Below, piece by piece: positions 1 through 64,000 of a stretch of DNA of 64,000 nt (positions are counted from its first letter, which is position 1; each line of letters starts with the position of its first letter). The stretch lies in contig NZ_CP016757.1 in the NCBI RefSeq assembly GCF_001701045.1, forward strand, positions 823,501 to 887,500, read 5' to 3'. The notes beneath the pieces were generated by a model, which worked only from the letters and a program-made list of their open reading frames with translations, was not told the origin of the DNA and searched no databases. The stretch is from Cloacibacillus porcorum (GTDB taxonomy: Bacteria; Synergistota; Synergistia; Synergistales; Synergistaceae). The position numbers were made by a program, and so were the translations under genes.

Positions 1-855
1 GTCAAAGCTTTTCATAAATTTCTTCCACGATACCTCCGTATTTACAGCGGCGGCGCAGCTCTTCGCACAGTTGATCACCGCTTCGGTCAGCCCGGCAAGC
101 ATCGCCTTATCAGGAGCCCTCGTCTCGACCTGACACACTGCGAGGTCCGGGATTATATTCACGGCGCCTCTGACCTCTTTTATTATGGCGTGCATTCTGC
201 AGTAATCATGCATATGCAGCCGGAGCATATTGAGGCCGTCCATAAAGAGAAGCATCCCGTTCTGCGCGCTTCGCCCCTTCCACGGTGACGCCGCGGAGTG
301 GGAAGTCTGTCCGGTAAATGTAAATTCAAGCCCGTCGATGCCAAGCGCCCTATAATCGGCGAAGCTCTCACCGGCGTAGGAATGGAACATAAAGGCAAGG
401 TCGACATCGTCAAAGATTCCGGCGTCCGCCATTTGGACCTTTGCTCCGTCAGTCTCCTCGGCGGGCGTACCGATGACGCGGATCTCTCCCGCTGTTTCGC
501 CGATCGCCTCCCCAACGGCCAACCCCGCGTAGAGGGCCATCGTACCGTGGAGATTATGCCCGCAGCCGTGGCCGATTTCCGGCAGCGCGTCGTACTCCGC
601 CATAATTGCGACCACAGGCTTTTTTTGCGCGCAGGCGGGCGAAGCCTTTACGGCTTTGAAAGCGGTAGGCAGCCCCAGGTAGGGATACTCCACGGAAAAT
701 CCGGCGCTGATTAATTTTTCAGCCATCAATCTGCTGGATTCATACTCCTCCTGTGACAGCTCCGGATGGGCCGCGAGATAATCGCTGAAGGCAGTCATCT
801 CTGCCCTTTTTTGAGAAAGATAGCAATGAGCCTTTTCGAACGCCTGTTTTGACAT
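1..855 (-). CDS. M20-family metallo-amidohydrolase, C-terminus beyond window edge
   Basis: Reading down from ATG at 855 (preceded by AAAGGTGGT) gives 285 uninterrupted codons to the window edge. Visible M20 features are a metal-site segment AEYDALPEIGHGCGHN, then GTPAEE with the acidic pair expected of the bridging metal ligand and general base, then FMFHSYAG. The family hydrolyses amide bonds of N-acyl or aminobenzoyl-glutamate-like amino-acid conjugates; the substrate here is not readable. It starts only 30 bases after the stop of a dctM remnant, so it was probably the last gene of a TRAP-transporter operon whose upstream genes were deleted. The family call is firm; the substrate is open. 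Confidence 0.85.
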   Translation of the reverse strand, partial: MSKQAFEKAHCYLSQKRAEMTAFSDYLAAHPELSQEEYESSRLMAEKLISAGFSVEYPYLGLPTAFKAVKASPACAQKKPVVAIMAEYDALPEIGHGCGHNLHGTMALYAGLAVGEAIGETAGEIRVIGTPAEETDGAKVQMADAGIFDDVDLAFMFHSYAGESFADYRALGIDGLEFTFTGQTSHSAASPWKGRSAQNGMLLFMDGLNMLRLHMHDYCRMHAIIKEVRGAVNIIPDLAVCQVETRAPDKAMLAGLTEAVINCAKSCAAAVNTEVSWKKFMKSFD

Positions 856-884
856 TTTGACTACCACCTTTTATATGATGTTTT

Positions 885-945
885 TTATCTCAGTACATTA
901 AGCAGCCCCATAAAGAAAATAGGGAAATATCTAAAGAGCGGCAGA
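885..945 (-). pseudogene. 3' remnant of a TRAP dctM gene
   Basis: On the minus strand the last codons before TAA at 885-887 read YFPIFFMGLLNVLR, nearly the C-terminus of the intact DctM at 21827 (YFPIFTMGLLNVLR). Similarity fades about 18 codons upstream, where the sequence switches to an acnX-like start in a different frame. This is the retained end of a third member of the same dctM family. Confidence 0.8.
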
Positions 946-954
946 GAGAGACCC

Positions 955-1021
955 TCGCATAGGCTACGGCCTCTCCCTGTTCGCCGTGCAGCATACCAAG
1001 CTGATCCTTTGTTAGCTCCAT
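955..1021 (-). pseudogene. 5' remnant of an aconitase-X (DUF521) gene
   Basis: From ATG at 1021 (preceded by GTGAGGATA) the frame reads MELTKDQLGMLHGEQGEAVA, the typical N-terminus of AcnX large subunits and alignable with MYLTDEEKRILDGGEGAG of the intact gene at 26401. After about 22 codons the similarity ends and the frame runs into dctM tail DNA. The gene has lost about 95 percent of its length. Order and strand match the intact acnX...dctM operon at 21.8-26.4 kb, so one deletion of several kilobases explains the scar. Confidence 0.7.
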
Positions 1022-1209
1022 TATCCTCACTGCTTTCTCTCGGTAGATTATGATTTCTTGTTAAAATAAAAAATTAAAAATATATTTCAATATATAGATA
1101 GTAATAGGTGAATGTAATTGGTTTATCAAATTTTACTGAGAGTAATCTGATATTTTGAATATGATATTGATGTAATTTTGATACCGCAGGATAGATTTGA
1201 GAAAAGAAT
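1022..1209. other. AT-rich intergenic stretch
   Basis: This lies between the acnX remnant and the terminator of the YuiF-like gene. It probably held the promoter of the deleted acnX-dctM operon. I see no convincing -35/-10 pair and no open reading frame with homology. Confidence 0.4.
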
Positions 1210-1252
1210 GAAAGACACGGCCCTCTTTCCGGCAAAAGGGGCCGTGTCTTTC
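1210..1252 (-). terminator. Intrinsic terminator of the YuiF-like gene
   Basis: A near-perfect 13-bp inverted repeat (AAAGACACGGCCC at 1211 pairing with the complementary arm ending at 1251) surrounds a roughly 14-base loop, about 55 bases after the stop of the minus-strand carrier gene. The T-rich tail is weak. Confidence 0.7.
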
Positions 1253-1305
1253 ATCTCTATACAGCGGCAGGGAGGAACAAAACCCGCCTGAAGAGACTAT
1301 ATTGA

Positions 1306-2613
1306 TTAATAAAGGACCAAAGCTCCAACCATCGCGGCGATGAATATCGGGATATTATAATGCAGGAACGTCGGTACGCAGGTGTCCCATATGTGGTTGT
1401 GCTGTCCGTCCGCGTTCAGTCCCGCCGTGGGACCGAGCGTCGTATCGGAGGCGGGAGAACCGGCGTCTCCCAGCGCGCCGGCGGCGGCGATGAGACAGGC
1501 TGTCGCTCCGACAGAGAAACCGAGCTGCATTGCGAGCGGGCAGTAGATGGCCGCGATTACGGGGACCGTGCCGAAAGAGGTCCCGATTCCCATCGTAACG
1601 AGCAGCCCAACGGCCAGCATGAGGAAGGCCCCCCAGAACTTGCTTCCGCCGACCAGCGATACAACGCTGTTTACAAGGTGCTCAACGGATTTAGTCTCTC
1701 TGAGGACCGTGCCGTAACCGGCGGCGATGAGCATTACGAAGGCTATGAGTCCCATTATTTCAAGCCCGCCGAGAAAACTTTCGTCAATATCTTTGAATTT
1801 CAACACCCCGGTGACGATCATGACGAGGAGCGCCACAAGCGCTCCCAGCGGCATTGAGCCTGACCATAGCTGGGCGGCGAAGGCCGCAATTATCGCCACC
1901 ATCGTCAGATAGTGCGTCTTTGTAAAGGTGCTTGGCATATCCTCCGCCGAACCGCCGATTATCGGTTTATCCTCGTAGTGTCTCGGGCGGTTATAGGTTA
2001 TGAATACCGCGATGAGAAGACCGATGATCATCCCTATGCCTATCACCCATGTATAGGCGGGGACCGATCCCTTGGCTATTTCCATGCCGTTGCGTCCCAT
2101 CTCCGCGGCGATGATCCCCTGGAAGATGAGCCCGTATCCGATTGGCAGCGTGATATAGGGGCATTTGAGTCCGAAGGCGAGGGCGCAGGCGACCTGACGG
2201 CGGTCGACTTTGAGTTTGTTGAACAGGAAGAGCAGCGGCGGGATGAGGATAGGGATGAACGCGATATGGACGGGAATCACCGTTCCCGAGATGCACGCGA
2301 TAAGGGCGATGAGAAACATCAGCATAATCTTGTGCTCTCCCACCATCGACGCGATTTTTTTACAGGCGATCGAGGCCAGGCCTGTTTTGTTTATCGCGAT
2401 GGCGAATGTCCCGAGAAGAAAATAGGCTAGCGCCGTCTCGGCGTTTCCTCCCATGCCGCTGATCAGAACACCCATCGTCGCCGGGATGGACATGCCGGCG
2501 GCCAGACCTCCAGCGAGCGCGGCGAGGAGCAGCGCAAGCACTATGTTCAGGTTGATCAGACATAAACCTATCATGACGATGACCGAAATGACGACCGGAT
2601 TTAACAATATCAT
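1306..2613 (-). CDS. YuiF/NhaC-type Na+/H+ antiporter-family carrier, probable histidine permease
   Basis: A very hydrophobic protein of about 435 residues with roughly 11-12 membrane segments, of the Na_H_antiport_2/NhaC type exemplified by B. subtilis YuiF. The start is placed at ATG 2613 because GGAGG lies 8-9 bases upstream; an upstream ATG at 2637 has no ribosome site. It is transcribed divergently from hutH, 331 bp away. YuiF-type carriers have been tied to histidine by comparative regulon work, so histidine import is the likely job. That is inference from family and position; other amino or organic acids remain possible. Confidence 0.75.
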   Translation of the reverse strand: MILLNPVVISVIVMIGLCLINLNIVLALLLAALAGGLAAGMSIPATMGVLISGMGGNAETALAYFLLGTFAIAINKTGLASIACKKIASMVGEHKIMLMFLIALIACISGTVIPVHIAFIPILIPPLLFLFNKLKVDRRQVACALAFGLKCPYITLPIGYGLIFQGIIAAEMGRNGMEIAKGSVPAYTWVIGIGMIIGLLIAVFITYNRPRHYEDKPIIGGSAEDMPSTFTKTHYLTMVAIIAAFAAQLWSGSMPLGALVALLVMIVTGVLKFKDIDESFLGGLEIMGLIAFVMLIAAGYGTVLRETKSVEHLVNSVVSLVGGSKFWGAFLMLAVGLLVTMGIGTSFGTVPVIAAIYCPLAMQLGFSVGATACLIAAAGALGDAGSPASDTTLGPTAGLNADGQHNHIWDTCVPTFLHYNIPIFIAAMVGALVLY

Positions 2614-2944
2614 TTTTCTCTGCCTCCAAAACAACATTAATTTGATTTCTTATAGAAATAACAACAAATTGCAAATAATATTTCTCAGGGAGACGGTCTT
2701 TAATGAACTAAGAGTATCATTACTATATAATTATTTTATCAAAGTGTTAAATAGACCGAATCGGGCAATATTTATGGTTTGATGGTAATTTGATGAATTA
2801 GTAGGATTATCTTTAAATAGAGTTGCATTAGTTTGTCAATATACCCGATGGTCAAAACGATGCAGTTGAGGGTATCTTTCATGAGGTAAGATTTTGCGTT
2901 GTCTGTTTCGCGGGGAGGCGGATAGACGAAAAGGAGTGAGTGCT
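2614..2944. other. Divergent promoter region yuiF-like / hutH
   Basis: 331 bp of AT-rich DNA between two divergent genes; it must carry both promoters. The motif TTTGATG occurs twice about 10 bases apart near 2775-2795. No confident -35/-10 pair, riboswitch or T-box leader was recognised. Confidence 0.4.
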
Positions 2945-4474
2945 TTGAAAGAAATCGTATTGAATGGAAAAGATCTTACGCTGGAGAGTCTGATACGCAT
3001 AACGAGAAACGGCGCGCAGGTATGCGCGAGCCTTGAGGCGATGGAGGACGTAAAAAAGTCCCGGGCGCTGGTCGAGGAGCTTGTCGCAGGCGGACGCCCA
3101 ATGTATGGCATCAATACCGGATTCGGCAGATTTTCTGAGGTTGCGATACCGGAGGAGGATATAAATCTTCTTCAGATAAAACTTATACTGGCGGATGCCG
3201 CCGGGGTCGGCGCGCCGCTTCCGACCGACGTCGTCCGCGGGATGCTGGTCATGCGTGCGAACTCCCTTCTTAACGGATTTTCCGGCGTACGTCCGGTAGT
3301 CATCAACACCATACTCGATATGCTCAATAGAGGCGTTCATCCCGTGGTGCCGGAGAAGGGCTCGGTCGGTTCAAGCGGAGACCTCTGTCCGCTCGCTCAT
3401 ATGGTGCTGCCGATGATCGGGCTCGGCGAGGCCGAATATAACGGCGTCGTAATGGAGGGGGCCGAGGCGATGGCCAAGGCGAAGATCCCGCTTATCGAGC
3501 TTAAGGCCAAAGAGGGGCTCGCCCTCATCAACGGAACTCAGTGTATGACCTCCGTCGCGGCCCATGTGCTGGCCGACGCCATAACGCTGAAAAAGACCGC
3601 CGACATCGTCGGGGCGCTCACGGTAGAATCCCTTCGCGGAATCAAAAATGCCTACGACCCTCGCATACAGGATGTGCGCCGGCATTCGGGACAGAGAGAG
3701 GCCGCGGAAAACATGCTCCGGCTGCTTGAGGGCAGCGAATATGTTACAACGCAGGGCGAACTGCGTATGCAGGATTCGTATTCGCTGCGCTGTATTCCAC
3801 AAATACATGGAGCCAGCCGTCTTGCTATAGATTATGTCGCCTCCGTCGTGGAGAACGAGATCAATGCCGTCACCGATAATCCGATAGTCCTGGTCGATAC
3901 CGGCGATGTCTTTTCGGGCGGCAATTTCCACGGACAGCCGGTGGCGATAGCGGCAGATACGTTAGGTATCGCGCTCTCAGAGCTGGGTAATATCTCCGAA
4001 CGCCGTATCGCAAAGCTGATAGACCCGGCGCTTAACCACGGGCTTCCCGCCTTTCTCGTCAAGCACGGCGGCATAAACTGCGGCTTCATGATTCCGCAGT
4101 ACGCGGCCGCGGCCCTTGTCTCGGAGAATAAGGTCCTTGCTCACCCCGCGAGCGTAGACTCGATACCCACATCGGCCGGACAGGAGGACCATGTCAGCAT
4201 GGGTACGATAGGCGCGCGCAAAGCGGCGCAGATATTGGAAAATGTCAGGATGGTTCTCGGCATAGAGCTTATGTGCGCCGCCCAGGCTCTTGACCTTCAG
4301 GAAAAGAGGAAACTTGGCGCTGGTACGGAGGCCGCATATAAGGTTATACGCGGCGCGGTGGAGTTTATGGAAGAGGACAGGGTCTTTTATAAAGACCAAA
4401 AGCTGGCTGCAGAGCTTATCGCGGACGGAACGCTTGTCAAGGCCGTCGAAGAGGCGGTCGGCACGTTGAGATAG
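2945..4474 (+). CDS. hutH: Histidine ammonia-lyase
   Basis: Catalyses L-histidine to urocanate plus ammonia, the first step of the Hut pathway. The 509-residue protein has the family layout: GINTGFG near the N-terminus, the prosthetic-group loop GSVGSSGDLCPLAH, NGTQ, the YSLRC-P motif and FSGGNFHGQ. The electrophilic MIO cofactor normally forms from Ala-Ser-Gly; here residues 143-145 are Ser-Ser-Gly (codons TCA AGC GGA at 3371), a noteworthy variant. The start is TTG 2945, 8 bases after AAGGAG; an in-frame ATG at 2894 lacks a ribosome site. It has its own terminator and lies about 6 kb from hutU. Confidence 0.93.
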   Translation: MKEIVLNGKDLTLESLIRITRNGAQVCASLEAMEDVKKSRALVEELVAGGRPMYGINTGFGRFSEVAIPEEDINLLQIKLILADAAGVGAPLPTDVVRGMLVMRANSLLNGFSGVRPVVINTILDMLNRGVHPVVPEKGSVGSSGDLCPLAHMVLPMIGLGEAEYNGVVMEGAEAMAKAKIPLIELKAKEGLALINGTQCMTSVAAHVLADAITLKKTADIVGALTVESLRGIKNAYDPRIQDVRRHSGQREAAENMLRLLEGSEYVTTQGELRMQDSYSLRCIPQIHGASRLAIDYVASVVENEINAVTDNPIVLVDTGDVFSGGNFHGQPVAIAADTLGIALSELGNISERRIAKLIDPALNHGLPAFLVKHGGINCGFMIPQYAAAALVSENKVLAHPASVDSIPTSAGQEDHVSMGTIGARKAAQILENVRMVLGIELMCAAQALDLQEKRKLGAGTEAAYKVIRGAVEFMEEDRVFYKDQKLAAELIADGTLVKAVEEAVGTLR

Positions 4475-4526
4475 TATCTTGTAACCGCCGGTAGGGCGAT
4501 AACGGTATATGTATTAAAATAATATA

Positions 4527-4592
4527 TACAGGGAGAGCGCCTGGATTTGCAAAACAGAATATTGCAAACAGCTCTCCCTGTATTTTTATTTT
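4527..4592 (+). terminator. hutH terminator
   Basis: TACAGGGAGAGC at 4527-4538 pairs perfectly with its complement at 4571-4582 and is followed by a TTTTTATTTT run. The long loop holds a second small repeat (TTGCAAA twice). It ends hutH transcription before the regulator gene at 4613. Confidence 0.85.
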
Positions 4593-5232
4593 GGAGAAAA
4601 GGATGGGGAGAAATGAATGTAAAGGTGAAGGTAATAGGTACGCCGTCAATAGAGATCAATGGAGAAGCGCTTCGTCTCCCCCTCAAAAAAGCCGAGGCTA
4701 TAGTCTATTACCTTGCCATAGAGGGGCGCGCCAGCCGTGAAAAGCTGGCTTCCATCTTTTGGGGTACGAAGGACGAAAATTCGGCCTACAATAATTTTCG
4801 AAACGCGCTGTATCTGCTGAAACAATATTTTCCCAAAGATTCGATAATTGCCGACCGCCGCTATGTATCGGCGGCCGGTTTCTCCTGCGACCTGGATATC
4901 ATAGACAGAATAAGCGACGTAGATACGCCTCTGCCGCAGTGTCTTTCCGACGAGCTGCTCAAGGGATTTGATATTCCCGAGTGCGCTGATTTCGGCAACT
5001 GGCTTCTTATCGCCAAATCGCAGTTCAAGACACGCGTGACAGAAAAGCTGAAAACACGCATTACCGCCTGTTATGATTCGCAGGACGAGGATAATCTCGA
5101 GAGCTCGCTTGAGATGCTCATAGCGGCCGACCCCTTTGACGAGGATTCCACGCTGGAACTTATGGATATCTATTTCAAGAGACGCGGAGCGGCGAAGGCA
5201 AGCACTCTCTTCCGCGAGTATAAGCGCCGTCT

Positions 5233-5235
5233 CTC
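5233..5235. repeat. Target-site duplication of the IS3 element (left copy)
   Basis: CTC directly precedes the left IS end and recurs directly after the right end at 6685-6687. A 3-bp duplication is normal for IS3-family elements, and removing one copy restores the regulator frame. Confidence 0.8.
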
Positions 5236-5263
5236 TGAACAGCATCCCGAAAATCGGACAGCC
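5236..5263 (+). repeat. IS3 left terminal inverted repeat
   Basis: Matches the reverse complement of 6657-6684 at 23 of 28 positions; the first seven bases, TGAACAG, match perfectly. Confidence 0.88.
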
Positions 5264-5317
5264 AAATAAAGCCCCTGGATTATAATAAAACTAAATACAT
5301 ATAAAGGGGGATCTTCT

Positions 5318-5761
5318 ATGCGTAAACGTAAAACGGAAGAAAGAATAAGAGCAATTGAGATGCACAAACAGGGAATTCCACGAAGGCGGATTGCTGAAGA
5401 ACTTGGTGTTAGTCCTGATTCTATTAAAACATGGATATCTTTATATAAGAGCGGACAGAAGGACTTACTGGATGATACAAGGAAAAAAAGAACCTACAGC
5501 AAGGCTGTAAAACTTGAAGCTGTTTCGGCTCATTTAGAAGAGGGACGTACTATGGTAGATGTTACCTCATCTTTTAACATTTCAAGTCCCTCTCTTTTAA
5601 GACGATGGTGTAAGGAATTTATCGAACAAGGGGATATTTCTAGTTCAAAACGTGACTGTCCAGATAAGAAATTGGAAGTTACAAATAGCATAGAAAAGAT
5701 CAAAGAGCTGGAAATGCAGGTCGACGTATTAAAAAAAGCCTTAGAGCTGCAAAGGTGGTGA
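5318..5761 (+). CDS. IS3-family transposase OrfA
   Basis: 147 residues with two helix-turn-helix units (about residues 8-50 and 65-105: RRRIAEELGVSPDSIKTW and SPSLLRRWCKEF) and a C-terminal coiled-coil stretch (IEKIKELEMQVDVLKKALEL). OrfA binds the IS ends. AGGGGG precedes ATG 5318. The run of seven A at about 5731, read as TTA AAA AAA, is a plausible -1 slippery site that would fuse this frame to orfB. Confidence 0.92.
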   Translation: MRKRKTEERIRAIEMHKQGIPRRRIAEELGVSPDSIKTWISLYKSGQKDLLDDTRKKRTYSKAVKLEAVSAHLEEGRTMVDVTSSFNISSPSLLRRWCKEFIEQGDISSSKRDCPDKKLEVTNSIEKIKELEMQVDVLKKALELQRW

Positions 5762-6627
5762 TAGAAAGAAATATTAAATACAGAATCATTTTTGAATTTT
5801 CAACAAAACATTCTGTCTGTGGAATGTGTAGATTTTTGTCCGTATCACGCTCTGCATACTACAGTTGGCTAAAGCGGCGTGGAATGGAAGATAAAGACGG
5901 TCCTCTCATAGAAGCAATAAGAACGGGACAGGATATCAACAAAAACACTTATGGGTACAGGCGAATGACTCTGTGGCTCAACAACTTCATTGGCATTCAT
6001 GTAAACAATAAGAGGGTAAGGCGTGTTATGAAAAAAGCGGGACTTCAAGCGGAAATAAGAAAAAAGAAAAAGTTTAAAGTGATGTCAGGAAATATCCACA
6101 GCTATGAGAATATCCTGAACAGAGAATTTCGTTCCGACAGACCAAACCAGAAACTGGTTACTGATATCACATATATACGAACAAAAAAGGGTAATATATT
6201 CCTCTCCATGATAAAAGATCTCTTTGATAATTCCATACAGGGATATCAAATCAGTCGTAATAATAATATTAAGTTAGTAACCGATACATTGAAGAAAGCA
6301 TTTGAAAACAATAATAAGGTGGTCGCTGATGGACCAATCCTCCACAGCGACCAGGGGTTTCAATATACAAGCCATGCATATTTCAACCTGACACAAAGAT
6401 ACGGACTCAAGGTCTCAATGTCAAGGAAAGGAAATTGTTTGGATAATGCATGTGCAGAAAACTTCTTTAGTCACATTAAATCAGAACTCGTCAACCGAGT
6501 AAAATGGGAGAACTACGAGGAGGCCAAAGATGCCATAGACGAATATATAAGGTATTATAATAACGACAGGATACAGATAAAATTGAAAAAGGCTCCGATG
6601 CAATATCGAAGTCTCTTTATTGAATAA
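5755..6627 (+). CDS. IS3-family transposase OrfB, DDE integrase domain
   Basis: 290 residues. An HTH_21-like N-terminal region is followed by the rve/RNase-H-fold catalytic core. The DDE residues are visible in LVTDITYI, ILHSDQGFQYTS and CLDNACAENFFSHIKSE. The frame opens upstream of its GTG at 5755 and overlaps orfA by 7 bases, consistent with translation mainly as an OrfAB frameshift product that cuts and joins the IS ends. Confidence 0.93.
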   Translation: MVIERNIKYRIIFEFSTKHSVCGMCRFLSVSRSAYYSWLKRRGMEDKDGPLIEAIRTGQDINKNTYGYRRMTLWLNNFIGIHVNNKRVRRVMKKAGLQAEIRKKKKFKVMSGNIHSYENILNREFRSDRPNQKLVTDITYIRTKKGNIFLSMIKDLFDNSIQGYQISRNNNIKLVTDTLKKAFENNNKVVADGPILHSDQGFQYTSHAYFNLTQRYGLKVSMSRKGNCLDNACAENFFSHIKSELVNRVKWENYEEAKDAIDEYIRYYNNDRIQIKLKKAPMQYRSLFIE

Positions 6628-6656
6628 ATTTTTGATACCCTTGGGAGCTTTTATAG

Positions 6657-6684
6657 CGCTGTGCGGTTTTCGGGACTCTGTTCA
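6657..6684 (-). repeat. IS3 right terminal inverted repeat
   Basis: Inverted partner of 5236-5263; ends CTGTTCA followed by the duplicated CTC. Confidence 0.88.
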
Positions 6685-6687
6685 CTC

Positions 6688-9112
6688 TGAGGAGCTTTCG
6701 CTTACACCCTCGGCGCGGGCGGAAGAATATTTTAAGCGTATGATAGTTTTGGATACGCATGACGGCGGGATGGGAGATGTTTCGCCGGATTCGTTCTTTG
6801 TCGGCAGAATGAGGGAACAGTCGCTGATCTTTGAACGGCTGGAGAATAACGACGGCACCGTGGCGGTTTTTTTAGACGGCGAGGCGGGGATCGGCAAGAC
6901 ATCGCTGCTCCACAAGGTGTTGTCGTTTTTTGACGGCGAGAGCCATATAATATTGTCGACGAGATCCTACGAGGCGGGGCTGGACTATCCATATTCGTCA
7001 TGGAATAACCTCGTGTCGCAGGCGGCGCTGTATTGTACGGAGGAATCGCCGGAGGACGGCGGGGTAAATTTTTCGCTGCTCGCCGGGGTTTTTCCCAATT
7101 TTATGAGCGGCAGGCGGATAGCTTATAACGCTGATTCCGTCGTTGTTTTGGAGCGGACCCCCATAATCATCGGAAGGGCCGTAAGCCGCCTTGTCTGCCG
7201 CGCCGCCGGCGGCCGGCGTCCAGTTATCGTCCTGGAGGATATGCACTGGTTTGACAAACAGTCTATCCATATGCTCGAAGTGTTTATCGAGAACCTCTCC
7301 GTACCGGCCACGGTATTTATTACGAGCCGTCCGGAAAAGAGCGATTACATAATGCGCACGCTTACACGGCTTAAGGATGCCGGAGCGATCAATTTTCTTC
7401 ATATTCCCCTCAAACCGTTTGACCGCTCGGAGACGGCCTCTTTTTGCAGCCATTTTCTTGATAAAGAGCTGTTGGAATCAAAAGATAAAGACTATTTCTA
7501 TAACGAAACGGAGGGCATGCCGCTGCTGGTGGCTGAGATGGTAAAGCTGCTCAGGGCGAATTCAAAGGCGGAATTTACCGTCAGCGGTCTGGGCGGCGTC
7601 ATGCTCGCCAGATTTGGCGAGATATCGGAAAAGCAGAGGGAATTTCTGCGCGTGCTGTCTGTATTTACAAACGGCGCCAGCATTTCGTTGATCGCCAAGG
7701 TAATGGGAGAGCCGCCCCAGGAGGTCTCGGCGGTGGCGGAAGAGCTTCTGCGCAAGATGCTGATCAAAGAGATAAAGACGATAGACTTTGGCGTGCATGT
7801 CGATTTCAGCCACGCCAAGCTAAGGAGCTGCGTGTACGATGCGATTCCCGGCTTCAAACTCAGCGAGTATCATAAAAAGGTCGCGGACACGCTTAACGGG
7901 CAGTATTCGCCAAGGAAATGGGACCCCGCGCTCAGTTCGATGCTTTGTTACCACTATACTAAGGCCGGGCTGCCGGAGAATGTCCTGAATCAGCATCTGC
8001 GCGAGATGATATTTGATATAACGCTCAACCATGATCTTTTCCCGCTCATCCAGGACGATGTGCTCTATTCCTGTACGCACCCGTACAACGACCGCTCGGA
8101 TACGGAGAAGAAGATGGACGCGATGAGCGCCCTGCTGGCCGATATCAGAAATAATATACGGGCCGATAACGAGAAAGAGATAATGCGGATGGAGGCCTCT
8201 TATCTGGAGCTGTGCGGGGGCTACCTGATCTGCTGGGGAGAATATGACCGGGGTCGGGTCCTCCTGAACCGCGCGATGAAGATAGCGCGCGAACATTCTT
8301 TCTCTACGATATACATCCATTCCCTTTCGAATATGGGGCATTATTTCCTCCAGACGGACAACGCGGAGCCTCTGATGCGCACGGCGCGGGAGATGCTTAA
8401 CGCGGCGCGCGACGATGAACGGGAGAAGTATATGGGCATTGCGCTGCGCTATATCGGCGTCGCCTTTCAAATCATGAGGGATTATGAAAAATCGGAAAAG
8501 GTGCTGCGCCGCTCGATCGCCATCTTTGAGGAACAGGCGCTGCTGGGCAAGAATTATACGCTCAGCATGCTTGCGGCGGAGTGTTATATCGGGGAGAATT
8601 ACCACTGGCAGGGTGATTTTGCGAAGGCAGTGGAGCATTTCAACCACTGTATAAGTGTCTGCGAAGAGAAGGGGCTCTTCTGGGGCAGCAGCCATTTCCG
8701 CGCCCATCTTGCGGATGTCGCTTTTGACCTTGGGGACATGGAGATGATGTTTGAGAATATCTACCGCGGCACGAAGGTCTTTGAACGCTGTCAGGGCGGG
8801 CGCTGCGGCTCCATACTCTACAGTCTGAAGTCGATCGCGGATGCCGAGCAGAAACGTTATGACGACGCCTATCGTTCGCTTGAGATAGGCGAGCTGCTCT
8901 CCGCACCGATAAGAAAGCATTCATGGATATCGGTTCACGCGATGGCCAAGGCCTATCTTGCGAAAATGCTGGAGGAGGGCGGCCTGCCGCCGCAGTTCAA
9001 TAAAATACTTAAAAAATCTTCGAAGGAGTACGCCGAAGAGGCTGTCTCCATTTACGCGAAGATCCCTGTCCCGCATCGGGTGAGAATGCTGCGGGAGCGC
9101 TTCGGCCTCTGA
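6688..9112 (+). pseudogene. SARP-type regulator, 3' half: AAA ATPase and TPR-like repeats
   Basis: Continues the regulator begun at 4613. In the restored protein the BTAD end (RRLSEELSLTPSARAEEYF) runs into FVGRMREQ, the usual entry to an ATPase domain, then Walker A GEAGIGKTS (about residue 271), Walker B VIVLEDMHWFD, and a long helical tail with TPR-like repeats to the C-terminus. Such large activators (LuxR/MalT/SARP relatives) sense a ligand through the repeats and multimerise with ATP. Without its DNA-binding half this fragment should not regulate, unless expressed separately from an internal ATG such as 6739. It ends before a bidirectional terminator. Confidence 0.85.
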
Positions 9113-9164
9113 TTTTGAATGCGCCTGCGGCTGGCGGGAGCCGGACAATGCTAGACTAAACAAA

Positions 9165-9193
9165 ACATCCACCCTCCGGCCGGGGGTGGATGT
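9165..9193. terminator. Bidirectional terminator between convergent genes
   Basis: ACATCCACCC (9165-9174) pairs with GGGTGGATGT (9184-9193). It sits between the regulator's stop at 9112 and the convergent YjiH-family gene's stop at 9209, so it can serve both. Confidence 0.75.
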
Positions 9194-9208
9194 CTTTGTC
9201 TGCCCTCT

Positions 9209-10507
9209 CTAGAAGAGGATATATACGATCGGCGTTGCGATCAGTATTGAAAATACCACCCGCTCAAACCAGATGATGAAAATTTCCCGCATCTTCAGGG
9301 GGATATCCGTCCCTGTGAGGCAGGGCAGCATTCCGGAAAAGAAGAGCACCTCCGAGATGCAGATGACGGCGACGACGAAGCGCGTCGTCAGGGCGGAATC
9401 CCTGCATAATATCGCGGGCAGGAACATGTCCGCGATCGACGTCGACGCGGCCTTGGCGGCCAGCATGGCGTCAGGCATTCCAAGAACCTTAAAGAAGGGG
9501 TAGTATATCCAGGCGGTGTAGTCGAAGAGCGTCGTATATTTTGATATGAGAAGCGCGCTCACGCCGAAAAACATTATCGCGGCGCCCACTCCCGAAGCCA
9601 TCACGATGCCGTAGGTGAAATTGTCTTTTGCGATCTCATAAAGTCCCGGGGCGGTCGCTCCCGTTCTCACCCCGATCTTCCACGCGCGCTCGAACCGGCC
9701 GCCGGTCTCCTCGGTGATATCTCCCTCCGGTACCGCGCCGGGATAAAATGTATCAGGTACGCGGGAGAGCGGCGGAATGCGAAGGGTGATGGACGTTACG
9801 GTAAAGCAGACGACCAGAGTGACCCAGAAATATATGTTCCAGTGCTCGATGATCCCGAGCGTCTTGGCGACGATTATCATAAATGTCGCGGATACCGTGG
9901 AAAAACCGGTTCCGATGATTGCCGCCTCACGCGCGGTGTAGCCGCCCTTTCTGTAGACATTGTTTGTAATGATGAGCCCGACCGAGTAACTGCCGACAAA
10001 AGAGGCGACGGCGTCTATCGCGGCTCTGCCCGGCGTGTGGAATATTGGGCGCATGACCGGAACCATCAGCTCTCCGACACACTCCATGAGACCGTAATTG
10101 ACGAGAAAGGCGAGAAATATTGAGCCTATCGGTATCAGCATCGTAACGGATACCGCCACGGCGTTGAATATATATGGCGCGATATTTTTGTCTAAGAACC
10201 ATTCCGGTCCGATATTAAAATAGACCATCGCGCAGAATGCCGTGCCGATGAGGTTTGTTACGAAGAAAAACGCATCTGTGAACGAAGAGGCGTATTTTTT
10301 CAGCCGCACCGCGCGGGCGACCCCCCAGATGGTGACGATGACCACATAGAGAGCCCCCAGGTGTGGTATTTTTCTTATCAGAGTTATCACGTGGTCGACG
10401 GGAATACTGTTTTTCCCCATAAATGTTATCGGGATGAAAAACATGAATATTCCGATGGCGCTGAAAAACAAAAACTTGAGCGGGCTGTACTGCTGCTGTT
10501 TTTCCAT
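9209..10507 (-). CDS. YjiH-family membrane protein with nucleoside-recognition (Gate) domain
   Basis: 432 residues, strongly hydrophobic, about 9-10 membrane segments, with Gate-type segments such as GSYSVGLIITNNVYRKGGYTAREAAIIGTGFS. YjiH-like proteins are presumed transporters of unproven substrate. It is divergent from hutU and lies inside the hut locus, suggesting import of histidine or a pathway intermediate, or export of a product such as formate or glutamate; this is inference. A paralogue with the same domain order is at 38215. A good ribosome site (GGAAGG) precedes ATG 10507. Confidence 0.75.
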   Translation of the reverse strand: MEKQQQYSPLKFLFFSAIGIFMFFIPITFMGKNSIPVDHVITLIRKIPHLGALYVVIVTIWGVARAVRLKKYASSFTDAFFFVTNLIGTAFCAMVYFNIGPEWFLDKNIAPYIFNAVAVSVTMLIPIGSIFLAFLVNYGLMECVGELMVPVMRPIFHTPGRAAIDAVASFVGSYSVGLIITNNVYRKGGYTAREAAIIGTGFSTVSATFMIIVAKTLGIIEHWNIYFWVTLVVCFTVTSITLRIPPLSRVPDTFYPGAVPEGDITEETGGRFERAWKIGVRTGATAPGLYEIAKDNFTYGIVMASGVGAAIMFFGVSALLISKYTTLFDYTAWIYYPFFKVLGMPDAMLAAKAASTSIADMFLPAILCRDSALTTRFVVAVICISEVLFFSGMLPCLTGTDIPLKMREIFIIWFERVVFSILIATPIVYILF

Positions 10508-10560
10508 TGTCGTTCCCTTCCTTAATTAAGTTATTTGAATAATTTCTCAATATCAAAAAT

Positions 10561-10572
10561 ATAGATATCTAT
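10561..10572. promoter_or_regulatory. Perfect 12-bp palindrome between yjiH-like gene and hutU
   Basis: ATAGATATCTAT is self-complementary and sits 53 bases upstream of the YjiH-like start in the 223-bp divergent gap. It could be an operator, but AT-rich palindromes of this size also occur by chance. Confidence 0.3.
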
Positions 10573-10730
10573 CATTAATTTTTTATCAAAATGTCCTGTC
10601 CATCCATCAATAGCTGCGGGGAAAAATTTTTTTGACCTGACGATTCTTTGATAGCGTTGTTTTACCATTAGCCTGTCAAGTTAAGAAAAACGTGCCGCAA
10701 GGCAATTAATAACAAAAAGGAGATGTTCTT

Positions 10731-12449
10731 ATGGCAGGCAACGCACAGATACTCTACGAGGTAAAGGCACAGCGCGGGAACACACTGAGATGCAAGGGGT
10801 GGCGTCAGGAGACGATCCTCCGCATGCTCGAAAACAATATGGAGAACGCGGAGCACCCGGAAAAACTGATAATCTACGGCGGCAACGGCAAATGCGCGCG
10901 CAACTGGGAGTCGTACCACGCGATTGTCAAGAGCCTTAAAGAACTTGAAGACGACGAGACCCTGGTCGTACAGTCAGGTATGCCGGTAGCGGTATTCAAG
11001 ACTCACAAATATGCCCCCGTGGTCGTGATGGCGACGACAAACTTTATGCGTCCGTCATGGGAGACCTTCTATGACCTCGAAGCTAAAAACCTTACAATCT
11101 TTGCGCAGTATACGGCGGCTCCCTGGGAGTACATCGGAACGCAGGGTGTCATCGAAGGAACTTTCGAAACGCTCGCCGCGGTCGGTATCAAGCACTATGA
11201 CGGCAGCATGGAAAACCGCATACTCCTCACCGCGGGAGCCGGCGGAATGGGCGGAAACCAGACCTGGGCGATGAAGATGCACGGCGGTGTGGCGATCGTC
11301 ATCGACGCCGACATTGAGACGCTCGAGCGCCGCGTCGCGAAGAACTATCTCGACGAGATCGTGGGCTCGCTTGACGAGGCCATCGAAAAGGCCAAGAAGT
11401 GTGTCGCGGAAAAGACGCCGCATTCATTCGGAGTCGTCGGCAACGCCGCGGACCTCTTTGAAGAGGCTTTTGATAAGGGATTCATGCCCGACGTGGTGAC
11501 GGAGATGTGCCCCTGCCACGACCCGGTGTCATATATCCCCTCAGGATACACGCCGGAGCAGGCGAGAGAGCTCCGCAATACCGATATGGACAAATATCTC
11601 GAACTGGCCCGCGCGACAATGAAGCGCCAGCTCGCGGTGATGCTCAAATACCTCGATAAGGGCGTTCCCACCTTTGAATATGGCACAAGCATCCGTAAAG
11701 AGTGCCGCGACGCCGGATTCCCCGAAGCCGAGGCGATGAGACTGCCGGCCTTTGTCGCCGACTATATACGTCCGCTCTTCTGCGAAGGCCGCGGCCCCTT
11801 CCGCTGGACCTGCATCTCCGGCGATCCCGCGGACCTCAAGAGAACCGACGAACTGGCGATGGAGCTCTTCGGAGACGACCCGATCGTCGGCCGCTGGATT
11901 CCGCTCGCAAGCAAGCATCTTCCGATCGAGGCGCTGCCGGCCCGTATCTGCTACATGGGGTTCGGCCAGAGAAAGAAGTTCGCGCTCGCGGTCAACGACC
12001 TGATTAAGAAGGGAGAGATAAAGGGCCCCGTGGCCTTCTCCCGTGACAACCTTGACTCCGGTTCGATCGTCAACCCGACATTTGAATCCGAGCGTATGCC
12101 GGACGGCGGCGACCTCATCTCCGACTGGCCGATGCTCAACGGTCTGCTCAACGCCTGCGGCATGTGCGACCTCATAGCCATTCAGGCCAACTACTCAATG
12201 GGCGAAGCCGTACACACCGGCGTTACCCAGATCGCGGACGGCACCGCCGACGCCGATATCCGTCTTGAAGTGGCGATGACGGTGGACTCAGGAATCGGCG
12301 TTATCCGTCATGCCCAGGCCGGTTACGACTCCGCGAAGGATGTCGCGAACGGCAAAGGCAAGCTCACAAAGGAGGGCATCAAAGTTCCCCTTTGGTGGCA
12401 GCCGGCCGACAAGGTCACCTTCGGCCCCGACGGAAGCGACAAACTATAA
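10731..12449 (+). CDS. hutU: Urocanate hydratase (urocanase)
   Basis: 572 residues. Hydrates urocanate to 4-imidazolone-5-propionate using tightly bound NAD+ as electrophile. The Rossmann segment AGAGGMGGNQ and the central ARICYMGFG, DSGSIVNP and SDWP...LNGLLN blocks identify the family. The usual glycine-rich HHGGGVGMGYS segment is replaced by IQANYSMGEAVHTG, so this belongs to a divergent branch. AAGGAGATG precedes ATG 10731. First gene of hutU-hutI-fchA-ftcD-fhs. Confidence 0.93.
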   Translation: MAGNAQILYEVKAQRGNTLRCKGWRQETILRMLENNMENAEHPEKLIIYGGNGKCARNWESYHAIVKSLKELEDDETLVVQSGMPVAVFKTHKYAPVVVMATTNFMRPSWETFYDLEAKNLTIFAQYTAAPWEYIGTQGVIEGTFETLAAVGIKHYDGSMENRILLTAGAGGMGGNQTWAMKMHGGVAIVIDADIETLERRVAKNYLDEIVGSLDEAIEKAKKCVAEKTPHSFGVVGNAADLFEEAFDKGFMPDVVTEMCPCHDPVSYIPSGYTPEQARELRNTDMDKYLELARATMKRQLAVMLKYLDKGVPTFEYGTSIRKECRDAGFPEAEAMRLPAFVADYIRPLFCEGRGPFRWTCISGDPADLKRTDELAMELFGDDPIVGRWIPLASKHLPIEALPARICYMGFGQRKKFALAVNDLIKKGEIKGPVAFSRDNLDSGSIVNPTFESERMPDGGDLISDWPMLNGLLNACGMCDLIAIQANYSMGEAVHTGVTQIADGTADADIRLEVAMTVDSGIGVIRHAQAGYDSAKDVANGKGKLTKEGIKVPLWWQPADKVTFGPDGSDKL

Positions 12450-12508
12450 GCGGAACCTGTGCGGTTTGGCTGCTCACGTAATCTGCGTGAACTGAAAGAT
12501 AAAGTGCG

Positions 12509-12531
12509 GGGGAGCCTTCTTGCGGCTCCCC
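12509..12531 (+). terminator. Intercistronic hairpin hutU-hutI
   Basis: GGGGAGCC (12509-12516) pairs perfectly with GGCTCCCC (12524-12531), followed by a moderately T-rich TGGCTTTGGTTTG. It probably causes partial termination or protects the hutU message end, lowering expression of distal genes. Confidence 0.5.
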
Positions 12532-12560
12532 TGGCTTTGGTTTGAACGGAGGCGGTCCAA

Positions 12561-13820
12561 TTGAAGAAAAAGGCAGCGGATATAGTCATTGAAAACGCCG
12601 CTCAGATACTGACCTGTGAAAAAGATGCCGCGGACCATATAGGGCTTATCAAAAACGGTTCCGTGGCGATAGGTGAGGGTAAGATAACGGCCGTCGGCAG
12701 CCGGAGCGAGATCGCGCCGCTGATCGACGCGGCGACGAGGGTCATCGACGCCTCCGGCAAAGTCGTCACACCCGGTTTCGTCGACTGTCACACCCATGTG
12801 GTATTCGGGGGAACGCGCGTGGAGGAGTATTGCGCCAGGCTGGAGACAGACGACCTTGACGAGCTGAAACGCCGGGGAGTGCCGATGGGGATCATGGTGA
12901 CATTGTCCGCGACCCGAGACCTGCCGATGGAAGAGCTTTACGAACAGTCCGCAGAGCGGGTGCGCCGGATGATATTGAGCGGCACGACGACGATTGAGAG
13001 CAAGAGCGGCTACAGCCTTAATACCGAGGGGGAGATGCGCCAGCTTAAGATAAACCGCATACTCGCGGAAAAATTACCGGTAGATATCTCTTCGACATTT
13101 CTCGGCGCGCACGGCTGGGCTCCCGATATGACGAAAGAGGCGTACATGGATATGCTCATTAAGGAGATGATCCCGGAGGCCGGGAGGAGCGGGCTGGCCG
13201 AGGCCTGCGATATCTGGTGCGACTCGGGGCATTATGAAAAAGAAGAGTGCCGGAAGATACTTGAGGCGGGGCGCGAGCACGGAATGGAGCCTAAGATACA
13301 TGCGGGAGCCTATTCGTATGTCGGCGGCGAGGACCTTGCTGCGGAGATGAAGATGTATTCCGCGGACCATCTTAACTATACTCCGATATCGGCGCTGGAG
13401 AAACTTGCCGAGAGCGGGGTTACCGGCGTCGTCCTTCCGGGGATAGATTTTGCCGTGAATCATCCGCTCTTTTTTAATCCGCGTCCGATGTTCGAGGCGG
13501 GGCTTGAGCTTGGGATGGCCACCAACTGCTGTCCCGGATGCTGGTGTACGTCGATGCCCTTCATAATCTCTCTCGCCTGCAGACAGCACGGAATGCCACC
13601 GGCCCGCGCCCTGCGTGCCGCCACTTACGGAGGCGCCTGTGCACTGAAACGGGAGGACCGTATAGGTTCCATAGAGGCGGGCAAACAGGCCGATATTTTA
13701 ATTCTTGATATCCCGACCTACGAAGATATCGCCTATCGTCTTGGAGAAAACCCGGTGGACACGGTCATAAGACACGGAAAGATAAGCGTTCAGAACGGCG
13801 CTGTCATACAGGAGATATAA
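12561..13820 (+). CDS. hutI: Imidazolonepropionase, divergent active site
   Basis: 419 residues; TTG start after GGAGG. A metal-dependent amidohydrolase expected to open 4-imidazolone-5-propionate to N-formimino-L-glutamate. The metal pair H77 and H79 (DCHTH), GAHGW, KIHA and SADHL are in place. Two positions differ from characterised enzymes: the segment normally HADE reads HAGA, losing the catalytic Glu, and the late metal-ligand Asp in the STD-NPG motif is Asn in ATNCCPG. Operon context and length still support HutI. The final codon abuts the fchA start. Confidence 0.85.
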   Translation: MKKKAADIVIENAAQILTCEKDAADHIGLIKNGSVAIGEGKITAVGSRSEIAPLIDAATRVIDASGKVVTPGFVDCHTHVVFGGTRVEEYCARLETDDLDELKRRGVPMGIMVTLSATRDLPMEELYEQSAERVRRMILSGTTTIESKSGYSLNTEGEMRQLKINRILAEKLPVDISSTFLGAHGWAPDMTKEAYMDMLIKEMIPEAGRSGLAEACDIWCDSGHYEKEECRKILEAGREHGMEPKIHAGAYSYVGGEDLAAEMKMYSADHLNYTPISALEKLAESGVTGVVLPGIDFAVNHPLFFNPRPMFEAGLELGMATNCCPGCWCTSMPFIISLACRQHGMPPARALRAATYGGACALKREDRIGSIEAGKQADILILDIPTYEDIAYRLGENPVDTVIRHGKISVQNGAVIQEI

Positions 13821-14393
13821 ATGAAAATATTTTATGAAGTAGTAGAAAAGATAATGGACAGCAGGGACGTTACGGTTGGCGGAGGCTCGGCCTCCGCTGT
13901 CGCCGGAGCGATGGCCGCGGGGCTTGTGGGGATGGTTTCGCGTCTTTCGGTCGGTAAGGAATACGGCCTTCCCGATGAAAGATACCTTGAGATCGCGGAG
14001 GAGCTTGACGAACTTGCCGTACAGCTAAAAGAGGGCGCGGTAGAGGATACGCGCTCATATCTGGGAATAAAGGCTGCCTTTGCGCTTCCCAAAGCCACCG
14101 ATGAGCAGAAATCCGCGCGCCGCGCGGCGATTGAGAGCGCGGCAATAAGGGCCGCCAATGTGCCGCTGGAAAACGGCCGCGCCGCCCTGCGTATACTGGA
14201 GTTCTGCCGCGAGATGGACGGAAAATTTAACCCCGCGGCCTCGTCGGATATGGAGGCGGGAGTTTTGCTCGCCGAGATGGCCGTTAAAGATACGGCGCTT
14301 AACGTGGAGGCTAATCTTTCACTCATAAAGACGCCGGAGATAAACGAAGAGCTGGCACGGTCGGCCTGCGGGCTCAAAGCCGCGGTACAATAA
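13821..14393 (+). CDS. fchA: Formimidoyltetrahydrofolate cyclodeaminase
   Basis: 190 residues. Converts 5-formimino-THF to 5,10-methenyl-THF and ammonia. The N-terminal GGGSASAVAGAMAAGLVGMV segment is the family hallmark of this all-helical enzyme. It is a stand-alone protein here, whereas in mammals it is fused to the formiminotransferase. ATG follows the hutI stop directly, with the ribosome site (AGGAG) inside the end of hutI, indicating translational coupling. Confidence 0.92.
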   Translation: MKIFYEVVEKIMDSRDVTVGGGSASAVAGAMAAGLVGMVSRLSVGKEYGLPDERYLEIAEELDELAVQLKEGAVEDTRSYLGIKAAFALPKATDEQKSARRAAIESAAIRAANVPLENGRAALRILEFCREMDGKFNPAASSDMEAGVLLAEMAVKDTALNVEANLSLIKTPEINEELARSACGLKAAVQ

Positions 14394-14401
14394 GAGAGGA
14401 T

Positions 14402-15307
14402 ATGAAAAAGATGTCAAAAAAGATACTGCTCTGCGAATTGAACGTCAGCGAAGGAAGAGACGAAGCGAAGATCAAACGGATAACGGAGTCGCTGACCTCC
14501 ACCCCGAATATTACGATAATGGATATCGACTCAGACGCCGACCACAACCGTTCCGTCTATACCTGGATAGGGGAGCCGGAGGATGTGCTTGCGGGAGCAA
14601 TGAATATTACGGCGCAGGCGGTCGAAGAGATAGACATGGCCATGCACCACGGCAGCCACCCGCGCCAGGGGGCCGTAGATGTCGTCCCGTTCGTCCCCGT
14701 ACGTAACGTAGAGAAAGAAGAGGCCCTTGATATTGCCCTGCGTTACGGGAAATTCCTCGTCGGACTCGGCGTTCCGGTATATTACTATGAGGATGCCGCC
14801 ACAAAGCCGTCGCGTCAGAATCTGGTCGATATACGCAAAGGGCAATACGAGGCTTTGCCCGAAAAGATGCAGAACGAGGAATGGCGGCCGGACGAAGGGC
14901 CGTTCGCCTTCGTACCAAAGTCCGGAGTAACAGTCACGGGTGTTCGTTTCCCGCTCGTCGCGTATAACGTGAACCTGCGGACGGATGATCTCGAAATAGC
15001 AAAGGCCATCGCGAAACGTATGCGCTTCTCAAGCGGCGGGTTACGCTTCTGCCGCGCGATAGGTCTTGCGCTTGAGGAACGGGGAATGGTGCAGGTGTCG
15101 ATGAACCTGACCAACTTTGAGAAGACGCCGATTCCTGTCGTATACGACCTTATCAAGTCTCTCGCCGACAGCTACGGCGTCGGGATCGCCGATGCCGAGC
15201 TTGTGGGGCCTTTGCCGCTTGCAGCGCTGGAAGAGGTGATACGTCATTGTCTGCGGGTGCGCCGTTTCGAGATGGAGCAGATAATAGAGACGCATCTGTT
15301 AGGCTGA
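14402..15307 (+). CDS. ftcD: Glutamate formimidoyltransferase
   Basis: 301 residues. Transfers the formimino group from formiminoglutamate to tetrahydrofolate, releasing glutamate. The start LCELNVSEGRDEAKI matches the family's N-terminal nucleic/folate-binding motif, and HPRQGAVDVVPFVP carries the catalytic His region. The length fits the transferase domain alone. It is 8 bases after fchA, and both steps are needed to move the histidine C2 carbon onto folate. Confidence 0.93.
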   Translation: MKKMSKKILLCELNVSEGRDEAKIKRITESLTSTPNITIMDIDSDADHNRSVYTWIGEPEDVLAGAMNITAQAVEEIDMAMHHGSHPRQGAVDVVPFVPVRNVEKEEALDIALRYGKFLVGLGVPVYYYEDAATKPSRQNLVDIRKGQYEALPEKMQNEEWRPDEGPFAFVPKSGVTVTGVRFPLVAYNVNLRTDDLEIAKAIAKRMRFSSGGLRFCRAIGLALEERGMVQVSMNLTNFEKTPIPVVYDLIKSLADSYGVGIADAELVGPLPLAALEEVIRHCLRVRRFEMEQIIETHLLG

Positions 15308-15402
15308 TAGTTACGAAAAAATGGGGCGCTTTTAATTTTTCGACGGATATTTGACGGCAGGAGGGCGAATAGTATTTCCTCGGTTAAAAAAATCGGCAAA
15401 AT

Positions 15403-15417
15403 AGTATAGAATATACT
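15403..15417. promoter_or_regulatory. Palindrome upstream of fhs
   Basis: AGTATA-GAA-TATACT is a perfect 6+6 inverted repeat 75 bases before fhs. It may be an operator or overlap a -10 element. No partner copy was found before hutU, so its role is uncertain. Confidence 0.3.
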
Positions 15418-15492
15418 AATGTTGCCGCGTAACGGCGGTTTTGGTTTTATGCGGCCCATACCCGAATTTAATATAAAACAGGAGTGGTCAGA

Positions 15493-17166
15493 ATGGCATT
15501 TCTTAGCGACATTGAGATAGCGCAGCAGGCTGCGATGGAGCCCATCGTAGATGTTGCGAAAAAACTCGACATTGACGCGGATGATCTTGAGCTTTACGGC
15601 AAGTATAAGGCGAAGGTTTCTTTTGACCTTTGGGAGAAGGTAAAGGACAACAAGGACGGCAAGCTGATTCTTGTCACCGCGATAACCCCGACTCCTGCGG
15701 GGGAGGGCAAGACTACGACCTCCGTCGGCCTTGCGCAGGCACTGGCGAAGCTCGGCAAAAAGGTAACCCTGGCGCTCCGCGAGCCCTCCCTGGGGCCAGT
15801 CTTCGGAGTGAAGGGCGGAGCCGCCGGCGGCGGTTACAGCCAGGTCGTCCCGATGGAGGATATCAACATTCACTTCACCGGCGACTTCCACGCCATCACC
15901 TCGGCGCACAACCTTCTGGCCGCGATGCTTGACAACTCCATCCAGCAGGGAAATCTCCTCAATATAGACCCGCGCCGCATCGTCTTTAAGCGCGTGCTTG
16001 ACATGAACGACCGCGCGCTGCGCAACATCGTCATCGGCCTCGGCGGCAAGCCCGACGGCGTTCCGCGCCAGGACGGCTTCGACATCACCGTCGCCTCCGA
16101 GATCATGGCGATCCTCTGCCTGTCACAGGGCATCGAGGACCTCAAGGAACGCCTCTCGAAGATAATCGTCGCCTATACCTACGACGACAAACCGGTGACC
16201 GCGAAGGAGCTCGAGGCTCAGGGAGCGATGGCGATGCTGCTGAAGGATGCCATCAAGCCGAACCTCGTCCAGACCCTCGAACATGTCCCCGCCTTCATCC
16301 ACGGCGGCCCCTTCGCGAACATCGCCCACGGCTGCAACAGCGTCATGGCGACAAAATACGGCCTGAAACTTGCCGACTACTTTGTCACCGAGGCTGGCTT
16401 CGCCGCCGACCTTGGCGCGGAAAAATTCCTCGACATCAAATGCCGCCTCGCGGGACTCAAGCCAAACGCCGTCGTCATCGTGGCGACCATCCGTGCCCTT
16501 AAAATGCACGGCGGCGTGGCCAAAGAGGACCTCGGCAAGGTGAACATGGCGGCCCTTGAGGCGGGAATCCCGAACCTCGAGAAGCACGTCGAAAATATGC
16601 TCTCCTTCGGTCTGCCCGTCGTCGTGGCCCTTAACGCCTTCCCGACCGACACTGAGGAAGAGCTTAAATTCATCCAGGAAAAGTGCGCGAAGCTCGGCGT
16701 TCCCGTAGTGGAGTCCGACATTTGGGCGAAGGGCGGCGAGGGCGGCATCAAGATGGCCGAAGAGGTCATCAAGGCCTGCGACAAAGAAAACAGCTTCCAT
16801 TACCTCTACGACGAAAAACTCTCGCCGAAGGAGAAGATCGAGACCATCGCGACGAAGATATACGGAGCGGACGGAGTGGTCTTCACCGACAAGGCGGAAA
16901 AAGACCTCAAGAAGATCCACGACCTTGGCAAAGACGGACTGCTCATCTGCATGGCGAAGACGCAGGCTTCGATCTCCGACGACGCGAGCAAAAAGGGGCG
17001 TCCGACCGGATTCAAACTTACGGTGCGCGAAGTTCGCCTCTCTGCGGGTGCGGGATTCATCATCCCGATCACGGGAGCGATTATGACGATGCCCGGCCTG
17101 CCGAAGCGTCCCGCCGCCTGCAACATCGACGTCGACGCTCAGGGTAAGGTCTCAGGACTCTTCTAG
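15493..17166 (+). CDS. fhs: Formate-tetrahydrofolate ligase
   Basis: 557 residues. Interconverts formate + ATP + THF with 10-formyl-THF. The P-loop-like [18 protein letters not shown] and [21 protein letters not shown] blocks are diagnostic. ATG 15493 is chosen over GTG 15484 because the latter lies in the AGGAG ribosome site. Downstream of the hut genes it can run in reverse, making formate and ATP from the histidine C1 unit once FolD, not in this window, has converted methenyl-THF. A 185-bp gap and a possible separate promoter precede it; a terminator follows. Confidence 0.96.
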
Positions 17167-17185
17167 GATACGAAAATACCGACAT

Positions 17186-17227
17186 AAAAATGGGCCGCCC
17201 TTAATTACAAGGGCAGCCCATTTTATT
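17186..17227 (+). terminator. fhs terminator
   Basis: AAATGGGC-CGCCCTT pairs with AAGGGCAGCCCATTT across a 6-base loop, followed by TTTT. It ends the hut/folate operon. Confidence 0.85.
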
Positions 17228-17303
17228 ATGCGTTGTTTGTCAGCGGCGGGAGCGGATTGCTCTAAAAAGCCGGACCACTCAAAGCGCGGCACGACAGCGG
17301 ACG

Positions 17304-18047
17304 TTATCTGCCGCCGCTCTTTTTTCTCGCCGCTACGATAAGCATCATTGGGCGGCGCATCTCGTCCCTCATGCCCTCGATATCGAGCATCTTTTCGGGA
17401 GGCTGCGGCTCGACTAGGCGCAGCAGCTCAAAGCCGTTTGTCAGCAGCCCGTCGATGTAGGTCGTCAGTGTTTTATGGTACTTGACGACCTCTTCGCCAA
17501 GGAAACGCGCGTGACGCAGCCCCTCGCAGAAGTAGTTGTCGACGGGAAAGTGCAGTATCTTCCCAGTATCGTTGCGATACCAGTCCTGCGAGCCCTCGGC
17601 GGTGAATACCGGATGCTCCGCCGAGAAGACGAAATAGCCGCCGTCGCTGAGAAAACGGTTCACCCTCTTTGCGACATTGCCGAAAGATTTGACATAATGC
17701 AGGGCCAGCGAGCTGAGGACGATATCGAAGGAGCCATCGGGAAAATCCATCTCTTCAAGCGCCATACGTTTGTATGTCACCTGCGGATAGTGTGTCTTTT
17801 CCCTCGCCACGGCAAGCATCTTTTCGGAGATGTCTATTCCCGTAGCCGAGGCCGCGCCCTGTTCCATCGCGTAGATGCAGTGCCAGCCGTACCCGCAGCC
17901 GAGGTCCAGAAGGCGTTTCCCCCTGAAATCCGGCAGCAGACTCTTCAGCGTCTCCCATTCTCCTGCGCCGTCCAGCCCCTCAACAGAGCGTTTCATCCCG
18001 GCGTATTTTTCAAAGAAGAGCTTATCGTCGTATTTATTTTCTTTCAA
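17304..18047 (-). CDS. Class I SAM-dependent methyltransferase
   Basis: 247 residues with the SAM-binding motif I LLDLGCGYGWHC (about residue 46), acidic motif II in TGIDISEKML, and the later FDIVLSSLALHYV segment. These show a small-molecule or cofactor methyltransferase of the Methyltransf_11 type; the acceptor is unknown. The best start is TTG at 18047, 16 bases after the stop of the upstream GNAT gene, so the two are probably co-transcribed. Confidence 0.85.
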   Translation of the reverse strand: MKENKYDDKLFFEKYAGMKRSVEGLDGAGEWETLKSLLPDFRGKRLLDLGCGYGWHCIYAMEQGAASATGIDISEKMLAVAREKTHYPQVTYKRMALEEMDFPDGSFDIVLSSLALHYVKSFGNVAKRVNRFLSDGGYFVFSAEHPVFTAEGSQDWYRNDTGKILHFPVDNYFCEGLRHARFLGEEVVKYHKTLTTYIDGLLTNGFELLRLVEPQPPEKMLDIEGMRDEMRRPMMLIVAARKKSGGR

Positions 18048-18063
18048 AAGGGTTCTCTGCCAT

Positions 18064-18507
18064 CTATTTCAGCTTCATATAGAGCAGCGGGAAGGGATTG
18101 CCCTGCTCGTCGCGCTCCGTGCGCTTATAAACCTTGAATCCCATGTGTTCGTAAAAGCCGAGCGCCGCGGTGTTTTGCTCATTAACGCAGAGCCGATTTA
18201 CAGAGTATTTATCGATCGCGTGGCGCATAAGTTTTTTGCCGATACCCTGCCCGCGCTCCTCCGGCAGAAGGAAGAGCATTTCAAGCCGGTCTCCGTCTAT
18301 CCCCATGAAGGCGACCGATTCGGAGTCTTCGTTCTCCGCCGTCAGCAGCGTGGGCACTGAGACCAATGCCTCATCGACATCTTTTGAGATGTCGGCCATG
18401 TCGTCCTCGGTAAGGAACAGGTGCGTCGCGCGCACCGACTTTTCCCATATGAATGATACCTTCTGTATGGTGTTTTCATCTCTTTTTGTTATTTCAGTAA
18501 TTTTCAT
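18064..18507 (-). CDS. GNAT-family N-acetyltransferase
   Basis: 147 residues from ATG 18507, chosen because GAGGAG lies about 10 bases upstream. The acetyl-CoA pyrophosphate-binding motif LLPEERGQGIGKKLMRHAI and the downstream NTAALGFYEHMGFK block are the core GNAT signatures. The substrate is unknown. It forms an operon with the methyltransferase downstream. Confidence 0.88.
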   Translation of the reverse strand: MKITEITKRDENTIQKVSFIWEKSVRATHLFLTEDDMADISKDVDEALVSVPTLLTAENEDSESVAFMGIDGDRLEMLFLLPEERGQGIGKKLMRHAIDKYSVNRLCVNEQNTAALGFYEHMGFKVYKRTERDEQGNPFPLLYMKLK

Positions 18508-18626
18508 TTCTTCATTTCTCCTCTTTTTATAGAGTTCGGACAGCATAGCACAAAATGCCGATATGTAAAAGCGGTGTTCTCTATGTCGGAGAACGTTGCG
18601 AGGTCATCGATGTTATAAGAAATAGA

Positions 18627-19907
18627 TTACCTCAGCCATTGCAGCAGCCCAAGCGAGAAGACGGGAAAGTATGTGAATAGCAGCAGACAGACGACCATCG
18701 CCATGAAAGAGGGCAGTATCGACTTTGAAATACTTTCGATACTTTCACCCGAGATGGCGGAGGCGACAAAAAGGTTTATCCCATAGGGCGGCGAGATGAA
18801 GCCGCAGGCCAGGTTGACGGTGATTATCAGTCCGAAGTGGATGGGGTCTATCCCGATCGTCTTTACCACCGGCAGCAAGATTGGCGTGAGGATTATCACC
18901 GCCGCGATGTTGTCCACGAAGCAGCCGATCACCAGCAGGAAGACGTTTATCACCATCAGCAGGATGAAGGGGCTGTGGGCGAGGCTCGTCATCCACGAGG
19001 CGATATGCGCCGGTATCTGCGCCATCGCGAGGTAACTGGCAAAGGCCATCGAAAGTCCGATCATAAACTCCGTCGCGCCGTTGATGAGCCCCGTCGTGCG
19101 CAGACACTCATAGAGAGTCTTGCCGTCGAGCTCCTTATAGACGAACTTGCCGATGAGCACCGAGTATACGACGGCGACGACCGCCGCCTCCGTGGGCGTG
19201 AAGATGCCGCCGTAGATGCCGCCGAGGATGATGACCGGCACCAGCAGCGCCCAGAAGGCCTCCCTGAATGCCTTCCACACCGTGGAGAACTTCGGGCGTT
19301 CCGTGACGCTCACATAATGACGTTTCTTCGCCGTGCAGTAACAGACCAGCATCAGCGCGATACCGATCATGACGCCGGGGACAATCCCCGCGATAAACAT
19401 ATCGCCGATCGAACACTGCGCGACAATACAGTAAATGACAAAGGGTATAGAGGGCGGGATGATGACGCCGATAGTTCCCGCCGCCGCGGTTATCGCCGCC
19501 GCGAAGCCCGCGTCATACTTGCGCTCCTTCATCGATGGGATCATAAAAGAGCCGATCGCCGAGACAGTGGCCGGTCCCGAACCGGAGATCGCGGCGAAAA
19601 ACATACATGCGAGCACCGTGACCATCGCCAGGCCGCCCGTGATATAACCGACGAGACTCTCGGCGAGATTCACAAGACGGCGCGAAATACCGCCGTTGCA
19701 CATCAGCGCCCCCGCGAGAATGAAAAATGGTATGGCGAGCAGCGGGAAAGAATCAAGACCAGTCACCGACTTCTGTGCGAGCATCACCATCGGGATATCC
19801 GAAGTGAGCCACATGGCGATGCCGGTAGAGAGGCCGAGCGTGATGCCGATCGGGATACTCAGGCCGATCGTTACGATAAGGATAGAAAAAACTATGACGG
19901 CTTCCAT
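18627..19907 (-). CDS. dctM: TRAP transporter large permease DctM (copy 1)
   Basis: 426 residues, about 12 membrane segments; the 4TMs-type large subunit that forms the substrate path of Na+-coupled TRAP importers. Signatures include SVTGLDSFPLLAIPFFILAG and GTIGVIIPPSIPFVIY. It overlaps the dctQ stop by one base (TGATG). It is almost identical in DNA to the copy at 21827-23107, exactly 3200 bp away, differing mainly in the last 35 codons. No dctP accompanies this copy, so it may share the binding protein encoded at 23703. Confidence 0.94.
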   Translation of the reverse strand: MEAVIVFSILIVTIGLSIPIGITLGLSTGIAMWLTSDIPMVMLAQKSVTGLDSFPLLAIPFFILAGALMCNGGISRRLVNLAESLVGYITGGLAMVTVLACMFFAAISGSGPATVSAIGSFMIPSMKERKYDAGFAAAITAAAGTIGVIIPPSIPFVIYCIVAQCSIGDMFIAGIVPGVMIGIALMLVCYCTAKKRHYVSVTERPKFSTVWKAFREAFWALLVPVIILGGIYGGIFTPTEAAVVAVVYSVLIGKFVYKELDGKTLYECLRTTGLINGATEFMIGLSMAFASYLAMAQIPAHIASWMTSLAHSPFILLMVINVFLLVIGCFVDNIAAVIILTPILLPVVKTIGIDPIHFGLIITVNLACGFISPPYGINLFVASAISGESIESISKSILPSFMAMVVCLLLFTYFPVFSLGLLQWLR

Positions 19908-20413
19908 CAGTGTACCTCCTCAGCGGTATTCTTTATTGGACCGAGTGGTTCGCCCTTCCAGAGCTTGTATACCTCTATTACGAGCCTGATGCACATTAAC
20001 AGGCAGCCCACCGGTACCGATGCATATGGCCAGATCATCGGCAGTTCCATTGCCGCAGAACGCTGTCCTGTTTCGGCAATGAAGATGACAAGCTCAGTGC
20101 CGATGCATGCGAGGATGAAGCTGAAAACGAACCATATGAGCAGGACGAAGTATTCAAAGTATCTGCGTGCGGCTCCAGGTACCATATTGGCGAACATCTC
20201 GACGCGGAAGTGGCTGCGCTCTTTCACTGCATAGCTTGCACCTATCCACGACAGCCAGAGGAAAATAAAGCGTGCCATCTCCTCGCTCCAGGACAGGGAA
20301 TTGGAAAATACATAACGCATTACAACTTGGACAAAAACCAGCAGCGTCATTATCGCCATCGTCCATACGCAGAAATATTCCTCAAAATTGTCAATAAATT
20401 TTTTTAGTGTCAT
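19907..20413 (-). CDS. dctQ: TRAP transporter small permease DctQ (copy 1)
   Basis: 168 residues and four membrane segments, with the family motif RFIFLWLSWIGASYAVKERSHFRVE. ATG 20413 is used because the protein then aligns end to end with DctQ copy 2 and a GGAGGT lies 12 bases upstream; the longer frame to 20554 adds an unrelated leader. It is clearly diverged from copy 2 at DNA level (roughly three quarters identical by eye), unlike the adjoining dctM. Confidence 0.9.
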   Translation of the reverse strand: MTLKKFIDNFEEYFCVWTMAIMTLLVFVQVVMRYVFSNSLSWSEEMARFIFLWLSWIGASYAVKERSHFRVEMFANMVPGAARRYFEYFVLLIWFVFSFILACIGTELVIFIAETGQRSAAMELPMIWPYASVPVGCLLMCIRLVIEVYKLWKGEPLGPIKNTAEEVH

Positions 20414-20818
20414 ATTGTGTACCGTACCTCCAATTCTATTCCGGTTGGCCGTCATTGCTTTTGTTGACAGTAATCTATTTAAATAGTATGCAACATTAGT
20501 ATGTACCACCTCTTGCAGAGATACACAAAAAGGATAATTTAACTTAATCAACACAAATATTATGCTTTTGAGGTTTCCTTAAAAACATAATATTATTAAG
20601 TAAAATGGTTGTCAATACTTATAAAATATGAAAATTTTAGGTATTTGTGGAATGGTTTTTTGTAAAAGTAGTATTTATTGAGTATAAAACATTTTATATA
20701 GTTATTGTTGCTTATGAAAATATAAGCCTTATGAATATATATATCCGAAGATACTAAGTAACGCTGTTGGGCAAATATTTAAATACAATAAGTTAACTTA
20801 ACAATTATATATTTAAAA
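20414..20818. other. AT-rich intergenic region upstream of dctQ copy 1
   Basis: About 400 bp with no homologous frame. A dctP gene would be expected here, and none or only unrecognisable DNA remains. It presumably contains the dctQM promoter. No hairpin terminator for the formate channel gene is evident. Confidence 0.4.
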
Positions 20819-21631
20819 TCAGTCTTTCGCGATATCCCTTCTGTAGATGACGAAATAGAGTACGCCCAGGAAGAAGGCCGCGCCGATGATGTTGCCGATG
20901 GTAACGGGGATCAGGTTGCCGAAGATCGAGCCGATAGTAAGTTCCGGCGCGGGGATCGGAGCGCCCGCGGCCGTCAGGCCGGACTTTATCATAAGGCCAA
21001 GCGGCAGGAAGAACATATTTGCCACGCAGTGTTCAAAGCCCATGGCGACGAAGGCCGTTATGGGCATCAGCAGCGCGATGAATTTGCCGGACATGTCGAG
21101 CGCGCCGAAGGTGAGCCAGACGGCGAGGCCGACGAACCAGTTGCAGAGGAGGCCGCGCAGAATCATCTGGGAAAGCGGGATGCGTACCTTGGCGGCGGCG
21201 ATTGAGAGCGCGTAATCGGCGCAGTTCTTAGACAGCACGCCGCTTTTGAAAATCAGCAGCGCGAAGAAGAGCGCTCCCGCGAAGTTCGCGGCGTAGACCA
21301 CCGAGAGGTTGCGCAGCATGCCGCTCCACGAGATCTTTCCCGCCAGCAGCCCAATCGGCATCAGGCAGTTGCCTGTAAACAGCTCCGCGCCGGCGGCTAC
21401 CACCAGAAAGAGCCCCAGCGAGAAGACGATGCCGCCCAGCAGCTTTGATATGCCGATACCGGCGAAGGCGGCGGCGTCCTGTGTCACGACGATCATAAAG
21501 TAACCGCCCATGGCGATATAGACTCCGGCAAGAAATCCCAGCAGCGTCATCTGAAGAAGCGGCAGGCTGGCCTTGGAAATCGCCGCGGCGACGGCGCTTT
21601 TTGCTATTTCCGGCGGTGTTTTATAGTTCAT
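20819..21631 (-). CDS. Formate/nitrite transporter (FNT) family channel
   Basis: 270 residues from ATG 21631, with GGAGGTCC placed 9 bases upstream. FNT hallmarks are the amphipathic start TPPEIAKSAV, ELFTGNC, and the late VGLAVWLTFGA...GFEHCVANMF block with its channel histidine. Six membrane segments, pentameric channel for formate, nitrite or related small monovalent anions. Its nearness to the Hut-Fhs cluster makes formate export plausible; that is inference. Confidence 0.92.
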   Translation of the reverse strand: MNYKTPPEIAKSAVAAAISKASLPLLQMTLLGFLAGVYIAMGGYFMIVVTQDAAAFAGIGISKLLGGIVFSLGLFLVVAAGAELFTGNCLMPIGLLAGKISWSGMLRNLSVVYAANFAGALFFALLIFKSGVLSKNCADYALSIAAAKVRIPLSQMILRGLLCNWFVGLAVWLTFGALDMSGKFIALLMPITAFVAMGFEHCVANMFFLPLGLMIKSGLTAAGAPIPAPELTIGSIFGNLIPVTIGNIIGAAFFLGVLYFVIYRRDIAKD

Positions 21632-21770
21632 ATCGTATGGACCTCCGTATATATTCGATTGATCATTGTGATTATATCCCAGTTCCATAAACATATCATC
21701 AAACTCTTAACGTGCTCCGGCAGAAATCAGCGCTGAGAGATTGACGTTTAGGATGCGCCCGTTTGTTAAA

Positions 21771-21810
21771 ACCGGGCGGGCTGCCGCAGGTATACGGCGG
21801 CCCGCCCGGT
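21771..21810 (-). terminator. Terminator of the larA-acnX-TRAP operon
   Basis: A near-perfect 16-bp stem (ACCGGGCGGGCTGCCG at 21771 and its complement ending at 21810) with an 8-base loop. On the minus strand it is followed by TTTT, directly after the dctM stop. Confidence 0.88.
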
Positions 21811-21826
21811 CATGTCGATACTATTT

Positions 21827-23107
21827 TTATCTCAGTACATTAAGCAGCCCCATAGTAAAGATGGGGAAGTATGTGAATAGCAGCAGACAGACGACCATCG
21901 CGAAGAACGACGGCAGAATGGCCTTTGAGATATCCTCGATGCTCTCGCCGGAGATGGCGGAGGCGACGAAGAGGTTTATACCATAGGGCGGCGAGATGAA
22001 GCCGCAGGCCAGGTTGACGGTGATTATCAGTCCGAAGTGGATGGGGTCTATACCGATTGTCTTTACCACCGGCAGCAGGATCGGCGTGAGGATTATCACC
22101 GCTGCGATGTTGTCCACGAAGCAGCCGATCACCAGCAGGAAGACGTTTATCACCATCAGCAGGATGAAGGGGCTGTGGGCGAGGCTCGTCATCCACGAGG
22201 CGATATGCGCCGGTATCTGCGCCATCGCGAGGTAACTGGCAAAGGCCATCGAAAGTCCGATCATAAACTCCGTCGCGCCGTTGATGAGCCCCGTCGTGCG
22301 CAGACACTCATAGAGAGTCTTTCCGTCGAGCTCCTTATAGACGAACTTGCCGATGAGCACCGAGTATACGACGGCGACTACCGCCGCCTCCGTGGGCGTG
22401 AAGATGCCGCCGTAGATGCCGCCGAGGATGATGACCGGCACCAGCAGCGCCCAGAAGGCTTCTCTGAATGCCTTCCACACCGTGGAGAACTTCGGGCGTT
22501 CCGTAACGCTCACATAATGGCGCTTCTTCGCCGTACAGTAACAGACCAGCATCAGCGCGACGCCGATCATGACGCCGGGGACGATCCCCGCGATAAACAT
22601 ATCGCCGATCGAACACTGCGCGACGATACAGTAAATGACAAATGGGATGGAGGGCGGGATGATGACGCCGATAGTTCCCGCAGCCGCGGTTATCGCCGCC
22701 GCGAAGCCCGCGTCATACTTGCGCTCCTTCATCGATGGGATCATAAAAGAGCCGATCGCCGAGACAGTGGCCGGTCCCGAGCCGGAAATTGCCGCGAAAA
22801 ACATACATGCGAGCACCGTGACCATCGCCAGGCCGCCCGTGATATAACCGACGAGACTCTCGGCGAGATTCACAAGACGGCGCGAAATACCGCCGTTGCA
22901 CATCAGCGCCCCCGCGAGGATGAAAAAGGGAATGGCGAGCAGCGGGAAAGAATCGAGACCCGTGACCGACTTCTGCGCGAGCATCACCATCGGGATATCC
23001 GAAGTGAGCCACATGGCGATGCCGGTAGAGAGGCCGAGCGTGATGCCGATCGGGATACTCAGGCCGATCGTTACGATAAGCAGAGAGAAGAGAATAACCG
23101 CTTCCAT
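21827..23107 (-). CDS. dctM: TRAP transporter large permease DctM (copy 2)
   Basis: 426 residues, last gene of the larA-acnX-dctPQM operon. Same signatures as copy 1, with about a kilobase of nearly unchanged DNA. The C-terminal FTYFPIFTMGLLNVLR is also the sequence left in the deletion scar at 885. It should supply the transmembrane uptake path for the substrate handled by the LarA-like and AcnX proteins encoded upstream. Confidence 0.95.
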   Translation of the reverse strand: MEAVILFSLLIVTIGLSIPIGITLGLSTGIAMWLTSDIPMVMLAQKSVTGLDSFPLLAIPFFILAGALMCNGGISRRLVNLAESLVGYITGGLAMVTVLACMFFAAISGSGPATVSAIGSFMIPSMKERKYDAGFAAAITAAAGTIGVIIPPSIPFVIYCIVAQCSIGDMFIAGIVPGVMIGVALMLVCYCTAKKRHYVSVTERPKFSTVWKAFREAFWALLVPVIILGGIYGGIFTPTEAAVVAVVYSVLIGKFVYKELDGKTLYECLRTTGLINGATEFMIGLSMAFASYLAMAQIPAHIASWMTSLAHSPFILLMVINVFLLVIGCFVDNIAAVIILTPILLPVVKTIGIDPIHFGLIITVNLACGFISPPYGINLFVASAISGESIEDISKAILPSFFAMVVCLLLFTYFPIFTMGLLNVLR

Positions 23108-23620
23108 CTATATCATCTCCTCCAATTCTTCCTGTTCCTTCTCCGAGCCCACCGGTTCGCCCTTATAAATCTTGTACATCTCAATAAGCAGGCGGATACA
23201 CATCAGGCCGCAGCCGACGGGTACGGAGGCATATGGCCAGGTCATGGGGATATCCATGGCGGCGGAAGACTGCCCTGTGTCATAAATAAAGACGACGAGT
23301 TCAGTCCCGAGCCAGGTGAGAATAAAACTGAAGACAAACCAGACCACCAGAACAAAATACTCAAAAAACCTGCGGCAGCTGCCCTTGATCATATTGGCGA
23401 ACATCTCCACGCGGAAATGGCTGCGTTCCTTAACGGCGTAACTTGCGCCGATCCAGGAAAGCCAGAGGAAAATAAACCGGGCGAGCTCCTCGCTCCAAGA
23501 GAGAGAGTTTGAGAAGACATACCTCATAACAACCTGGATAAAGACGAGAATGGTCATAATGGCCATAGTCCAGACGCAGAAATACTCCTCGAAATTATCT
23601 AAAAACTTTTTGACGGTCAT
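23108..23620 (-). CDS. dctQ: TRAP transporter small permease DctQ (copy 2)
   Basis: 170 residues, four membrane segments, same central motif as copy 1. ATG 23620 follows AGGAGG. The stop TAG immediately precedes the dctM ATG. A stable hairpin separates it from dctP upstream. Confidence 0.92.
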   Translation of the reverse strand: MTVKKFLDNFEEYFCVWTMAIMTILVFIQVVMRYVFSNSLSWSEELARFIFLWLSWIGASYAVKERSHFRVEMFANMIKGSCRRFFEYFVLVVWFVFSFILTWLGTELVVFIYDTGQSSAAMDIPMTWPYASVPVGCGLMCIRLLIEMYKIYKGEPVGSEKEQEELEEMI

Positions 23621-23651
23621 CGTGATAACAACCTCCTGCGATGGTAATAAA

Positions 23652-23677
23652 GCGCGTCCCTTATGCAAGGGACGCGC
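23652..23677 (-). terminator. Intercistronic hairpin dctP-dctQ
   Basis: GCGCGTCCCTT pairs perfectly with AAGGGACGCGC around a 4-base loop, followed on the minus strand by TTTATTA. Probably a leaky terminator or mRNA-end stabiliser giving more binding protein than permease, as often seen in binding-protein-dependent operons. Confidence 0.6.
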
Positions 23678-23702
23678 AAACGGTGCTCACGCTTCGAAAA
23701 GA

Positions 23703-24686
23703 TTACTTCTGAACCTTTCTTGCGATATCCATGATCTCCTTGCCGAGCTCGTTTTCAAACTGGGCGTAGACCTTCTTGGTCGCTTCCACGAAGGGCTTCT
23801 TCTGTTCCGGCGTCAGCTCGTTGGCGGTCAGACCGGCTTTGGTGACCTTCGCTTTGAAGGCGGCCTCTTCCTTTTCAAGGCTGGCGCGCTGTGTCATGAT
23901 GGCCTTGTGGGCCGCGTCAACTACCACCTTGCGGAGGTCGGCGGGGAGCTTGTCCATGAACTTCTTGTTGGCGATGAGTATCTCGTAGGAGAATACGTGC
24001 CCCGTCTCGGAGACGTACTTCTGCACTTCGTAGAACTTACCGTCGTCGATCATCGCGTAGGGGTTTTCCTCCGCGTCGACGGTGCCCTGCTGCAGGGCCG
24101 TGTAAAGCTCGCCCCAGCTCATCGGGGTGGGGTTGGCGCCGAGTTCCTTGAAGAAGGCGATGTGCATCGGGTTTTCCATCGTACGGATCTTGAGTCCCTT
24201 GAGGTCGGCGGGGGTCTTGATGGGGCGCTTGCTGTTCGTCACATGGCGGAAGCCGTTCTCCTGATAACCCAGAACCTCGAAGCCCTTCTTTGAGAGGTAT
24301 GTGTTGAGCTTCTGTCCGAGCTCGCCGTCTACCGCGTCAAAGGCCGCCTTTCTCGTGGTGAAGAGATAGGGAAGGTCGAGGACCTGTATTCTCTTGTCGA
24401 ATCCCGCAAGGGCCGACGTCGAGGGGATAGCCATCTGGATCGTACCCATCTGTACGCCTTCGCAGAGCTCACGGTCGCCGCCGAGCTGCGCGTTGGGATA
24501 GAGCTCGACTTTGATCTTGCCATTTGAACCTGCGTCCACATCCTTGGCGAAGACCTTCATAGCCTGCATCGTCGGGTGGGTATCGGAGCCGATGTAGCCG
24601 ACCTTGATCGTGTACTCGGGGGCCGCGAAGGCCGCGCCTGCCGCCATAATAGCCATAAACGTTACTGCTGCCAGAAGTTTCTTCAT
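23703..24686 (-). CDS. dctP: TRAP transporter substrate-binding protein DctP
   Basis: 327 residues with a clear signal peptide (MKKLLAAVTFMAIMAAGAAFA). Mature features include NAQLGGDRELCEGVQMG, GYQENGFRHVTNSKRPI, and LKIRTMENPMH with the conserved arginine that salt-bridges the ligand carboxylate in DctP proteins. It is predicted to bind an organic acid in the periplasm and hand it to DctQM. GGGAGG precedes ATG. It follows the acnX genes, so the ligand is probably the AcnX/LarA substrate or its precursor. Confidence 0.95.
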   Translation of the reverse strand: MKKLLAAVTFMAIMAAGAAFAAPEYTIKVGYIGSDTHPTMQAMKVFAKDVDAGSNGKIKVELYPNAQLGGDRELCEGVQMGTIQMAIPSTSALAGFDKRIQVLDLPYLFTTRKAAFDAVDGELGQKLNTYLSKKGFEVLGYQENGFRHVTNSKRPIKTPADLKGLKIRTMENPMHIAFFKELGANPTPMSWGELYTALQQGTVDAEENPYAMIDDGKFYEVQKYVSETGHVFSYEILIANKKFMDKLPADLRKVVVDAAHKAIMTQRASLEKEEAAFKAKVTKAGLTANELTPEQKKPFVEATKKVYAQFENELGKEIMDIARKVQK

Positions 24687-24749
24687 ATTCTTGTTCCTCC
24701 CTGTTTTTTTTGTTTGCCTGAAAAATTCAAAAAGCTGCGCTATGTGGGA

Positions 24750-25184
24750 TCAGTCCGCCGCTTTACCTCCTTTCCACACGCGTACCTCCTGGGCGTCAGC
24801 GTCGACCTCGACATAATCGCCGTCGGCGATAGCCTCGAAGGGGTCATCATCAAGACGGTCGACCATAGTCGCGCCGACCATAACGGCTGAGGATACGATG
24901 ACTGGTTCGGGTACCCCTATGATTATTGCGGCCGGCAGGTTGTTTCTCACCCACAGCTGGTAGAAGCCGTCTGCCTGGACTACGGAACTCCCTTTGCCGG
25001 ACTGGAGGACCAGCACCTTGCCGGAGATGCTTTTGCCCTCGATCGCGTGGTTTCTCTCTATGACGGTGCCGGTGGTCGGGTCGGTAAGGTAGAAGCACAT
25101 CGCGTCTTTAGACACGACCGCCTCTCCCGCTCCTGACCCACGGACTATCGAACGGCACTTGTAAACTTTCTTGTTGTTAGCCAT
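24750..25184 (-). CDS. Aconitase-X small subunit (DUF126 swivel domain)
   Basis: 144 residues. DUF126 proteins are the swivelling domain partner of AcnX; the SGKGSS motif (in LVLQSGKGSSVV) contributes to the active site. ATG overlaps the large-subunit stop by one base (TAATG), fitting a heterodimer made in equal amounts. Known AcnX enzymes dehydrate cis-3-hydroxy-L-proline in bacteria or mevalonate 5-phosphate in archaea. The substrate here is unknown. Confidence 0.9.
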   Translation of the reverse strand: MANNKKVYKCRSIVRGSGAGEAVVSKDAMCFYLTDPTTGTVIERNHAIEGKSISGKVLVLQSGKGSSVVQADGFYQLWVRNNLPAAIIIGVPEPVIVSSAVMVGATMVDRLDDDPFEAIADGDYVEVDADAQEVRVWKGGKAAD

Positions 25185-26401
25185 TAGTCAAGCCTCCCCT
25201 TCACAGCGGCATCTATACATTCCGACAGCCTGCGGATGGCGAAGGGCTGTCCGCGGCGTTCACGGTAATAGGCGCACTTGGGCGAATCCGTTACGCCGAG
25301 CGCACCCTCGAACGATTTCCAGCAGGGTTCATCGATACAGGTGTCTCCCACCATCCGTACACCGAGCAGCTCCAGCCTCTGACGCAGGTGCGAGCGTTCC
25401 GCGAGCTCCACTGCTCCCGATTCCGCAAGAATCCAGAAGGCCGTCTCGTTGCAGATATGCCTGCCGGCGAGAAGCCTCTCGACGTCAAGCAGCTGATTGT
25501 AGGTGTAATGCGGACAGCCGAGCATGACGAGGTTGATCTTTCCGGTAGCGGGTGTAAGCATATCCTCCCGATCCTTGAGGTCCTTATTCGTGAGCACGCA
25601 TTCTGCCGATGGGACCTTCCTGCCGCCGAATGCCGCCTCTATGGTCGGAGCCTCCGGGGTGATCCCCACCATGTGATACATCGCGACGGCGCCGCTCGTG
25701 GCGGCCTCCGCGCCGAAATAGAGGAAATCCTCCTGAGTCGGGCGGACGGGCTTCTTGAATCTGAGCACGGGGATACGGTTGCCCGCGATCTTTCCCAGGC
25801 AATGTCCGAGTATGCCCCAGTCGTAGCAGCTTTCCAGATCGGCCTCGACGTCGACGGCGAAGTCGCCGTATCTGTTTTCGTCGATGTGGAATCCGTAATA
25901 AGGAGTCTTGCCGATAACGGCGGCGGCGAGCGCGCTCACCGAAGATTCGCGGTTAGAGCGGGCGCCGAGTGCGCCGTTGACATATGGAGTGGCGCTGGAC
26001 TCGGAAAAGGCCACATGCTCGCCAAAGAAGGGCACGTTGGAACATACTCCCGGCGCGCAGTGATATGTGAGCTTAGCGCCGATACGGCGGTAGGCGTCGC
26101 CGGTCCTGTCGGCGAGCTCAAGCTCTTCCTTTGTGACGTCAAAAAACTTCGTCAGATAATTAGTGTCCCAGTAGGGGTTGGTGGTGGGGGGGACGGCGCA
26201 TGTGGCGCCGCCGTTTACCAGCAGTTCGCACCAGTAAGTGTCGCCCTCCTGTCCGCTAAGGGCGACGTGCGCGCGCTTAACGGGGATGAGCTTCTCCGCG
26301 TCGAAGGTGAGACCGAGAGCGTAGAGCATCTCCATCGCCTTCTGCTTTCCAGCTCCTTCTCCTCCGTCCAGTATCCGTTTCTCTTCATCGGTTAAATACA
26401 T
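25184..26401 (-). CDS. Aconitase-X catalytic subunit (DUF521)
   Basis: 405 residues, normal family length. The three cysteines expected to hold the Fe-S cluster appear at C68 (NGGATCAVPPTTNPYW), C296 (VMLGCPHYT) and C355 (VGDTCID). Also visible are HCAPGVCSNVPFFGEH and SSATPYVNGALGARSNRE. A hydro-lyase acting on a hydroxy acid. It is 21 bases after the LarA-like gene and overlaps the small subunit. Pairing with a nickel-pincer racemase suggests one enzyme inverts a carbon centre and the other dehydrates the product. Confidence 0.92.
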   Translation of the reverse strand: MYLTDEEKRILDGGEGAGKQKAMEMLYALGLTFDAEKLIPVKRAHVALSGQEGDTYWCELLVNGGATCAVPPTTNPYWDTNYLTKFFDVTKEELELADRTGDAYRRIGAKLTYHCAPGVCSNVPFFGEHVAFSESSATPYVNGALGARSNRESSVSALAAAVIGKTPYYGFHIDENRYGDFAVDVEADLESCYDWGILGHCLGKIAGNRIPVLRFKKPVRPTQEDFLYFGAEAATSGAVAMYHMVGITPEAPTIEAAFGGRKVPSAECVLTNKDLKDREDMLTPATGKINLVMLGCPHYTYNQLLDVERLLAGRHICNETAFWILAESGAVELAERSHLRQRLELLGVRMVGDTCIDEPCWKSFEGALGVTDSPKCAYYRERRGQPFAIRRLSECIDAAVKGRLD

Positions 26402-26422
26402 TACAAACCGCCTTTCTATGTG

Positions 26423-27712
26423 CTATTTTTTCATTAAGACAGGTAAAGATATCCCGCCAAGGGGCAGTATGCCGACGGTCGCCTGCGGCCGCTTAGCCAG
26501 CGCCGCGTCAAGAGCCTCCTGTATGCTGGCCGCCGGAATATATTCCATCTTCCGTATCTCTTCCTCGGAGAGGCCGTCGCTGATCATGTAGACCTCGGCC
26601 CTTTCAAGCACGCGGCGGCTGCCGAGGGCGACTACGGCGGAGATGACGTCGGTATCCAGGTCATAGGGAGAGGCTGCCTCTATCGCCTCCACAAGGACCT
26701 TAGTGGGCTGCGCGAGCCAGTGCGCGTAAAGAGGATGATTATGCACCAGTCCCTCATAACAGGGGGCGGCGAGGATCACGGCGCCGCCGGGCTTCACCGC
26801 GAAGTACGCGGAGGTGAGCCCCTTGATGCCCTGCCAGTAGTCCATATCGGCGGGCGACGAACTGGCGATCACGATATCGGCGAGCTCGTCGAGCTCCACG
26901 CTGTAGGATTTTCTAGCGAGCTCGACCCCGGCGCGGTGCGCCTTTAAATAATCGCCGCAGAAGAAGCCGGCGATCTCGCCGCTGAAGTTTTTGACCACGT
27001 TGATGATGAAGGCCAGCTTTGCGATGCCGCCTACGGCGTCGATGCCCATGCGGCAGGGGTTTCCGTCGATCATCCCGAGCGGGATGTCCGGGCAGAGCCC
27101 AGCGCCCCTGTGGGTCGCCTGTGTCGTCACGAAATCGCAGACGCCGGGCTGGACGATCTTCGCGCCGCCGGAGAAGCCGGCGTCGCTGTGCGGAATGATG
27201 TTGCCGACGCCGACTAGAAGGTCGGCCTCCAGAGCGCGGCGGTTGATGCGGACCGGAAGCTTGTATCCTCCGGCCTCGACCTCGCCGAGATCGGTCAGCT
27301 CTTCCGTATTTGAAGCCTCATGCTGGTATACGGCGAAGTTGTCGACTATATAGGAGCCAAGTTTCTCTCGCACCTCCTCGTCAGTCATCAGTCGGTGCGT
27401 CCCGGGGGCGGTCATGAAACTTACGGCGCTCTCGGGGATGCCGGCGGCCTTAAGATAGCCGGTGACGACCGGCAGTATCTCCGCCAGCGGGGTATCTCTC
27501 GTATTGTCCTCAACAAGGAACAGAATATTTTTTTTGCCCTTTGCGAGCGAAGCGAGTGACTGTGAGGCGATGGGAGCATCCAAAGAGCGTATGAGTTCCT
27601 CTTTGAAGTCTGAGACTGGCGGGATATTGGTCATCTCTCCCGAGAATAGGACCCTGTTTGTGTGAATCTCGAAATCCATAGAACGATTTCCATATGGAAT
27701 GCTATATTTCAT
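26423..27712 (-). CDS. LarA-family nickel-pincer racemase/epimerase
   Basis: 429 residues. The active-site residues of lactate racemase LarA are all present at nearly the same numbers: H106 (APGTHR), H175 (IPHSDAG), K185 (SGGAKIVQPG, the residue carrying the nickel pincer cofactor) and H201 (QATHRGAG). The family racemises or epimerises 2-hydroxy acids by hydride transfer and needs LarB, LarC and LarE, none of which is in the window. It is the first gene of the operon with AcnX and a TRAP importer, so the substrate is likely a larger hydroxy acid, not necessarily lactate. Confidence 0.9.
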   Translation of the reverse strand: MKYSIPYGNRSMDFEIHTNRVLFSGEMTNIPPVSDFKEELIRSLDAPIASQSLASLAKGKKNILFLVEDNTRDTPLAEILPVVTGYLKAAGIPESAVSFMTAPGTHRLMTDEEVREKLGSYIVDNFAVYQHEASNTEELTDLGEVEAGGYKLPVRINRRALEADLLVGVGNIIPHSDAGFSGGAKIVQPGVCDFVTTQATHRGAGLCPDIPLGMIDGNPCRMGIDAVGGIAKLAFIINVVKNFSGEIAGFFCGDYLKAHRAGVELARKSYSVELDELADIVIASSSPADMDYWQGIKGLTSAYFAVKPGGAVILAAPCYEGLVHNHPLYAHWLAQPTKVLVEAIEAASPYDLDTDVISAVVALGSRRVLERAEVYMISDGLSEEEIRKMEYIPAASIQEALDAALAKRPQATVGILPLGGISLPVLMKK

Positions 27713-27767
27713 TGCCGATTCCTCCCAGCGATAATACTAAAATCGTGAATGTCTTAGGTACGCCGTC

Positions 27768-27775
27768 TGTATACA
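27768..27775. promoter_or_regulatory. Candidate GntR operator, larA-side
   Basis: TGTATACA palindrome (CTGTATACAA in context) 55 bases upstream of the LarA-family gene. An identical core occurs at 27963 beside the GntR gene promoter. TNGTATACNA palindromes are typical of FCD-type GntR operators. Confidence 0.5.
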
Positions 27776-27932
27776 ATGAAAATATATACTCTGCTCTAAC
27801 ATCTGTTTAATTGGATAAACACATTCCCTAAAATTACAAAAACTTCTACGTAAAGATGATAATATTGTGATAAATAAATGTCAACCATGAGATCAAAGGA
27901 AATTTTACGATAATTTTTTTGCGGAAAAGTAT

Positions 27933-27970
27933 AGACAAAATTACAAAATGTTGTATAGTTTCTGTATACA
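27933..27970 (+). promoter_or_regulatory. Promoter and overlapping operator of the GntR gene
   Basis: TAGACA (27933-27938), a 16-bp spacer and TATAGT (27955-27960) form a fair sigma-70-type promoter. The TGTATACA palindrome at 27963-27970 covers the predicted start of transcription, as expected for autorepression. Confidence 0.5.
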
Positions 27971-28069
27971 AGCATCTTAAGAATTAGAATTTATAGCCTA
28001 GACATTTATCCATACGGATGGTTTTTATACGTGTACGCGGGGATTCTTGCCAAACTGGGAGGGACAGAA

Positions 28070-28732
28070 ATGATGTCGAAGAATGAAAAGGCCAGCTGGG
28101 TGAAGGCCTACAACTGGATAAGGGAGGGGATCGACTCCTGCGCGCTGAAGATGGGCGAACCTCTTCCCGAGACATTTATCGCGAATGAGACCGGCGTAAG
28201 CCGCACTCCCGTCCGTGAGGCGCTGCGCGTTCTAGAACAGGACGGCTATATAAAGATAGTTCCCCTTAAGGGGGCCTTCGTCTCCGAGATATCCCTTGAG
28301 GACGTACGCGAGATATATGATATAAGAAAGCTGCTCGAACCCTTTGCCGCGCTCTCCGCGGCCAACCGCATACCAGACAGTGAAATAAAAGAGATGTCAG
28401 CCGAGTGGGAACGGCTTAGTAAGAGGGCGGAGAACGGCGAGGAGATAGACTTTTCAACCGTCGCCGACTGTGACCTCAAGCTGCACTTTACGATTGCGAA
28501 GTATGCGACGAACAGGCGCATCGGCGCGATACTGATGAGCTATCATGTGCAGATCAAGCGCTTTCAGCGCCTCTCCGCGCAGTCTCTCGCCGATATTCGC
28601 AATTCCATAGAACAGCACATCATCATCCTGAACTGTATCAAACGCAGAGATCCAAAGGCTCTTCACGCCTGCCTATACGACCACGTCGTCAACAGCGAGG
28701 GGTATATAATGAAGGACTATTTTCTGCGGTAA
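28070..28732 (+). CDS. GntR-family transcriptional regulator, FCD subfamily
   Basis: 220 residues from ATG 28070 (GGAGGG 7 bases upstream). N-terminal winged helix with ANETGVSRTPVREALRVLEQDGYIKI, then the FCD ligand-binding domain whose metal/ligand residues include D and H in CDLKLHFTIAK and the histidines in EQHIIILNCIKRRD and YDHVV. FCD regulators sense organic acids. Divergent transcription from the larA-acnX-dctPQM operon and two shared palindromes make it the likely repressor of that operon and of itself. Confidence 0.9.
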   Translation: MMSKNEKASWVKAYNWIREGIDSCALKMGEPLPETFIANETGVSRTPVREALRVLEQDGYIKIVPLKGAFVSEISLEDVREIYDIRKLLEPFAALSAANRIPDSEIKEMSAEWERLSKRAENGEEIDFSTVADCDLKLHFTIAKYATNRRIGAILMSYHVQIKRFQRLSAQSLADIRNSIEQHIIILNCIKRRDPKALHACLYDHVVNSEGYIMKDYFLR

Positions 28733-29082
28733 CGAAATACATCCCGTAATCCGCAGTTTTCATTATTTATCCGCCGGTGCTGAGCCGCCGGTCTCAATAT
28801 TGTGACAAAAGAGGGCAGGCTGCGGGTAACGCCGGCTCTCTTTTGTGTGAGTTATTCTTTACGCGGTTGTTAAAATTAAGATTTTATGAATGACCTCTCT
28901 TTAGTGTCATACTTTATTTGTATGCTGAATATGCTTAATTAGATATTTTTCATATGTTTTAAAAGATGTTATCCTTAGCCCGGCTAAAATACTTTCATGT
29001 CATATCAAAATAAACAGATGATATGGCAGTGGTGGTGTTTAAGACCGATTACGCTATTTTCTATCAATGAGGAGGTCATTTT
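28733..29082. other. Intergenic region GntR / dctP
   Basis: Holds the GntR terminator (28805-28846) and about 230 bp of AT-rich leader that should contain the dctPQM promoter. No third TGTATACA palindrome is present, so this TRAP set is probably not under the same GntR. Confidence 0.45.
28805..28846 (+). terminator. GntR gene terminator
   Basis: ACAAAAGAG (28805) pairs with CTCTTTTGT (28838-28846), with inner GGC/GCC pairs; a run of T lies within the distal arm. Confidence 0.7.
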
Positions 29083-30096
29083 ATGTTTTTCAAGAATGCC
29101 GGTAAAGTATTGCTGGCGGCGGTGATTGCGTGTGGTTTCGCATTTATGGGTACACGGGCCGACTGTAGTGACTCCAAGGTTTATACCATCAGGATAGGTT
29201 CGATCAGTTCAGAGGCGATACCAGAGGTGCGGGCCGCTTATGAGTTTAAAAAAGAGATTGAAAAATCAAGCGGCGGAAGGATCAAGGTCGAGGTATTCCC
29301 TAACGGCGCGCTGGGAGGGGACCGTCAAATGGCGGAGGCCGTCTCGCTGGGAACGCTGGATATGGTGCTGACGACGACGTCGGCCCTGACCACCTATGAG
29401 CCTAAGTTTGGGATACTGGATATGCCGTTTGCCTTTTCCGACGCGCAGGCCGCTTTTAAGGCTGTCGACGGGGAGCTCGGCCAGTATCTGAATAAGGAGC
29501 TGGAACGGAGCGCGGGAATGGTCAATTTGGGATATATGCTGAACGGCGTGCGCCATATGGTGAACAGCAAACGTCCGATCAACGCTCCTTCGGATCTGGC
29601 TGGATTGAAGATGAGGGTCATGGAGAGCCCCGTTTACATCGGACTTTTTAAGGCACTTGGCGCGAACCCCACGCCGATGTCCTTCACGGAAGTCTATACC
29701 TCCCTGCAGCAGAAGACGATAGACGGTTTTGAGGTCAGCGCCAATTTTATGGTGGAGATGAAATTTTACGACGTCCAGAAGTATTACAGCCTTACGGGGC
29801 ATACGGTATCGTTTCTCGTCGCCGCGATGAACAAAAACAAGTTTGATAAACTGCCGTCCGACCTTCAAAAGATGGTCGCGGCCTCGGCGAAGAAGTGGTT
29901 CGTGGATTATCAGAGGAAGGTATCTCTGAGCGAGGACGCCGGTTACATAAAACAGCTTAAGTCGCACGGAATGAGCGTCAACGGCATAACGCCGGAGAAC
30001 CACGCGAAGTTTGTCAAAGCCGTGCAGCCGGTATATGCCGAATTTGAGAAAAAATTGGGTAAGGACGTCTTTGTGCTGCTGAAAAAGTATCAGTAG
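29083..30096 (+). CDS. dctP: TRAP transporter substrate-binding protein DctP
   Basis: 337 residues with an N-terminal signal segment (LLAAVIACGFAFMGTRADC), possibly a lipoprotein-like or ordinary cleavage site. NGALGGDRQMAEAVSLG, GYMLNGVRHMVNSKRPI and LKMRVMESPVY with the ligand arginine are clear. Similar to the protein at 23703 but well diverged. GAGGAGGTC precedes ATG. First gene of dctPQM. Confidence 0.94.
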   Translation: MFFKNAGKVLLAAVIACGFAFMGTRADCSDSKVYTIRIGSISSEAIPEVRAAYEFKKEIEKSSGGRIKVEVFPNGALGGDRQMAEAVSLGTLDMVLTTTSALTTYEPKFGILDMPFAFSDAQAAFKAVDGELGQYLNKELERSAGMVNLGYMLNGVRHMVNSKRPINAPSDLAGLKMRVMESPVYIGLFKALGANPTPMSFTEVYTSLQQKTIDGFEVSANFMVEMKFYDVQKYYSLTGHTVSFLVAAMNKNKFDKLPSDLQKMVAASAKKWFVDYQRKVSLSEDAGYIKQLKSHGMSVNGITPENHAKFVKAVQPVYAEFEKKLGKDVFVLLKKYQ

Positions 30097-30110
30097 TTTT
30101 TACGGCAGAA

Positions 30111-30148
30111 CCAGTGCGGATGGGCATATACATCTCTGTCCGCACTGG
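30111..30148 (+). terminator. Intercistronic hairpin dctP-dctQ
   Basis: CCAGTGCGGA pairs perfectly with TCCGCACTGG around an 18-base loop, with no strong T-run. It occupies the same place as the hairpin at 23652 in the other TRAP operon and probably sets the ratio of binding protein to permease. Confidence 0.55.
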
Positions 30149-30178
30149 TCGGTCAAAGCGCAGATAGGAGTGGCGAAA

Positions 30179-30685
30179 TTGAGTGCGGTGTTAAGGCTGT
30201 ACAACAAGTTTGAAGAGTATCTTTTGGTTTTAAGTTTAGCGGTCTCAGTCGCGCTTGTCGCCCTTCAGATCGTTTTCAGATATTTCATTAACGCTTCCAT
30301 CCCCTGGAGCGAAGAGCTGACGCGGTATATTTTTATCTGGCAGATATGGCTGGGAACGAGTTTTGCGCAGAGGGACGGCAAGCACCTGAAGGTCGAAGTT
30401 TTGTATTCCCTGATGAATCCAGCCGGTAAAAAGTTTTTAAGCGTGCTTTCTAACCTCATCTTTCTCTCGTTTTGTGTATTTCTTACGGTGAACGGCTTTT
30501 CTCTTGTCATGAATCTGGCTCACCGATATTCCCTCTCTCCCGCGATGGAGATCCCGCTGCTTTTTGTGTATCTGTCGCTGCCTGTGAGCAACTTCGTGCT
30601 TGCCGTCAGGATCATCGCCGGGCTCAAAGATATAGTCCTGGCACCGGCGTCCGCTTTCGCAGACAAGAAGGAGGAGATACGGTAA
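30179..30685 (+). CDS. dctQ: TRAP transporter small permease DctQ
   Basis: 168 residues with four membrane segments and the motif WSEELTRYIFIWQIWLGTSFAQRDGKHLKVE. TTG 30179 is 8 bases from AGGAG; the GTG at 30170 overlaps that ribosome site and is less likely. The stop overlaps the dctM ATG by one base (TAATG). Confidence 0.9.
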   Translation: MSAVLRLYNKFEEYLLVLSLAVSVALVALQIVFRYFINASIPWSEELTRYIFIWQIWLGTSFAQRDGKHLKVEVLYSLMNPAGKKFLSVLSNLIFLSFCVFLTVNGFSLVMNLAHRYSLSPAMEIPLLFVYLSLPVSNFVLAVRIIAGLKDIVLAPASAFADKKEEIR

Positions 30686-31965
30686 TGGAATTCGCGGTCT
30701 TATTTGGCTCTTTTCTCGTGCTGATTCTGCTGACCGTTCCCGTCGGCTACGCTATCGGCATATCCACGCTGATCACGCTCTATTTTTTCTCCGACATATC
30801 GTTCGTCATGATCTCACAGAACGCCGTGGCGGGAGTCGATTCCTTTTCCCTCCTGGCGATTCCTTTCTTTATCCTCGCTGGAAGCCTGATGAGCGCCGGC
30901 GGTCTGGCTAAGCGGCTGCTCAATTTTGCCAATATCTGTGTCGGCGCGGTGACTGGCGGCCTTGCCATGGTGACCACGGTTACCTGTATGTTCTTTGCCG
31001 CGCTCTCCGGTTCCGCCGTCGCCACGACATCCGCCGTCGGCTCGTTTATGATCCCGGCGATGAAAGAGAAGGGCTACGACGAGGGATTTGCCGCCGCGCT
31101 CGCCGCTGCGGCCGGCACCATCGGCATCATCATCCCGCCGAGCATCCCGCTTGTCATCTACGGCGTGGTGGTTGGCGCCTCCATTGGTGAGCTGTTTATC
31201 GCGGGGATCATTCCGGGAATAATAATGGGCGTGGCGATCCTGATAGTATGTTACGTCATTTCAAAGAAGAAAGGGTACAGAGGAACCGCGGAGAAGCTGA
31301 CGCTGAAAAGTTTTTCTCACTCCTTTGTGGACGCCATCTGGGCGTTTATGGCCCCGGGGATAATCTTGGGCGGTATCTACTGGGGGATATGCACTCCCAC
31401 CGAGGCGGCGGTGATAGCGGTCTTGTACTCTCTGTTCACCGGCGTCGTCATCTACCGCGAACTGACGTTTGCGAAGATTTACGAAGCCTTCGTGGAGACG
31501 CTGACGGTCAATGGAGCGACGACCTTTATGGTGGGCCTTTCGATGGCTTTCGCGAGTTATCTCATAATGGCCGGACTGCCGCAGCAGATCGCGTCGTTTC
31601 TCATAAGCATCACCGACAGCAGGATAGTGCTCTTTATGATCGTGAATCTCTTTTTGCTGGCAGTGGGCAGCCTCATCGACCCGATACCGGCGATAATAAT
31701 ACTTGCCCCGATCCTGCTGCCGGTGATGACGAAATTCGGCATGTCGCCCGTCACCTTCGGCGTCGTGCTGGTGGCGAATCTGGCTATCGGCTATATAACG
31801 CCGCCATATGGCGTCAACCTGTTTGTGGCGATGGCGGTGGCGAAGATCCCGATGGAGCGGATGTTTAAATATATCGTCGCGCTGTTTTTAGCGATGCTTG
31901 CCGCTCTGATGCTGATCACATACTGCGACTCCGCGACGATGCACCTGGTGCGGTTCCTAAAATAA
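30685..31965 (+). CDS. dctM: TRAP transporter large permease DctM
   Basis: 426 residues; ATG 30685 with AGGAGATA upstream, although the frame is open back to 30472 inside dctQ. AVAGVDSFSLLAIPFFILAG and GTIGIIIPPSIPLVIYGVV identify the family. It is a distant homologue of the duplicated dctM pair. Its last 9 bases overlap the convergent LysR gene. Confidence 0.94.
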   Translation: MEFAVLFGSFLVLILLTVPVGYAIGISTLITLYFFSDISFVMISQNAVAGVDSFSLLAIPFFILAGSLMSAGGLAKRLLNFANICVGAVTGGLAMVTTVTCMFFAALSGSAVATTSAVGSFMIPAMKEKGYDEGFAAALAAAAGTIGIIIPPSIPLVIYGVVVGASIGELFIAGIIPGIIMGVAILIVCYVISKKKGYRGTAEKLTLKSFSHSFVDAIWAFMAPGIILGGIYWGICTPTEAAVIAVLYSLFTGVVIYRELTFAKIYEAFVETLTVNGATTFMVGLSMAFASYLIMAGLPQQIASFLISITDSRIVLFMIVNLFLLAVGSLIDPIPAIIILAPILLPVMTKFGMSPVTFGVVLVANLAIGYITPPYGVNLFVAMAVAKIPMERMFKYIVALFLAMLAALMLITYCDSATMHLVRFLK

Positions 31966-32856
31966 TTTAACGTCGACGTCCATTATCTCCAGCAGCTTCT
32001 TGGCCATCGGCGAGATATACTGCTTGGGATTAAAGATGACTACCGGTTTTGTATCGGAGCTTACGCCCTCTATCCGTTTGATGTTCGTCCGTTTGTTGGG
32101 AAGGTGTTTTAACAGCTGCTGCGGCATAATGGTGGCCCCCAGCCCGCTGAATACCAGCATTATCGCCAAAGAGGAGTTTGAACACTGGCAGATGATATTT
32201 GGTTTGATGTTGAGGTTGGCGAAATCGTTGATAAAAAGTTCGTTGTAGCCGATGCTTTTGCCGTCGTGCAGCATGATCAGCGGAAGTTCGGCCATCTCCT
32301 CCAGCGAGATATAGTCTCGCTGAGGGCAGGAGTCCATCGCGGCGGGAACGGCGAGATAGAATTGTTCGGCCGCGAGGGGAACCACGGCCAGCGAACCGGC
32401 GTTGAAGGTAGGCGTGCGCAGGAAGAGCAGTTCGATCTCTCTCTTGTAGAGAAGGTCCAGCAGGTTGTTGGGGGTGTCTTCCCATATCTTATAGGTCACA
32501 TGCGGATGTAACGAGGCAAATTTTTTCAGGTAGTCCGTCAGCTTGGGCGTACATGATATCAGCGAGCCTATCTTCAGGATACCGGAGAGATTTTCGGGAA
32601 TGTCGTCGTTGATGTAATACTTCAGATTTTCTATTTGGAATATCAGATCCTGAGCCTTTTGCAGGAGGGCCTCTCCGGCCGAGGTCAGCTCCAGCCCCTT
32701 TTTAGTCCTGAGAAAGAGAGGTTTGCCGATCTCTTTTTCCAGTTCGATGATATGCCTGCTTAATGGCGGCTGTGCCATGAATAACTTTTGGGCGGCCTTT
32801 GTTATCTGCCCTTCGTTGGCGACGGTAACAAAATATTTCAGCTGTTTTATATCCAT
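31957..32856 (-). CDS. LysR-family transcriptional regulator
   Basis: 299 residues. N-terminal winged HTH (LKYFVTVANEGQITKAAQKLFMAQPPLSRHIIELEKEIG split across residues 6-44) followed by a periplasmic-binding-fold effector domain. It is divergent from the FAD oxidoreductase at 32944 across an 87-bp gap, the standard LysR arrangement, so that gene and perhaps the aminotransferase are likely targets. It ends overlapping the TRAP dctM 3' end, which it could also serve. Confidence 0.92.
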   Translation of the reverse strand: MDIKQLKYFVTVANEGQITKAAQKLFMAQPPLSRHIIELEKEIGKPLFLRTKKGLELTSAGEALLQKAQDLIFQIENLKYYINDDIPENLSGILKIGSLISCTPKLTDYLKKFASLHPHVTYKIWEDTPNNLLDLLYKREIELLFLRTPTFNAGSLAVVPLAAEQFYLAVPAAMDSCPQRDYISLEEMAELPLIMLHDGKSIGYNELFINDFANLNIKPNIICQCSNSSLAIMLVFSGLGATIMPQQLLKHLPNKRTNIKRIEGVSSDTKPVVIFNPKQYISPMAKKLLEIMDVDVKLF

Positions 32857-32943
32857 AATCGACTATCCCCGATGCTCGTTTACCCTGATTATATCTAAAA
32901 GATTACGATAATTCAAATATAGAGACAATAAGGAGCGTTTTAC

Positions 32944-34308
32944 ATGGAAAAGTTTATCATTGAACCGGAAGCTAAGGTGGAAGTTATCGACCATGCCGAC
33001 GTGCTGGTCGCAGGCGGCGGCCCCGCCGGTATAGCCGCGGCGGTCGCCGCGGCGCGCGCGGGCGCGGGGAGGGTGGTCCTGCTTGAGCGTTATAACCACC
33101 TTGGCGGGATGGCTACGGGGGGGCAGGTCATTCTGATCCCCTCTCTGAGCTATATGAAAACGATGATGATAAAGGGCGTTATGCTCGAAGCGGTCAGCCG
33201 CCTTGAGGCTATCCCCAACGGTTACTTTGGCCCGCGGCGGGAGATAATGGGCAGTGACGACCCCCAGTGCGTCGAAAAGTGGCGTCCCTATTTTAATATG
33301 ACGCGCGACGGCTATGTCTGCTACGGAGGATATACCGACCCTGAAATATTCAAAATCGTCCTTCAGCAAATGGCGGAAGAGGCCGGGGTCAAGGTCTATC
33401 TGCACACGCTTGCCTGTAAGGCGATATGCGTCGGCGATGAGGTGAAGGGCGTGAGCTTTGAAAGCAAACAGGGCAGGAACGCCATTCTCGCGGATACCGT
33501 CATAGACTGCACCGGAGACGGGGACATCGCGGCATCGGCGGGCGCGGTTTTTCAGGACGCCTTCAAGGACGGCCTGCGCAACGCCTCTCTCGGCGTGGTC
33601 TACAGGCTCGGTGTGGAAGATTTTACGAAGTTTATGGATTATTCGGTGGAAAACAGCGAAGAATGGGAGAGGCACAATAAAAAACTCAACGAAATTTCCG
33701 GTTTCCCGATCGTGCTTTTCCCGACCGGCAGGAGTGACGTGGCCTGGGTCGATAACTGGCTCCTCGGTTATGACTGCCTGAAGGTCGCCGACCTTACGGC
33801 GGTCGAGTTCAAAGTACGCGCCACGATCCTCGACGTTATCGGCTATATCAATGAAAATAAAATCCCCGGACTGTTCCCGGCCACCCTTCACGATACGGCC
33901 TACCAGACCGGCACGCGCGGGAGCAGACGGATTCTCGGCAAAAAGGTGCTGACGGTGAACGACGTCTATAACGGAACCGACTTTGAGGACGTTGTCGCCG
34001 TACTGCCCTCGATAGAGGTGATAACCTCCAAAGGCGGACTCGACGAGGACTACCCCGAAAAACCGACGCAGATCCCTCTTGGAGCCCTGCAGGTCGCGGA
34101 TAAGAGAAATCTTCTCGTAGCCGGAAGGTGTTTTTCCTCGGACGCGCAGGCAAACAACCTGATCAATCTCATACCGCACTGTTTCGCGATGGGACAGGCG
34201 GCGGGAGTGGCGGCGGCGGTGTCGCGGCGGACAGGCGCAGATTGCTGCGATGTCGGGTACGAAGATGTCAGGCTGGAATTAATACGGCAGAATGTTTATC
34301 TTCCGTAG
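32944..34308 (+). CDS. FAD-dependent oxidoreductase (FAD_oxidored family)
   Basis: 454 residues. The N-terminal Rossmann motif VLVAGGGPAGIAAAVAAARAG binds FAD, LERYNHLGGMATGGQ follows, and DCTGDGDIAA and the C-terminal LLVAGRCFSSDAQANN are typical of the PF12831 flavoprotein family (fumarate-reductase-like or glucose-inhibited-division-like fold). The substrate is unknown. TAAGGAG precedes ATG. Flanked by a divergent LysR regulator and a downstream aminotransferase, it may oxidise an organic acid brought in by the adjacent TRAP system. Confidence 0.87.
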   Translation: MEKFIIEPEAKVEVIDHADVLVAGGGPAGIAAAVAAARAGAGRVVLLERYNHLGGMATGGQVILIPSLSYMKTMMIKGVMLEAVSRLEAIPNGYFGPRREIMGSDDPQCVEKWRPYFNMTRDGYVCYGGYTDPEIFKIVLQQMAEEAGVKVYLHTLACKAICVGDEVKGVSFESKQGRNAILADTVIDCTGDGDIAASAGAVFQDAFKDGLRNASLGVVYRLGVEDFTKFMDYSVENSEEWERHNKKLNEISGFPIVLFPTGRSDVAWVDNWLLGYDCLKVADLTAVEFKVRATILDVIGYINENKIPGLFPATLHDTAYQTGTRGSRRILGKKVLTVNDVYNGTDFEDVVAVLPSIEVITSKGGLDEDYPEKPTQIPLGALQVADKRNLLVAGRCFSSDAQANNLINLIPHCFAMGQAAGVAAAVSRRTGADCCDVGYEDVRLELIRQNVYLP

Positions 34309-34431
34309 GTATGGATGATTCTGGCCGCCGTGTTTTGGAAAAATAAGTTGCCTGAAATGGCGGATTGGTAATAATATTGTCTATGTAAGATGGACGGTTT
34401 ATTTTCTTAGATACGGGAGGCAATAAAAAAG

Positions 34432-35610
34432 ATGACTACGAAGGTTAAATTTCCCAACAGCCGTATGGCTTCCATCAGCATGTCCGGCGGTATCCGCGAA
34501 ATACTGACGCGCGCGGAGGAGATGGAGCGCGAGGGCAGAAGCATCATCCATATGGAGATCGGCCGCCCGGACTTCGATTCGCCGAAGTGCGCGAAGGAGC
34601 GGGTGATAGAGGCCCTCAACGAGGGCAACGTACACTATACGGACATGGCGGGGGCCTATGACCTCCGCTGCGCGGTGGCCGACAAGTATCACCGCGAGAA
34701 CGGCATGGCCTACGTCGACGCCGATAAAAACGTCCTTATCACGAACGGCGCGATGGAGGCGCTCACCTCGACCTTCCTCACGCTCTTTGAGCCCGGCGAC
34801 GAGGTGATCGTGCCCGCGCCCTATTTCTCGGCCTACGCGGATGAGCTCGCCATTGCCAGCGCCGTGCTCGTACCCGTGCCGACGAAGATGGAAAACGGCT
34901 TCCGGCTTCAGGTGGAGGAGCTGAAAAAGGCTCTTTCGCCCAAGACCAAGGCCATCCTGATAAACTCGCCCAACAACCCCAGCGGCGCGGTGCTTACACG
35001 GAAGGATCTTGAGGCGATCGCCGCCTTTGCCATTGAGAACGACCTCTGGGTGATCTCCGATGAATGCTATGAGAAATTCCTCTATGACGGCGAGCATGTG
35101 AGCATCGCGAGCCTGCCCGGCATGGAGGAGCGCACTGTGACGGTTGCCGCCGCCTCCAAGACCTGGTCGATGACCGGCTGGCGCATCGGCTGGGTGGTCG
35201 CCCCCGCGGCGATGCGCCCCTATGTCAATAAGTGCCACCAGAACCTCACGACCTGCGCCAACTCATTCGCGCAGGCTGGGGTTGTCGAGGCCTTCGCCCA
35301 CGCCGACAACGATGTGAGGGCGATGGTCGCGGAGTATAAACGCCGCCGCGATATGGTCGTCAAGTGGCTGAACGATATCAAGGGCTTCGAGGCGATCACG
35401 CCCGCGGGCGCCTTCTACGCCTTCCCGCGCATCTCGCGGCTCGGTATGGACGGCTTCAAATTCTGCGCCTGGCTGCTCGAAGAGGCCGGAGTCTCGACCG
35501 TCCCCGGCGAGGTTTTCGGAATGCCGGGACATATCCGCCTCGCCTACTGCCGCTCCTATGACTACATAGAAGAGGGCATGAAGAGGATCAAAGAGGCCGT
35601 CGAAAAATAA
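34432..35610 (+). CDS. Class I/II pyridoxal-phosphate aminotransferase
   Basis: 392 residues, fold-type I. PLP-binding features are N in INSPNNPSGAV, D and Y in VISDECYEKFLYDG, the Schiff-base lysine in AASKTWSMTGWRIGW, and the carboxylate-binding Arg in HIRLAYCRS. Probably moves amino groups between an amino acid and 2-oxoglutarate. GGGAGG lies 12 bases before ATG. A short terminator-like hairpin follows at 35654. Confidence 0.93.
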   Translation: MTTKVKFPNSRMASISMSGGIREILTRAEEMEREGRSIIHMEIGRPDFDSPKCAKERVIEALNEGNVHYTDMAGAYDLRCAVADKYHRENGMAYVDADKNVLITNGAMEALTSTFLTLFEPGDEVIVPAPYFSAYADELAIASAVLVPVPTKMENGFRLQVEELKKALSPKTKAILINSPNNPSGAVLTRKDLEAIAAFAIENDLWVISDECYEKFLYDGEHVSIASLPGMEERTVTVAAASKTWSMTGWRIGWVVAPAAMRPYVNKCHQNLTTCANSFAQAGVVEAFAHADNDVRAMVAEYKRRRDMVVKWLNDIKGFEAITPAGAFYAFPRISRLGMDGFKFCAWLLEEAGVSTVPGEVFGMPGHIRLAYCRSYDYIEEGMKRIKEAVEK

Positions 35611-35653
35611 ACCTCTGCGTGAATCGGCGTTTATCTCTTTTTCCACCCGAAGG

Positions 35654-35696
35654 AAATCGGCGTTTATAAGCAGAGAACCAAAACGCCGATTTTTAC
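35654..35696 (+). terminator. Terminator-like hairpin made of repeat termini
   Basis: AAATCGGCGTTT (35654-35665) pairs with AAACGCCGATTT (35681-35692), followed by TTTT. The arms are the same sequence as the termini of the palindromic repeat at 46378, so a repeat remnant may serve as the aminotransferase terminator. Confidence 0.6.
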
Positions 35697-35726
35697 GTTT
35701 TGTGTGAATCGCTTATTTTGTTCATC

Positions 35727-35810
35727 AGAAGTGCGAGTTGCTAAATGAAATGGGGCTCCGATACCGGAGCCCCATTTTATGACGCAAATCGTGCTTATAA
35801 ACGCCGGTTT
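35727..35810 (-). repeat. Small palindromic repeat, copy A (incomplete)
   Basis: The reverse complement matches copy B at 46378-46504: GCGTTTATAAGCACGATTTG, CGTCATAAAA, a central hairpin, and TTTAGCAACTCGCACTTCT. The central stem is TGGGGCTCCG/CGGAGCCCCA (35751-35774). One terminus is missing or degraded. It reaches the stop of the TauE/SafE gene and may act as its terminator. Confidence 0.75.
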
Positions 35811-36585
35811 ACAGTATGTCGAAGAGGAGTTTGAGCACCAGCATCACCAGCACCGTCAGCATCATCGGACGTATGAATCGCGCGCCCTTCGTCAGCGCGC
35901 AGTGCGCGCCGATATAGTTGCCCGCGATGCCGCAGAGCGCCGCGGGCAGCGCCACGCCGTATATTATCGTCCCCGCGAAGGCGAAGGTCATCAGCGAGGC
36001 GTAGTTGGAGGCGAGGTTCAGTATCTTCGCGTTCCCCGAGGCGGTTCTAAGGTCAAAGCCCATGAGGACGGAGAAGGCCATGATCGCGAAGGTCCCCGTC
36101 CCGGGGCCGAAGAGGCCGTCGTACCCGCCGATCAGCAGCCCGATCATAAAGGCGAGCAGCGCGGCGCGGCCGCGCTCCATTCCGGCGGAGCGGTCCGTTT
36201 CGCCGAGGTCCCTTTTGAGAAAAATTATCACCGCCGCGCAGGGCAGGATGATAATGAGCATCGTCTTGATCATCTGGTCGCTGAGCAGCAGCGCTGTCTT
36301 CGCGCCGACGGTGGAGCCGATGAACGAGCCGAACGCCGCGACCGCCGCCGCGCGCAGGTTGACCGCGCCGTTCCGCCAAAACTTAAAGACCGCGAGGGTG
36401 GTGCCGCAGGAGCTGGAGAATTTATTGCATCCCAGCGCGAAATGCGCCGGCATGCCGGTGAAGATATAGGCGGGCAGGGAGATTATCCCGCCGCCGCCCG
36501 CCGAGGCGTCGACAAATCCCGCGAGAAACACCAGAAAGCACACTAATATCAGCGACGTTGTTGAAATTTCAAAGCCTGCGGCCAT
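35809..36585 (-). CDS. TauE/SafE (TSUP) family permease
   Basis: 258 residues, about eight membrane segments; the first repeat contains GFVDASAGGGGIISLPAY, the second GGYDGLFGPGTGTF, both typical of TSUP anion exporters (sulfite, sulfoacetate and related organosulfur anions). The substrate cannot be assigned. AAGGAG precedes ATG 36585; it is divergent from the FAD-linked oxidase at 36695. Confidence 0.9.
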   Translation of the reverse strand: MAAGFEISTTSLILVCFLVFLAGFVDASAGGGGIISLPAYIFTGMPAHFALGCNKFSSSCGTTLAVFKFWRNGAVNLRAAAVAAFGSFIGSTVGAKTALLLSDQMIKTMLIIILPCAAVIIFLKRDLGETDRSAGMERGRAALLAFMIGLLIGGYDGLFGPGTGTFAIMAFSVLMGFDLRTASGNAKILNLASNYASLMTFAFAGTIIYGVALPAALCGIAGNYIGAHCALTKGARFIRPMMLTVLVMLVLKLLFDIL

Positions 36586-36694
36586 ATAAAGTCTCCTTAA
36601 AACAGAGTCAAACGCAGATTATTATATTATAATATACTCTTATAAATATATATGGCCTTTGAATAATTATTTGATGGAAGGGAGGCGCTTCATC

Positions 36695-38113
36695 ATGGGA
36701 TACGGCATTGTAACGGAGGAAATACTCACGGCGCTGGCTGATATAGTCGGTCCCACACATATATGGACGACGTACGAGAAGCGCGAGGCCTGTTCGCGCG
36801 ACGAGACCACGACGCTGCGCGCCGACGAACGCTACCTGCCGGAGGCCGTCGTCGCCCCTGCCTCGGCCCGTGAAGTATCCGAGATATTGAGGCTCGCCAA
36901 CAGCCATTTGATACCGGTCACGCCGCGCGGCGGCGGCACGGGGCTCTCCGGCGGGGCGCTCCCGGTATTGGGAGGCATCGTCATATCCGACGAAAGGCTC
37001 AACCGCATCATCGAGATAGACGCGGAAAACCTCGTCGTCGTCACGGAGCCCGGCGTCATTACGAGCGAGATAAACGCCGCCGCCGCCGAAAAGGGGCTCG
37101 CCTACACGGGATATCCGATGAGCGTCCTCTCCTGTCACATCGGTGGCAACATCGCGGAGAACGCCGGCGGCGGCAACGCCGTCAAATACGGCGTCACGAT
37201 GCGCTACGTGCTGGGGCTGGAGGTTGTGCTGCCGACGGGGGAGATACTGACGCTCGGCGGCAAGCTGATGAAGGACGTCTCCGGCTACAGCCTGAAGGAG
37301 CTCTTCGTCGGCTCCGAGGGCACGCTCGGCTATGTGACGAAAATCATCCTCCGCCTCCAGCCGCTGATGAAAAACCGCGCCGCGCTGCTGGCCCTCTTCG
37401 CCGATACCGAGACGGCGATCAGGGCGGTGCCTAAGATGATGGCGCACGGCGGCATCGTTCCCTCGTCGATCGAATATATAGACGCCTACTGCTACCGCAA
37501 GGCCTGCGGTTTTCTCAACGAGGAGCTGCCGATGGAGGGCGTCGAGGCGGTGCTGCTCGTCGAGGTGGACGGCAGCAACCAGGAGTCGCTAGATATGGAT
37601 ATTGAGCGCGCTGGGGAGATCCTCTCGGCGGAGGGGGCGGCGGAGATCTACGTCGCCGATACGCGCTCCACGCGCGAGCGCATCTGGTCCGTACGCCGTA
37701 ATATTGACGAGGCGCTGCGCCTGACGGACCCGGTGCAGGCGGACGAGGACATCGTCGTGCCGATCGCGAAGATCCCCGAGGCCGCGCGCGGCCTGCGTGA
37801 GATAGAGAAAAAATACGGTGTGCCGATCGCGAACTTCGGCCACGCTGGGGACGGCAACCTCCATCCGACGATATTGAAGCCCGCGGAGATGACGCTGGAA
37901 GAATGGGTGCGTGTCGAAACGGAGATAGAATGGGATATATTCCGCCTCACCGACTCGCTCGGCGGCGTCATCAGCGGCGAACACGGCATCGGCAGCAAGC
38001 GTAAACGCTACTTCGCGGAGCTCTGCCCGCCGCAGAACCTCGCGCTGATGAAAAAGATAAAGCTCACGCTCGATCCCAACAATATAATGAACCCCGGTAA
38101 AATTTTCGACTGA
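36695..38113 (+). CDS. FAD-binding 2-hydroxyacid oxidase (GlcD/D-lactate dehydrogenase type)
   Basis: 472 residues from ATG 36695 (GGGAGG 9 bases upstream; the ATG at 36659 is unsupported). PCMH-type FAD domain with TPRGGGTGLSGGALP, SCHIGGNIAENAGGGNAVKYG and LFVGSEGTLG, then the FAD-oxidase C-terminal domain ending NFGHAGDGNLHP and GEHGIGSKRKR. Oxidises a 2-hydroxy acid such as glycolate or D-lactate to the 2-oxo acid. Followed by a YjiH-family carrier that may bring in the substrate. Confidence 0.92.
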   Translation: MGYGIVTEEILTALADIVGPTHIWTTYEKREACSRDETTTLRADERYLPEAVVAPASAREVSEILRLANSHLIPVTPRGGGTGLSGGALPVLGGIVISDERLNRIIEIDAENLVVVTEPGVITSEINAAAAEKGLAYTGYPMSVLSCHIGGNIAENAGGGNAVKYGVTMRYVLGLEVVLPTGEILTLGGKLMKDVSGYSLKELFVGSEGTLGYVTKIILRLQPLMKNRAALLALFADTETAIRAVPKMMAHGGIVPSSIEYIDAYCYRKACGFLNEELPMEGVEAVLLVEVDGSNQESLDMDIERAGEILSAEGAAEIYVADTRSTRERIWSVRRNIDEALRLTDPVQADEDIVVPIAKIPEAARGLREIEKKYGVPIANFGHAGDGNLHPTILKPAEMTLEEWVRVETEIEWDIFRLTDSLGGVISGEHGIGSKRKRYFAELCPPQNLALMKKIKLTLDPNNIMNPGKIFD

Positions 38114-38214
38114 CGAAAGCCGGTTGAGGCGGCGCGCCGCGGAAAGGAGGCGTTTACGGCGGCCCGCGCTGTGAGAACTTATACTTAAATATACTTAGAA
38201 AGGGAGCATTGAAA

Positions 38215-39567
38215 ATGGCGGAAAAACATAGTTACACCTCTGCGCAGATCATGCATTTTTTGATTCCATCGCTTATCGGCGCCATAGTCTTTCTTTTGCC
38301 CATTCCCATGAAGGGCAGCCTCAATACCATCCTTGGCATTGCGATCGATTGGGGGAAGGCGGTCCTGAAACCATGGCTGCCTGGTACGGCGATGACGCTC
38401 GTCGTGATCGCGGCGCTGGCCTCTCTGTGGGCCACGCTCTGCAAGCCTGCGAAGATCGAAAAGGACCCCTTCTGGGGAGGGCTGCTGATTGTCAAACCCT
38501 TCTGGCTCGTCTCGCGCCTGCTCGGCGCGGCGCTCTACATCGTGATCTTCTTTAAGATCGGCCCCGAAGTGATATGGAACATGGATAACGGCGGCACGCC
38601 GGCGATAGTCCTCGCCCCCGCGCTGCTCATCATCTTTATCGTCCTCGCTGGCGTCGTGCCGCTGCTGACGGACTACGGCCTTATGGAATATGTCGGCACC
38701 TACGCGCGTCCGGTCATGGGGCCGATGTTCAAACTCCCGGGCCGCTCCGCCGTCGACTGCCTCGCCTCCTGGGTCGGAAGCTGCTCGGTCGCCGTCGTCA
38801 TCACGACCAAAGTCCACGACCAGGGTTACTATTCTGACCGCGAAGCCTCGATCATCACGACGGCCTTCTCCGTCATCAGCATCGCCTATATCTACGTCAT
38901 GGCTGACTTTGTCGGCCTGCCGAACATGTATTTCCAGATAATGGCGGCGGTCTACGCGGTGACCTTCATCCTCGCGCTCATCATGCCGCGCATCTGGCCG
39001 CTCTCCTCAATGCCCGATACCTTCTCCGGCAAGGCCGGCAAGCAGCGTGTCGGCGACGATATCCCGCAGGGATACTCGCTCGGAGACTGGGCGCTCAAAC
39101 TTGCCGTCGAGCGCTCGGCGAAGCAGACCGCGGCGATGACGGTGGATTCCGGTGTTAAGACTTTCATCTCGCTCGTCGTCAGTACGATGCCGCTCGTCGT
39201 CGCCTGGGGAACGATCGTCCTCATCATCGCGAACAACACCCCGGTATTCCAGGTGCTCTCCGCGCCCTTCGCCTGGTGCCTCCAGCTCATGAGGATACCG
39301 GAGGCTAAGGAGGTCGCCCCGGCCTTCCTGCTCGCCTACGCCGACCAGTTCCTCGCCGCCGTCGTTGGCTCAGGCCGCACGGCCGTCGCCGCGAAGTTTA
39401 TGTGCGCCTGTATCTCCGGCACCGGCCTCATCTACATGACCGAGGTCGGCGTCCTCATTCTCCAGTCGTCGATACCGCTTGGCTTCTGGAAGCTGACGGG
39501 CATCTACTTTATCAGGGCGGTGCTCAGCATCTTCCTGCTCGCGCCCTTCGCCTGGCTCTTCTGTTAG
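38215..39567 (+). CDS. YjiH-family membrane protein (second copy)
   Basis: 450 residues. Gate-type segments VGSCSVAVVITTKVHDQGYYSDREASIITT match the corresponding part of the protein at 9209, but the overall similarity is distant. About nine membrane segments. ATG 38215 with GGGAG 8 bases upstream; TTG 38209 is nested in the spacer. Likely co-transcribed with the hydroxyacid oxidase 101 bp upstream, suggesting transport of its substrate or product. Confidence 0.8.
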   Translation: MAEKHSYTSAQIMHFLIPSLIGAIVFLLPIPMKGSLNTILGIAIDWGKAVLKPWLPGTAMTLVVIAALASLWATLCKPAKIEKDPFWGGLLIVKPFWLVSRLLGAALYIVIFFKIGPEVIWNMDNGGTPAIVLAPALLIIFIVLAGVVPLLTDYGLMEYVGTYARPVMGPMFKLPGRSAVDCLASWVGSCSVAVVITTKVHDQGYYSDREASIITTAFSVISIAYIYVMADFVGLPNMYFQIMAAVYAVTFILALIMPRIWPLSSMPDTFSGKAGKQRVGDDIPQGYSLGDWALKLAVERSAKQTAAMTVDSGVKTFISLVVSTMPLVVAWGTIVLIIANNTPVFQVLSAPFAWCLQLMRIPEAKEVAPAFLLAYADQFLAAVVGSGRTAVAAKFMCACISGTGLIYMTEVGVLILQSSIPLGFWKLTGIYFIRAVLSIFLLAPFAWLFC

Positions 39568-39606
39568 CATTGGCCGAAGATTAGGCAAATAAAAAACGAA
39601 TGCAGC

Positions 39607-39646
39607 AAAAAATAAGAGGCGGCTTTTTGCCGTCTCTTATTTTTTG
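39607..39646 (+). terminator. Terminator after YjiH-family gene
   Basis: AAAAAATAAGAGGCGGC folds back on GCCGTCTCTTATTTTTT with a TTTTT loop; A- and T-flanked, so it may also work for the convergent symporter gene. Confidence 0.88.
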
Positions 39647-39744
39647 CGTGTTGTGCCGCCGCTGTCCGATGCATACATGAATCATGCGGGAACAAGAAGA
39701 TGAGCAGGAGATACCATCTCTCTCGCTCATCTTTTCCATTGTCC

Positions 39745-41115
39745 TTATTTTACAGATCTTAGACGTCCGTCTCTCTCGAATTCGCTGAGGTGCTTTGATA
39801 CTATCGAGCCCAATCCGAGCAGCGCGATGAGGTTCGGGAAGACCATGATCCCGTTGAAAAAGTCCGCAAGCTGCCAGGCGAGATCGAGCTGGAGCACCGC
39901 GCCGATCACGAGGAAGGCCATTACTACGATGCGGTAGGGCAGAAGCGCCTTCTCCCCGAAGAGGAAGATGATGTTCTGTTCGCCGTAGAAGTACCAGCCG
40001 ATAACGGTCGAGAAGGCAAAGAAGAAGAGACAGAGAGCTACGAATGGTACTCCGTACTGTCCGAGGCCGAGGCCGAGGCTGAAGGCCTTCTGTGTAAGCG
40101 CGATGCCGCTCGTATGTCCGTCGACCGCTCCCGTGACGAAGATGACGAAGGCAGTCATGTTGAGGACGCAGAAGGTATCGATGAATACGCTGATGATAGC
40201 CGCGTATCCCTGCTCGCAGGGGTGATTGACCTTGGCCACTGCATGCGCGTGGGGCGTGGAGCCCATGCCTGCCTCATTGGAAAAGAGCCCGCGCGCCACG
40301 CCGTAACGTACGGCCTGCTTGATAGAGACGCCGATGAGGCCTCCGGTCGCCGCTGCGGGGTTGAAGGCGCCCTTGAATATCATCCAGAGGGAGTGGGGGA
40401 TCTCCGTGAAGTTCATCACGAGAATGGCCGCGCCGCCGATGAGGTAAAGCGCCGCCATCAGCGGGACGAGCTTTTCCGTGATGGCGGCGATACGTCCGAT
40501 GCCGCCAAAGAATACATAACCGCCCACCGCGGCGAGGACGATGCCGACATAAAGCTTATTCCAGCCGAAGGCGACGCTGCAGGCGTCCGCTATCGAGTTT
40601 GTCTGCACCGCGTTGCCGATGAAACCCAAAGCGATGATGAGCGACACGGAGAAGAAGACCGCAAGCGGTTTGCAGTGCAGTCCGTTCGTTATATAGAAGG
40701 CTGGGCCGCCGACCACTCTGCCGTCCGCCTCCTTATATTTGAAGACCTGCGCCAGGGTCGCCTCGGCGAAGATCGTCGCCATGCCCAGAAAGGCGGCGAC
40801 CCACATCCAAAAGATCGCTCCCGGTCCGCCCATAGCGATGGCGGTGGCCGCGCCCGCGAGATTTCCTGTTCCTACCTGCCCGGCGATCGCCGTGGCGAGA
40901 GCCTGGAAGGAGCTCATGCCGCCCTTGTCTGCCCGTTTGCCGAAGAGGTTGATACCGCCGAAGACCTCCTTGAACGCCTCCGGGAACTTCCGAATCTGTA
41001 CGAATCTGAGCCTGATAGTGAAATAAAGTCCCGTCCCGCAAAGAAGCGGAATGAGACACCACAAGCCCCAGATAAAGCTGTTAACGTCGGTTACCAGTTG
41101 CGTGAGCTGTTCCAT
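39745..41115 (-). CDS. Sodium:alanine/glycine symporter (AGCS family)
   Basis: 456 residues, about 10-11 membrane segments. GTGNLAGAATAIAMGGPGAIFWMW and NEAGMGSTPHAHA are the AGCS signatures. Imports alanine or glycine with Na+. ATG 41115 is chosen because GGAGGA lies directly upstream; ATG 41145 is not supported. Confidence 0.93.
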   Translation of the reverse strand: MEQLTQLVTDVNSFIWGLWCLIPLLCGTGLYFTIRLRFVQIRKFPEAFKEVFGGINLFGKRADKGGMSSFQALATAIAGQVGTGNLAGAATAIAMGGPGAIFWMWVAAFLGMATIFAEATLAQVFKYKEADGRVVGGPAFYITNGLHCKPLAVFFSVSLIIALGFIGNAVQTNSIADACSVAFGWNKLYVGIVLAAVGGYVFFGGIGRIAAITEKLVPLMAALYLIGGAAILVMNFTEIPHSLWMIFKGAFNPAAATGGLIGVSIKQAVRYGVARGLFSNEAGMGSTPHAHAVAKVNHPCEQGYAAIISVFIDTFCVLNMTAFVIFVTGAVDGHTSGIALTQKAFSLGLGLGQYGVPFVALCLFFFAFSTVIGWYFYGEQNIIFLFGEKALLPYRIVVMAFLVIGAVLQLDLAWQLADFFNGIMVFPNLIALLGLGSIVSKHLSEFERDGRLRSVK

Positions 41116-41482
41116 GAAAGCTCCTCCTCTGTTTTTTGCCGCCATTACTGCTATAGACCGGAGACGGCGAGATAGTGAATATTATCTCTATTATTATCTT
41201 TAATTTAGGGAAATTAATAGTAAAACGGAGGAGAAAAGAACAAGCATAAAGACATTGACGAAATCAAAGCGCTTAAAGTAAGATAAAATCAATAATTGTC
41301 ACGTATAAAGCAATAAAGATAGAAATAATAGATAAATACGATGAGCGGCGTTTCTTGTTCCGGAAAAACAGGTGTGAGATAGATGTCGTTAATGTAACGG
41401 CGGTGCCTGACGCAAAAGCGGCGGCCAGCGCCGCCGCTTCGGTACTTTATAGGCGCAGGAGGACCACCTTCGCCCTATTGAA
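41116..41482. other. Intergenic region upstream of the AGCS gene
   Basis: AT-rich DNA that should hold the symporter promoter. No glycine-riboswitch-like structure was seen. The GNAT-pair terminator lies at 41410-41439. Confidence 0.4.
41410..41439 (-). terminator. Terminator of the GNAT pair
   Basis: AAGCGGCGGC (41416-41425) pairs perfectly with GCCGCCGCTT (41430-41439); on the minus strand TTTT follows. Confidence 0.8.
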
Positions 41483-41983
41483 CTATTTCGCGTTGCGGCA
41501 GTGTGCCATGAGGTAGGCGTCGACGAAATGTCCGTCGGGATTGCGCATCCAGTCCTTAGCGATCCCCTCGACCTTGAAGCCGGCGGCCTTGCAGAGCTTC
41601 AGCGCGCCCACGTTGTCGGTCGGTATCTCCACCTCGACGCGTTCCATCATCAGCTCGTTGTCGGCGAGTTCCAGCGCCGTCTCCATCAGCGCCTTTCCCA
41701 GCCCTTGTCCCTGCCATTTCTGATCGACGATGATCCTAAGCGTCGCCATCCGGCGCAGGAATATCTGGTGATTGACCTTCAGCAGCACCGCGGCGCACAG
41801 CTCCTGCGGCTCCGTCTCCGTCTCAAGCACAAGCATGTGGTCGAACTGTGTGAGCTCCGCTATCAACTGTTCCGCGTTTTTCTGGTTCCCGTCGAAGAAG
41901 CTGGAGAATCTTTCCTTCGTCAGCTTGGCGTTTATATTGTCGATGCTCTCGGCATCTTTCGGCGTTACGGGCCTTATCCTCAT
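41483..41983 (-). CDS. GNAT-family N-acetyltransferase
   Basis: 166 residues. Starts MRIRPVTPKDAESIDNINAK, with acetyl-CoA motif DQKWQGQGLGKALMETAL and the C-terminal NVGALKLCKAAGFKVEG. The second of two tandem paralogues; its ATG overlaps the upstream gene's stop by four bases. The substrate is unknown. Confidence 0.88.
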   Translation of the reverse strand: MRIRPVTPKDAESIDNINAKLTKERFSSFFDGNQKNAEQLIAELTQFDHMLVLETETEPQELCAAVLLKVNHQIFLRRMATLRIIVDQKWQGQGLGKALMETALELADNELMMERVEVEIPTDNVGALKLCKAAGFKVEGIAKDWMRNPDGHFVDAYLMAHCRNAK

Positions 41984-42480
41984 ATCTCGGCACCCTCTCC
42001 GCGAAGTCTTCCCATCAGGTATTCGTTAACGAACGTACCCTTCACGACGGCGGCGTGTTTCCTCGTCGCCTCCACCATAAATCCGAGGCTTTTATATAGC
42101 TTGATCGCCCTCTCATTGTCCGTGAGCACGAGCAGCTCCAGACGGTGGAACATCAGCTCATTGTCGGCTCGGTCCACCAGATGTTTCAAAAGTTTGTGCC
42201 CGATCCCCATCTGCTGAAAGTCGGCGTTTACCATCACCGCGATAAAGGCGCTGTGCGCGCGGCAAGGCTCCCGATTCGCGATCATCACCGAGAAGCCGAC
42301 GACCTCGCCGTTTTCCACCGCGACGAAGCCCCTGTCCCTCTCGGCGAGTGAATTTAAAAATTCTGCCGTGGCGTTGATTCTTTCGCTGGAAAGGGCGAGT
42401 ACTCCCTCCCGCACTCCGTTCTGTATCCTAATGGCGGCTATTGCCTCTGCGTCCTCAGGCATTACAGCTCTTATTTCCAA
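41980..42480 (-). CDS. GNAT-family N-acetyltransferase (tandem paralogue)
   Basis: Starting at TTG 42480 gives 166 residues, the same length as the downstream paralogue, beginning LEIRAVMPEDAEAIAAIR (compare MRIRPVTPKDAESIDNIN). GGGAGG sits 9 bases before this TTG, whereas the ATG at 42501 lies upstream of that site. Acetyl-CoA motif NADFQQMGIGHKLLKHLV. Tandem duplication is evident. Confidence 0.85.
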   Translation of the reverse strand: MEIRAVMPEDAEAIAAIRIQNGVREGVLALSSERINATAEFLNSLAERDRGFVAVENGEVVGFSVMIANREPCRAHSAFIAVMVNADFQQMGIGHKLLKHLVDRADNELMFHRLELLVLTDNERAIKLYKSLGFMVEATRKHAAVVKGTFVNEYLMGRLRGEGAEI

Positions 42481-42617
42481 AATGCCGGACCTCCCGAACA
42501 TCTATGATGGATTCTATTGTACTCTAATCATACACCAATCGCAAAAAGAAAAAATCATATAAACTTTTATCATCGCTGTGATATCATCTTTCACGGAGGG
42601 AGTGTGACGGTTAATAG

Positions 42618-44297
42618 ATGAAATATAAAAGCACTCAACAGTTGGAAGACGTAAACTTTAAAGAGGCGCGGGCGCTGTATAAATCAATGGGATGTTCTGA
42701 AGCCGACCTCAGGGGGCCGGTCATCGGCATCGCAAATTCCTGGAACGAGCTGGTTACGGGACATTTTAACCTGCGGCAGGCGGCCGAATTTGTCAAAAAG
42801 GGCATCTACCGCGCCGGCGGCACGGCGGTGGAGTTTGGGATGATCGGCGCCTGTGACGGCCTCGCGAGCGGACACGGAGGCATGAAATACATCCTGCCCT
42901 CGCGCGAGCTGATCGCGAACAGCCTGGAGAGCATGGCGCGGGCCCACAACCTCGACGGCCTTGTGATGCTTGGCTCCTGCGATAAGATCGTTCCGGGAAT
43001 GCTGATGGGCGCGGCGCGCCTCGACATCCCCGCGATCATGGCCGTCGGCGGGCCGATGCTCGGCGGCATTGAGTTCGACGGCAGAAAGAGCGACTCGACC
43101 TCGCTCTCCGAGGCGGTAGGCATGTTCGAGGCCGGAAAGATCGGCGCGGCGGAGCTAGACAGGCTGGAGGATACCTCCTGCCCAAGCTGCGGCTCCTGCT
43201 CCTTCTTCGGCACCGCGAACTCCATGGGCGCCCTCTCGGAGGCGATGGGCATGTCGCTGCCGGGTTCGGCGCTGATTCCCGCCGTATACGCCGAACGTCT
43301 CAGAAGCTCCGAAGAGGCTGGACGCCGGATCGTCGAGCTTGTAAACAAAAATATCACCGCGCGCCGCGTGATAACGGCGGAGTCGCTGGAAAACGCCGCC
43401 GTCGTGATGCTGGCCACGGGAGCCTCGACGAACTGCGTGATGCACCTCTGCGCGGTTGCCTACGAGGCGGGGCTCGACCCAAAAGAGATATTCGCGATGA
43501 TCGATTCCCTCAGCGAGAGGGTACCGCTTGTCGCAAAGGTCAACCCGGCGGCAAAATATGACATGGAGGCCTTCTACCGCGCGGGCGGCGTACCGCAGGT
43601 GATGCGGGAGGTGCGGGATATGCTGCACCTGGATGCGGTGACCGCGAGCGGCCTCACCGTCGGCGAGAATATCGACGGCTGCAAAAATCCCTACGGCACA
43701 GACCGTAACGTGATAAAAAGCGCGGCTGAGCCGTTCAGCCGGGAAAAGGGGCTCTGCCTGCTGCGCGGCAACCTCGCCCCCGACGGCGCGGTGGCGAAGC
43801 CTGCGGCGATGGACCCATCGATGTTCAAATTTACGGGCCCGGCGCGCGTCTTTGACTCCGAAGAGGCGGCGAACCGCGCGATCCTCGCGAAAGAGATAGA
43901 GCCAGGCAGCGTCGTCGTCGTACGCTATGAGGGACCCAAAGGGGGGCCGGGGATGCGCGAGATGTTCCACGCGATGAAATTCCTCTATGGAATGGGGCTC
44001 GCCAAAAGCGTCGCCCTCATCACGGACGGCCGCTTTTCGGGAACCAACAACGGCTGCTACGTCGGACACATCTCGCCGGAGGCCGCAGAGGGCGGCCCGC
44101 TTGCGGCGCTGCGCGACGGAGACCTGATAACTATCGACATCACGAAAAAAAATATCTCCGCGGCGCTCTCTGCGGAAGAGATGGAGGCGCGGCTCAAAGA
44201 CTGGCGCGCCCCGGCGCCTGATGCGCCGGACGGCTGGCTGCGCATATACGCAAAGCTTGCGGCCTCGGCCTCGGAGGGAGCCATGCTCAAAAGGTAA
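42618..44297 (+). CDS. ilvD: IlvD/Edd-family dehydratase, dihydroxy-acid dehydratase
   Basis: 559 residues. Fe-S cluster cysteines lie in LGSCDKIVPGMLMGA and SCPSCGSCSFFGTANSM; the C-terminal TDGRFSGTNNGCYVGHISPEA is the family end block. Converts 2,3-dihydroxy-isovalerate/-3-methylvalerate to 2-oxo acids in branched-chain amino-acid synthesis. No other ilv or leu gene is near, so a sugar-acid dehydratase role in the same family remains possible. Confidence 0.82.
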   Translation: MKYKSTQQLEDVNFKEARALYKSMGCSEADLRGPVIGIANSWNELVTGHFNLRQAAEFVKKGIYRAGGTAVEFGMIGACDGLASGHGGMKYILPSRELIANSLESMARAHNLDGLVMLGSCDKIVPGMLMGAARLDIPAIMAVGGPMLGGIEFDGRKSDSTSLSEAVGMFEAGKIGAAELDRLEDTSCPSCGSCSFFGTANSMGALSEAMGMSLPGSALIPAVYAERLRSSEEAGRRIVELVNKNITARRVITAESLENAAVVMLATGASTNCVMHLCAVAYEAGLDPKEIFAMIDSLSERVPLVAKVNPAAKYDMEAFYRAGGVPQVMREVRDMLHLDAVTASGLTVGENIDGCKNPYGTDRNVIKSAAEPFSREKGLCLLRGNLAPDGAVAKPAAMDPSMFKFTGPARVFDSEEAANRAILAKEIEPGSVVVVRYEGPKGGPGMREMFHAMKFLYGMGLAKSVALITDGRFSGTNNGCYVGHISPEAAEGGPLAALRDGDLITIDITKKNISAALSAEEMEARLKDWRAPAPDAPDGWLRIYAKLAASASEGAMLKR

Positions 44298-44317
44298 AGT
44301 TAAATTTTGTCATTTAT

Positions 44318-44348
44318 GATTAAAATGCGCATAATACGTATTTTAATC
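44318..44348. promoter_or_regulatory. Inverted repeat at the ferritin promoter
   Basis: GATTAAAATGCG (44318-44329) and CGTATTTTAATC (44337-44348) are inverted with one mismatch. It abuts the -35 box of the ferritin promoter, so it is either an operator (iron or redox control) or the ilvD terminator. Confidence 0.4.
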
Positions 44349-44376
44349 TTGACTTTAGCGCTAACTGCGATATTAT
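44349..44376 (+). promoter_or_regulatory. Ferritin promoter
   Basis: TTGACT (44349-44354), a 16-bp spacer and TATTAT (44371-44376), about 60 bases before the ATG. Confidence 0.55.
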
Positions 44377-44436
44377 ATTTATAATGATTTTGATTTAGAA
44401 GGCAAACTTTATAAAGACAGAAAGGTGCGATTTACA

Positions 44437-44928
44437 ATGATTATTGATGCGAAAATGGAAAAGGCGCTTAACGGACAGATCCGCGCGGAGCTTGAATCGG
44501 CTTACCTATATCTCTCAATGGCCTCCTGGTTCGACGCCAACGACCTCCCCGGCTGCGCCCATTGGATGAAGAAGCAGGCCGCCGAAGAACAGGAACACGC
44601 GATGAAGATCTATGAATATGTCGTTGCCCGCGGCGGACATGTCATCCTGGAGGCGATCGCCGCCCCGCGTAACGAGTGGAAAAACGCGACCGAGATATTC
44701 CAGCAGACCCTCGAGCACGAACAGAAGGTGACGGCCCTTATCTATGAGCTCGTCGAAAAGGCGATGGAGATGAAAGATTACGCAACGCGCGGCATGCTCT
44801 CCTGGTTCGTCCAGGAGCAGGTCGAGGAAGAGGAGCACGCGATGGAGATCCTCGCGAAGTTCAAGAAGCTCGGCGAGATCCCCATATCGCTCGCGATGCT
44901 CGACAAAGAACTTGGCGACAGATCATAA
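44437..44928 (+). CDS. ftnA: Bacterial non-haem ferritin
   Basis: 163 residues; ATG 44437 after AAGGTG. Four-helix ferritin with ferroxidase-site residues E18, Y25, E51 and H54 (AAEEQEHAM) and later E in LEHEQK and the QEQVEEEEHAME segment. Stores iron as ferric mineral and removes Fe2+ under oxidative stress. Followed by a flavin reductase-like gene, together suggesting defence against oxygen exposure. Confidence 0.94.
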   Translation: MIIDAKMEKALNGQIRAELESAYLYLSMASWFDANDLPGCAHWMKKQAAEEQEHAMKIYEYVVARGGHVILEAIAAPRNEWKNATEIFQQTLEHEQKVTALIYELVEKAMEMKDYATRGMLSWFVQEQVEEEEHAMEILAKFKKLGEIPISLAMLDKELGDRS

Positions 44929-44947
44929 CTTTTGATATAAGATGAAG

Positions 44948-44980
44948 GTGCCGGGCTTCAAAAGGTCCGGCACGTTTTGT
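44948..44980 (+). terminator. Ferritin terminator
   Basis: GTGCCGG (44948) pairs with CCGGCAC (44967-44973), followed by GTTTTGT. Confidence 0.75.
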
Positions 44981-45017
44981 ATTGCCGGACAACGAAATAT
45001 ACTAAGGGGGTAATAAG

Positions 45018-45542
45018 ATGGGCAATATCGATATGAAGGCGCTCTTTTCACTGACCTATGGTATGTACATCGTCAGCACCGACCTTGAGGGAAAACTCAA
45101 CGGACAGATCGCCAACACCGTGATGCAGATAACGTCGGAGCCAATCTGCGTCGCCACCTGCCTCAACAAGGCCAACCTCACGACGGAAATGATCGCCAAG
45201 AGCGGCCGCTTCTCCGTCGCGGTCCTCGAACTTGAGGTGCCGATGACCTTTATCGGACAGTTTGGCTTCAAATCCGGACGTGACATCGATAAATTCGCGA
45301 ACGTAAAATACAGCCTCGCCGAGGCGGGAACGCCGCTCATTGAGGAGTGGAGCGTCGCGGCCTTTGACGCCAAAGTGTCAAAGACGGTGGAGATGCCGAG
45401 CCACATGCTCTTTATCGGAGAGGTACAGGAATCAGTCTGCTTCAAAGAGGCGCCGCTGCTTACCTACAGCGACTACCACAAGATCAAAAAGGGCAAATCC
45501 CCGAAGACGGCCCCGACCTTCGGCTTCAACGCTCTGAAATAA
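45018..45542 (+). CDS. Flavin reductase-like FMN-binding protein
   Basis: 174 residues of the flavin-reductase-like split-barrel fold: LTYGMYIVSTDLEGKLNGQIANTV at the start and a central FKSGRDIDKF. This is the domain seen in High-molecular-weight rubredoxin and NAD(P)H:flavin oxidoreductases; no rubredoxin part is present. Likely supplies reduced flavin or acts in oxygen/peroxide reduction next to ferritin. AAGGGGG precedes ATG. Confidence 0.85.
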   Translation: MGNIDMKALFSLTYGMYIVSTDLEGKLNGQIANTVMQITSEPICVATCLNKANLTTEMIAKSGRFSVAVLELEVPMTFIGQFGFKSGRDIDKFANVKYSLAEAGTPLIEEWSVAAFDAKVSKTVEMPSHMLFIGEVQESVCFKEAPLLTYSDYHKIKKGKSPKTAPTFGFNALK

Positions 45543-45546
45543 TGCC

Positions 45547-46362
45547 TTGAAGCCGCTTGAAGAGAGTCCGGCAAGGATCGCGAGCCGGGAAATTTTTGAA
45601 AAAATATACGACGACTACAACAGGCGGATCTATGTCTCACCCGATCCGCTTCAGTTTTTATACGATTACGAAGAGACCGCCGACCGCGAGGTGGTGGGTC
45701 TGATTGCCTCCGGCCTCGCCTACGGCAGGGTGGCGCAGATACTAAAAAGCGTGAAGCGGGTGCTTGACGCCCTTGGCCCCCGCCCCGCCGAATATCTCAG
45801 AAACAGCGCGCGGCGCGACCATGAGGAAAAGCTCGGCGGCTTCGTACACCGCTTCACCGACTGCGGCGAAATGTGCGGCTTCCTCACGGCCATCGGCGAG
45901 GCGCTGCGGCGCTGCGGCAGCCTTGAGGAGCTCTTTATCTCGGGCTACAACGGCGATATGAGCGCGGCGATGGAAAACTTCGCCGACACCTTCAACCGCT
46001 GCGCGGGGCGCGATAACATGTTCCTGCTTCCGCGCCCATCGAAGGGCAGCGCCTGCAAGCGCATGGCCCTCTTCCTGCGCTGGATGGTGCGGCGCGACGA
46101 CGTCGACCCCGGCGGCTGGCGCGGCATCTCCCCCGCGGAGCTGCTGATCCCGCTTGACACCCATATGTTCAATATAACGACGACCCTCGGGCTCTGCCGC
46201 TCCAAGAGCGCGAACGGCAAGGCCGCCGCGGAGATCACAGAGAACTTCAAAGAGATCTGTCCCGAGGACCCCGTGAAATACGACTTCGCGCTGACGAGAT
46301 ACGGCATCCGCGAGGAGATGACGGTGGAAGAGCTCTTCGCGAAGTGGCATCTGGAACGCTGA
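45547..46362 (+). CDS. TIGR02757/DUF2400 family protein
   Basis: 271 residues. Recognised by the succession ADREVVGLIASGLAYGRV, NMFLLPRPSKGSACKRMALFLRWMVRRDDVD and LIPLDTHMFNI, typical of this conserved family resembling helix-hairpin-helix DNA glycosylases in part. The function is not established. TTG start 5 bases after the flavin reductase stop, with no good ribosome site, so translation is probably coupled. Confidence 0.88.
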   Translation: MKPLEESPARIASREIFEKIYDDYNRRIYVSPDPLQFLYDYEETADREVVGLIASGLAYGRVAQILKSVKRVLDALGPRPAEYLRNSARRDHEEKLGGFVHRFTDCGEMCGFLTAIGEALRRCGSLEELFISGYNGDMSAAMENFADTFNRCAGRDNMFLLPRPSKGSACKRMALFLRWMVRRDDVDPGGWRGISPAELLIPLDTHMFNITTTLGLCRSKSANGKAAAEITENFKEICPEDPVKYDFALTRYGIREEMTVEELFAKWHLER

Positions 46363-46377
46363 CTCTGGGAAGTCCTA

Positions 46378-46504
46378 AAATCGGCGTTTATAAGCACGAT
46401 TTGCGTCATAAAACGGTGGCTCCGAATCCTCGCCGTATGAAGATACGGCTCCGGTATCGGAACCACCATTTTATTTAGCAACTCGCACTTCTAAACGCCG
46501 ATTT
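46378..46504 (+). repeat. Small palindromic repeat, copy B (MITE-like)
   Basis: 127 bp bounded by perfect 13-bp inverted termini, AAATCGGCGTTTA and TAAACGCCGATTT. The interior shares 20-base blocks with copy A near 35.7 kb. Its middle folds as a GGTGG...CCACC stem enclosing an inner CCGTAT/ATACGG hairpin. No gene inside. No clear target duplication. Confidence 0.8.
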
Positions 46505-46723
46505 ATCTTCGACAGGGTAAACGATAAATTGCGATTTACCAAAGATTTTGGCGCCCTCTCCGAGGGAGGCTATAAGGGCAAAGTCAAAAGCTAAATCGTT
46601 GTTTATCTTTTTGTCTCTGACCATTATTGACGCGTTTGTCATTTCTATTTTCGCGCGGCAATTTACCGCGCCGCCCGGTGATGTTATAATCTTACCAAAT
46701 AATAAAAAAGGAGGCTGCGGCTG
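46505..46723. other. Intergenic stretch after the repeat
   Basis: About 220 bp upstream of the unknown gene. A 55-codon minus-strand frame (46475-46642) runs into the repeat and has no recognisable family, so I do not call it. A TATAAT-like hexamer near 46684 may be the -10 of the gene at 46724. Confidence 0.35.
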
Positions 46724-47392
46724 ATGATAAATTCCGTACTCCCATACTGGGATCAAAACATTGACCTTGACATCGCGCCGTGGGTTCCTTATGGCAAAGA
46801 TTATTCGCCGGTGACGGTGAACAGGCTCTATAATCCTCTCCTTGGCAGCCTCGCGGGGCTCGCGCTTGAGATGAAGAGCGAATTCCTCTATCTGCGCAGC
46901 TTTCAGAGCGGAAATGTGGGAACGATGGCGCGCCAGAATATGATCGATCCGGGGCGCAACGGCGGGCTGGAGCTTGGCTTCACGATGGTATTCTCCTACT
47001 CCGAGATGCTTGAACATTCGGTGCTGCCGCTGCTTCACCAATATCCTGGGCTGATGGCCGGGCTTACGCTCTGCGATATCTGGAGCGATAACGTCCTTGT
47101 GGACGAATGTAAGGTGCTTCTGCTCGTCAATGAAGATCCTTTCTTCAACGAGGCGGCTTTCATAGAGTCCCTCTATAAGTCGTTCCAGGCCCTGTCGGGG
47201 CGCGAGAGTTCAAACCTCTCGTTCTTCGCGGAGAAGTTTGGCTACCGCCGCTTTTCTATAAGCTATGAGACGGACAATCTCACGCAGATGCGCATAACGC
47301 AGGCTCTCTTCGACATAGAGCTCGACGCGACGAAGGACGTCCTTGGCCCTGTGCCGGAGCTGAAGATACCGCTGCTGCCGTCTATCGGATAG
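46724..47392 (+). CDS. Protein of unknown function
   Basis: 222 residues, soluble, no signal peptide and no membrane segment. AAAGGAGGC precedes ATG. I do not recognise a family. It has a hydrophobic-rich centre (LLGSLAGLALEMKSEFLYLR, HQYPGLMAGLTLCDIW) and an acidic region DECKVLLLVNEDPFFNEAAF. Codon use resembles its neighbours, so it looks like a genuine resident gene. It stands alone between a repeat and a bidirectional terminator. Confidence 0.75.
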   Translation: MINSVLPYWDQNIDLDIAPWVPYGKDYSPVTVNRLYNPLLGSLAGLALEMKSEFLYLRSFQSGNVGTMARQNMIDPGRNGGLELGFTMVFSYSEMLEHSVLPLLHQYPGLMAGLTLCDIWSDNVLVDECKVLLLVNEDPFFNEAAFIESLYKSFQALSGRESSNLSFFAEKFGYRRFSISYETDNLTQMRITQALFDIELDATKDVLGPVPELKIPLLPSIG

Positions 47393-47418
47393 GAGCGCCG
47401 GAGTAAAAGGCAAAATAA

Positions 47419-47456
47419 AAACCGGGGAGCCGTAAAAAATGGCTCCCCGGTTTTTT
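47419..47456. terminator. Bidirectional terminator
   Basis: ACCGGGGAGCC (47421-47431) pairs perfectly with GGCTCCCCGGT (47441-47451), flanked by A-rich and T6 runs; shared by two convergent genes. Confidence 0.9.
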
Positions 47457-47457
47457 G

Positions 47458-48216
47458 TCACGGCTTTACCGCGGTGATGAGGGCGCTTGCGGAGACACCC
47501 TCGATATCTTTCATGTCCGCCTCGGTGAGATCCATGACGCTGCTCTTTACGACCTCCATGTTTATCTCATGCGGTTTGGTCACTGTCACGCGGACCTGCG
47601 TGAAGCCCGCCTTTTTGAGTTTTTCTCCGTACTCTTCCGCCGGAAGAGCACCCGCCACTCACCCAGACCAGGCGGCGGGGCTCTCTTTGAGCTTTTCCGG
47701 CACCTTTTTCAGCAGCACGACGTCCGAGACGCAGAAACGACCGCCGCGTGTAAGGACGCGGAAGGCTTCGCGGAAGACCCTATCTTTGTCGGGGGAGAGG
47801 TTTATCACGCAGTTTGAGAGCAGCACGTCTACGCTGCCGTCGTGCAGGGGGATATCTTCGATGTAGCCGCGCAGCAGCGTTATATTTTTCAGGCCAAGCC
47901 GGTCGATGTTCTTTCTCGCTTTATCGAGCATCGCCTGCGTCATGTCGAGACCGTAGACATGTCCCGCCGCGCCTACGCGTCTTCCCGCCAGCAGAAGATC
48001 CAGCCCCGCGCCGCTGCCGAGATCAAGCACCCGCTCGCCCTGCTTGAGCAGCGCCGCCTCAATGGGGTTGCCGCAGCCGAAGCTCTGCACCGGCAGCTCC
48101 CGCAGCAGCTCTTCATCGTAGTTGCCCGCGCTCATATTGCTCAGCTCCACGCCGCGCGGAGCCGATTCCACCGCCTCCGTGTAGGCCTGTTTTACCGATT
48201 CCCTTATATCCGGCAT
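47458..48216 (-). CDS. ArsM-like SAM methyltransferase, probable selenoprotein (in-frame UGA)
   Basis: 252 residues if TGA at 47659-47661 is read through. SAM motif VLDLGSGAGLDLLLAGRRVG; arsenite-methyltransferase cysteines in SFGCGNP and SNCVINLSPDK. The family's third As-binding cysteine lies in a W-x-G-C-VAGAL motif; here the sequence reads AWSG-UGA-VAGALPAEEYGEKLKKAGF in one continuous frame, so the stop codon (codon 186) replaces exactly that cysteine. A SECIS-like hairpin follows. The simplest reading is selenocysteine insertion; the alternative is a nonsense mutation. Likely role: methylation of arsenite or a related metalloid/chalcogen. An inverted-repeat operator lies at its promoter. 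Confidence 0.8.
47630..47650 (-). promoter_or_regulatory. Candidate bacterial SECIS element
   Basis: On the coding strand TGCTCTTCC and GGAAGAGTA form a 9-bp stem (one G-U pair) capped by GGC. The loop begins 17 bases after the UGA and its first bases are G, matching the known bacterial SECIS rule of a short stem-loop with a G at the start of the apical loop, about 16-37 bases after UGA. The small 3-base loop is a caveat. Confidence 0.65.
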
Positions 48217-48249
48217 CCTCGCACACCAATCCTTTTATCACCATATTGT

Positions 48250-48301
48250 ATTGACAGATGTCAATGTGACTATATTATAACAATATATTCAAAAGAATCA
48301 A
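48250..48301 (-). promoter_or_regulatory. Promoter and operator of the ArsM-like gene
   Basis: On the minus strand TTGATT (48301-48296), a 16-bp spacer and TATAAT (48279-48274) form a good promoter. Directly downstream, ATTGACA-TC-TGTCAAT (48265-48250) is a 7+7 inverted repeat covering the start region, resembling ArsR/SmtB-type repressor sites. No arsR gene is in the window. Confidence 0.55.
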
Positions 48302-48322
48302 TGTGTCGATTTGTAAAAACAT

Positions 48323-48353
48323 AAAAAGCCGCCCCTTTTGTTGCCGGGGCGGC
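48323..48353 (-). terminator. Terminator of the threonine dehydratase gene
   Basis: GCCGCCCC (48328-48335) pairs with GGGGCGGC (48346-48353); TTTTT follows on the minus strand. Confidence 0.85.
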
Positions 48354-48381
48354 GCGCAGCTGTATTCTGCCGCAAAGATGA

Positions 48382-49368
48382 TCAGTTGTTTTCCGCGAGC
48401 ACCTTGAGCAGCTTGGTTTCGTCGATATTTCCGCCCGAGATGACGATGCCGGTCTTACGTCCCCTGACGGGGGCCTTTCCGGCAAGCAGCGCCGCGATCC
48501 CCACGGCCCCCGCGCCCTCTATGACCATATGCTGCTCACGGTGCACAAAGGCGATCGCGGCGGCGAGCTCCGCCTCGGTGACCTCCAGTATCCCCTTGAC
48601 GCGGAGCTTCGCGAGCGAGAGGAGGCTCTGAGGTATGCCGCCGGCGAGGCCGTCGGCGAGGGTCTCGCCATATTCGACCTCTTTTACGCGCCCCTCTTCC
48701 CAGGAGACCACCCAGGGATTTGAGGTGTCGGTCTGGACGCCCCAGATCTCGACGTCGGGGTTCAGCGCCTTCGCGGCGATGGCGATGCCGTTCATCAGCC
48801 CGCCGCCGCCCGCGGGCACCAGCAGCAGCTCGATATCTGGTTCGTCGGTGAACATTTCAAAGCCCGCCGTCCCCTGTCCTGCGACGACCGCCGCATCCTC
48901 GAAGGAGGAGACGTAGGTTACGCCGTGTGCCGCCGCGTATTCGTGCGCCGTCTTCTCGGTGAAATCGTAATCGCCGTCGGCGACGATAAGTTCCACGAAA
49001 TCTCCGCCGCGCCAGCGGATCGCCTCTTTTTTCGTCTCCGGGCAGGCGTTGGGGACGAATATTTTCGTCTTTATCTTCAGCTCCTGCGCGGCCATCGCCA
49101 CTCCCTGCCCGTGGTTGCCGCTCGAGCAGGTCACGACGCCGAGCGCCCGCTCTTCCGGGGTGAGGGAGTTCATCTTATAGAGAGCTCCGCGCAGCTTGAA
49201 GGAGCCGCAGAGCTGCTGGTTTTCAAGTTTGAGATAGACGGGGGCTCCGGCCTTCACGCTCAGCGCGTGGGAGTATTCTGTAGGGGTGTGGCGCACGCGC
49301 CCCCGGAGGAATTTGTATGCCTTTACCACGTCGGTGATGCCGGGGTTTATCGGAAGAGTGCTCATCAT
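48382..49368 (-). CDS. Threonine/serine dehydratase, PLP-dependent, catabolic type
   Basis: 328 residues of fold-type II. The Schiff-base lysine is in CGSFKLRGA, the phosphate-binding SSGNHGQG loop and VPAGGGGLMNG are present. No C-terminal ACT domain, so it resembles the short catabolic (TdcB-like) enzymes that deaminate threonine or serine to 2-oxobutyrate or pyruvate, not the feedback-inhibited biosynthetic IlvA. AAGGAGG precedes ATG. Divergent from a racemase-family gene. Confidence 0.9.
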   Translation of the reverse strand: MMSTLPINPGITDVVKAYKFLRGRVRHTPTEYSHALSVKAGAPVYLKLENQQLCGSFKLRGALYKMNSLTPEERALGVVTCSSGNHGQGVAMAAQELKIKTKIFVPNACPETKKEAIRWRGGDFVELIVADGDYDFTEKTAHEYAAAHGVTYVSSFEDAAVVAGQGTAGFEMFTDEPDIELLLVPAGGGGLMNGIAIAAKALNPDVEIWGVQTDTSNPWVVSWEEGRVKEVEYGETLADGLAGGIPQSLLSLAKLRVKGILEVTEAELAAAIAFVHREQHMVIEGAGAVGIAALLAGKAPVRGRKTGIVISGGNIDETKLLKVLAENN

Positions 49369-49485
49369 GGTGCCTCCTTAAATAAATTAATATATAATGC
49401 TGTAATATTAACACAGAGTGGATAGTTTTATCCAAGGATGTATAATCCGCCGCTGTGATTTGGTAATTTTTACCGGGAGGTATGT

Positions 49486-50577
49486 TTGATGCCGTTGGAG
49501 CAAAGAGAGATAAAATACCCGCTTTTGAGGGTGAAACTTGACGGGATCAGGGAAAACGCCCGCCGTCTCGTAGATGAGTGCGCCCTGCACGGCGTCGGCA
49601 TCTGGGGTGTCTCGAAGGGCGTATCGGCCCTTCCCGAGGTTGCGCGCGCCTTTGAGGCCGCTGGAATAAAGGTGATCGCCGACAGCCGCCTTGATAATAT
49701 CCGCAGGATGCGCGAGGCGGGGGTGGCGCTTGAATACGCCCTGATCCGCATACCGATGCGCTCCGAGCTGGAGGAGCTTGTCAGCCTCTGCGATTATACG
49801 CTCATCTCCGACATAGGGACGTTTGAGGCGCTCTCTGAGATCTGCGAGAGAAGGGGGCGGGAGGTGAAGTGTGTCGTCATGTTCGATATGGGCGACCTGC
49901 GCGAGGGCTTCTGGTTCGGGGATGCGGCGCGCACGGCGGCGGAGCTGGCGAAGTTTACCGGCAGGATGAAGATAGTCGGCGTCGGAGCCAACTTTTCCTG
50001 CGCGAGCGGCGTGCTGCCCTCCGCTAAAAATCTCGCGGAGCTTGCCGCCTGCGGTGCGGCGATGGAGTCCGCGCTGGGCTGTCCGCTCCCCGTTTATTCC
50101 GGCGGAGGTACCTGTTCTTTTGTGATGATGCGGCGCGGCATGCTGCCGAAGGCCATCAACAATCTGCGGCTTGGCGAGGCTCTGCTGCTGGGACGCGACA
50201 CCTCTTTCGGCATGGTCCTCGAGGGGCTTTCGCAGGATACGATGGAGATAGAGGCTGAACTCGTCGAGGTGCGGAGGAAGCCGACGCTGCCGGTGGGCGA
50301 GATCGGACACGACGCCTTCGGCAACATTCCGCACTTCGAGGATCGCGGCGAGCGCCGCCGCGGCATCCTCGCGATCGGCAAGCAGGATGTCTATGTGTCG
50401 GGGCTGACGCCGCTCAACGAGGGTGTGCGCATTATCACGGCCTCCAGCGACCATATGCTCGTCGATATAGAGGAGCGCCCCGACCTTTCGGTCGGCGATA
50501 TCCTCTCCTTCCGTCCAGACTATACGGCGATGCTCTCCGCCTCGACGTCGCCCTATGTGACGAAAGTTTTTGAATAG
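49486..50577 (+). CDS. Alanine/ornithine-racemase-family PLP enzyme
   Basis: 363 residues, fold-type III PLP barrel N-terminal domain. The PLP lysine is in IWGVSKGVSALPEVARAF and the phosphate/pyridine loop in YSGGGTCSF. The length and the VVMFDMGDLREGFW segment place it near the ornithine racemase group of Clostridium-type amino-acid fermenters. Could racemise alanine, ornithine or another amino acid. GGGAGG precedes ATG; an NSS transporter follows. Confidence 0.82.
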   Translation: MMPLEQREIKYPLLRVKLDGIRENARRLVDECALHGVGIWGVSKGVSALPEVARAFEAAGIKVIADSRLDNIRRMREAGVALEYALIRIPMRSELEELVSLCDYTLISDIGTFEALSEICERRGREVKCVVMFDMGDLREGFWFGDAARTAAELAKFTGRMKIVGVGANFSCASGVLPSAKNLAELAACGAAMESALGCPLPVYSGGGTCSFVMMRRGMLPKAINNLRLGEALLLGRDTSFGMVLEGLSQDTMEIEAELVEVRRKPTLPVGEIGHDAFGNIPHFEDRGERRRGILAIGKQDVYVSGLTPLNEGVRIITASSDHMLVDIEERPDLSVGDILSFRPDYTAMLSASTSPYVTKVFE

Positions 50578-50635
50578 AGGAAAAATTCTATCATAAAAGT
50601 ATTTTTGTCATATTAATATATTTTGTGATGCTAAA

Positions 50636-50688
50636 GGACCGTGTTTGATGTAAAATCAAATGACCAAACCCGGTTCTTTTTTTATTTA
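50636..50688 (+). terminator. Terminator after racemase-family gene
   Basis: GGACCG-GTTTG pairs with CAAAC-CGGTTC, followed by TTTTTTTATTT. Confidence 0.85.
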
Positions 50689-50721
50689 TGATGTATCACC
50701 ATTGCTGAAGGGAAGATCTTT

Positions 50722-52131
50722 ATGTCCACAGGTAGTAAGAGAGATGGTTTCAGTTCAACATTGGCGGCGCTGATGGTCGCCCTCGGCTCCGCCGTCGGCC
50801 TCGGCAATATCTGGAAGTTCCCCTACATGACCGGTACGGGCGGCGGCGGAGCCTTTCTGGTGATCTATCTATTTTTTGTCTTTTGTGTCGCGGTCCCGAT
50901 CATGATCAGCGAATTTGTCATCGGGCGCCGTTCGCGCCTGAATGCGGTGGGTGCCTTCCGCAGGCTGACTGGAAACCCGAGCACCCCCTGGTCCGGCATC
51001 GGCTTTCTCGGCGCGGCATCTTCCTATTTAATTATGTTTTTCTATAGCTGTGTCGCCGGCTGGGTCTACTGCTATACATATAAGGCGGCGACGGGAGCCT
51101 TCGCCGATATCACAAAGGAGGGGGCCGAGGCCCTCTTCTCCGCGACGATTGGCGCCGGCGGCGCGGAGGCCTCTTTTTTCTCCTCAACGGTGCTTGCGCC
51201 GATATTCTGGCAGGTTTTCGTTCTCGCCGTGGTGGGGACGATAATCTCCCTCGGCGTCGCGAAGGGGATAGAGAGGGCCATTAAGGTGATGATGCCGGCG
51301 CTCTTTGTTCTGCTGATAGCCTGTGTTATCCGCGCCCTGACTCTGCCGGGGGCCGCCGATGGCCTCTATTTCCTCTTCCACGTTGACTTTAAGCAGGTGA
51401 CGCCGGCGGTCGTTCTCGCGGCGATGGGGCTCGCCTTCTTCAAGCTCTCCCTCGGTATGGGGACGATGATCACCTACGGCTCTTATTTCACGGACGATGC
51501 CGACCTCTCCCTCTCGCCGCTCAAGATAGCGGTCGCCGATATCTGTATCTCAATGCTTGCGGGGCTCGCGGTATTCCCGACTGTCTTTTCCTTCGGCGTT
51601 GAACCGGGGGCGGGGCCGGGGCTTCTCTTTATCACCATTCCGCTGGTATTCTCACAGATGCCCTTCGGACAGGTGTTGCTTTTCGCCTTCTTCCTGCTGA
51701 CGGCCTTCGCGGCGAACGGCGCGATGCTTTCGCTTGTAGAGGTGCCGACTATTTGGATGGCGGAGGAGTTCAACATCTCACGCAGGCGGTCCGCGCTTAT
51801 CAACTGCGTAATAATCGGCGCGGTCGGCATACTCGCCGCCTGCTCCGCGGACGGCACTGGGTACTTGGGTGCGGCCACTCTCTTCGGCAAGGGGTTCTTT
51901 GACCTGTTCGACTATCTCTCATCGAATGTGACGATGCCGATCGGCGGCCTCTGTATCGCGATATTTACCGGCTATGTGATGAGGCGGGCAGATCTCTTTG
52001 ACGAACTCAGCAACCACGGCACGCTCCGTAACGACGGACGCGCCGCCTTTATCCGCGTGCTGCTGCGTTATGTGACGCCGGTGCTCGTTCTGGTGATATT
52101 CCTCAACGCGCTGGGGGTAATAAAACTATAG
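50722..52131 (+). CDS. Neurotransmitter:sodium symporter (NSS) family transporter
   Basis: 469 residues, about 11 membrane segments. The NSS signature is GLGNIWKFPYMTGTGGGGAF, with the unwound helix-1 Na+ site. Bacterial members such as LeuT-, TnaT- or MhsT-type proteins import hydrophobic or aromatic amino acids with Na+. Located next to an amino-acid racemase and dehydratase, it probably supplies amino acids for fermentation. Confidence 0.93.
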   Translation: MSTGSKRDGFSSTLAALMVALGSAVGLGNIWKFPYMTGTGGGGAFLVIYLFFVFCVAVPIMISEFVIGRRSRLNAVGAFRRLTGNPSTPWSGIGFLGAASSYLIMFFYSCVAGWVYCYTYKAATGAFADITKEGAEALFSATIGAGGAEASFFSSTVLAPIFWQVFVLAVVGTIISLGVAKGIERAIKVMMPALFVLLIACVIRALTLPGAADGLYFLFHVDFKQVTPAVVLAAMGLAFFKLSLGMGTMITYGSYFTDDADLSLSPLKIAVADICISMLAGLAVFPTVFSFGVEPGAGPGLLFITIPLVFSQMPFGQVLLFAFFLLTAFAANGAMLSLVEVPTIWMAEEFNISRRRSALINCVIIGAVGILAACSADGTGYLGAATLFGKGFFDLFDYLSSNVTMPIGGLCIAIFTGYVMRRADLFDELSNHGTLRNDGRAAFIRVLLRYVTPVLVLVIFLNALGVIKL

Positions 52132-52175
52132 GGGAGCGGCCGGCGGACGCCGCCTCTTTGATACAGGGAAAATAG

Positions 52176-53213
52176 TTATTGTTTCGGAGGTTCCGGGCTG
52201 TTTTTCGGAGCCTCTTTTTTGTCGGGTTCCGCGGTATAACCAGCCATCTCCCCGCCCTCTTCGTCTTTTTTCTGGGCGATACGCGCCTCCACCTCGAGGC
52301 CGTCAGTCATGAGGCCGGCGAATTTTGTACGCACCCATTTTACGAAGGGCAGGTTGTGCCAGCGGACGTCGACGTCCTCCGCGGCGTTGAAGGCTTCGAT
52401 CTTCTCTTTGATGCCGGCGGCGTCGATCTTCTGGTGGTGTTTAAGGCTTTTGAGAACGAGGCAGAGCTCTTCGACCTCATCCTCCGAGAGCAGCGAGAAG
52501 CGGCGTATCTGGCGCTCGACGGCGACCAGGTGCGGGTTGCGCTGCTTGGGTCCCGAGTTGTTCATGATGCGCCCGGCGAGGATACTCGTGAAGGAGCTTA
52601 TACAGGCGACGCCGATGACCATCAGGAAGACGGAGACGACGCGTCCCGCCTCGGTGTGCGGCACGATGTCGCCGTAGCCGGTGGTGCTTACCGTCACGAA
52701 GGAGAACCAGATCGCGTCACCGTAGCTGATATGCTCAAAGTTTGAGAAGAGCAGCGCCGCTACAACGATCGAGACCATCGTGACGCCGCCGGTATAGTGG
52801 AGCAGATTCGTCTTAAAGAAACGGCTCTGCGTCGTATAGGCGCGTCCGAGGTAGGCGAGGAATTTTATGAAGAAGACCAGCTGTATCAGCAGCGACGAGG
52901 TGTCCTCCAGTTTCAGCAGTTCAAAGGCGTAATTAAGCATTATAAGGGGAAATATCGGCAGCACCGCCACAAACTCCGAGATGTGAGTCGCGATAAAATC
53001 ACGAAAGCTCTTGGCAAAGCAGAGGCGGACGCAGAAATCGGCGGCGAAGATGGTCCAGATGAGGTGGTCGGCGACAAATATGAAGACCGGCTGTCTTTCC
53101 GGATGAAAGTAAGCCGCTCCCAGCGCCACGAGGGTAAAGAGCGAAAATAGCGCCAGCACCGGCAGCATGACCTCATAGATGAATAAGAGCTGTTTTTTTC
53201 TCTGCGGCTTCAA
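52176..53213 (-). CDS. Voltage-gated-type potassium channel
   Basis: 345 residues: about six membrane segments, with a pore loop carrying the selectivity filter VSTTGYGDIVPHTEAG, then a cytoplasmic tail ending in a charged, proline-rich stretch. The voltage-sensor segment 4 has few arginines (LAYLGRAYTTQSRFF), so voltage dependence may be weak. GAGGAGGCGGAG precedes the ATG. A K+ channel for membrane-potential control; no RCK domain is seen. Confidence 0.9.
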   Translation of the reverse strand: MKPQRKKQLLFIYEVMLPVLALFSLFTLVALGAAYFHPERQPVFIFVADHLIWTIFAADFCVRLCFAKSFRDFIATHISEFVAVLPIFPLIMLNYAFELLKLEDTSSLLIQLVFFIKFLAYLGRAYTTQSRFFKTNLLHYTGGVTMVSIVVAALLFSNFEHISYGDAIWFSFVTVSTTGYGDIVPHTEAGRVVSVFLMVIGVACISSFTSILAGRIMNNSGPKQRNPHLVAVERQIRRFSLLSEDEVEELCLVLKSLKHHQKIDAAGIKEKIEAFNAAEDVDVRWHNLPFVKWVRTKFAGLMTDGLEVEARIAQKKDEEGGEMAGYTAEPDKKEAPKNSPEPPKQ

Positions 53214-53242
53214 TTTCTCCGCCTCCTCTCCGTATCTATTAT

Positions 53243-53290
53243 AAAAAAAGGGCCGCGGTCCGTCATCCGCAAGGATGTCGGCCTCCGCGG
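53243..53290 (-). terminator. Terminator of the FAD dehydrogenase gene
   Basis: CCGCGG (53253) pairs with CCGCGG (53285) around an inner CATCC/GGATG hairpin; on the minus strand TTTTTTT follows. Confidence 0.75.
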
Positions 53291-53300
53291 CGCGGTCTTT

Positions 53301-54689
53301 TTATTTGCCGAGGATGCTGCGCGCGGCCCATAGCCCGCTGGCCGAGGCCTGGATGACGCCCCTGGTGACTCCCGCGCCGTCGCCGGCGGCGTAGAGCCCC
53401 TTTATCGAGGTCTGAAGCCCTTTGTCGAGCGCCACTTTGAGACTGTAGAATTTGACCTCCACGCCGTAGAGCAGCGTGTGGCTGCCGTTGATACCGGGGA
53501 TGATGTGGTCGAGCGCCGAAAGCATCTCGGTGATGCCGACGAGGTGACGGTAGGGCAGTACGCAGGCGAGGTCTCCCGGTTCGGCGCTTGTCAGCGTCGG
53601 CGTGACGAGGCCGCGCTCGATGCGCTCGTGCGTCGAGCGGCGTCCCTTGCGGAGGTCTCCGAGGCGCTGCACGAGGATGCCGCCGCCGAGCATGTTGGCG
53701 AGGCGCGCGATGTGGCTGCCGTAGCCGATCGGGTCTTTGAAGGGCTTGGTGAACTTAGTCGATACGAGGATCGCGAAGTTGGTGTTGCCCGTCTTTTTGT
53801 CGTTCTCGCGATTCGAGTGTCCGTTGACGGTGAGGATGTTGTGGTGGCTCTGGAACTCCGTCGTCACCTCGCCGTGCGGGCACATGCAGAAGGTGCGCAC
53901 GCGGTCGTCGAAGGTCGGCGTGTCGAGGATCGCCTTGATTTCGTAGAACTGGTCGGTGATGTCCTCGGCCCAGGCGGCGGGGATCTCCACGCGCACGCCG
54001 ATATCCACCGGCAGCGACTCTATTTCAAGGCCGAGCGCGTGGACGGTGCGCTCCATCCAGGCCGCGCCCTCGCGTCCGGGGGCGAGCAGCACGCAGTCTG
54101 AGAAGAGCTCTTCGCCGTTTTCAAGCGCTACGCCGGCGACGGAGCCGTCGGCTTTGAGCAGCACGCGGTCGACTGGCGTGCCAGTCATCACGTCGCAGTT
54201 GTCTTTCATCGTCTCGTACATCGCGCCGAGGATATATTTGGAGCGATCCGTTCCCATGTGGCGGATCGTCGCGGGAATGATGTCAAGCCCCGCCTGCAGG
54301 GCGCGCGCGATGACCCGTTTCGCGAGGTCGCCGCTCGGTTCGAAGAGTGTTTTGCTTGCGCCGTGGCGGAGATACATTTCGTCGGCCTCGGCGATAAGCG
54401 AGAGCAGCTTTTCACGGCCGCAGTATTCTTCGAGGTTCCCACCGAATTCTGGGGTGAGGGTGAGCTTCCCGTCGCTGAAGGCCCCGGCCCCGCCCCAGCC
54501 GCAGACGACGTTGCAGGGGCGGCACTGGACGCACTCCTGGCTGCCGAGCTTCATGGGGCATTTTCTGCTCTCAATGGAACGGCCCTTGTCGATGACGACG
54601 ACCTTTTTCCCTTTATTAGCAAGCTCCATCGCGGCAAAAAGCCCCGCTGGGCCGGCACCCACTATTATCGCGTCGTAACTTTTTGTCAT
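53301..54689 (-). CDS. NAD(P)/FAD-dependent dehydrogenase (COG2509-like)
   Basis: 462 residues; ATG 54689 preceded by GGAGG. The N-terminal dinucleotide fold AIIVGAGPAGLFAAMELANKG is followed by a cysteine cluster CPMKLGSQECVQCRPCNVVCGWGG (split at residues 41-64) that might bind a metal or Fe-S centre, and the C-terminal GLYAAGDGAGVTRGVIQASASG completes the FAD site. Uncharacterised FAD-dependent dehydrogenase family. Divergent from pepA. Confidence 0.88.
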   Translation of the reverse strand: MTKSYDAIIVGAGPAGLFAAMELANKGKKVVVIDKGRSIESRKCPMKLGSQECVQCRPCNVVCGWGGAGAFSDGKLTLTPEFGGNLEEYCGREKLLSLIAEADEMYLRHGASKTLFEPSGDLAKRVIARALQAGLDIIPATIRHMGTDRSKYILGAMYETMKDNCDVMTGTPVDRVLLKADGSVAGVALENGEELFSDCVLLAPGREGAAWMERTVHALGLEIESLPVDIGVRVEIPAAWAEDITDQFYEIKAILDTPTFDDRVRTFCMCPHGEVTTEFQSHHNILTVNGHSNRENDKKTGNTNFAILVSTKFTKPFKDPIGYGSHIARLANMLGGGILVQRLGDLRKGRRSTHERIERGLVTPTLTSAEPGDLACVLPYRHLVGITEMLSALDHIIPGINGSHTLLYGVEVKFYSLKVALDKGLQTSIKGLYAAGDGAGVTRGVIQASASGLWAARSILGK

Positions 54690-54950
54690 ATTGATTCCTC
54701 CATAAAACGTAAACACTGTTGGGTAACTTTTGCATTATACCTGAAATTGTCCGCCGGGGAAATGAGTAAAAAATTGTAAACGGCGGAGCGCGCGGCAACA
54801 GTGGATTTTTTTACGGCCTAAGTTTATACATAAATTGAAAAATTTGTGCGAATGCCGCTGTACTATGTAAAAAAATATGCAATAATATTTCATTAGTGAT
54901 ATGATAAACACAAACGCACGAAAAAGCGGTTGATTCAGGAGGAAATATAA

Positions 54951-56414
54951 ATGGTGGTCAGGACACAGGACGAAAATTTCAACGCCGAGTCTCTTCAGGC
55001 GATAGGTATTGTTTTGCAGCAGGGCGACCCGGAGTCGCTCTCTCTCGATCCGCTCCGCGGAGAAATGCGCGACTTCTGCCGCCGGGTGGTGGTAAATGAA
55101 AAGTTTCGCGCCGAGGCCGGTTCGTCGCTCGTCATCCCGCTGGCGGATAAGAATGTCCGCTGCGTGGTCCTCGCGGGCACTGGCTCCGAGGAGGAGAGCA
55201 CGGCGGAGGCGGTGCGCGAGGCGGCATTTCGCGTTACCCGCGCGGCGGCCTCAAAGGGACTCGCGTCCCTTTCTATAACGATGGCCCGTCCGCAGGACGA
55301 AAGACGTGCCTGCGCGGCGGCCGAGGGCGCGGTGCTTGCCGGTTACCGTTTCGGTAAATACCTCGAGAAGGATGAAAAGGATAAATTTGCGGCCCCCGAG
55401 ACGGTCGTCATCGTCGACGGCTGTAAGAAGGGGATCGCCTGCGGCGAGATCATGGCGGAGGCCCAGTGCTGGACGCGCGACATCGCGAACGAGCCTGGCA
55501 ACGTAATCAATCCCGTGACGCTCGCGGCGAAGGCCGCGGCGCTCGCCGATGAGCTCGGCCTCTCCTGCGAGATATGGAACGAGGAGCGCATCCAGAGGGA
55601 AAATATGGGCGCCTATTACGCGGTGGCGCGCGGCTCCGCAAACCCGCCGCGTTTCATACACCTCACCTATGAGCCCAAGGTCGCGGCGAAGGGGTATATC
55701 GTCCTCGTCGGCAAGGGGCTTACCTTTGACAGCGGCGGCCTCGACATAAAGCCGGCGGATTTTATGACGACGATGAAGGGCGACAAGAGCGGCGCCTGCG
55801 CGGTGCTCGGAGCGCTGCGCGCGGCGGCGAAGCTGGAGCTGCCCTGGAAGGTAAGCGTCATCATCGCCGCGGCGGAGAATATGCCAGGCGGCAGGGCCTA
55901 CCGCCCCGACGACATCCTGCGGGCGCGTAACGGCAAGACGATTGAGATAAACAATACCGATGCGGAGGGGCGCCTTACGCTGGCCGACGCGCTCGTTTAC
56001 GCCTCGGAGCTCAAGCCTGACATGATCGTGGATATCGCCACGCTCACTGGCGCCTGCGCGGTGGCGCTGGGAACGACTACCGCCGGACTCTTCACCAACG
56101 ACGACGCTTTCGGTGAAAAGGTGCTCAAGGCCGGCGAAGCCAGCGGTGAACGCTTCTGGAAGCTGCCGATGAACGACCCCAACCTCCGCAAGCAGATAAA
56201 GTCCCCCTGTGCCGACCTAGTCAACAGCGGCGGCCGCTACGGCGGCGCGATCACGGCGGCTATGTTCCTCGAGGCCTTCGTCGGCAAGGATATCCCCTGG
56301 GTACATCTGGACATCGCGGCGGCGGATTTTGTGAAGGCGCCCTACAGTTACTATGTAAAGGGAGCCTCCGGCTTCGGAGCGCGCACGCTCGCGGAGCTTA
56401 TCAGAGAGCTGTAA
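54951..56414 (+). CDS. pepA: Leucyl aminopeptidase (M17)
   Basis: 487 residues. The C-terminal catalytic domain has the metal-binding lysine and aspartates in VGKGLTFDSGGLDIKP and MKGDKSGA, and the M17 signature NTDAEGRLTLADAL. Releases N-terminal amino acids from peptides in the cytoplasm, fitting a peptide-fermenting lifestyle. CAGGAGG precedes ATG. First gene of a forward cluster to about 61.8 kb. Confidence 0.95.
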   Translation: MVVRTQDENFNAESLQAIGIVLQQGDPESLSLDPLRGEMRDFCRRVVVNEKFRAEAGSSLVIPLADKNVRCVVLAGTGSEEESTAEAVREAAFRVTRAAASKGLASLSITMARPQDERRACAAAEGAVLAGYRFGKYLEKDEKDKFAAPETVVIVDGCKKGIACGEIMAEAQCWTRDIANEPGNVINPVTLAAKAAALADELGLSCEIWNEERIQRENMGAYYAVARGSANPPRFIHLTYEPKVAAKGYIVLVGKGLTFDSGGLDIKPADFMTTMKGDKSGACAVLGALRAAAKLELPWKVSVIIAAAENMPGGRAYRPDDILRARNGKTIEINNTDAEGRLTLADALVYASELKPDMIVDIATLTGACAVALGTTTAGLFTNDDAFGEKVLKAGEASGERFWKLPMNDPNLRKQIKSPCADLVNSGGRYGGAITAAMFLEAFVGKDIPWVHLDIAAADFVKAPYSYYVKGASGFGARTLAELIREL

Positions 56415-56444
56415 GAATATAAGAGGACGGGAATCTTTTATAAA

Positions 56445-58070
56445 ATGGCAGAGAGCATCAGAACTGACTCGATAGCATTGATAAACAGCGTGATCTACCC
56501 GATGGCCTACCCGGGGCGTTCACAGGCGATCTTCGCGCGCGGCGGCGTCATTGAGGCGCTGGGAACCGACAAGGAAATACTTGCGAAGTGCGACACCAAG
56601 ACGGTGGTCCTCGACATGAAGGGACGCTACATCATGCCGGGCTTCACCGACACGCATAACCACCTTCTCGCTGCGGGGCGCAGCCTGGAGACGCTCGACC
56701 TCAGCGACGCGCGTTCAATAGACGAGATGATCGGCAAGGGACGCCACTTTCTCGCGGAGAATGACATCTCGGCCGACGGCTGGTTCTTCGCGCGCGGCTG
56801 GGACCAGAACCGCATGGCGGAGAAGCGCTTTCCGAACCGCTTCGACCTCGACCTGATCTCCTCAGATATCCCGCTCTTCTTCGAGCGCTCCTGCGGCCAT
56901 ATCGCCGCTTTAAACACCAAGGCGCTCGAGATATTGAAGATCGGCGCTGGTTTCAGGATCTCCGGCGGCATCATCAACAGCGACGAGAAGGGCGAGCCCA
57001 ACGGCGTCGTCAGCGAAGCGGCCGTCAACTGGGTGCGCATGAACATCCCGGAACATTCGGCTGAGACGCTCCGCCACTGGTACGATCTCGCCACGGAAAA
57101 GATGATACGCTGCGGCATCACCTCCGTGCAGACGGACGACCTTGAGATGGTCGGACGCACGCAGGGGGTATTCGACCTCTACGAATCGATGGAGGAAGAG
57201 GAGAAGATGCCTCTGCGCATCGCGCAGCAGTGGCACCTGCGCGACGAGGGCGAGCTCGCGGCCTTCATTGAAAACGGAAACAACAGGCGGGGCGGACGCT
57301 ACTTTCGCTCCGGCCCGCTGAAGATACATGTCGACGGCACCCTGGGGGCCCGCACCGCGGCGCTGCGTGAAGAATATTCCGACGACCCCGGCAACCGCGG
57401 CGTATACGCCCATTCGCAGGGCGAGCTGAACCGTCTCGTCCAGCGGGCGCAGGAGGCGGGGATGCAGGTCGCCTTCTACGCGATCGGCGACGGCGCGATC
57501 GAACGCTGCCTCAACGCCGTGGAGACGGCGAACGGAGCCACCGGCAGCAGGATCGCGCACCGTATCGTCCACTGCCAGGTCGGCGGCGCGGACCTCTACT
57601 CCCGCATGGCCGCCCTTGGCGTGATGGCGGACATTCAGCCGGCCTTCGTCACCTCCGACTGGCCGATCGTCATCTCCCGCCTTGATACAGAGCGCGCGCG
57701 CTGGAGCTACGCCTGGAAATCCCTGATAAATTCCGGCATCCCCGTGGGCGCGGGCTCCGACGCGCCGACGGAGCCGCTCAACCCCTTTGTCGGCATCCGC
57801 GCCGCGATCCTGCGGCAGGATATCAACAACGAGCCCGAGCACGGCTGGATGCCCTCGCAGTGCCTTGACCGCGTGGAGGCCTTCTCCATGTACACCAGCG
57901 GCGGCGCGAACATCTGCGGCGAGCTATCATGGCGCGGCACCCTAGAACCGGGCAAGGCGGCGGATATGGTGGCCTTCATGGAGGACCCCTTTATAGTGAC
58001 GGAGAACGAGCTTCTCAATATCGAGACGGGACTTACCGTCGTCGACGGCAAGATAAGGTACATAAAATAG
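56445..58070 (+). CDS. YtcJ-like amidohydrolase (Amidohydro_3)
   Basis: 541 residues. HxH metal motif in GFTDTHNHLLAAGRSL, then the catalytic lid segment HVDGTLGARTAAL, HRIVHCQV and the metal-ligand Asp in GAGSDAPTEPLNP. Family members hydrolyse cyclic or N-acyl amides; the substrate is unknown. It lies 30 bases after pepA and 9 before recD2, so it is probably co-transcribed. Confidence 0.9.
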   Translation: MAESIRTDSIALINSVIYPMAYPGRSQAIFARGGVIEALGTDKEILAKCDTKTVVLDMKGRYIMPGFTDTHNHLLAAGRSLETLDLSDARSIDEMIGKGRHFLAENDISADGWFFARGWDQNRMAEKRFPNRFDLDLISSDIPLFFERSCGHIAALNTKALEILKIGAGFRISGGIINSDEKGEPNGVVSEAAVNWVRMNIPEHSAETLRHWYDLATEKMIRCGITSVQTDDLEMVGRTQGVFDLYESMEEEEKMPLRIAQQWHLRDEGELAAFIENGNNRRGGRYFRSGPLKIHVDGTLGARTAALREEYSDDPGNRGVYAHSQGELNRLVQRAQEAGMQVAFYAIGDGAIERCLNAVETANGATGSRIAHRIVHCQVGGADLYSRMAALGVMADIQPAFVTSDWPIVISRLDTERARWSYAWKSLINSGIPVGAGSDAPTEPLNPFVGIRAAILRQDINNEPEHGWMPSQCLDRVEAFSMYTSGGANICGELSWRGTLEPGKAADMVAFMEDPFIVTENELLNIETGLTVVDGKIRYIK

Positions 58071-58079
58071 GAGCGTCGG

Positions 58080-60440
58080 TTGGCTGAAAAAGAAGATAAT
58101 GTAATAATCTCGCCCGTCCTCATGATCGAGCTCAAGGGACAGGTCGAGCGGATAACCTACCATAACGCGGAGAACGGCTATACCGTTCTCCGCCTCAGCG
58201 TGCGCGACCATGCCGACCTCATCACCGCCGTCGGCATCATGGCGGAGCCCGCGCAGGGCGAGATGCTGACTCTCGAGGGGCGCTGGGAGGAAAACGCCAA
58301 GTACGGCATGCAGTTTCACATCTATAAGTGCGAATCCACCCTGCCCGCGACGGTGACGGGGATCGAAAAATTCCTCGGCTCCGGCCTCATACGCGGCATC
58401 GGCCCCGCGATGGCGAAGAAGATCGTCGACAAGTTCGGTGAAGATACGATCCCCATCCTTGACGACGAACCGGCGCGTCTCGCGGAGATAAAGGGTATCA
58501 GCGAGAACAAGGCCGAGACCATCGCGGAATCCTGGCGCGAGCAGCGCGAGATACGCGAGGTGATGGTCTTTCTCCAGAGCTACGGCATCGGCACCGGTTA
58601 CGCGATGCGCATCTTCCGCCAGTACGGCGCGGGCACCGTCGCGGTGCTTAAAGACAATCCCTACCGGATGGCGATCGACATCCCCGGCATCGGCTTCACG
58701 ATCGCCGACCGGATCGCGCAGAGGCTCGGTATCTCCAGCGACTCGCCGATGCGGGTCCGCGCCGGCGTCCAGCATGTGCTGAACCAGCTGATCGCCGAGG
58801 GACACGTCTATGCCCCCGCCGAAATACTCGCCGCCCATTCGGCGCAGACCCTGCAGGTCAAGCTTGAAATGGCGCGCGAGGGGATCGAACAGGCGCGGCT
58901 CGCCGAGGAGATCATCGTCGAGAGGTTTGACGACATGGAGGGCAAAGAGCAGGAGGCGGTCTACCTGCCCGCCTTCCATTACGCAGAGGTGAGCTCCGCG
59001 AGGAACCTGCGGCTGCTGATAAACGAACCCTACAACAGCCAGTGCGTCGACTGCGATAAGATGCTGCCCTGGCTGGAGCGCGAGATGGGCATTACGCTCG
59101 CCCAGGCGCAGCGCGAGGCGATCATCACAGCCGTCAATTCCAAGGTGATGGTGATAACGGGCGGCCCCGGTACGGGAAAGACGACGATCATCCGCGCCGT
59201 GCTCCGTATGCGCGAAGAGGGCGGCTTCCGCGTCATGCTCGCCGCGCCGACGGGACGCGCCGCGAAGCGCATGACCGAGGCGACGGGACACGAGGCGAAG
59301 ACGATACACCGCCTGCTCGAATATGTCGGCAGCCCGGGAACGGGCGGCTCCTTCATGCGCAACGAGACGAACGCCCTCGAGTGCGACCTTCTCATCGTCG
59401 ACGAGGCCTCGATGATCGACCAGATACTATTCCACCACCTGCTCAAGGCGGTGCCGCGCGGCGCATCGCTTATCTTTGTCGGCGACGTCAATCAGCTTCC
59501 TTCGGTCTCGCCGGGCAACGTCCTCAAAGACATGATAGACTCAGGCGTCTGCCCTGTGGTGATGCTGCGGGAGATATTCCGCCAGGGGCGCGAAAGCCGC
59601 ATCATCGTCAACGCACACCGCGTCAACGACGGCCTGATGCCGATCCTGCCGGAGGACCAGAGCCTCGAACTTTCGGACTTTTATTTCATCGAGCCGCGAA
59701 TTGATAAGGAAAATATCAGCGAAGAGGAATACAAAAAAATCTTCGAGAACAAGGTGCTCCAGACGATAAAAAAGCTGGTCGCCGAAAACATTCCGAACCG
59801 CTTCAACTTTGATCCCGTGAGCGACATCCAGGTGCTCGCGCCGATGCACAACGGCAACGTCGGCACCAAACGGCTCAATATGGAGCTGCAGAAGATACTC
59901 AACGGCGACGGCGGAGCCTCCGTGCAGCGTCTTGAGCGGGTCTTCAAAGAGGGCGACAAGGTGATGCAGATAAAGAACAACTACGACAAGGACGTCTATA
60001 ACGGCGACATCGGCACGATAACGAAGGTCGACGGCGAGGAGTCGCGCGTCACTGTGAAGATGGACACCGGCCCCGTAAACTATGAGTTTGCCGAACTGGA
60101 GGAGCTCGTCCACGCCTACGCGGTCTCGATTCACAAATCGCAAGGCTCCGAATATCCCGCCGTCATCATCCCGCTGCTGACGCAGCACTACGTAATGCTG
60201 CAGAGAAACCTGCTCTATACGGCGATAACGCGTGGCAAAAAGCTCGTCGTCATCGTCGGCGCGAAAAAGGCCCTCCGCATCGCTGTGGAAAACGACCGCA
60301 CGCGCACAAGATACACCCGGCTCGCGCAGCGGCTCAGCGGCCCCGAGCTGCCGTTTGAGATGCCGTCCGGCCTCTCGCCCGACGAAGATGAGCTGGAACG
60401 CATGTTCGAGGAGCAGATGAAGGGAGAGACTAAGGAATGA
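58080..60440 (+). CDS. recD2: RecD2-type ATP-dependent DNA helicase
   Basis: 786 residues. N-terminal OB-like segment, tandem helix-hairpin-helix elements (GLIRGIGPAMAKKIVDKFG, IKGISENKAETIAE), then the SF1B motor with Walker A TGGPGTGKTTII, motif II LLIVDEASMID, GDVNQLPSVSPG and the late HKSQGSEYPAVI. A 5'-3' helicase in DNA repair, working without RecBC. TTG 58080 follows AGGAG. Confidence 0.95.
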   Translation: MAEKEDNVIISPVLMIELKGQVERITYHNAENGYTVLRLSVRDHADLITAVGIMAEPAQGEMLTLEGRWEENAKYGMQFHIYKCESTLPATVTGIEKFLGSGLIRGIGPAMAKKIVDKFGEDTIPILDDEPARLAEIKGISENKAETIAESWREQREIREVMVFLQSYGIGTGYAMRIFRQYGAGTVAVLKDNPYRMAIDIPGIGFTIADRIAQRLGISSDSPMRVRAGVQHVLNQLIAEGHVYAPAEILAAHSAQTLQVKLEMAREGIEQARLAEEIIVERFDDMEGKEQEAVYLPAFHYAEVSSARNLRLLINEPYNSQCVDCDKMLPWLEREMGITLAQAQREAIITAVNSKVMVITGGPGTGKTTIIRAVLRMREEGGFRVMLAAPTGRAAKRMTEATGHEAKTIHRLLEYVGSPGTGGSFMRNETNALECDLLIVDEASMIDQILFHHLLKAVPRGASLIFVGDVNQLPSVSPGNVLKDMIDSGVCPVVMLREIFRQGRESRIIVNAHRVNDGLMPILPEDQSLELSDFYFIEPRIDKENISEEEYKKIFENKVLQTIKKLVAENIPNRFNFDPVSDIQVLAPMHNGNVGTKRLNMELQKILNGDGGASVQRLERVFKEGDKVMQIKNNYDKDVYNGDIGTITKVDGEESRVTVKMDTGPVNYEFAELEELVHAYAVSIHKSQGSEYPAVIIPLLTQHYVMLQRNLLYTAITRGKKLVVIVGAKKALRIAVENDRTRTRYTRLAQRLSGPELPFEMPSGLSPDEDELERMFEEQMKGETKE

Positions 60441-60991
60441 GACACCAGGGAACGAAGAGACTGGAGACCGAACGGCTGATACTGCGCCGGTTTGCCGAGG
60501 TGGACGCGGAGAGCGTCTTCAAAAACTGGGCCTCCGACCCTGAGGTGACGAAGTTTCTCAGATGGAAGAGCCATACCTGTGTCGAAGAGAGCCGCGAACT
60601 CCTGGCAGGCTGCGTAAAACGCTACGTCGAGGCGGATTATTATCACTGGGCCATCGAAGAGAAGGGCTCTGATTCCGGCGCGGTAGGCTACATCGGCGTA
60701 TTCTGGAGCGACGAGACGGTGGACTCCGTGGAGGTCGGCTACAGCCTGGGCAGAAGATGGCAGGGCCGGGGATACATGAGTGAGGCGCTGATGGCGGTCA
60801 TCGATTTTCTGATCGATGAGGCCGGAGCCAACCGCGTGGTCGCGGCGCACGACCCGCGCAACGCCGCCTCCGGCGGCGTGATGAAGCGCTGCGGGATGAA
60901 ATACGAGGGGACGATGCGTCAGGTGGACCGGAACAACCAAGGGATCTGCGACCTCTCCTTCTACGCCGTTCTGGCCTCCGACCGCCGGTAA
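60437..60991 (+). CDS. RimJ/RimL-type GNAT acetyltransferase
   Basis: 184 residues, start overlapping the recD2 stop by four bases (ATGA). LETERLILRRFAEVDAE and SLGRRWQGRGYMSEALMAV (acetyl-CoA loop) are typical of protein N-terminal acetyltransferases related to RimJ/RimL and of amino-glycoside-like GNATs. The target is unknown. Confidence 0.9.
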   Translation: MRHQGTKRLETERLILRRFAEVDAESVFKNWASDPEVTKFLRWKSHTCVEESRELLAGCVKRYVEADYYHWAIEEKGSDSGAVGYIGVFWSDETVDSVEVGYSLGRRWQGRGYMSEALMAVIDFLIDEAGANRVVAAHDPRNAASGGVMKRCGMKYEGTMRQVDRNNQGICDLSFYAVLASDRR

Positions 60992-61051
60992 TCCTGAGCG
61001 CGGAAGTCCAACGTATCGGCGGTTTTTGCAATCGTTGGCCGATGTGTTAAA

Positions 61052-61073
61052 ATAACGGCGTTCGTCTGCCGTT
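61052..61073 (+). terminator. Weak hairpin after GNAT gene
   Basis: AACGGC pairs with GCCGTT and is followed by TTAT; short stem, moderate support. Confidence 0.4.
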
Positions 61074-61132
61074 TTATGCCGCTGCGATAAAATGTCGGCG
61101 CCGTTATATTTGTCTGGGAGGTAGCATACAAA

Positions 61133-61774
61133 TTGGATAACGCGGAAGAGCGTGCCTATAGATTTATCATAAACGCCATACTCACGGGAGAATTCAATCC
61201 CGGGGATTTTCTGCTCGAACTGGACCTTGCCGCTAAACTCGGCATGAGCCGCACTCCCGTCAATAAGGCTCTCGGCCTTCTTGTCTCCGAGGGTTTTCTC
61301 AATAAATCTCCCAAAAAGGGCTGTTATGTTCCCCTTCCGACGCCGCACGACGCGGAACTGGTCTTTACAGCACGCCAGGTAGCCGAGGGCGCGGCGGCGG
61401 AGCTCGCGGCAAAGCTTGTGACGACGGAAGAGATCGAGGCTTTGGAGGAAATTCTCAGCAAAGATACCAAGGCTTTTGAAGAAAATGATAAACAGTTCTG
61501 GGCCAGTATCAACGAAGATTTTCACCTCTCGATAGCGAGGTTTTCCCACAACGCCTATATCGAAAAATGGGTTCGCAATATGTTCTGGCGTTCCAATATC
61601 TACGTCTTTTATTTTGACAGCTTCTACCGGGCCTCCGATATCGCGATCGTGCACGAGACCCCGCAGCAGCACGCCGCGATCATCGGCGCCATAAAAAGGC
61701 ACGATCCGGAGGAGGCCGGCGCGCTGATGCGCCGGCACATCCAGACGACCTTCTCAAAACTTTTGCTCAGATAA
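61133..61774 (+). CDS. GntR-family regulator, FCD subfamily
   Basis: 213 residues. Winged helix ELDLAAKLGMSRTPVNKALGLLVSEGFL, then FCD domain with NEDFHLSIARFSHN, HETPQQHAAIIGAIKRHD and RRHIQTTF histidines. TTG 61133 is preceded by GGGAGGT. It probably controls the carrier gene at 63684, from which it is now separated by the IS110 element. Confidence 0.9.
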   Translation: MDNAEERAYRFIINAILTGEFNPGDFLLELDLAAKLGMSRTPVNKALGLLVSEGFLNKSPKKGCYVPLPTPHDAELVFTARQVAEGAAAELAAKLVTTEEIEALEEILSKDTKAFEENDKQFWASINEDFHLSIARFSHNAYIEKWVRNMFWRSNIYVFYFDSFYRASDIAIVHETPQQHAAIIGAIKRHDPEEAGALMRRHIQTTFSKLLLR

Positions 61775-62172
61775 ACATCTCCCGCTCCCTTACAGGATAA
61801 CCGCGCCGCGTCCCCGCTATGGAGGCGCGGCCTTTTTGTACCCGCCGCCGTTATAAGCGGCGCGGCAGCCTCTTTGGATGTTCTTGAATTTGTTATTAAT
61901 TAGAAAACAATATTCAATATATGGAACTATTGGGCAATATTTATATTAGGCTTGACAAGAGGGCAGTTTAATAGTATTTTTTAATGCATGCATTAAAAAA
62001 TTTATTTACACATGCATTTAGAAAAAGACTGACTATACGAAGTCAAGAGGAAAGTAACAAAAAAGAGTAAAAGAACTAGGAAAACATCGTACCTTGACAA
62101 AAGCATACAGAAATTGACCTCTTCCCAAGCCAGAAGTCAGAAACGAGAAGTAGTTTGTGATGGCATCCTAAA
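61775..62172. other. Intergenic region GntR / IS110 element
   Basis: Contains the GntR terminator, then about 300 bp of AT-rich DNA including a TGCATGCATT repeat near 61985-62015. The left IS110 boundary lies somewhere after about 62030. No gene seen. Confidence 0.4.
61801..61837 (+). terminator. GntR gene terminator
   Basis: CCGCGCC (61801) pairs with GGCGCGG (61824-61830), followed by CCTTTTTG. Confidence 0.8.
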
Positions 62173-63360
62173 TCAGGCAGCCATTGAAACGAATACCTCG
62201 TTTGTATAAAGCATGTGGAATATAACGCGTATGAGTTTTTTTGAAAGATGTCCCAAAGCGACAAAGTAATGTTTTCCCTGGGCAATCTTGTGCTCCATAT
62301 AGTTTCGAAAGTCACGGCAGTGGATAGAACAGAGCCTTGCCGCCTGCATCAGAGACCAGCGCAGATATGTCGAACCGTGTTTGACCATAGGCGTGTTCGC
62401 CGCGTTGAACTTGCCGGATTGATATGTGGACGGGTCAAGTCCAGCGAAGGCCTGAAGCTGGTCAGGTTTTTTGAAGCGTCGTATATCGCCTATCTCCGCA
62501 AGTATGACGGCGGCGGTACGAAAGCCAATACCAGGAATCGTCAGCAGCGGCGTATTTATTTCAGCGACCATAGCCGCGATCTGTCTGTCCAAAAACGCGA
62601 TCTGTCGTTTAAAGAAACGTATCTGCTCAATGACCTGAGAGAGTTCTAAAGAAAGAGCCTTGCTTGTTCTGGCAATAGAATTCTTCGCCATTGATTTTAT
62701 TGCCTCAGCCTTTTCTCTCCCATACCTGCCCTTTGATGCGTAACGCAGGATATTTGTCAGCCGGTCGATGCGACACGCGGCAATCATATCCGCCCCCGGC
62801 AGTTCTGCCATAAGCGCCAGTGTAGACGCCTGCCCCGTTCTGAGCCCTAAAGAGGGCAGTTCTGGAAAAAGCAAGTCGACCATTCTGGACATGGAAACCT
62901 TTGATCTGCTGCAAATGGCAACTAGCCTGTGCCTGTGGCGTGTAAGAGACTTTAGCTCCTGAATCTGGTAAGATACAGTGACAGGACTTGAGACTTCTGA
63001 CATCAGTATCCCCGCGATACATTTTGCGTCGGCCTTGTCTGTTTTTGTTCTGCGCAGTGAAATTGCCTGTCGATAAAGCTTCACGCGCAAAGGGTTGAAC
63101 ACCACGGGTTGAAATCCGCTGGAACGGAGGAAAGCCACAAGGTTTGCGCTGTAATGTCCGGTAGCTTCAAGTCCTGTCCTTATCTGAGAAGAGTCTGCGC
63201 TCTTTCCGGAAACAGCCGAAATGGCGGCAATGAGCTTTGAAAAACCTTCCTTGTCGTTCGAAAAGGAGAAAGACTCCCGCAGACACGTGCCAGAATCGCC
63301 AAGAATGCAGCAGTCATGCTTATCCTTGGCAACATCAATACCAACATAAATCAAGACCAT
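62173..63360 (-). CDS. IS110-family transposase (DEDD recombinase)
   Basis: 395 residues. N-terminal RuvC-like DEDD domain: D in YVGIDVAKDKHDC, E in GLEATGHYSAN, D residues in RTKTDKADAKCIA. C-terminal Transposase_20 domain: LLTIPGIGFRTAAVILAEIG and GLDPSTYQSG with the catalytic serine. Start ATG 63360 fits the family's beginning MVLIYVGID; the frame is open to TTG 63372. These recombinases are guided by an RNA from the noncoding end of the element. Confidence 0.95.
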   Translation of the reverse strand: MVLIYVGIDVAKDKHDCCILGDSGTCLRESFSFSNDKEGFSKLIAAISAVSGKSADSSQIRTGLEATGHYSANLVAFLRSSGFQPVVFNPLRVKLYRQAISLRRTKTDKADAKCIAGILMSEVSSPVTVSYQIQELKSLTRHRHRLVAICSRSKVSMSRMVDLLFPELPSLGLRTGQASTLALMAELPGADMIAACRIDRLTNILRYASKGRYGREKAEAIKSMAKNSIARTSKALSLELSQVIEQIRFFKRQIAFLDRQIAAMVAEINTPLLTIPGIGFRTAAVILAEIGDIRRFKKPDQLQAFAGLDPSTYQSGKFNAANTPMVKHGSTYLRWSLMQAARLCSIHCRDFRNYMEHKIAQGKHYFVALGHLSKKLIRVIFHMLYTNEVFVSMAA

Positions 63361-63424
63361 CCCCACTTTCAAAAAGAAACAGCACGCTGGGAAACCACAT
63401 ACTTTTTACCAACGGATCCTCGTT

Positions 63425-63545
63425 ATATATAAACCGTCGAAGCGGTATCTGACTAATCACCGGTCAAGTAAAAAGCTGTGGCTGGAGCCTTTAGGAAACC
63501 GTCTATGCGGTAGGAGGTTATACCAGCCCACAGCGTCTGTATGTT
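63425..63545 (-). ncRNA. Candidate IS110 bridge RNA
   Basis: Noncoding DNA upstream of the transposase. GCTGTGGCTGG (63475-63485) pairs with CCAGCCCACAGC (63523-63534), enclosing an internal loop. Two 17-base hairpin units, AAACCGTC-GAA-GCGGTA (63431-63447) and AAACCGTC-TAT-GCGGTA (63496-63512), match at 15 of 17 positions. In IS110 elements a bridge RNA made from this position has two similar loops that pair with target and donor DNA. Exact RNA ends are not known. Confidence 0.5.
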
Positions 63546-63683
63546 TTGTACAAGAACAATACTATGAAACGTGCTCTTGAACAACTAACTTATTATACGA
63601 GGAGGTTTGAATTTATTTGCGGCGGTGGGCGCGAGGGCGCGTTTGAAGGTTGGTATGTGACATAAATGAAAGGAGCAATCAAT

Positions 63684-64000
63684 ATGGGAGAAATAGCACC
63701 GAAGGGAATAATCTCGTTAATACCGGTATTCATTACTTTGATTCTGGCGTTCAAAACAAAGGACGCCGTATTTTCTCTGCTTATTGGATGTATATCCGGC
63801 GTGATGGTCGCGGGATTTTATAACCCGGTGTTTGGTCTGGCGCAGCTTTTCCAGGCGGCGCTCGGCAATGCCGACTTCATCTGGGTCGTGATGATAGAGG
63901 TCGTGATGGGGATAATGATCGCCAACTACCTGCGCGCCGACGTTATCAGCGGCGTGGCGAAATGGGGGCGGCAGATGGTTAAGAGCCGCCGCGTCGCCTA
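63684..64000 (+). CDS. NhaC-type Na+/H+ antiporter family protein, 3' end beyond window
   Basis: 105 codons visible, running off the right edge. ATG 63684 preceded by AAAGGAG. Hydrophobic start GIISLIPVFITLILAFKTKDAVFSLLIGC and FIWVVMIEVVMGIMIANYLR resemble NhaC-family carriers, which exchange Na+ for H+ or move organic ions and amino acids. It lies downstream of an FCD GntR regulator, separated by the IS110 element, which has probably replaced its native promoter region. Confidence 0.8.
   Translation, partial: MGEIAPKGIISLIPVFITLILAFKTKDAVFSLLIGCISGVMVAGFYNPVFGLAQLFQAALGNADFIWVVMIEVVMGIMIANYLRADVISGVAKWGRQMVKSRRVA

Follow-up and report, generated by a model that had tools for sequence, protein, structure and literature searches.

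The window analysed here, a 64,000-nucleotide stretch of the Cloacibacillus porcorum genome, holds an open reading frame (12561-13820, carrying PKIHAGAYSYVGG and MATNCCPGCWCTS) whose product passes the curated score for imidazolonepropionase, HutI, yet lacks residues that the family keeps in its active site. This raises the question of what the protein, here called HutI2, acts on. Its features are as follows.

12561-13820, + strand: HutI2, imidazolonepropionase-like amidohydrolase, 419 aa, TTG start; TIGR01224 348.5 bits against a cut-off of 298.15; clade of 24 members
12789-12797, + strand: H77-x-H79, metal-binding HTH motif, kept in 24/24 clade members
13299-13310, + strand: H247-A-G-A250, metal His kept, Ala at the Glu252/Gln site (alignment to 2bb0)
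13368-13370, + strand: H270, equivalent to His272 of 2bb0 and kept (alignment to 2bb0)
13524-13532, + strand: N322-C323-C324, Asn for Asp324 and Cys for Asn326 of NPG (alignment to 2bb0)

The first-pass annotation had claimed that the HADE segment of this gene reads HAGA, with loss of a catalytic Glu, and that the late metal-ligand Asp is Asn in ATNCCPG. Both substitutions held upon phmmer alignment with B. subtilis HutI (2bb0): HAGA fell opposite HADE and ATNCCPG opposite ATDFNPG, which places A250 at Glu252, N322 at Asp324 and C324 at Asn326. The annotation had allowed for an acidic residue at these positions once its by-eye alignment was corrected, but none appeared at either site in the sequence alignments; the phmmer and clade-wide alignments were concordant, ruling out misalignment as the source of the changes. 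A third change, NPG to CPG, had not been mentioned. The label "catalytic Glu" was too strict, since the Glu252 site is Gln in 2gok and 2oof (HAEQ and HMDQ in the phmmer alignment); the canonical residue is thus Glu or Gln. We take Glu252 to have a role towards the ring nitrogen of the substrate.

HutI2 shares with canonical imidazolonepropionases (EC 3.5.2.7, TIGR01224; 2bb0, 2g3f, 2gok, 2oof and 2q09) the fold (Z of about 51-53), the HTH motif, both further His residues, Arg86 and a score above the cut-off. It differs from them in having Ala for Glu/Gln, Asn for Asp and Cys for the Asn of NPG, and is only 36-41% identical to them. The predicted model (mean pLDDT 88.6) matched 2gok, 2bb0 and 2g3f with Z of about 53 (53.2 to 2gok, 52.7 to 2bb0) over 399-400 residues at an rmsd of 2.2. 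However, residues 321-330, which include N322, averaged a pLDDT of only 65, and the occupant of the Asp site is therefore not settled by the model.

The changes were then placed in the family. A set of 153 HutI-like matches gave 127 distinct rows, which were sorted by the presence of Cys324; 24 of them, the window copy included, carried this Cys. Position 250 was Ala in 18 and Gly in 6 of these 24 proteins, and H77, H79, H247 and H270 were kept in all. Among the 103 proteins outside the clade, the same position was Glu in 87, Gln in 14, Gly in 1 and a gap in 1, and the Asn of NPG was present in 102, with one gap. The Cys324 proteins formed a single group in a tree (SH-aLRT 96), which was built by a quick method from 125 rows with two fragments and the window copy (L022) left out. 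Of 120 genomes searched in the class, 13 encoded a protein 50-100% identical to HutI2, all of which have Asn at position 322 and either Ala or Gly at position 250; below these came a gap, the remaining matches listed being at most 39% identical. Further relatives, from the best 80 of at least 599 stretches in a contig scan biased towards relatives of the query, came from Bacillota, Actinomycetota and one delta-proteobacterial bin. Since the changes are fixed across several phyla, chance mutation or damage to HutI2 was ruled out.

As the annotation had proposed, we looked for Asp or Asn at position 322 in homologues: Asn was found in 18 and Asp in 6 of the 24 clade members, against 97 Asp, 4 Asn, 1 Gly and 1 gap among the 103 others. 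Asp was retained in HutI2 of Actinomycetota and Viridibacillus, and three of the four Asn proteins outside the clade come from Actinomycetota, where they accompany a HutI2 that has Asp. Thus, Asp and Asn appear interchangeable in the HutI family and do not mark the substrate, which weakens what can be drawn from the Asp-to-Asn change. Indeed, the idea that this change underlies a new reaction was rejected, since loci with an Asn-type (L059) and an Asp-type HutI2 (Viridibacillus, L069) both continue with an M20 hydrolase, and since Asn also occurs in the other HutI of three Actinomycetota. The clade markers are the loss of Glu/Gln and the gain of Cys.

Some other cases deserve mention. A Neofamilia massiliensis protein (L070, 9992-11242), the sole HutI match in its genome, adjoins the HutI2 clade in the tree and has Asn at the Asp site with Glu and NPG kept. 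The HutI of Tsukamurella has Asp at the Asp324 site. Corynebacterium resistens was dropped as an example of a tested Asn-type HutI, the pathway described for it being a predicted one. In Parabacteroides massiliensis (L074), a HutI-like protein (451 bits) reads HADG and ASGLNPE, without Glu and Asp, and no HutU match was found in that genome.

In a further step, the surroundings of HutI2 were analysed. The following genes lie around it.

2894-4474, + strand: HAL2, histidine ammonia-lyase paralogue, Asp at the His83 site, MIO triad SSG
4613-9109, + strand: large regulator-like gene, broken into 4613-5242 and 6611-9109, defined by tblastn with an intact 1023-aa relative (L133)
9209-10507, - strand: Gate-family (nucleoside recognition) membrane protein, possible transporter; PF07670 52.6 bits
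10731-12449, + strand: HutU2, urocanate hydratase paralogue whose active-site motifs differ from the canonical ones; TIGR01228 620.4 bits, NF058531 645.3 bits (cut-off 880, not reached)
13821-14393, + strand: FchA2, cyclodeaminase-type protein; PF04961 146.3 bits, 36% identical to FchA1 of the same genome
14402-15307, + strand: FtcD2, glutamate formimidoyltransferase paralogue; TIGR02024 387.3 bits, 40% identical to FtcD1 of the same genome
15484-17166, + strand: formate-tetrahydrofolate ligase; NF010030 928.5 bits, cut-off 652

HAL2, HutU2, HutI2, FchA2, FtcD2 and the ligase lie on one strand, and the set is broken between HAL2 and HutU2 by the regulator-like gene and by the Gate-family gene on the opposite strand. 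Relatives of the Gate-family protein adjoin HutI2 in three other loci (L132, L141 and L066). The regulator-like gene is split by an insertion-sequence-like element (5236-6684) with inverted arms of 35 nt (5236-5270 and 6650-6684) and two transposase-like ORFs (5318-5761 and 5755-6627); its relatives of about 1016-1023 aa are intact in L132, L133, L140 and L141. Downstream of the set, two TRAP-type large-subunit ORFs (18627-19907 and 21827-23107) are 97% identical, each adjoined by a small-subunit ORF.

HutI2 had been described as part of a complete hut operon. The gene content is complete, but a search of the whole genome (3,585,187 bases, one contig) showed that the set is a second, paralogous one: a canonical HutI (448 bits) lies elsewhere, clustered with FchA, a 677-aa HutU, HutH and FtcD, which rules out the initial assumption that there is only one hut operon. 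A third HutU occurs at another place, and the genome encodes six HAL-like proteins at E <= 1e-100. Some HAL-like proteins have a gap at ASG and so lack the MIO triad, and may be ergothionase-like; they were seen in this genome (L186 and L192) and at similar loci.

HutI2 was not the only member of the second set with an altered active site. The site of His83 was Asp in 16 and Asn in 3 of 19 HutI2-associated HALs, and His83 was kept in all 18 other HAL-like proteins of the same Synergistota genomes. This count includes a HAL about 12 kb away on the same contig (G068) and one on a different contig (G098); L053, L056, L058 and G037 contributed none and L054 only a fragment. In G. kaustophilus HAL (GkHAL), replacement of the corresponding His (H82L) is reported to have abolished activity on L-histidine (PMC11432326). 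In HutU2, TFE[ST]E replaces RETE and ANY[SA]MG replaces the HHGGGVG loop in all 16 sequences inspected, along with further motif changes; the Viridibacillus HutU2 was assigned by score alone. Relative to the window copy, HutU2 was 84-97% identical in Synergistota loci and 66-76% in delta-proteobacterial, Bacillota and Actinomycetota loci.

These observations, with three pathway paralogues (HAL, HutU and HutI) together in the window and a canonical hut set elsewhere in the genome, suggest a change of substrate rather than damage. Of the two explanations offered by the annotation, a different residue set or related chemistry, the second fits best, because the substrate sites of HAL and HutU are altered and the canonical set coexists. 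The database name of HutI2 is imidazolonepropionase; considered with its neighbours, it more likely serves methylated histidine. We think it probable that HutI2 is the third enzyme, an amidohydrolase, of a paralogous hut-type pathway for tau-N-substituted histidine, with N-tau-methyl-L-histidine (3-methylhistidine) as the most likely substrate. Against this stands the placement of HutI2 by NCBIfam above the imidazolonepropionase cut-off.

From the sequences and their neighbourhoods, we infer the substrate, the position of the methyl group and each of the reactions. HAL2 would take off ammonia to give N-tau-methylurocanate, which HutU2 would hydrate to an N-methylated imidazolonepropionate. HutI2 would then open this ring with the usual metal and His270, and loss of the Glu/Gln that would meet the ring N-H would leave space for the methyl group. 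HutI cleaves the bond between the carbonyl carbon and N-tau, so that N-tau becomes the terminal formimino nitrogen. The methyl group would thus remain on the formimino nitrogen, and FtcD2 and FchA2, which are paralogues too, would hand the C1 unit to tetrahydrofolate with release of methylamine instead of ammonia. Formate-tetrahydrofolate ligase would earn ATP.

The genes that follow HutI2 lead us to read the next step as acting on formiminoglutamate or a close analogue. An FtcD2-type gene follows in 14 of the 17 anaerobe loci scanned, the window included; it was missing at L136 and L137, and the L056 contig ends inside HutI2. In one Arthrobacter locus, formimidoylglutamate deiminase (HutF) follows instead, and in the Brevibacillus and Viridibacillus loci an M20 hydrolase. 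That FtcD and FchA, too, have paralogues of their own in the second set suggests that the difference is still there at their steps, which would place it on N-tau. FchA2-type genes were found in only 8 of the 17 anaerobe loci, and FchA1-type genes in 3. No methylamine genes were found among ten neighbours scanned, two of which are high-GC frames without a family and possibly not genes.

A soil Bacillus pathway reportedly converts N-tau-methylhistidine to L-glutamate and N-methylformamide. The M20 hydrolase at the end of the Brevibacillus and Viridibacillus loci fits these products. Bacterial N-tau-methylhistidine degradation has been published (Beliaeva, Atac, Seebeck, ACS Chem Biol 2022, doi 10.1021/acschembio.2c00437); this pathway appears to resemble that of the window in having lyase, hydratase and amidohydrolase paralogues beside the canonical hut genes. 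In contrast, the set in the window continues with FtcD2, FchA2 and formate-tetrahydrofolate ligase, and not with the hydrolase of the N-methylformamide route, which suggests a fermentative variant. Pathways of this kind are known; what seems to make the present one a variant is its folate tail in anaerobes, together with an active site that has Asn and lacks Glu. Text searches of the literature open without subscription returned nothing useful on N-methylurocanate in bacteria.

More tentatively, and with slightly less than even confidence, we propose that anaerobic Synergistota ferment 3-methylhistidine through this folate-coupled branch: FtcD2 would move the N-methylformimino group to tetrahydrofolate, FchA2 would free methylamine, the ligase would make ATP, and HutI2 would hydrolyse its substrate without the usual Asp and Glu. 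We infer this tail, which is uneven across loci. 3-Methylhistidine has long served as an inert marker for the breakdown of muscle protein; if the proposed pathway holds, gut-type and soil bacteria can consume it. The HutI2 clade moreover offers a natural series (Asp or Asn, and Glu or Gln versus Ala or Gly) for the residues that an amidohydrolase needs.

We then asked how HutI2 is distributed relative to canonical enzymes. Of 23 HutI2-bearing genomes searched, 17 also had a canonical HutI (8 of the 13 from the class and 9 of the 10 from outside it), and by score the same 17 genomes held HutU2 together with a canonical HutU; pieces were counted for canonical HutU in G068 and G122 and for canonical HutI in G128. 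Another genome (G129) held HutI2 and HutU2 without canonical HutI or HutU. In the remaining five (G073, G098, G037, G104 and G067; 86-96% complete), HutI2 was the sole HutI and canonical HutU the sole HutU. HAL carried Asp83 in four of these genomes, and the fifth had no HAL at E <= 1e-100. In G104, HutI2 lies in one cluster with HAL, FtcD2, formate-tetrahydrofolate ligase, HutU1 and FchA1. HutI2 of these five genomes thus seems to work behind an ordinary urocanase. They are the main evidence against a strictly methyl-specific role: either HutI2 serves ordinary histidine there, or HutU handles both substrates. In Specibacter cremeus (G122), canonical HutU occurs at two places (contigs C33 and C2), each time as two pieces in overlapping frames.

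These five genomes, the single G104 cluster and the TIGR01224 score would also suit an ordinary imidazolonepropionase isozyme with another residue set, the second hut set being a histidine pathway for other conditions. We consider this unlikely, since canonical HutI coexists in most of the genomes and since the substrate sites of HAL and HutU changed at the same time, the HAL position being one that is reported to be essential for L-histidine in GkHAL.

Less likely still is a role of the second set in breaking down a different histidine analogue, such as N-pi-methylhistidine or a histidine substituted at C2. The NCBIfam hydratase model scoring highest with HutU2 is S-methyl thiourocanate hydratase (NF058531), although its cut-off is not reached, and a related Burkholderia HutU is found beside ErtD and ErtE, which are hydantoinpropionate enzymes. 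In ergothioneine-type pathways, which comprise these two enzymes and the hydratases for thiourocanate and S-methyl thiourocanate, HutU is likewise altered: 8q9u, of the hydratase type closest to HutU2 in NCBIfam, also lacks the Arg of RETE. However, the window has a MIO-type HAL with a full triad position and no ErtD or ErtE, and HutU2 falls below the cut-offs of both hydratase models. C2 substituents are disfavoured because FtcD2, HutF and the M20 hydrolase all expect an intact formimino carbon, unsubstituted, as does the route through formate-tetrahydrofolate ligase. N-pi-methylhistidine would end as N-methylglutamate, and no enzyme for this compound was seen in the HutI2 neighbourhoods scanned. 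That HutI2 is a catalytically dead paralogue retained for another role, as loss of the usual metal ligand and of Glu/Gln might suggest, is very improbable, given that no clade member has lost either metal-binding His motif or His270, that some otherwise canonical HutIs likewise have Asn in place of the Asp and that five genomes have no other HutI.

The Burkholderia-type HutU, encoded on plasmids of Burkholderia ambifaria and Paraburkholderia graminis (L260 and L261), is 57% identical to HutU2 and shares some of its motifs. Its neighbours are a HAL with the ordinary Ser-His, a deaminase-like amidohydrolase, ErtD and ErtE, and this cluster is possibly another histidine-analogue pathway, carried on conjugative plasmids.

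Follow-up and report, generated by a model that had tools for sequence, protein, structure and literature searches.

A larA-acnX-dctPQM operon in Cloacibacillus porcorum and a possible route from imidazolelactate into the Hut pathway

Which substrate is served by an operon that joins a nickel-pincer racemase, both subunits of aconitase X (AcnX) and a complete TRAP importer? We addressed this question for Cloacibacillus porcorum in a window of 64,000 nucleotides (G000:C1:823501-887500), i.e. the whole stretch of DNA that was analysed, which is part of the complete genome of 3,585,187 bases. The genes form a minus-strand run comprising larA (26423-27712; Pfam Lar_N 5e-49 plus LarA_C), encoding a LarA-family nickel-pincer 2-hydroxyacid racemase/epimerase that we propose acts on imidazolelactate, the gene of the type-II AcnX large subunit (25184-26401; PF04412 1e-117), a proposed imidazolelactate dehydratase, that of the small (swivel) subunit with its catalytic-serine motif GKGSSV (24750-25184; PF01989, AcnX_swivel 4e-22), and dctP, dctQ and dctM for the TRAP solute-binding protein (23703-24686; PF03480 1e-98), small permease (23108-23668; PF04290 1e-37) and large permease (21827-23107; PF06808 9e-122). 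Because the intergenic gaps are only -1 to approximately 60 bp, these genes likely constitute a single operon. An FCD-type GntR regulator gene is divergently oriented on the plus strand (28031-28732; Pfam FCD 1.5e-24, GntR 4e-13) and adjoins the operon in many relatives. This arrangement of larA, both AcnX subunits and a full DctPQM importer under an FCD GntR had been described in an earlier note on this DNA, and all of its open reading frames were recovered in place, with Pfam matches that leave no doubt about the protein families. Also on the minus strand are a gene for a FocA/FNT-type formate/nitrite channel, proposed to serve formate exit (20819-21694; PF01226 4.8e-75), and a second DctQM pair identified among the window open reading frames, its dctM being a near-duplicate (18627-20554). 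The channel gene is part of the cluster in three genomes, this one, G001 and G021, at the equivalent place.

The operator-like palindrome CTGTATACAA is present in just two exact copies across the window, both within the larA-gntR intergenic region, one near larA (27767-27776) and the other near gntR (27962-27971), and CTGTATACA was found again at the equivalent intergenic position in relatives. The two palindromes are probable GntR operators, through which GntR would hold both divergent promoters off until the substrate or product appears; whereas the operator-like sites are sequence-level features, we infer the action and the ligand of the regulator.

The predicted racemase retains R75, H108, H174 and K184 of the Lactobacillus enzyme LarA_Lp, in agreement with what the earlier note said of its active site, as well as H200, Q295 and K298. 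With Lar_N/LarA_C, both catalytic histidines, the arginine and lysine, and the cofactor-site histidine, it belongs to the LarA superfamily. A genome devoid of larB, larC and larE, a case the earlier note had raised, is not what we have here: our genome-wide search located larE, larB and larC grouped at approximately 293-296 kb, all above curated cut-offs. Many LarA homologues are without a known native substrate (PMC11770544), and the specificity positions of the window protein (S, D, V and V) and its clade (S/C, D, V/D and L/I/V) fit none of the LarAH groups defined in PMC11770544. Specifically, the lactate racemase model gives 265.7 bits vs a cut-off of 460, with S, D, V, V instead of F, F, W, E/Q. 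The aspartate replaces F176 in 35/36 clade members and, facing the side chain, could possibly contact an imidazolium. Five distant LarA proteins from AcnX clusters have F or Y at W358, a trait assigned to racemases that act on hydrophobic and aromatic 2-hydroxy acids (PMC11770544); none of the five scored above any curated subfamily cut-off. A plasmid search for larA returned distant matches only (≤32% identity).

The AcnX subunits score well above the Pfam cut-offs (PF04412, 393.7 vs 31.5 bits; PF01989, 78.4 vs 27 bits), and solved homologues, with E values of 1e-57 to 1e-58, establish the enzyme folds. The type-II Fe-S cysteines C115, C296 and C355, reported earlier as kept, and the catalytic E134, S135, K375 and Y379 are present in essentially all clade members, while S66 and S67 are retained by all 105 small subunits of the clade. 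Moreover, H45, S49, Q51, D54, D357, W361 and R383 are invariant or nearly so over 98 clade members, and the invariant pocket columns are common to hut-adjacent and non-adjacent sub-clades. Most of the invariant columns differ from the enzymes acting on cis-3-hydroxy-L-proline (C3LHyp) and mevalonate 5-phosphate (MVA5P). The pocket signature H45, S49, Q51, D54 differs from both, and columns 45, 49, 51, 54, 357 and 361 differ from TkAcnX, so that the protein does not group with the mevalonate-5-phosphate dehydratases. A structural study of the family expressly assigned no function to AcnX types IIc-IIf (PMC8184944).

The earlier note had allowed for an association seen in this strain only; we find acnX together with larA and TRAP genes repeatedly, in many genera of the Synergistales, to which the named close relatives of the window AcnX belong, with related sets in Clostridia, Negativicutes and Desulfobacterota. 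More distant AcnX proteins with larA and TRAP genes are found in Clostridium pascui, C. peptidivorans, Acidaminobacter, Desulforhopalus and a Desulfobacterales MAG. Among 101 Synergistales genomes, 19 of 22 LarA-clade genes are ≤9 kb from acnX compared to 0/53 of the other LarA homologues, i.e. those above the cut-off of one search (Fisher p = 5e-15, a statistic that ignores relatedness), and the association is far beyond chance. The earlier suggestion of a family of such systems is supported. The AcnX remnant that had been noted near the window start is real but tiny: approximately 22 N-terminal residues (MELTKDQLGMLHGEQGEAVAYA; 893-1030, minus strand) align with the N-terminal end of a second type of AcnX, in the order HAL-transporter-AcnX, and the intact counterpart is present in the relative G027 (L051) in the same order.

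A scan of 84,980 species yielded 79 AcnX loci, 74 of them usable, and because LarA, LarAH22 or a D-2-hydroxyacid dehydrogenase is encoded at 62/74 of these, the substrate of the AcnX clade is probably a 2-hydroxy acid. An apparent mutual exclusion of LarA and 2HADH (naive p = 1e-6) was not significant in a phylogenetic pair test and the argument was dropped. Some clusters combine two AcnX copies with a racemase, suggesting that the paralogues may differ in substrate. In the literature searched, we found no paper linking AcnX with LarA (DUF2088), urocanate or imidazolelactate.

What, then, would the product be? The window also carries a set of hut genes on the plus strand, the operon end being 4.7 kb from the larA-acnX-dctPQM operon. 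Histidine ammonia-lyase (HAL; 2894-4474; hutH TIGR01225, 653.7 bits vs 539), a short-form urocanate hydratase (10731-12449; hutU, 620 vs 375), the imidazolonepropionase HutI (12561-13820; TIGR01224, 348.5 vs 298) and glutamate formimidoyltransferase (14402-15307; TIGR02024, 387 vs 221) all exceed their curated cut-offs, and are accompanied by an FTCD_C cyclodeaminase-type protein (13821-14393; PF04961 1e-42) and formate-tetrahydrofolate ligase (15484-17166; PF01268 3e-277). C. porcorum grows on histidine and forms formate from it (PMC3709534), a growth result that concerns histidine and not imidazolelactate. The top NCBIfam model for the window urocanase is S-methylthiourocanate hydratase, with a score below that model's cut-off. 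Ergothioneine-type catabolism was considered and rejected: the thiourocanate models score this urocanase highly but below their cut-offs, and HutI and FTCD imply an unsubstituted ring.

Across the 74 loci, a hut gene is located ≤7 kb from acnX at 30, spanning Synergistota, Clostridia, Bacilli, Negativicutes, Desulfobacterota and Bathyarchaeota; the repeated neighbours are urocanate hydratase, imidazolonepropionase and HAL. Examples of gene orders are HutU-HutI-DctPQM-AcnX-LarA (L126, Desulfobacterales), HAL-GntR-AcnX-LarA-Fhs-AcnX-DctPQM-HutU-HutI-FTCD (L047, Synergistales) and HutF-like-AcnX-2HADH-ABC-HutU-HutI (L102, Heyndrickxia), while the Bathyarchaeota order 2HADH-AcnX-aminotransferase would fit a route from histidine via imidazolepyruvate to imidazolelactate. 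Hut-adjacent AcnX proteins are scattered over nearly all sub-clades of the AcnX tree (17 changes), which suggests that the link is old or has been repeatedly regained. The short urocanase form is found ≤20 kb from acnX in 8/12 Synergistales cases, among them the window and G021, and the long form in 2/80 (p = 2e-7).

In one MAG (L098; a single example, on a 106-kb contig) the AcnX small subunit (residues 11-139) and urocanate hydratase (residues 156-693; hutU, 974 bits vs 375) form a single in-frame fusion protein in the cluster LarA-AcnX-[AcnXs-HutU]-2HADH, and this genome has a second, unfused urocanase beside its HAL. Candidate fusions in L045 and L084 were discarded, the N-terminal extension being an out-of-frame read. 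A HAL/MIO (aromatic) lyase match was absent in 15 of the 29 AcnX genomes searched, 10 of which have HutU at the AcnX locus; isolates with this combination are Heyndrickxia acidiproducens, Sporolactobacillus terrae, S. shoreae and S. spathodeae. Among 26 Sporolactobacillaceae, seven have AcnX, all with HutU; just three have HutU with no HAL match and all three have AcnX, while the eight with HutU and no AcnX all have a HAL match, a contrast resting on small numbers (3/7 vs 0/8). Taken together, a link between the AcnX clade and urocanate is well supported. The earlier model of hydroxy-acid uptake, inversion at C2 and dehydration by AcnX is supported in outline, but the nearby hut genes, with their indication that urocanate is the product, had been overlooked.

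Our leaning, at slightly better than an even chance, is that the operon is an entry module through which a 2-hydroxy acid derived from histidine, most probably imidazolelactate, joins the Hut pathway. Imidazolelactate would be released by other microbes after transamination and reduction of histidine, and would be imported by DctPQM. LarA, charged with the nickel-pincer cofactor via LarB, LarC and LarE, would invert C2 such that both enantiomers become usable, and the AcnX subunits, with the Fe-S cluster as Lewis acid, would remove the 2-hydroxyl and a C3 hydrogen to give urocanate, an activity predicted here from sequence. HutU, HutI and the formiminotransferase set would convert urocanate to glutamate with a one-carbon unit on THF, from which formate-THF ligase would generate ATP and formate, the latter leaving via the FNT channel. 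The gene set, the residues, the conserved association, the hut linkage, the fusion, the cofactor genes and the operator-like sites are read directly from the genomes, whereas we infer the substrate identity, the reaction and stereochemistry of AcnX and the transport specificity. A point against the model is that the window also encodes HAL, which makes the route dispensable there.

The weakest step of the imidazolelactate model is the AcnX chemistry. Characterised AcnX enzymes remove a beta-hydroxyl, taking an acidic alpha proton, whereas imidazolelactate requires loss of an alpha-hydroxyl together with a less acidic beta proton. Known AcnX chemistry is better matched if the clade makes the urocanase substrate from another imidazole compound, e.g. 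3-hydroxy-3-imidazolylpropanoate, a 2,3-dihydroxy imidazolyl acid (giving imidazolepyruvate) or a ring-modified imidazolelactate, with LarA and 2HADH acting on a related intermediate. In some hut-linked clusters the place of LarA is taken by HisD-like, SDR and Zn-ADH genes, along with ABC transporters of the sugar type or others, which hints at polyol or alcohol substrates, and the window urocanase is a divergent short form best matched, below cut-off, by the S-methylthiourocanate hydratase model. We nevertheless consider this unlikely: LarA and the D-2-hydroxyacid dehydrogenases require a 2-hydroxy acid, the FTCD-type enzymes imply that, further along the route, the imidazole has no substituent at C2, and the fused and Sporolactobacillus urocanases exceed the hutU cut-off.

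Also against imidazolelactate, the hut genes are >6 kb from acnX in the window's own AcnX sub-clade, and an IlvD-type dehydratase gene adjoins acnX in several genera related to it and in Sporomusa. Both observations, and the two AcnX types found side by side in some hut clusters, would be expected had the LarA-AcnX-TRAP sub-clade of the window diverged towards an unrelated 2-hydroxy or 2,3-dihydroxy acid, the hut proximity being incidental. However, the AcnX pocket signature is unchanged in this sub-clade, the LarA proteins of the hut-adjacent L126 and L108 have the D176 signature of the window LarA, the nearest outer AcnX sub-clades are hut-adjacent and the short urocanase is ≤20 kb from acnX in both the window and G021; we judge such a divergence to be marginally less probable again than another imidazole substrate. 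Degradation of a dicarboxylate of the malate, tartrate or 2-hydroxyglutarate type, in which LarA would racemise malate or hydroxyglutarate and AcnX would be a hydro-lyase, is improbable. TRAP systems often carry C4 acids and the best NCBIfam model for the window LarA is the LarAH6 malate racemase, but its 296.8 bits are below the cut-off of 500, and the window protein, which has V and V besides S and D, shows neither the H/Q and K of malate racemases (LarAH5/6) at W358/T359 nor the Y, F, H/Q, T of hydroxyglutarate racemases (PMC11770544). Finally, although two AcnX activities have been characterised and C3LHyp dehydratase is among them (PMC5144071, PMC8184944), and although cis-3-hydroxyproline was among the assay substrates put forward in the earlier note, we give C3LHyp hardly any weight: the NCBIfam score is 208.8 vs a cut-off of 700, the amine-contact residues are not conserved (an Ala near the position of Asp203 and a Val at that of Thr72), LarA substrates are 2-hydroxy acids and the gene context is hut rather than hydroxyproline.

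Returning to imidazolelactate, a wider reading, which we hold tentatively and rate just short of an even chance, is that a large AcnX clade in Synergistota, Firmicutes, Desulfobacterota, Bathyarchaeota and others consists of imidazolelactate dehydratases that use Fe-S dehydration to make urocanate. They would be an alternative to the MIO-dependent HAL that evolved independently of it, and at least three nickel-pincer racemase types would have been recruited to them. If so, no earlier non-radical, CoA-free dehydration of such an aromatic 2-hydroxy acid would be known to us. Gut and sediment anaerobes would have a way into histidine-type catabolism that needs no HAL, genomes with urocanase but without HAL would be explained, imidazolelactate from other microbes could be recovered as glutamate, formate and ATP, and uncharacterised AcnX type-II enzymes would gain a function. 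The hypothesis is specific and cheap to test for AcnX and LarA at once, and poses the chemical question of how an aconitase-type enzyme might remove an alpha-hydroxyl without an acidic beta proton.

Compared with known systems, the locus probably joins familiar enzyme families into a new entrance to histidine-type catabolism. It has in common with the Hut pathway the downstream enzymes (HutH, HutU, HutI, FTCD), the proposed intermediate urocanate and, in the window and many relatives, neighbouring genes; in contrast to the classical pathway, urocanate would be formed by dehydrating a 2-hydroxy acid, with no need of HAL, and several genomes lack a HAL match. The window AcnX has the fold, the separate type-II large and small subunits, the Fe-S cysteines and the catalytic Glu, Ser, Lys and Tyr of the characterised enzymes, yet its clade is distinct, has its own pocket signature without the substrate landmark residues, and shows linkage to hut genes instead of those for hydroxyproline or mevalonate. 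As in the lactate racemase (5HUQ), the malate racemase Mar2 (6d6z) and the hydrophobic 2-hydroxyacid racemases, LarA has Lar_N/LarA_C, the catalytic histidines and the cofactor residues, and larBCE are present in the genome as in known LarA systems, while the specificity positions of its clade are unmatched among characterised groups and the acnX link is restricted to this clade. Likewise, the full importer and the divergent regulator are typical of DctPQM TRAP systems under FCD-GntR control, but here the importer, with its putative ligand, is coupled to LarA and AcnX.

In the window the two DctQM pairs lie one on either side of the formate/nitrite channel gene, at 18627-20554 and 21827-23668, respectively. 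When the pairs are compared with each other, the two dctM genes show 94-100% identity over most tracts, whereas the identity between the dctQ genes is only about 72-77%, and this combination of near-identical dctM tracts and diverged dctQ suggests a recent partial duplication or gene conversion. Directly past gntR there is a second TRAP system (29083-32856), consisting of DctP and a DctM-type permease together with a LysR regulator, which is absent at the corresponding spot in the same-genus genome G001. In several genera of the Synergistales, as well as in Sporomusa, the neighbourhood of the GntR/LarA-AcnX module includes a gene for an IlvD-type dihydroxy-acid dehydratase (loci L052, L053, L058, L064-L066, L076, L077, L079 and L140); the homologue in the window (42618-44297) is positioned 14 kb from the module.

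Seven clusters (L043, L045, L047, L103, L107, L131 and L151) carry two AcnX copies belonging to different sub-clades and just one racemase or dehydrogenase. At L067 and L068 (genomes G001 and G014) AcnX of a divergent branch occurs together with histidine ammonia-lyase, and at L067 a gene for a molybdenum hydroxylase subunit of the xanthine dehydrogenase type is adjacent. At L105, L138 and L150 AcnX has beside it a flavoprotein reductase of the old-yellow-enzyme type, possibly a urocanate or enoate reductase yielding imidazole propionate.

In several Firmicutes the place of LarA next to AcnX is taken by a LarA of another type, which belongs to NPN isomerase group 22 of NCBIfam. Genes of this group were detected at L061, L123, L132, L134, L136 and L138, where L061 is in the genome holding the window (8145-9434 of the locus, genome position about 794 kb) and has a TRAP set alongside without AcnX. 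At other loci (L087, L101, L109, L113, L118, L125, L127, L128, L133, L137 and L148) a HisD-like dehydrogenase replaces the racemase or is present in addition to it, with an SDR and a zinc alcohol dehydrogenase as frequent companions and, in some, a sugar-type ABC importer. Together, these dehydrogenases and the importer suggest that the starting compound at such loci is an imidazolyl alcohol or polyol, which is oxidised to the hydroxy acid.
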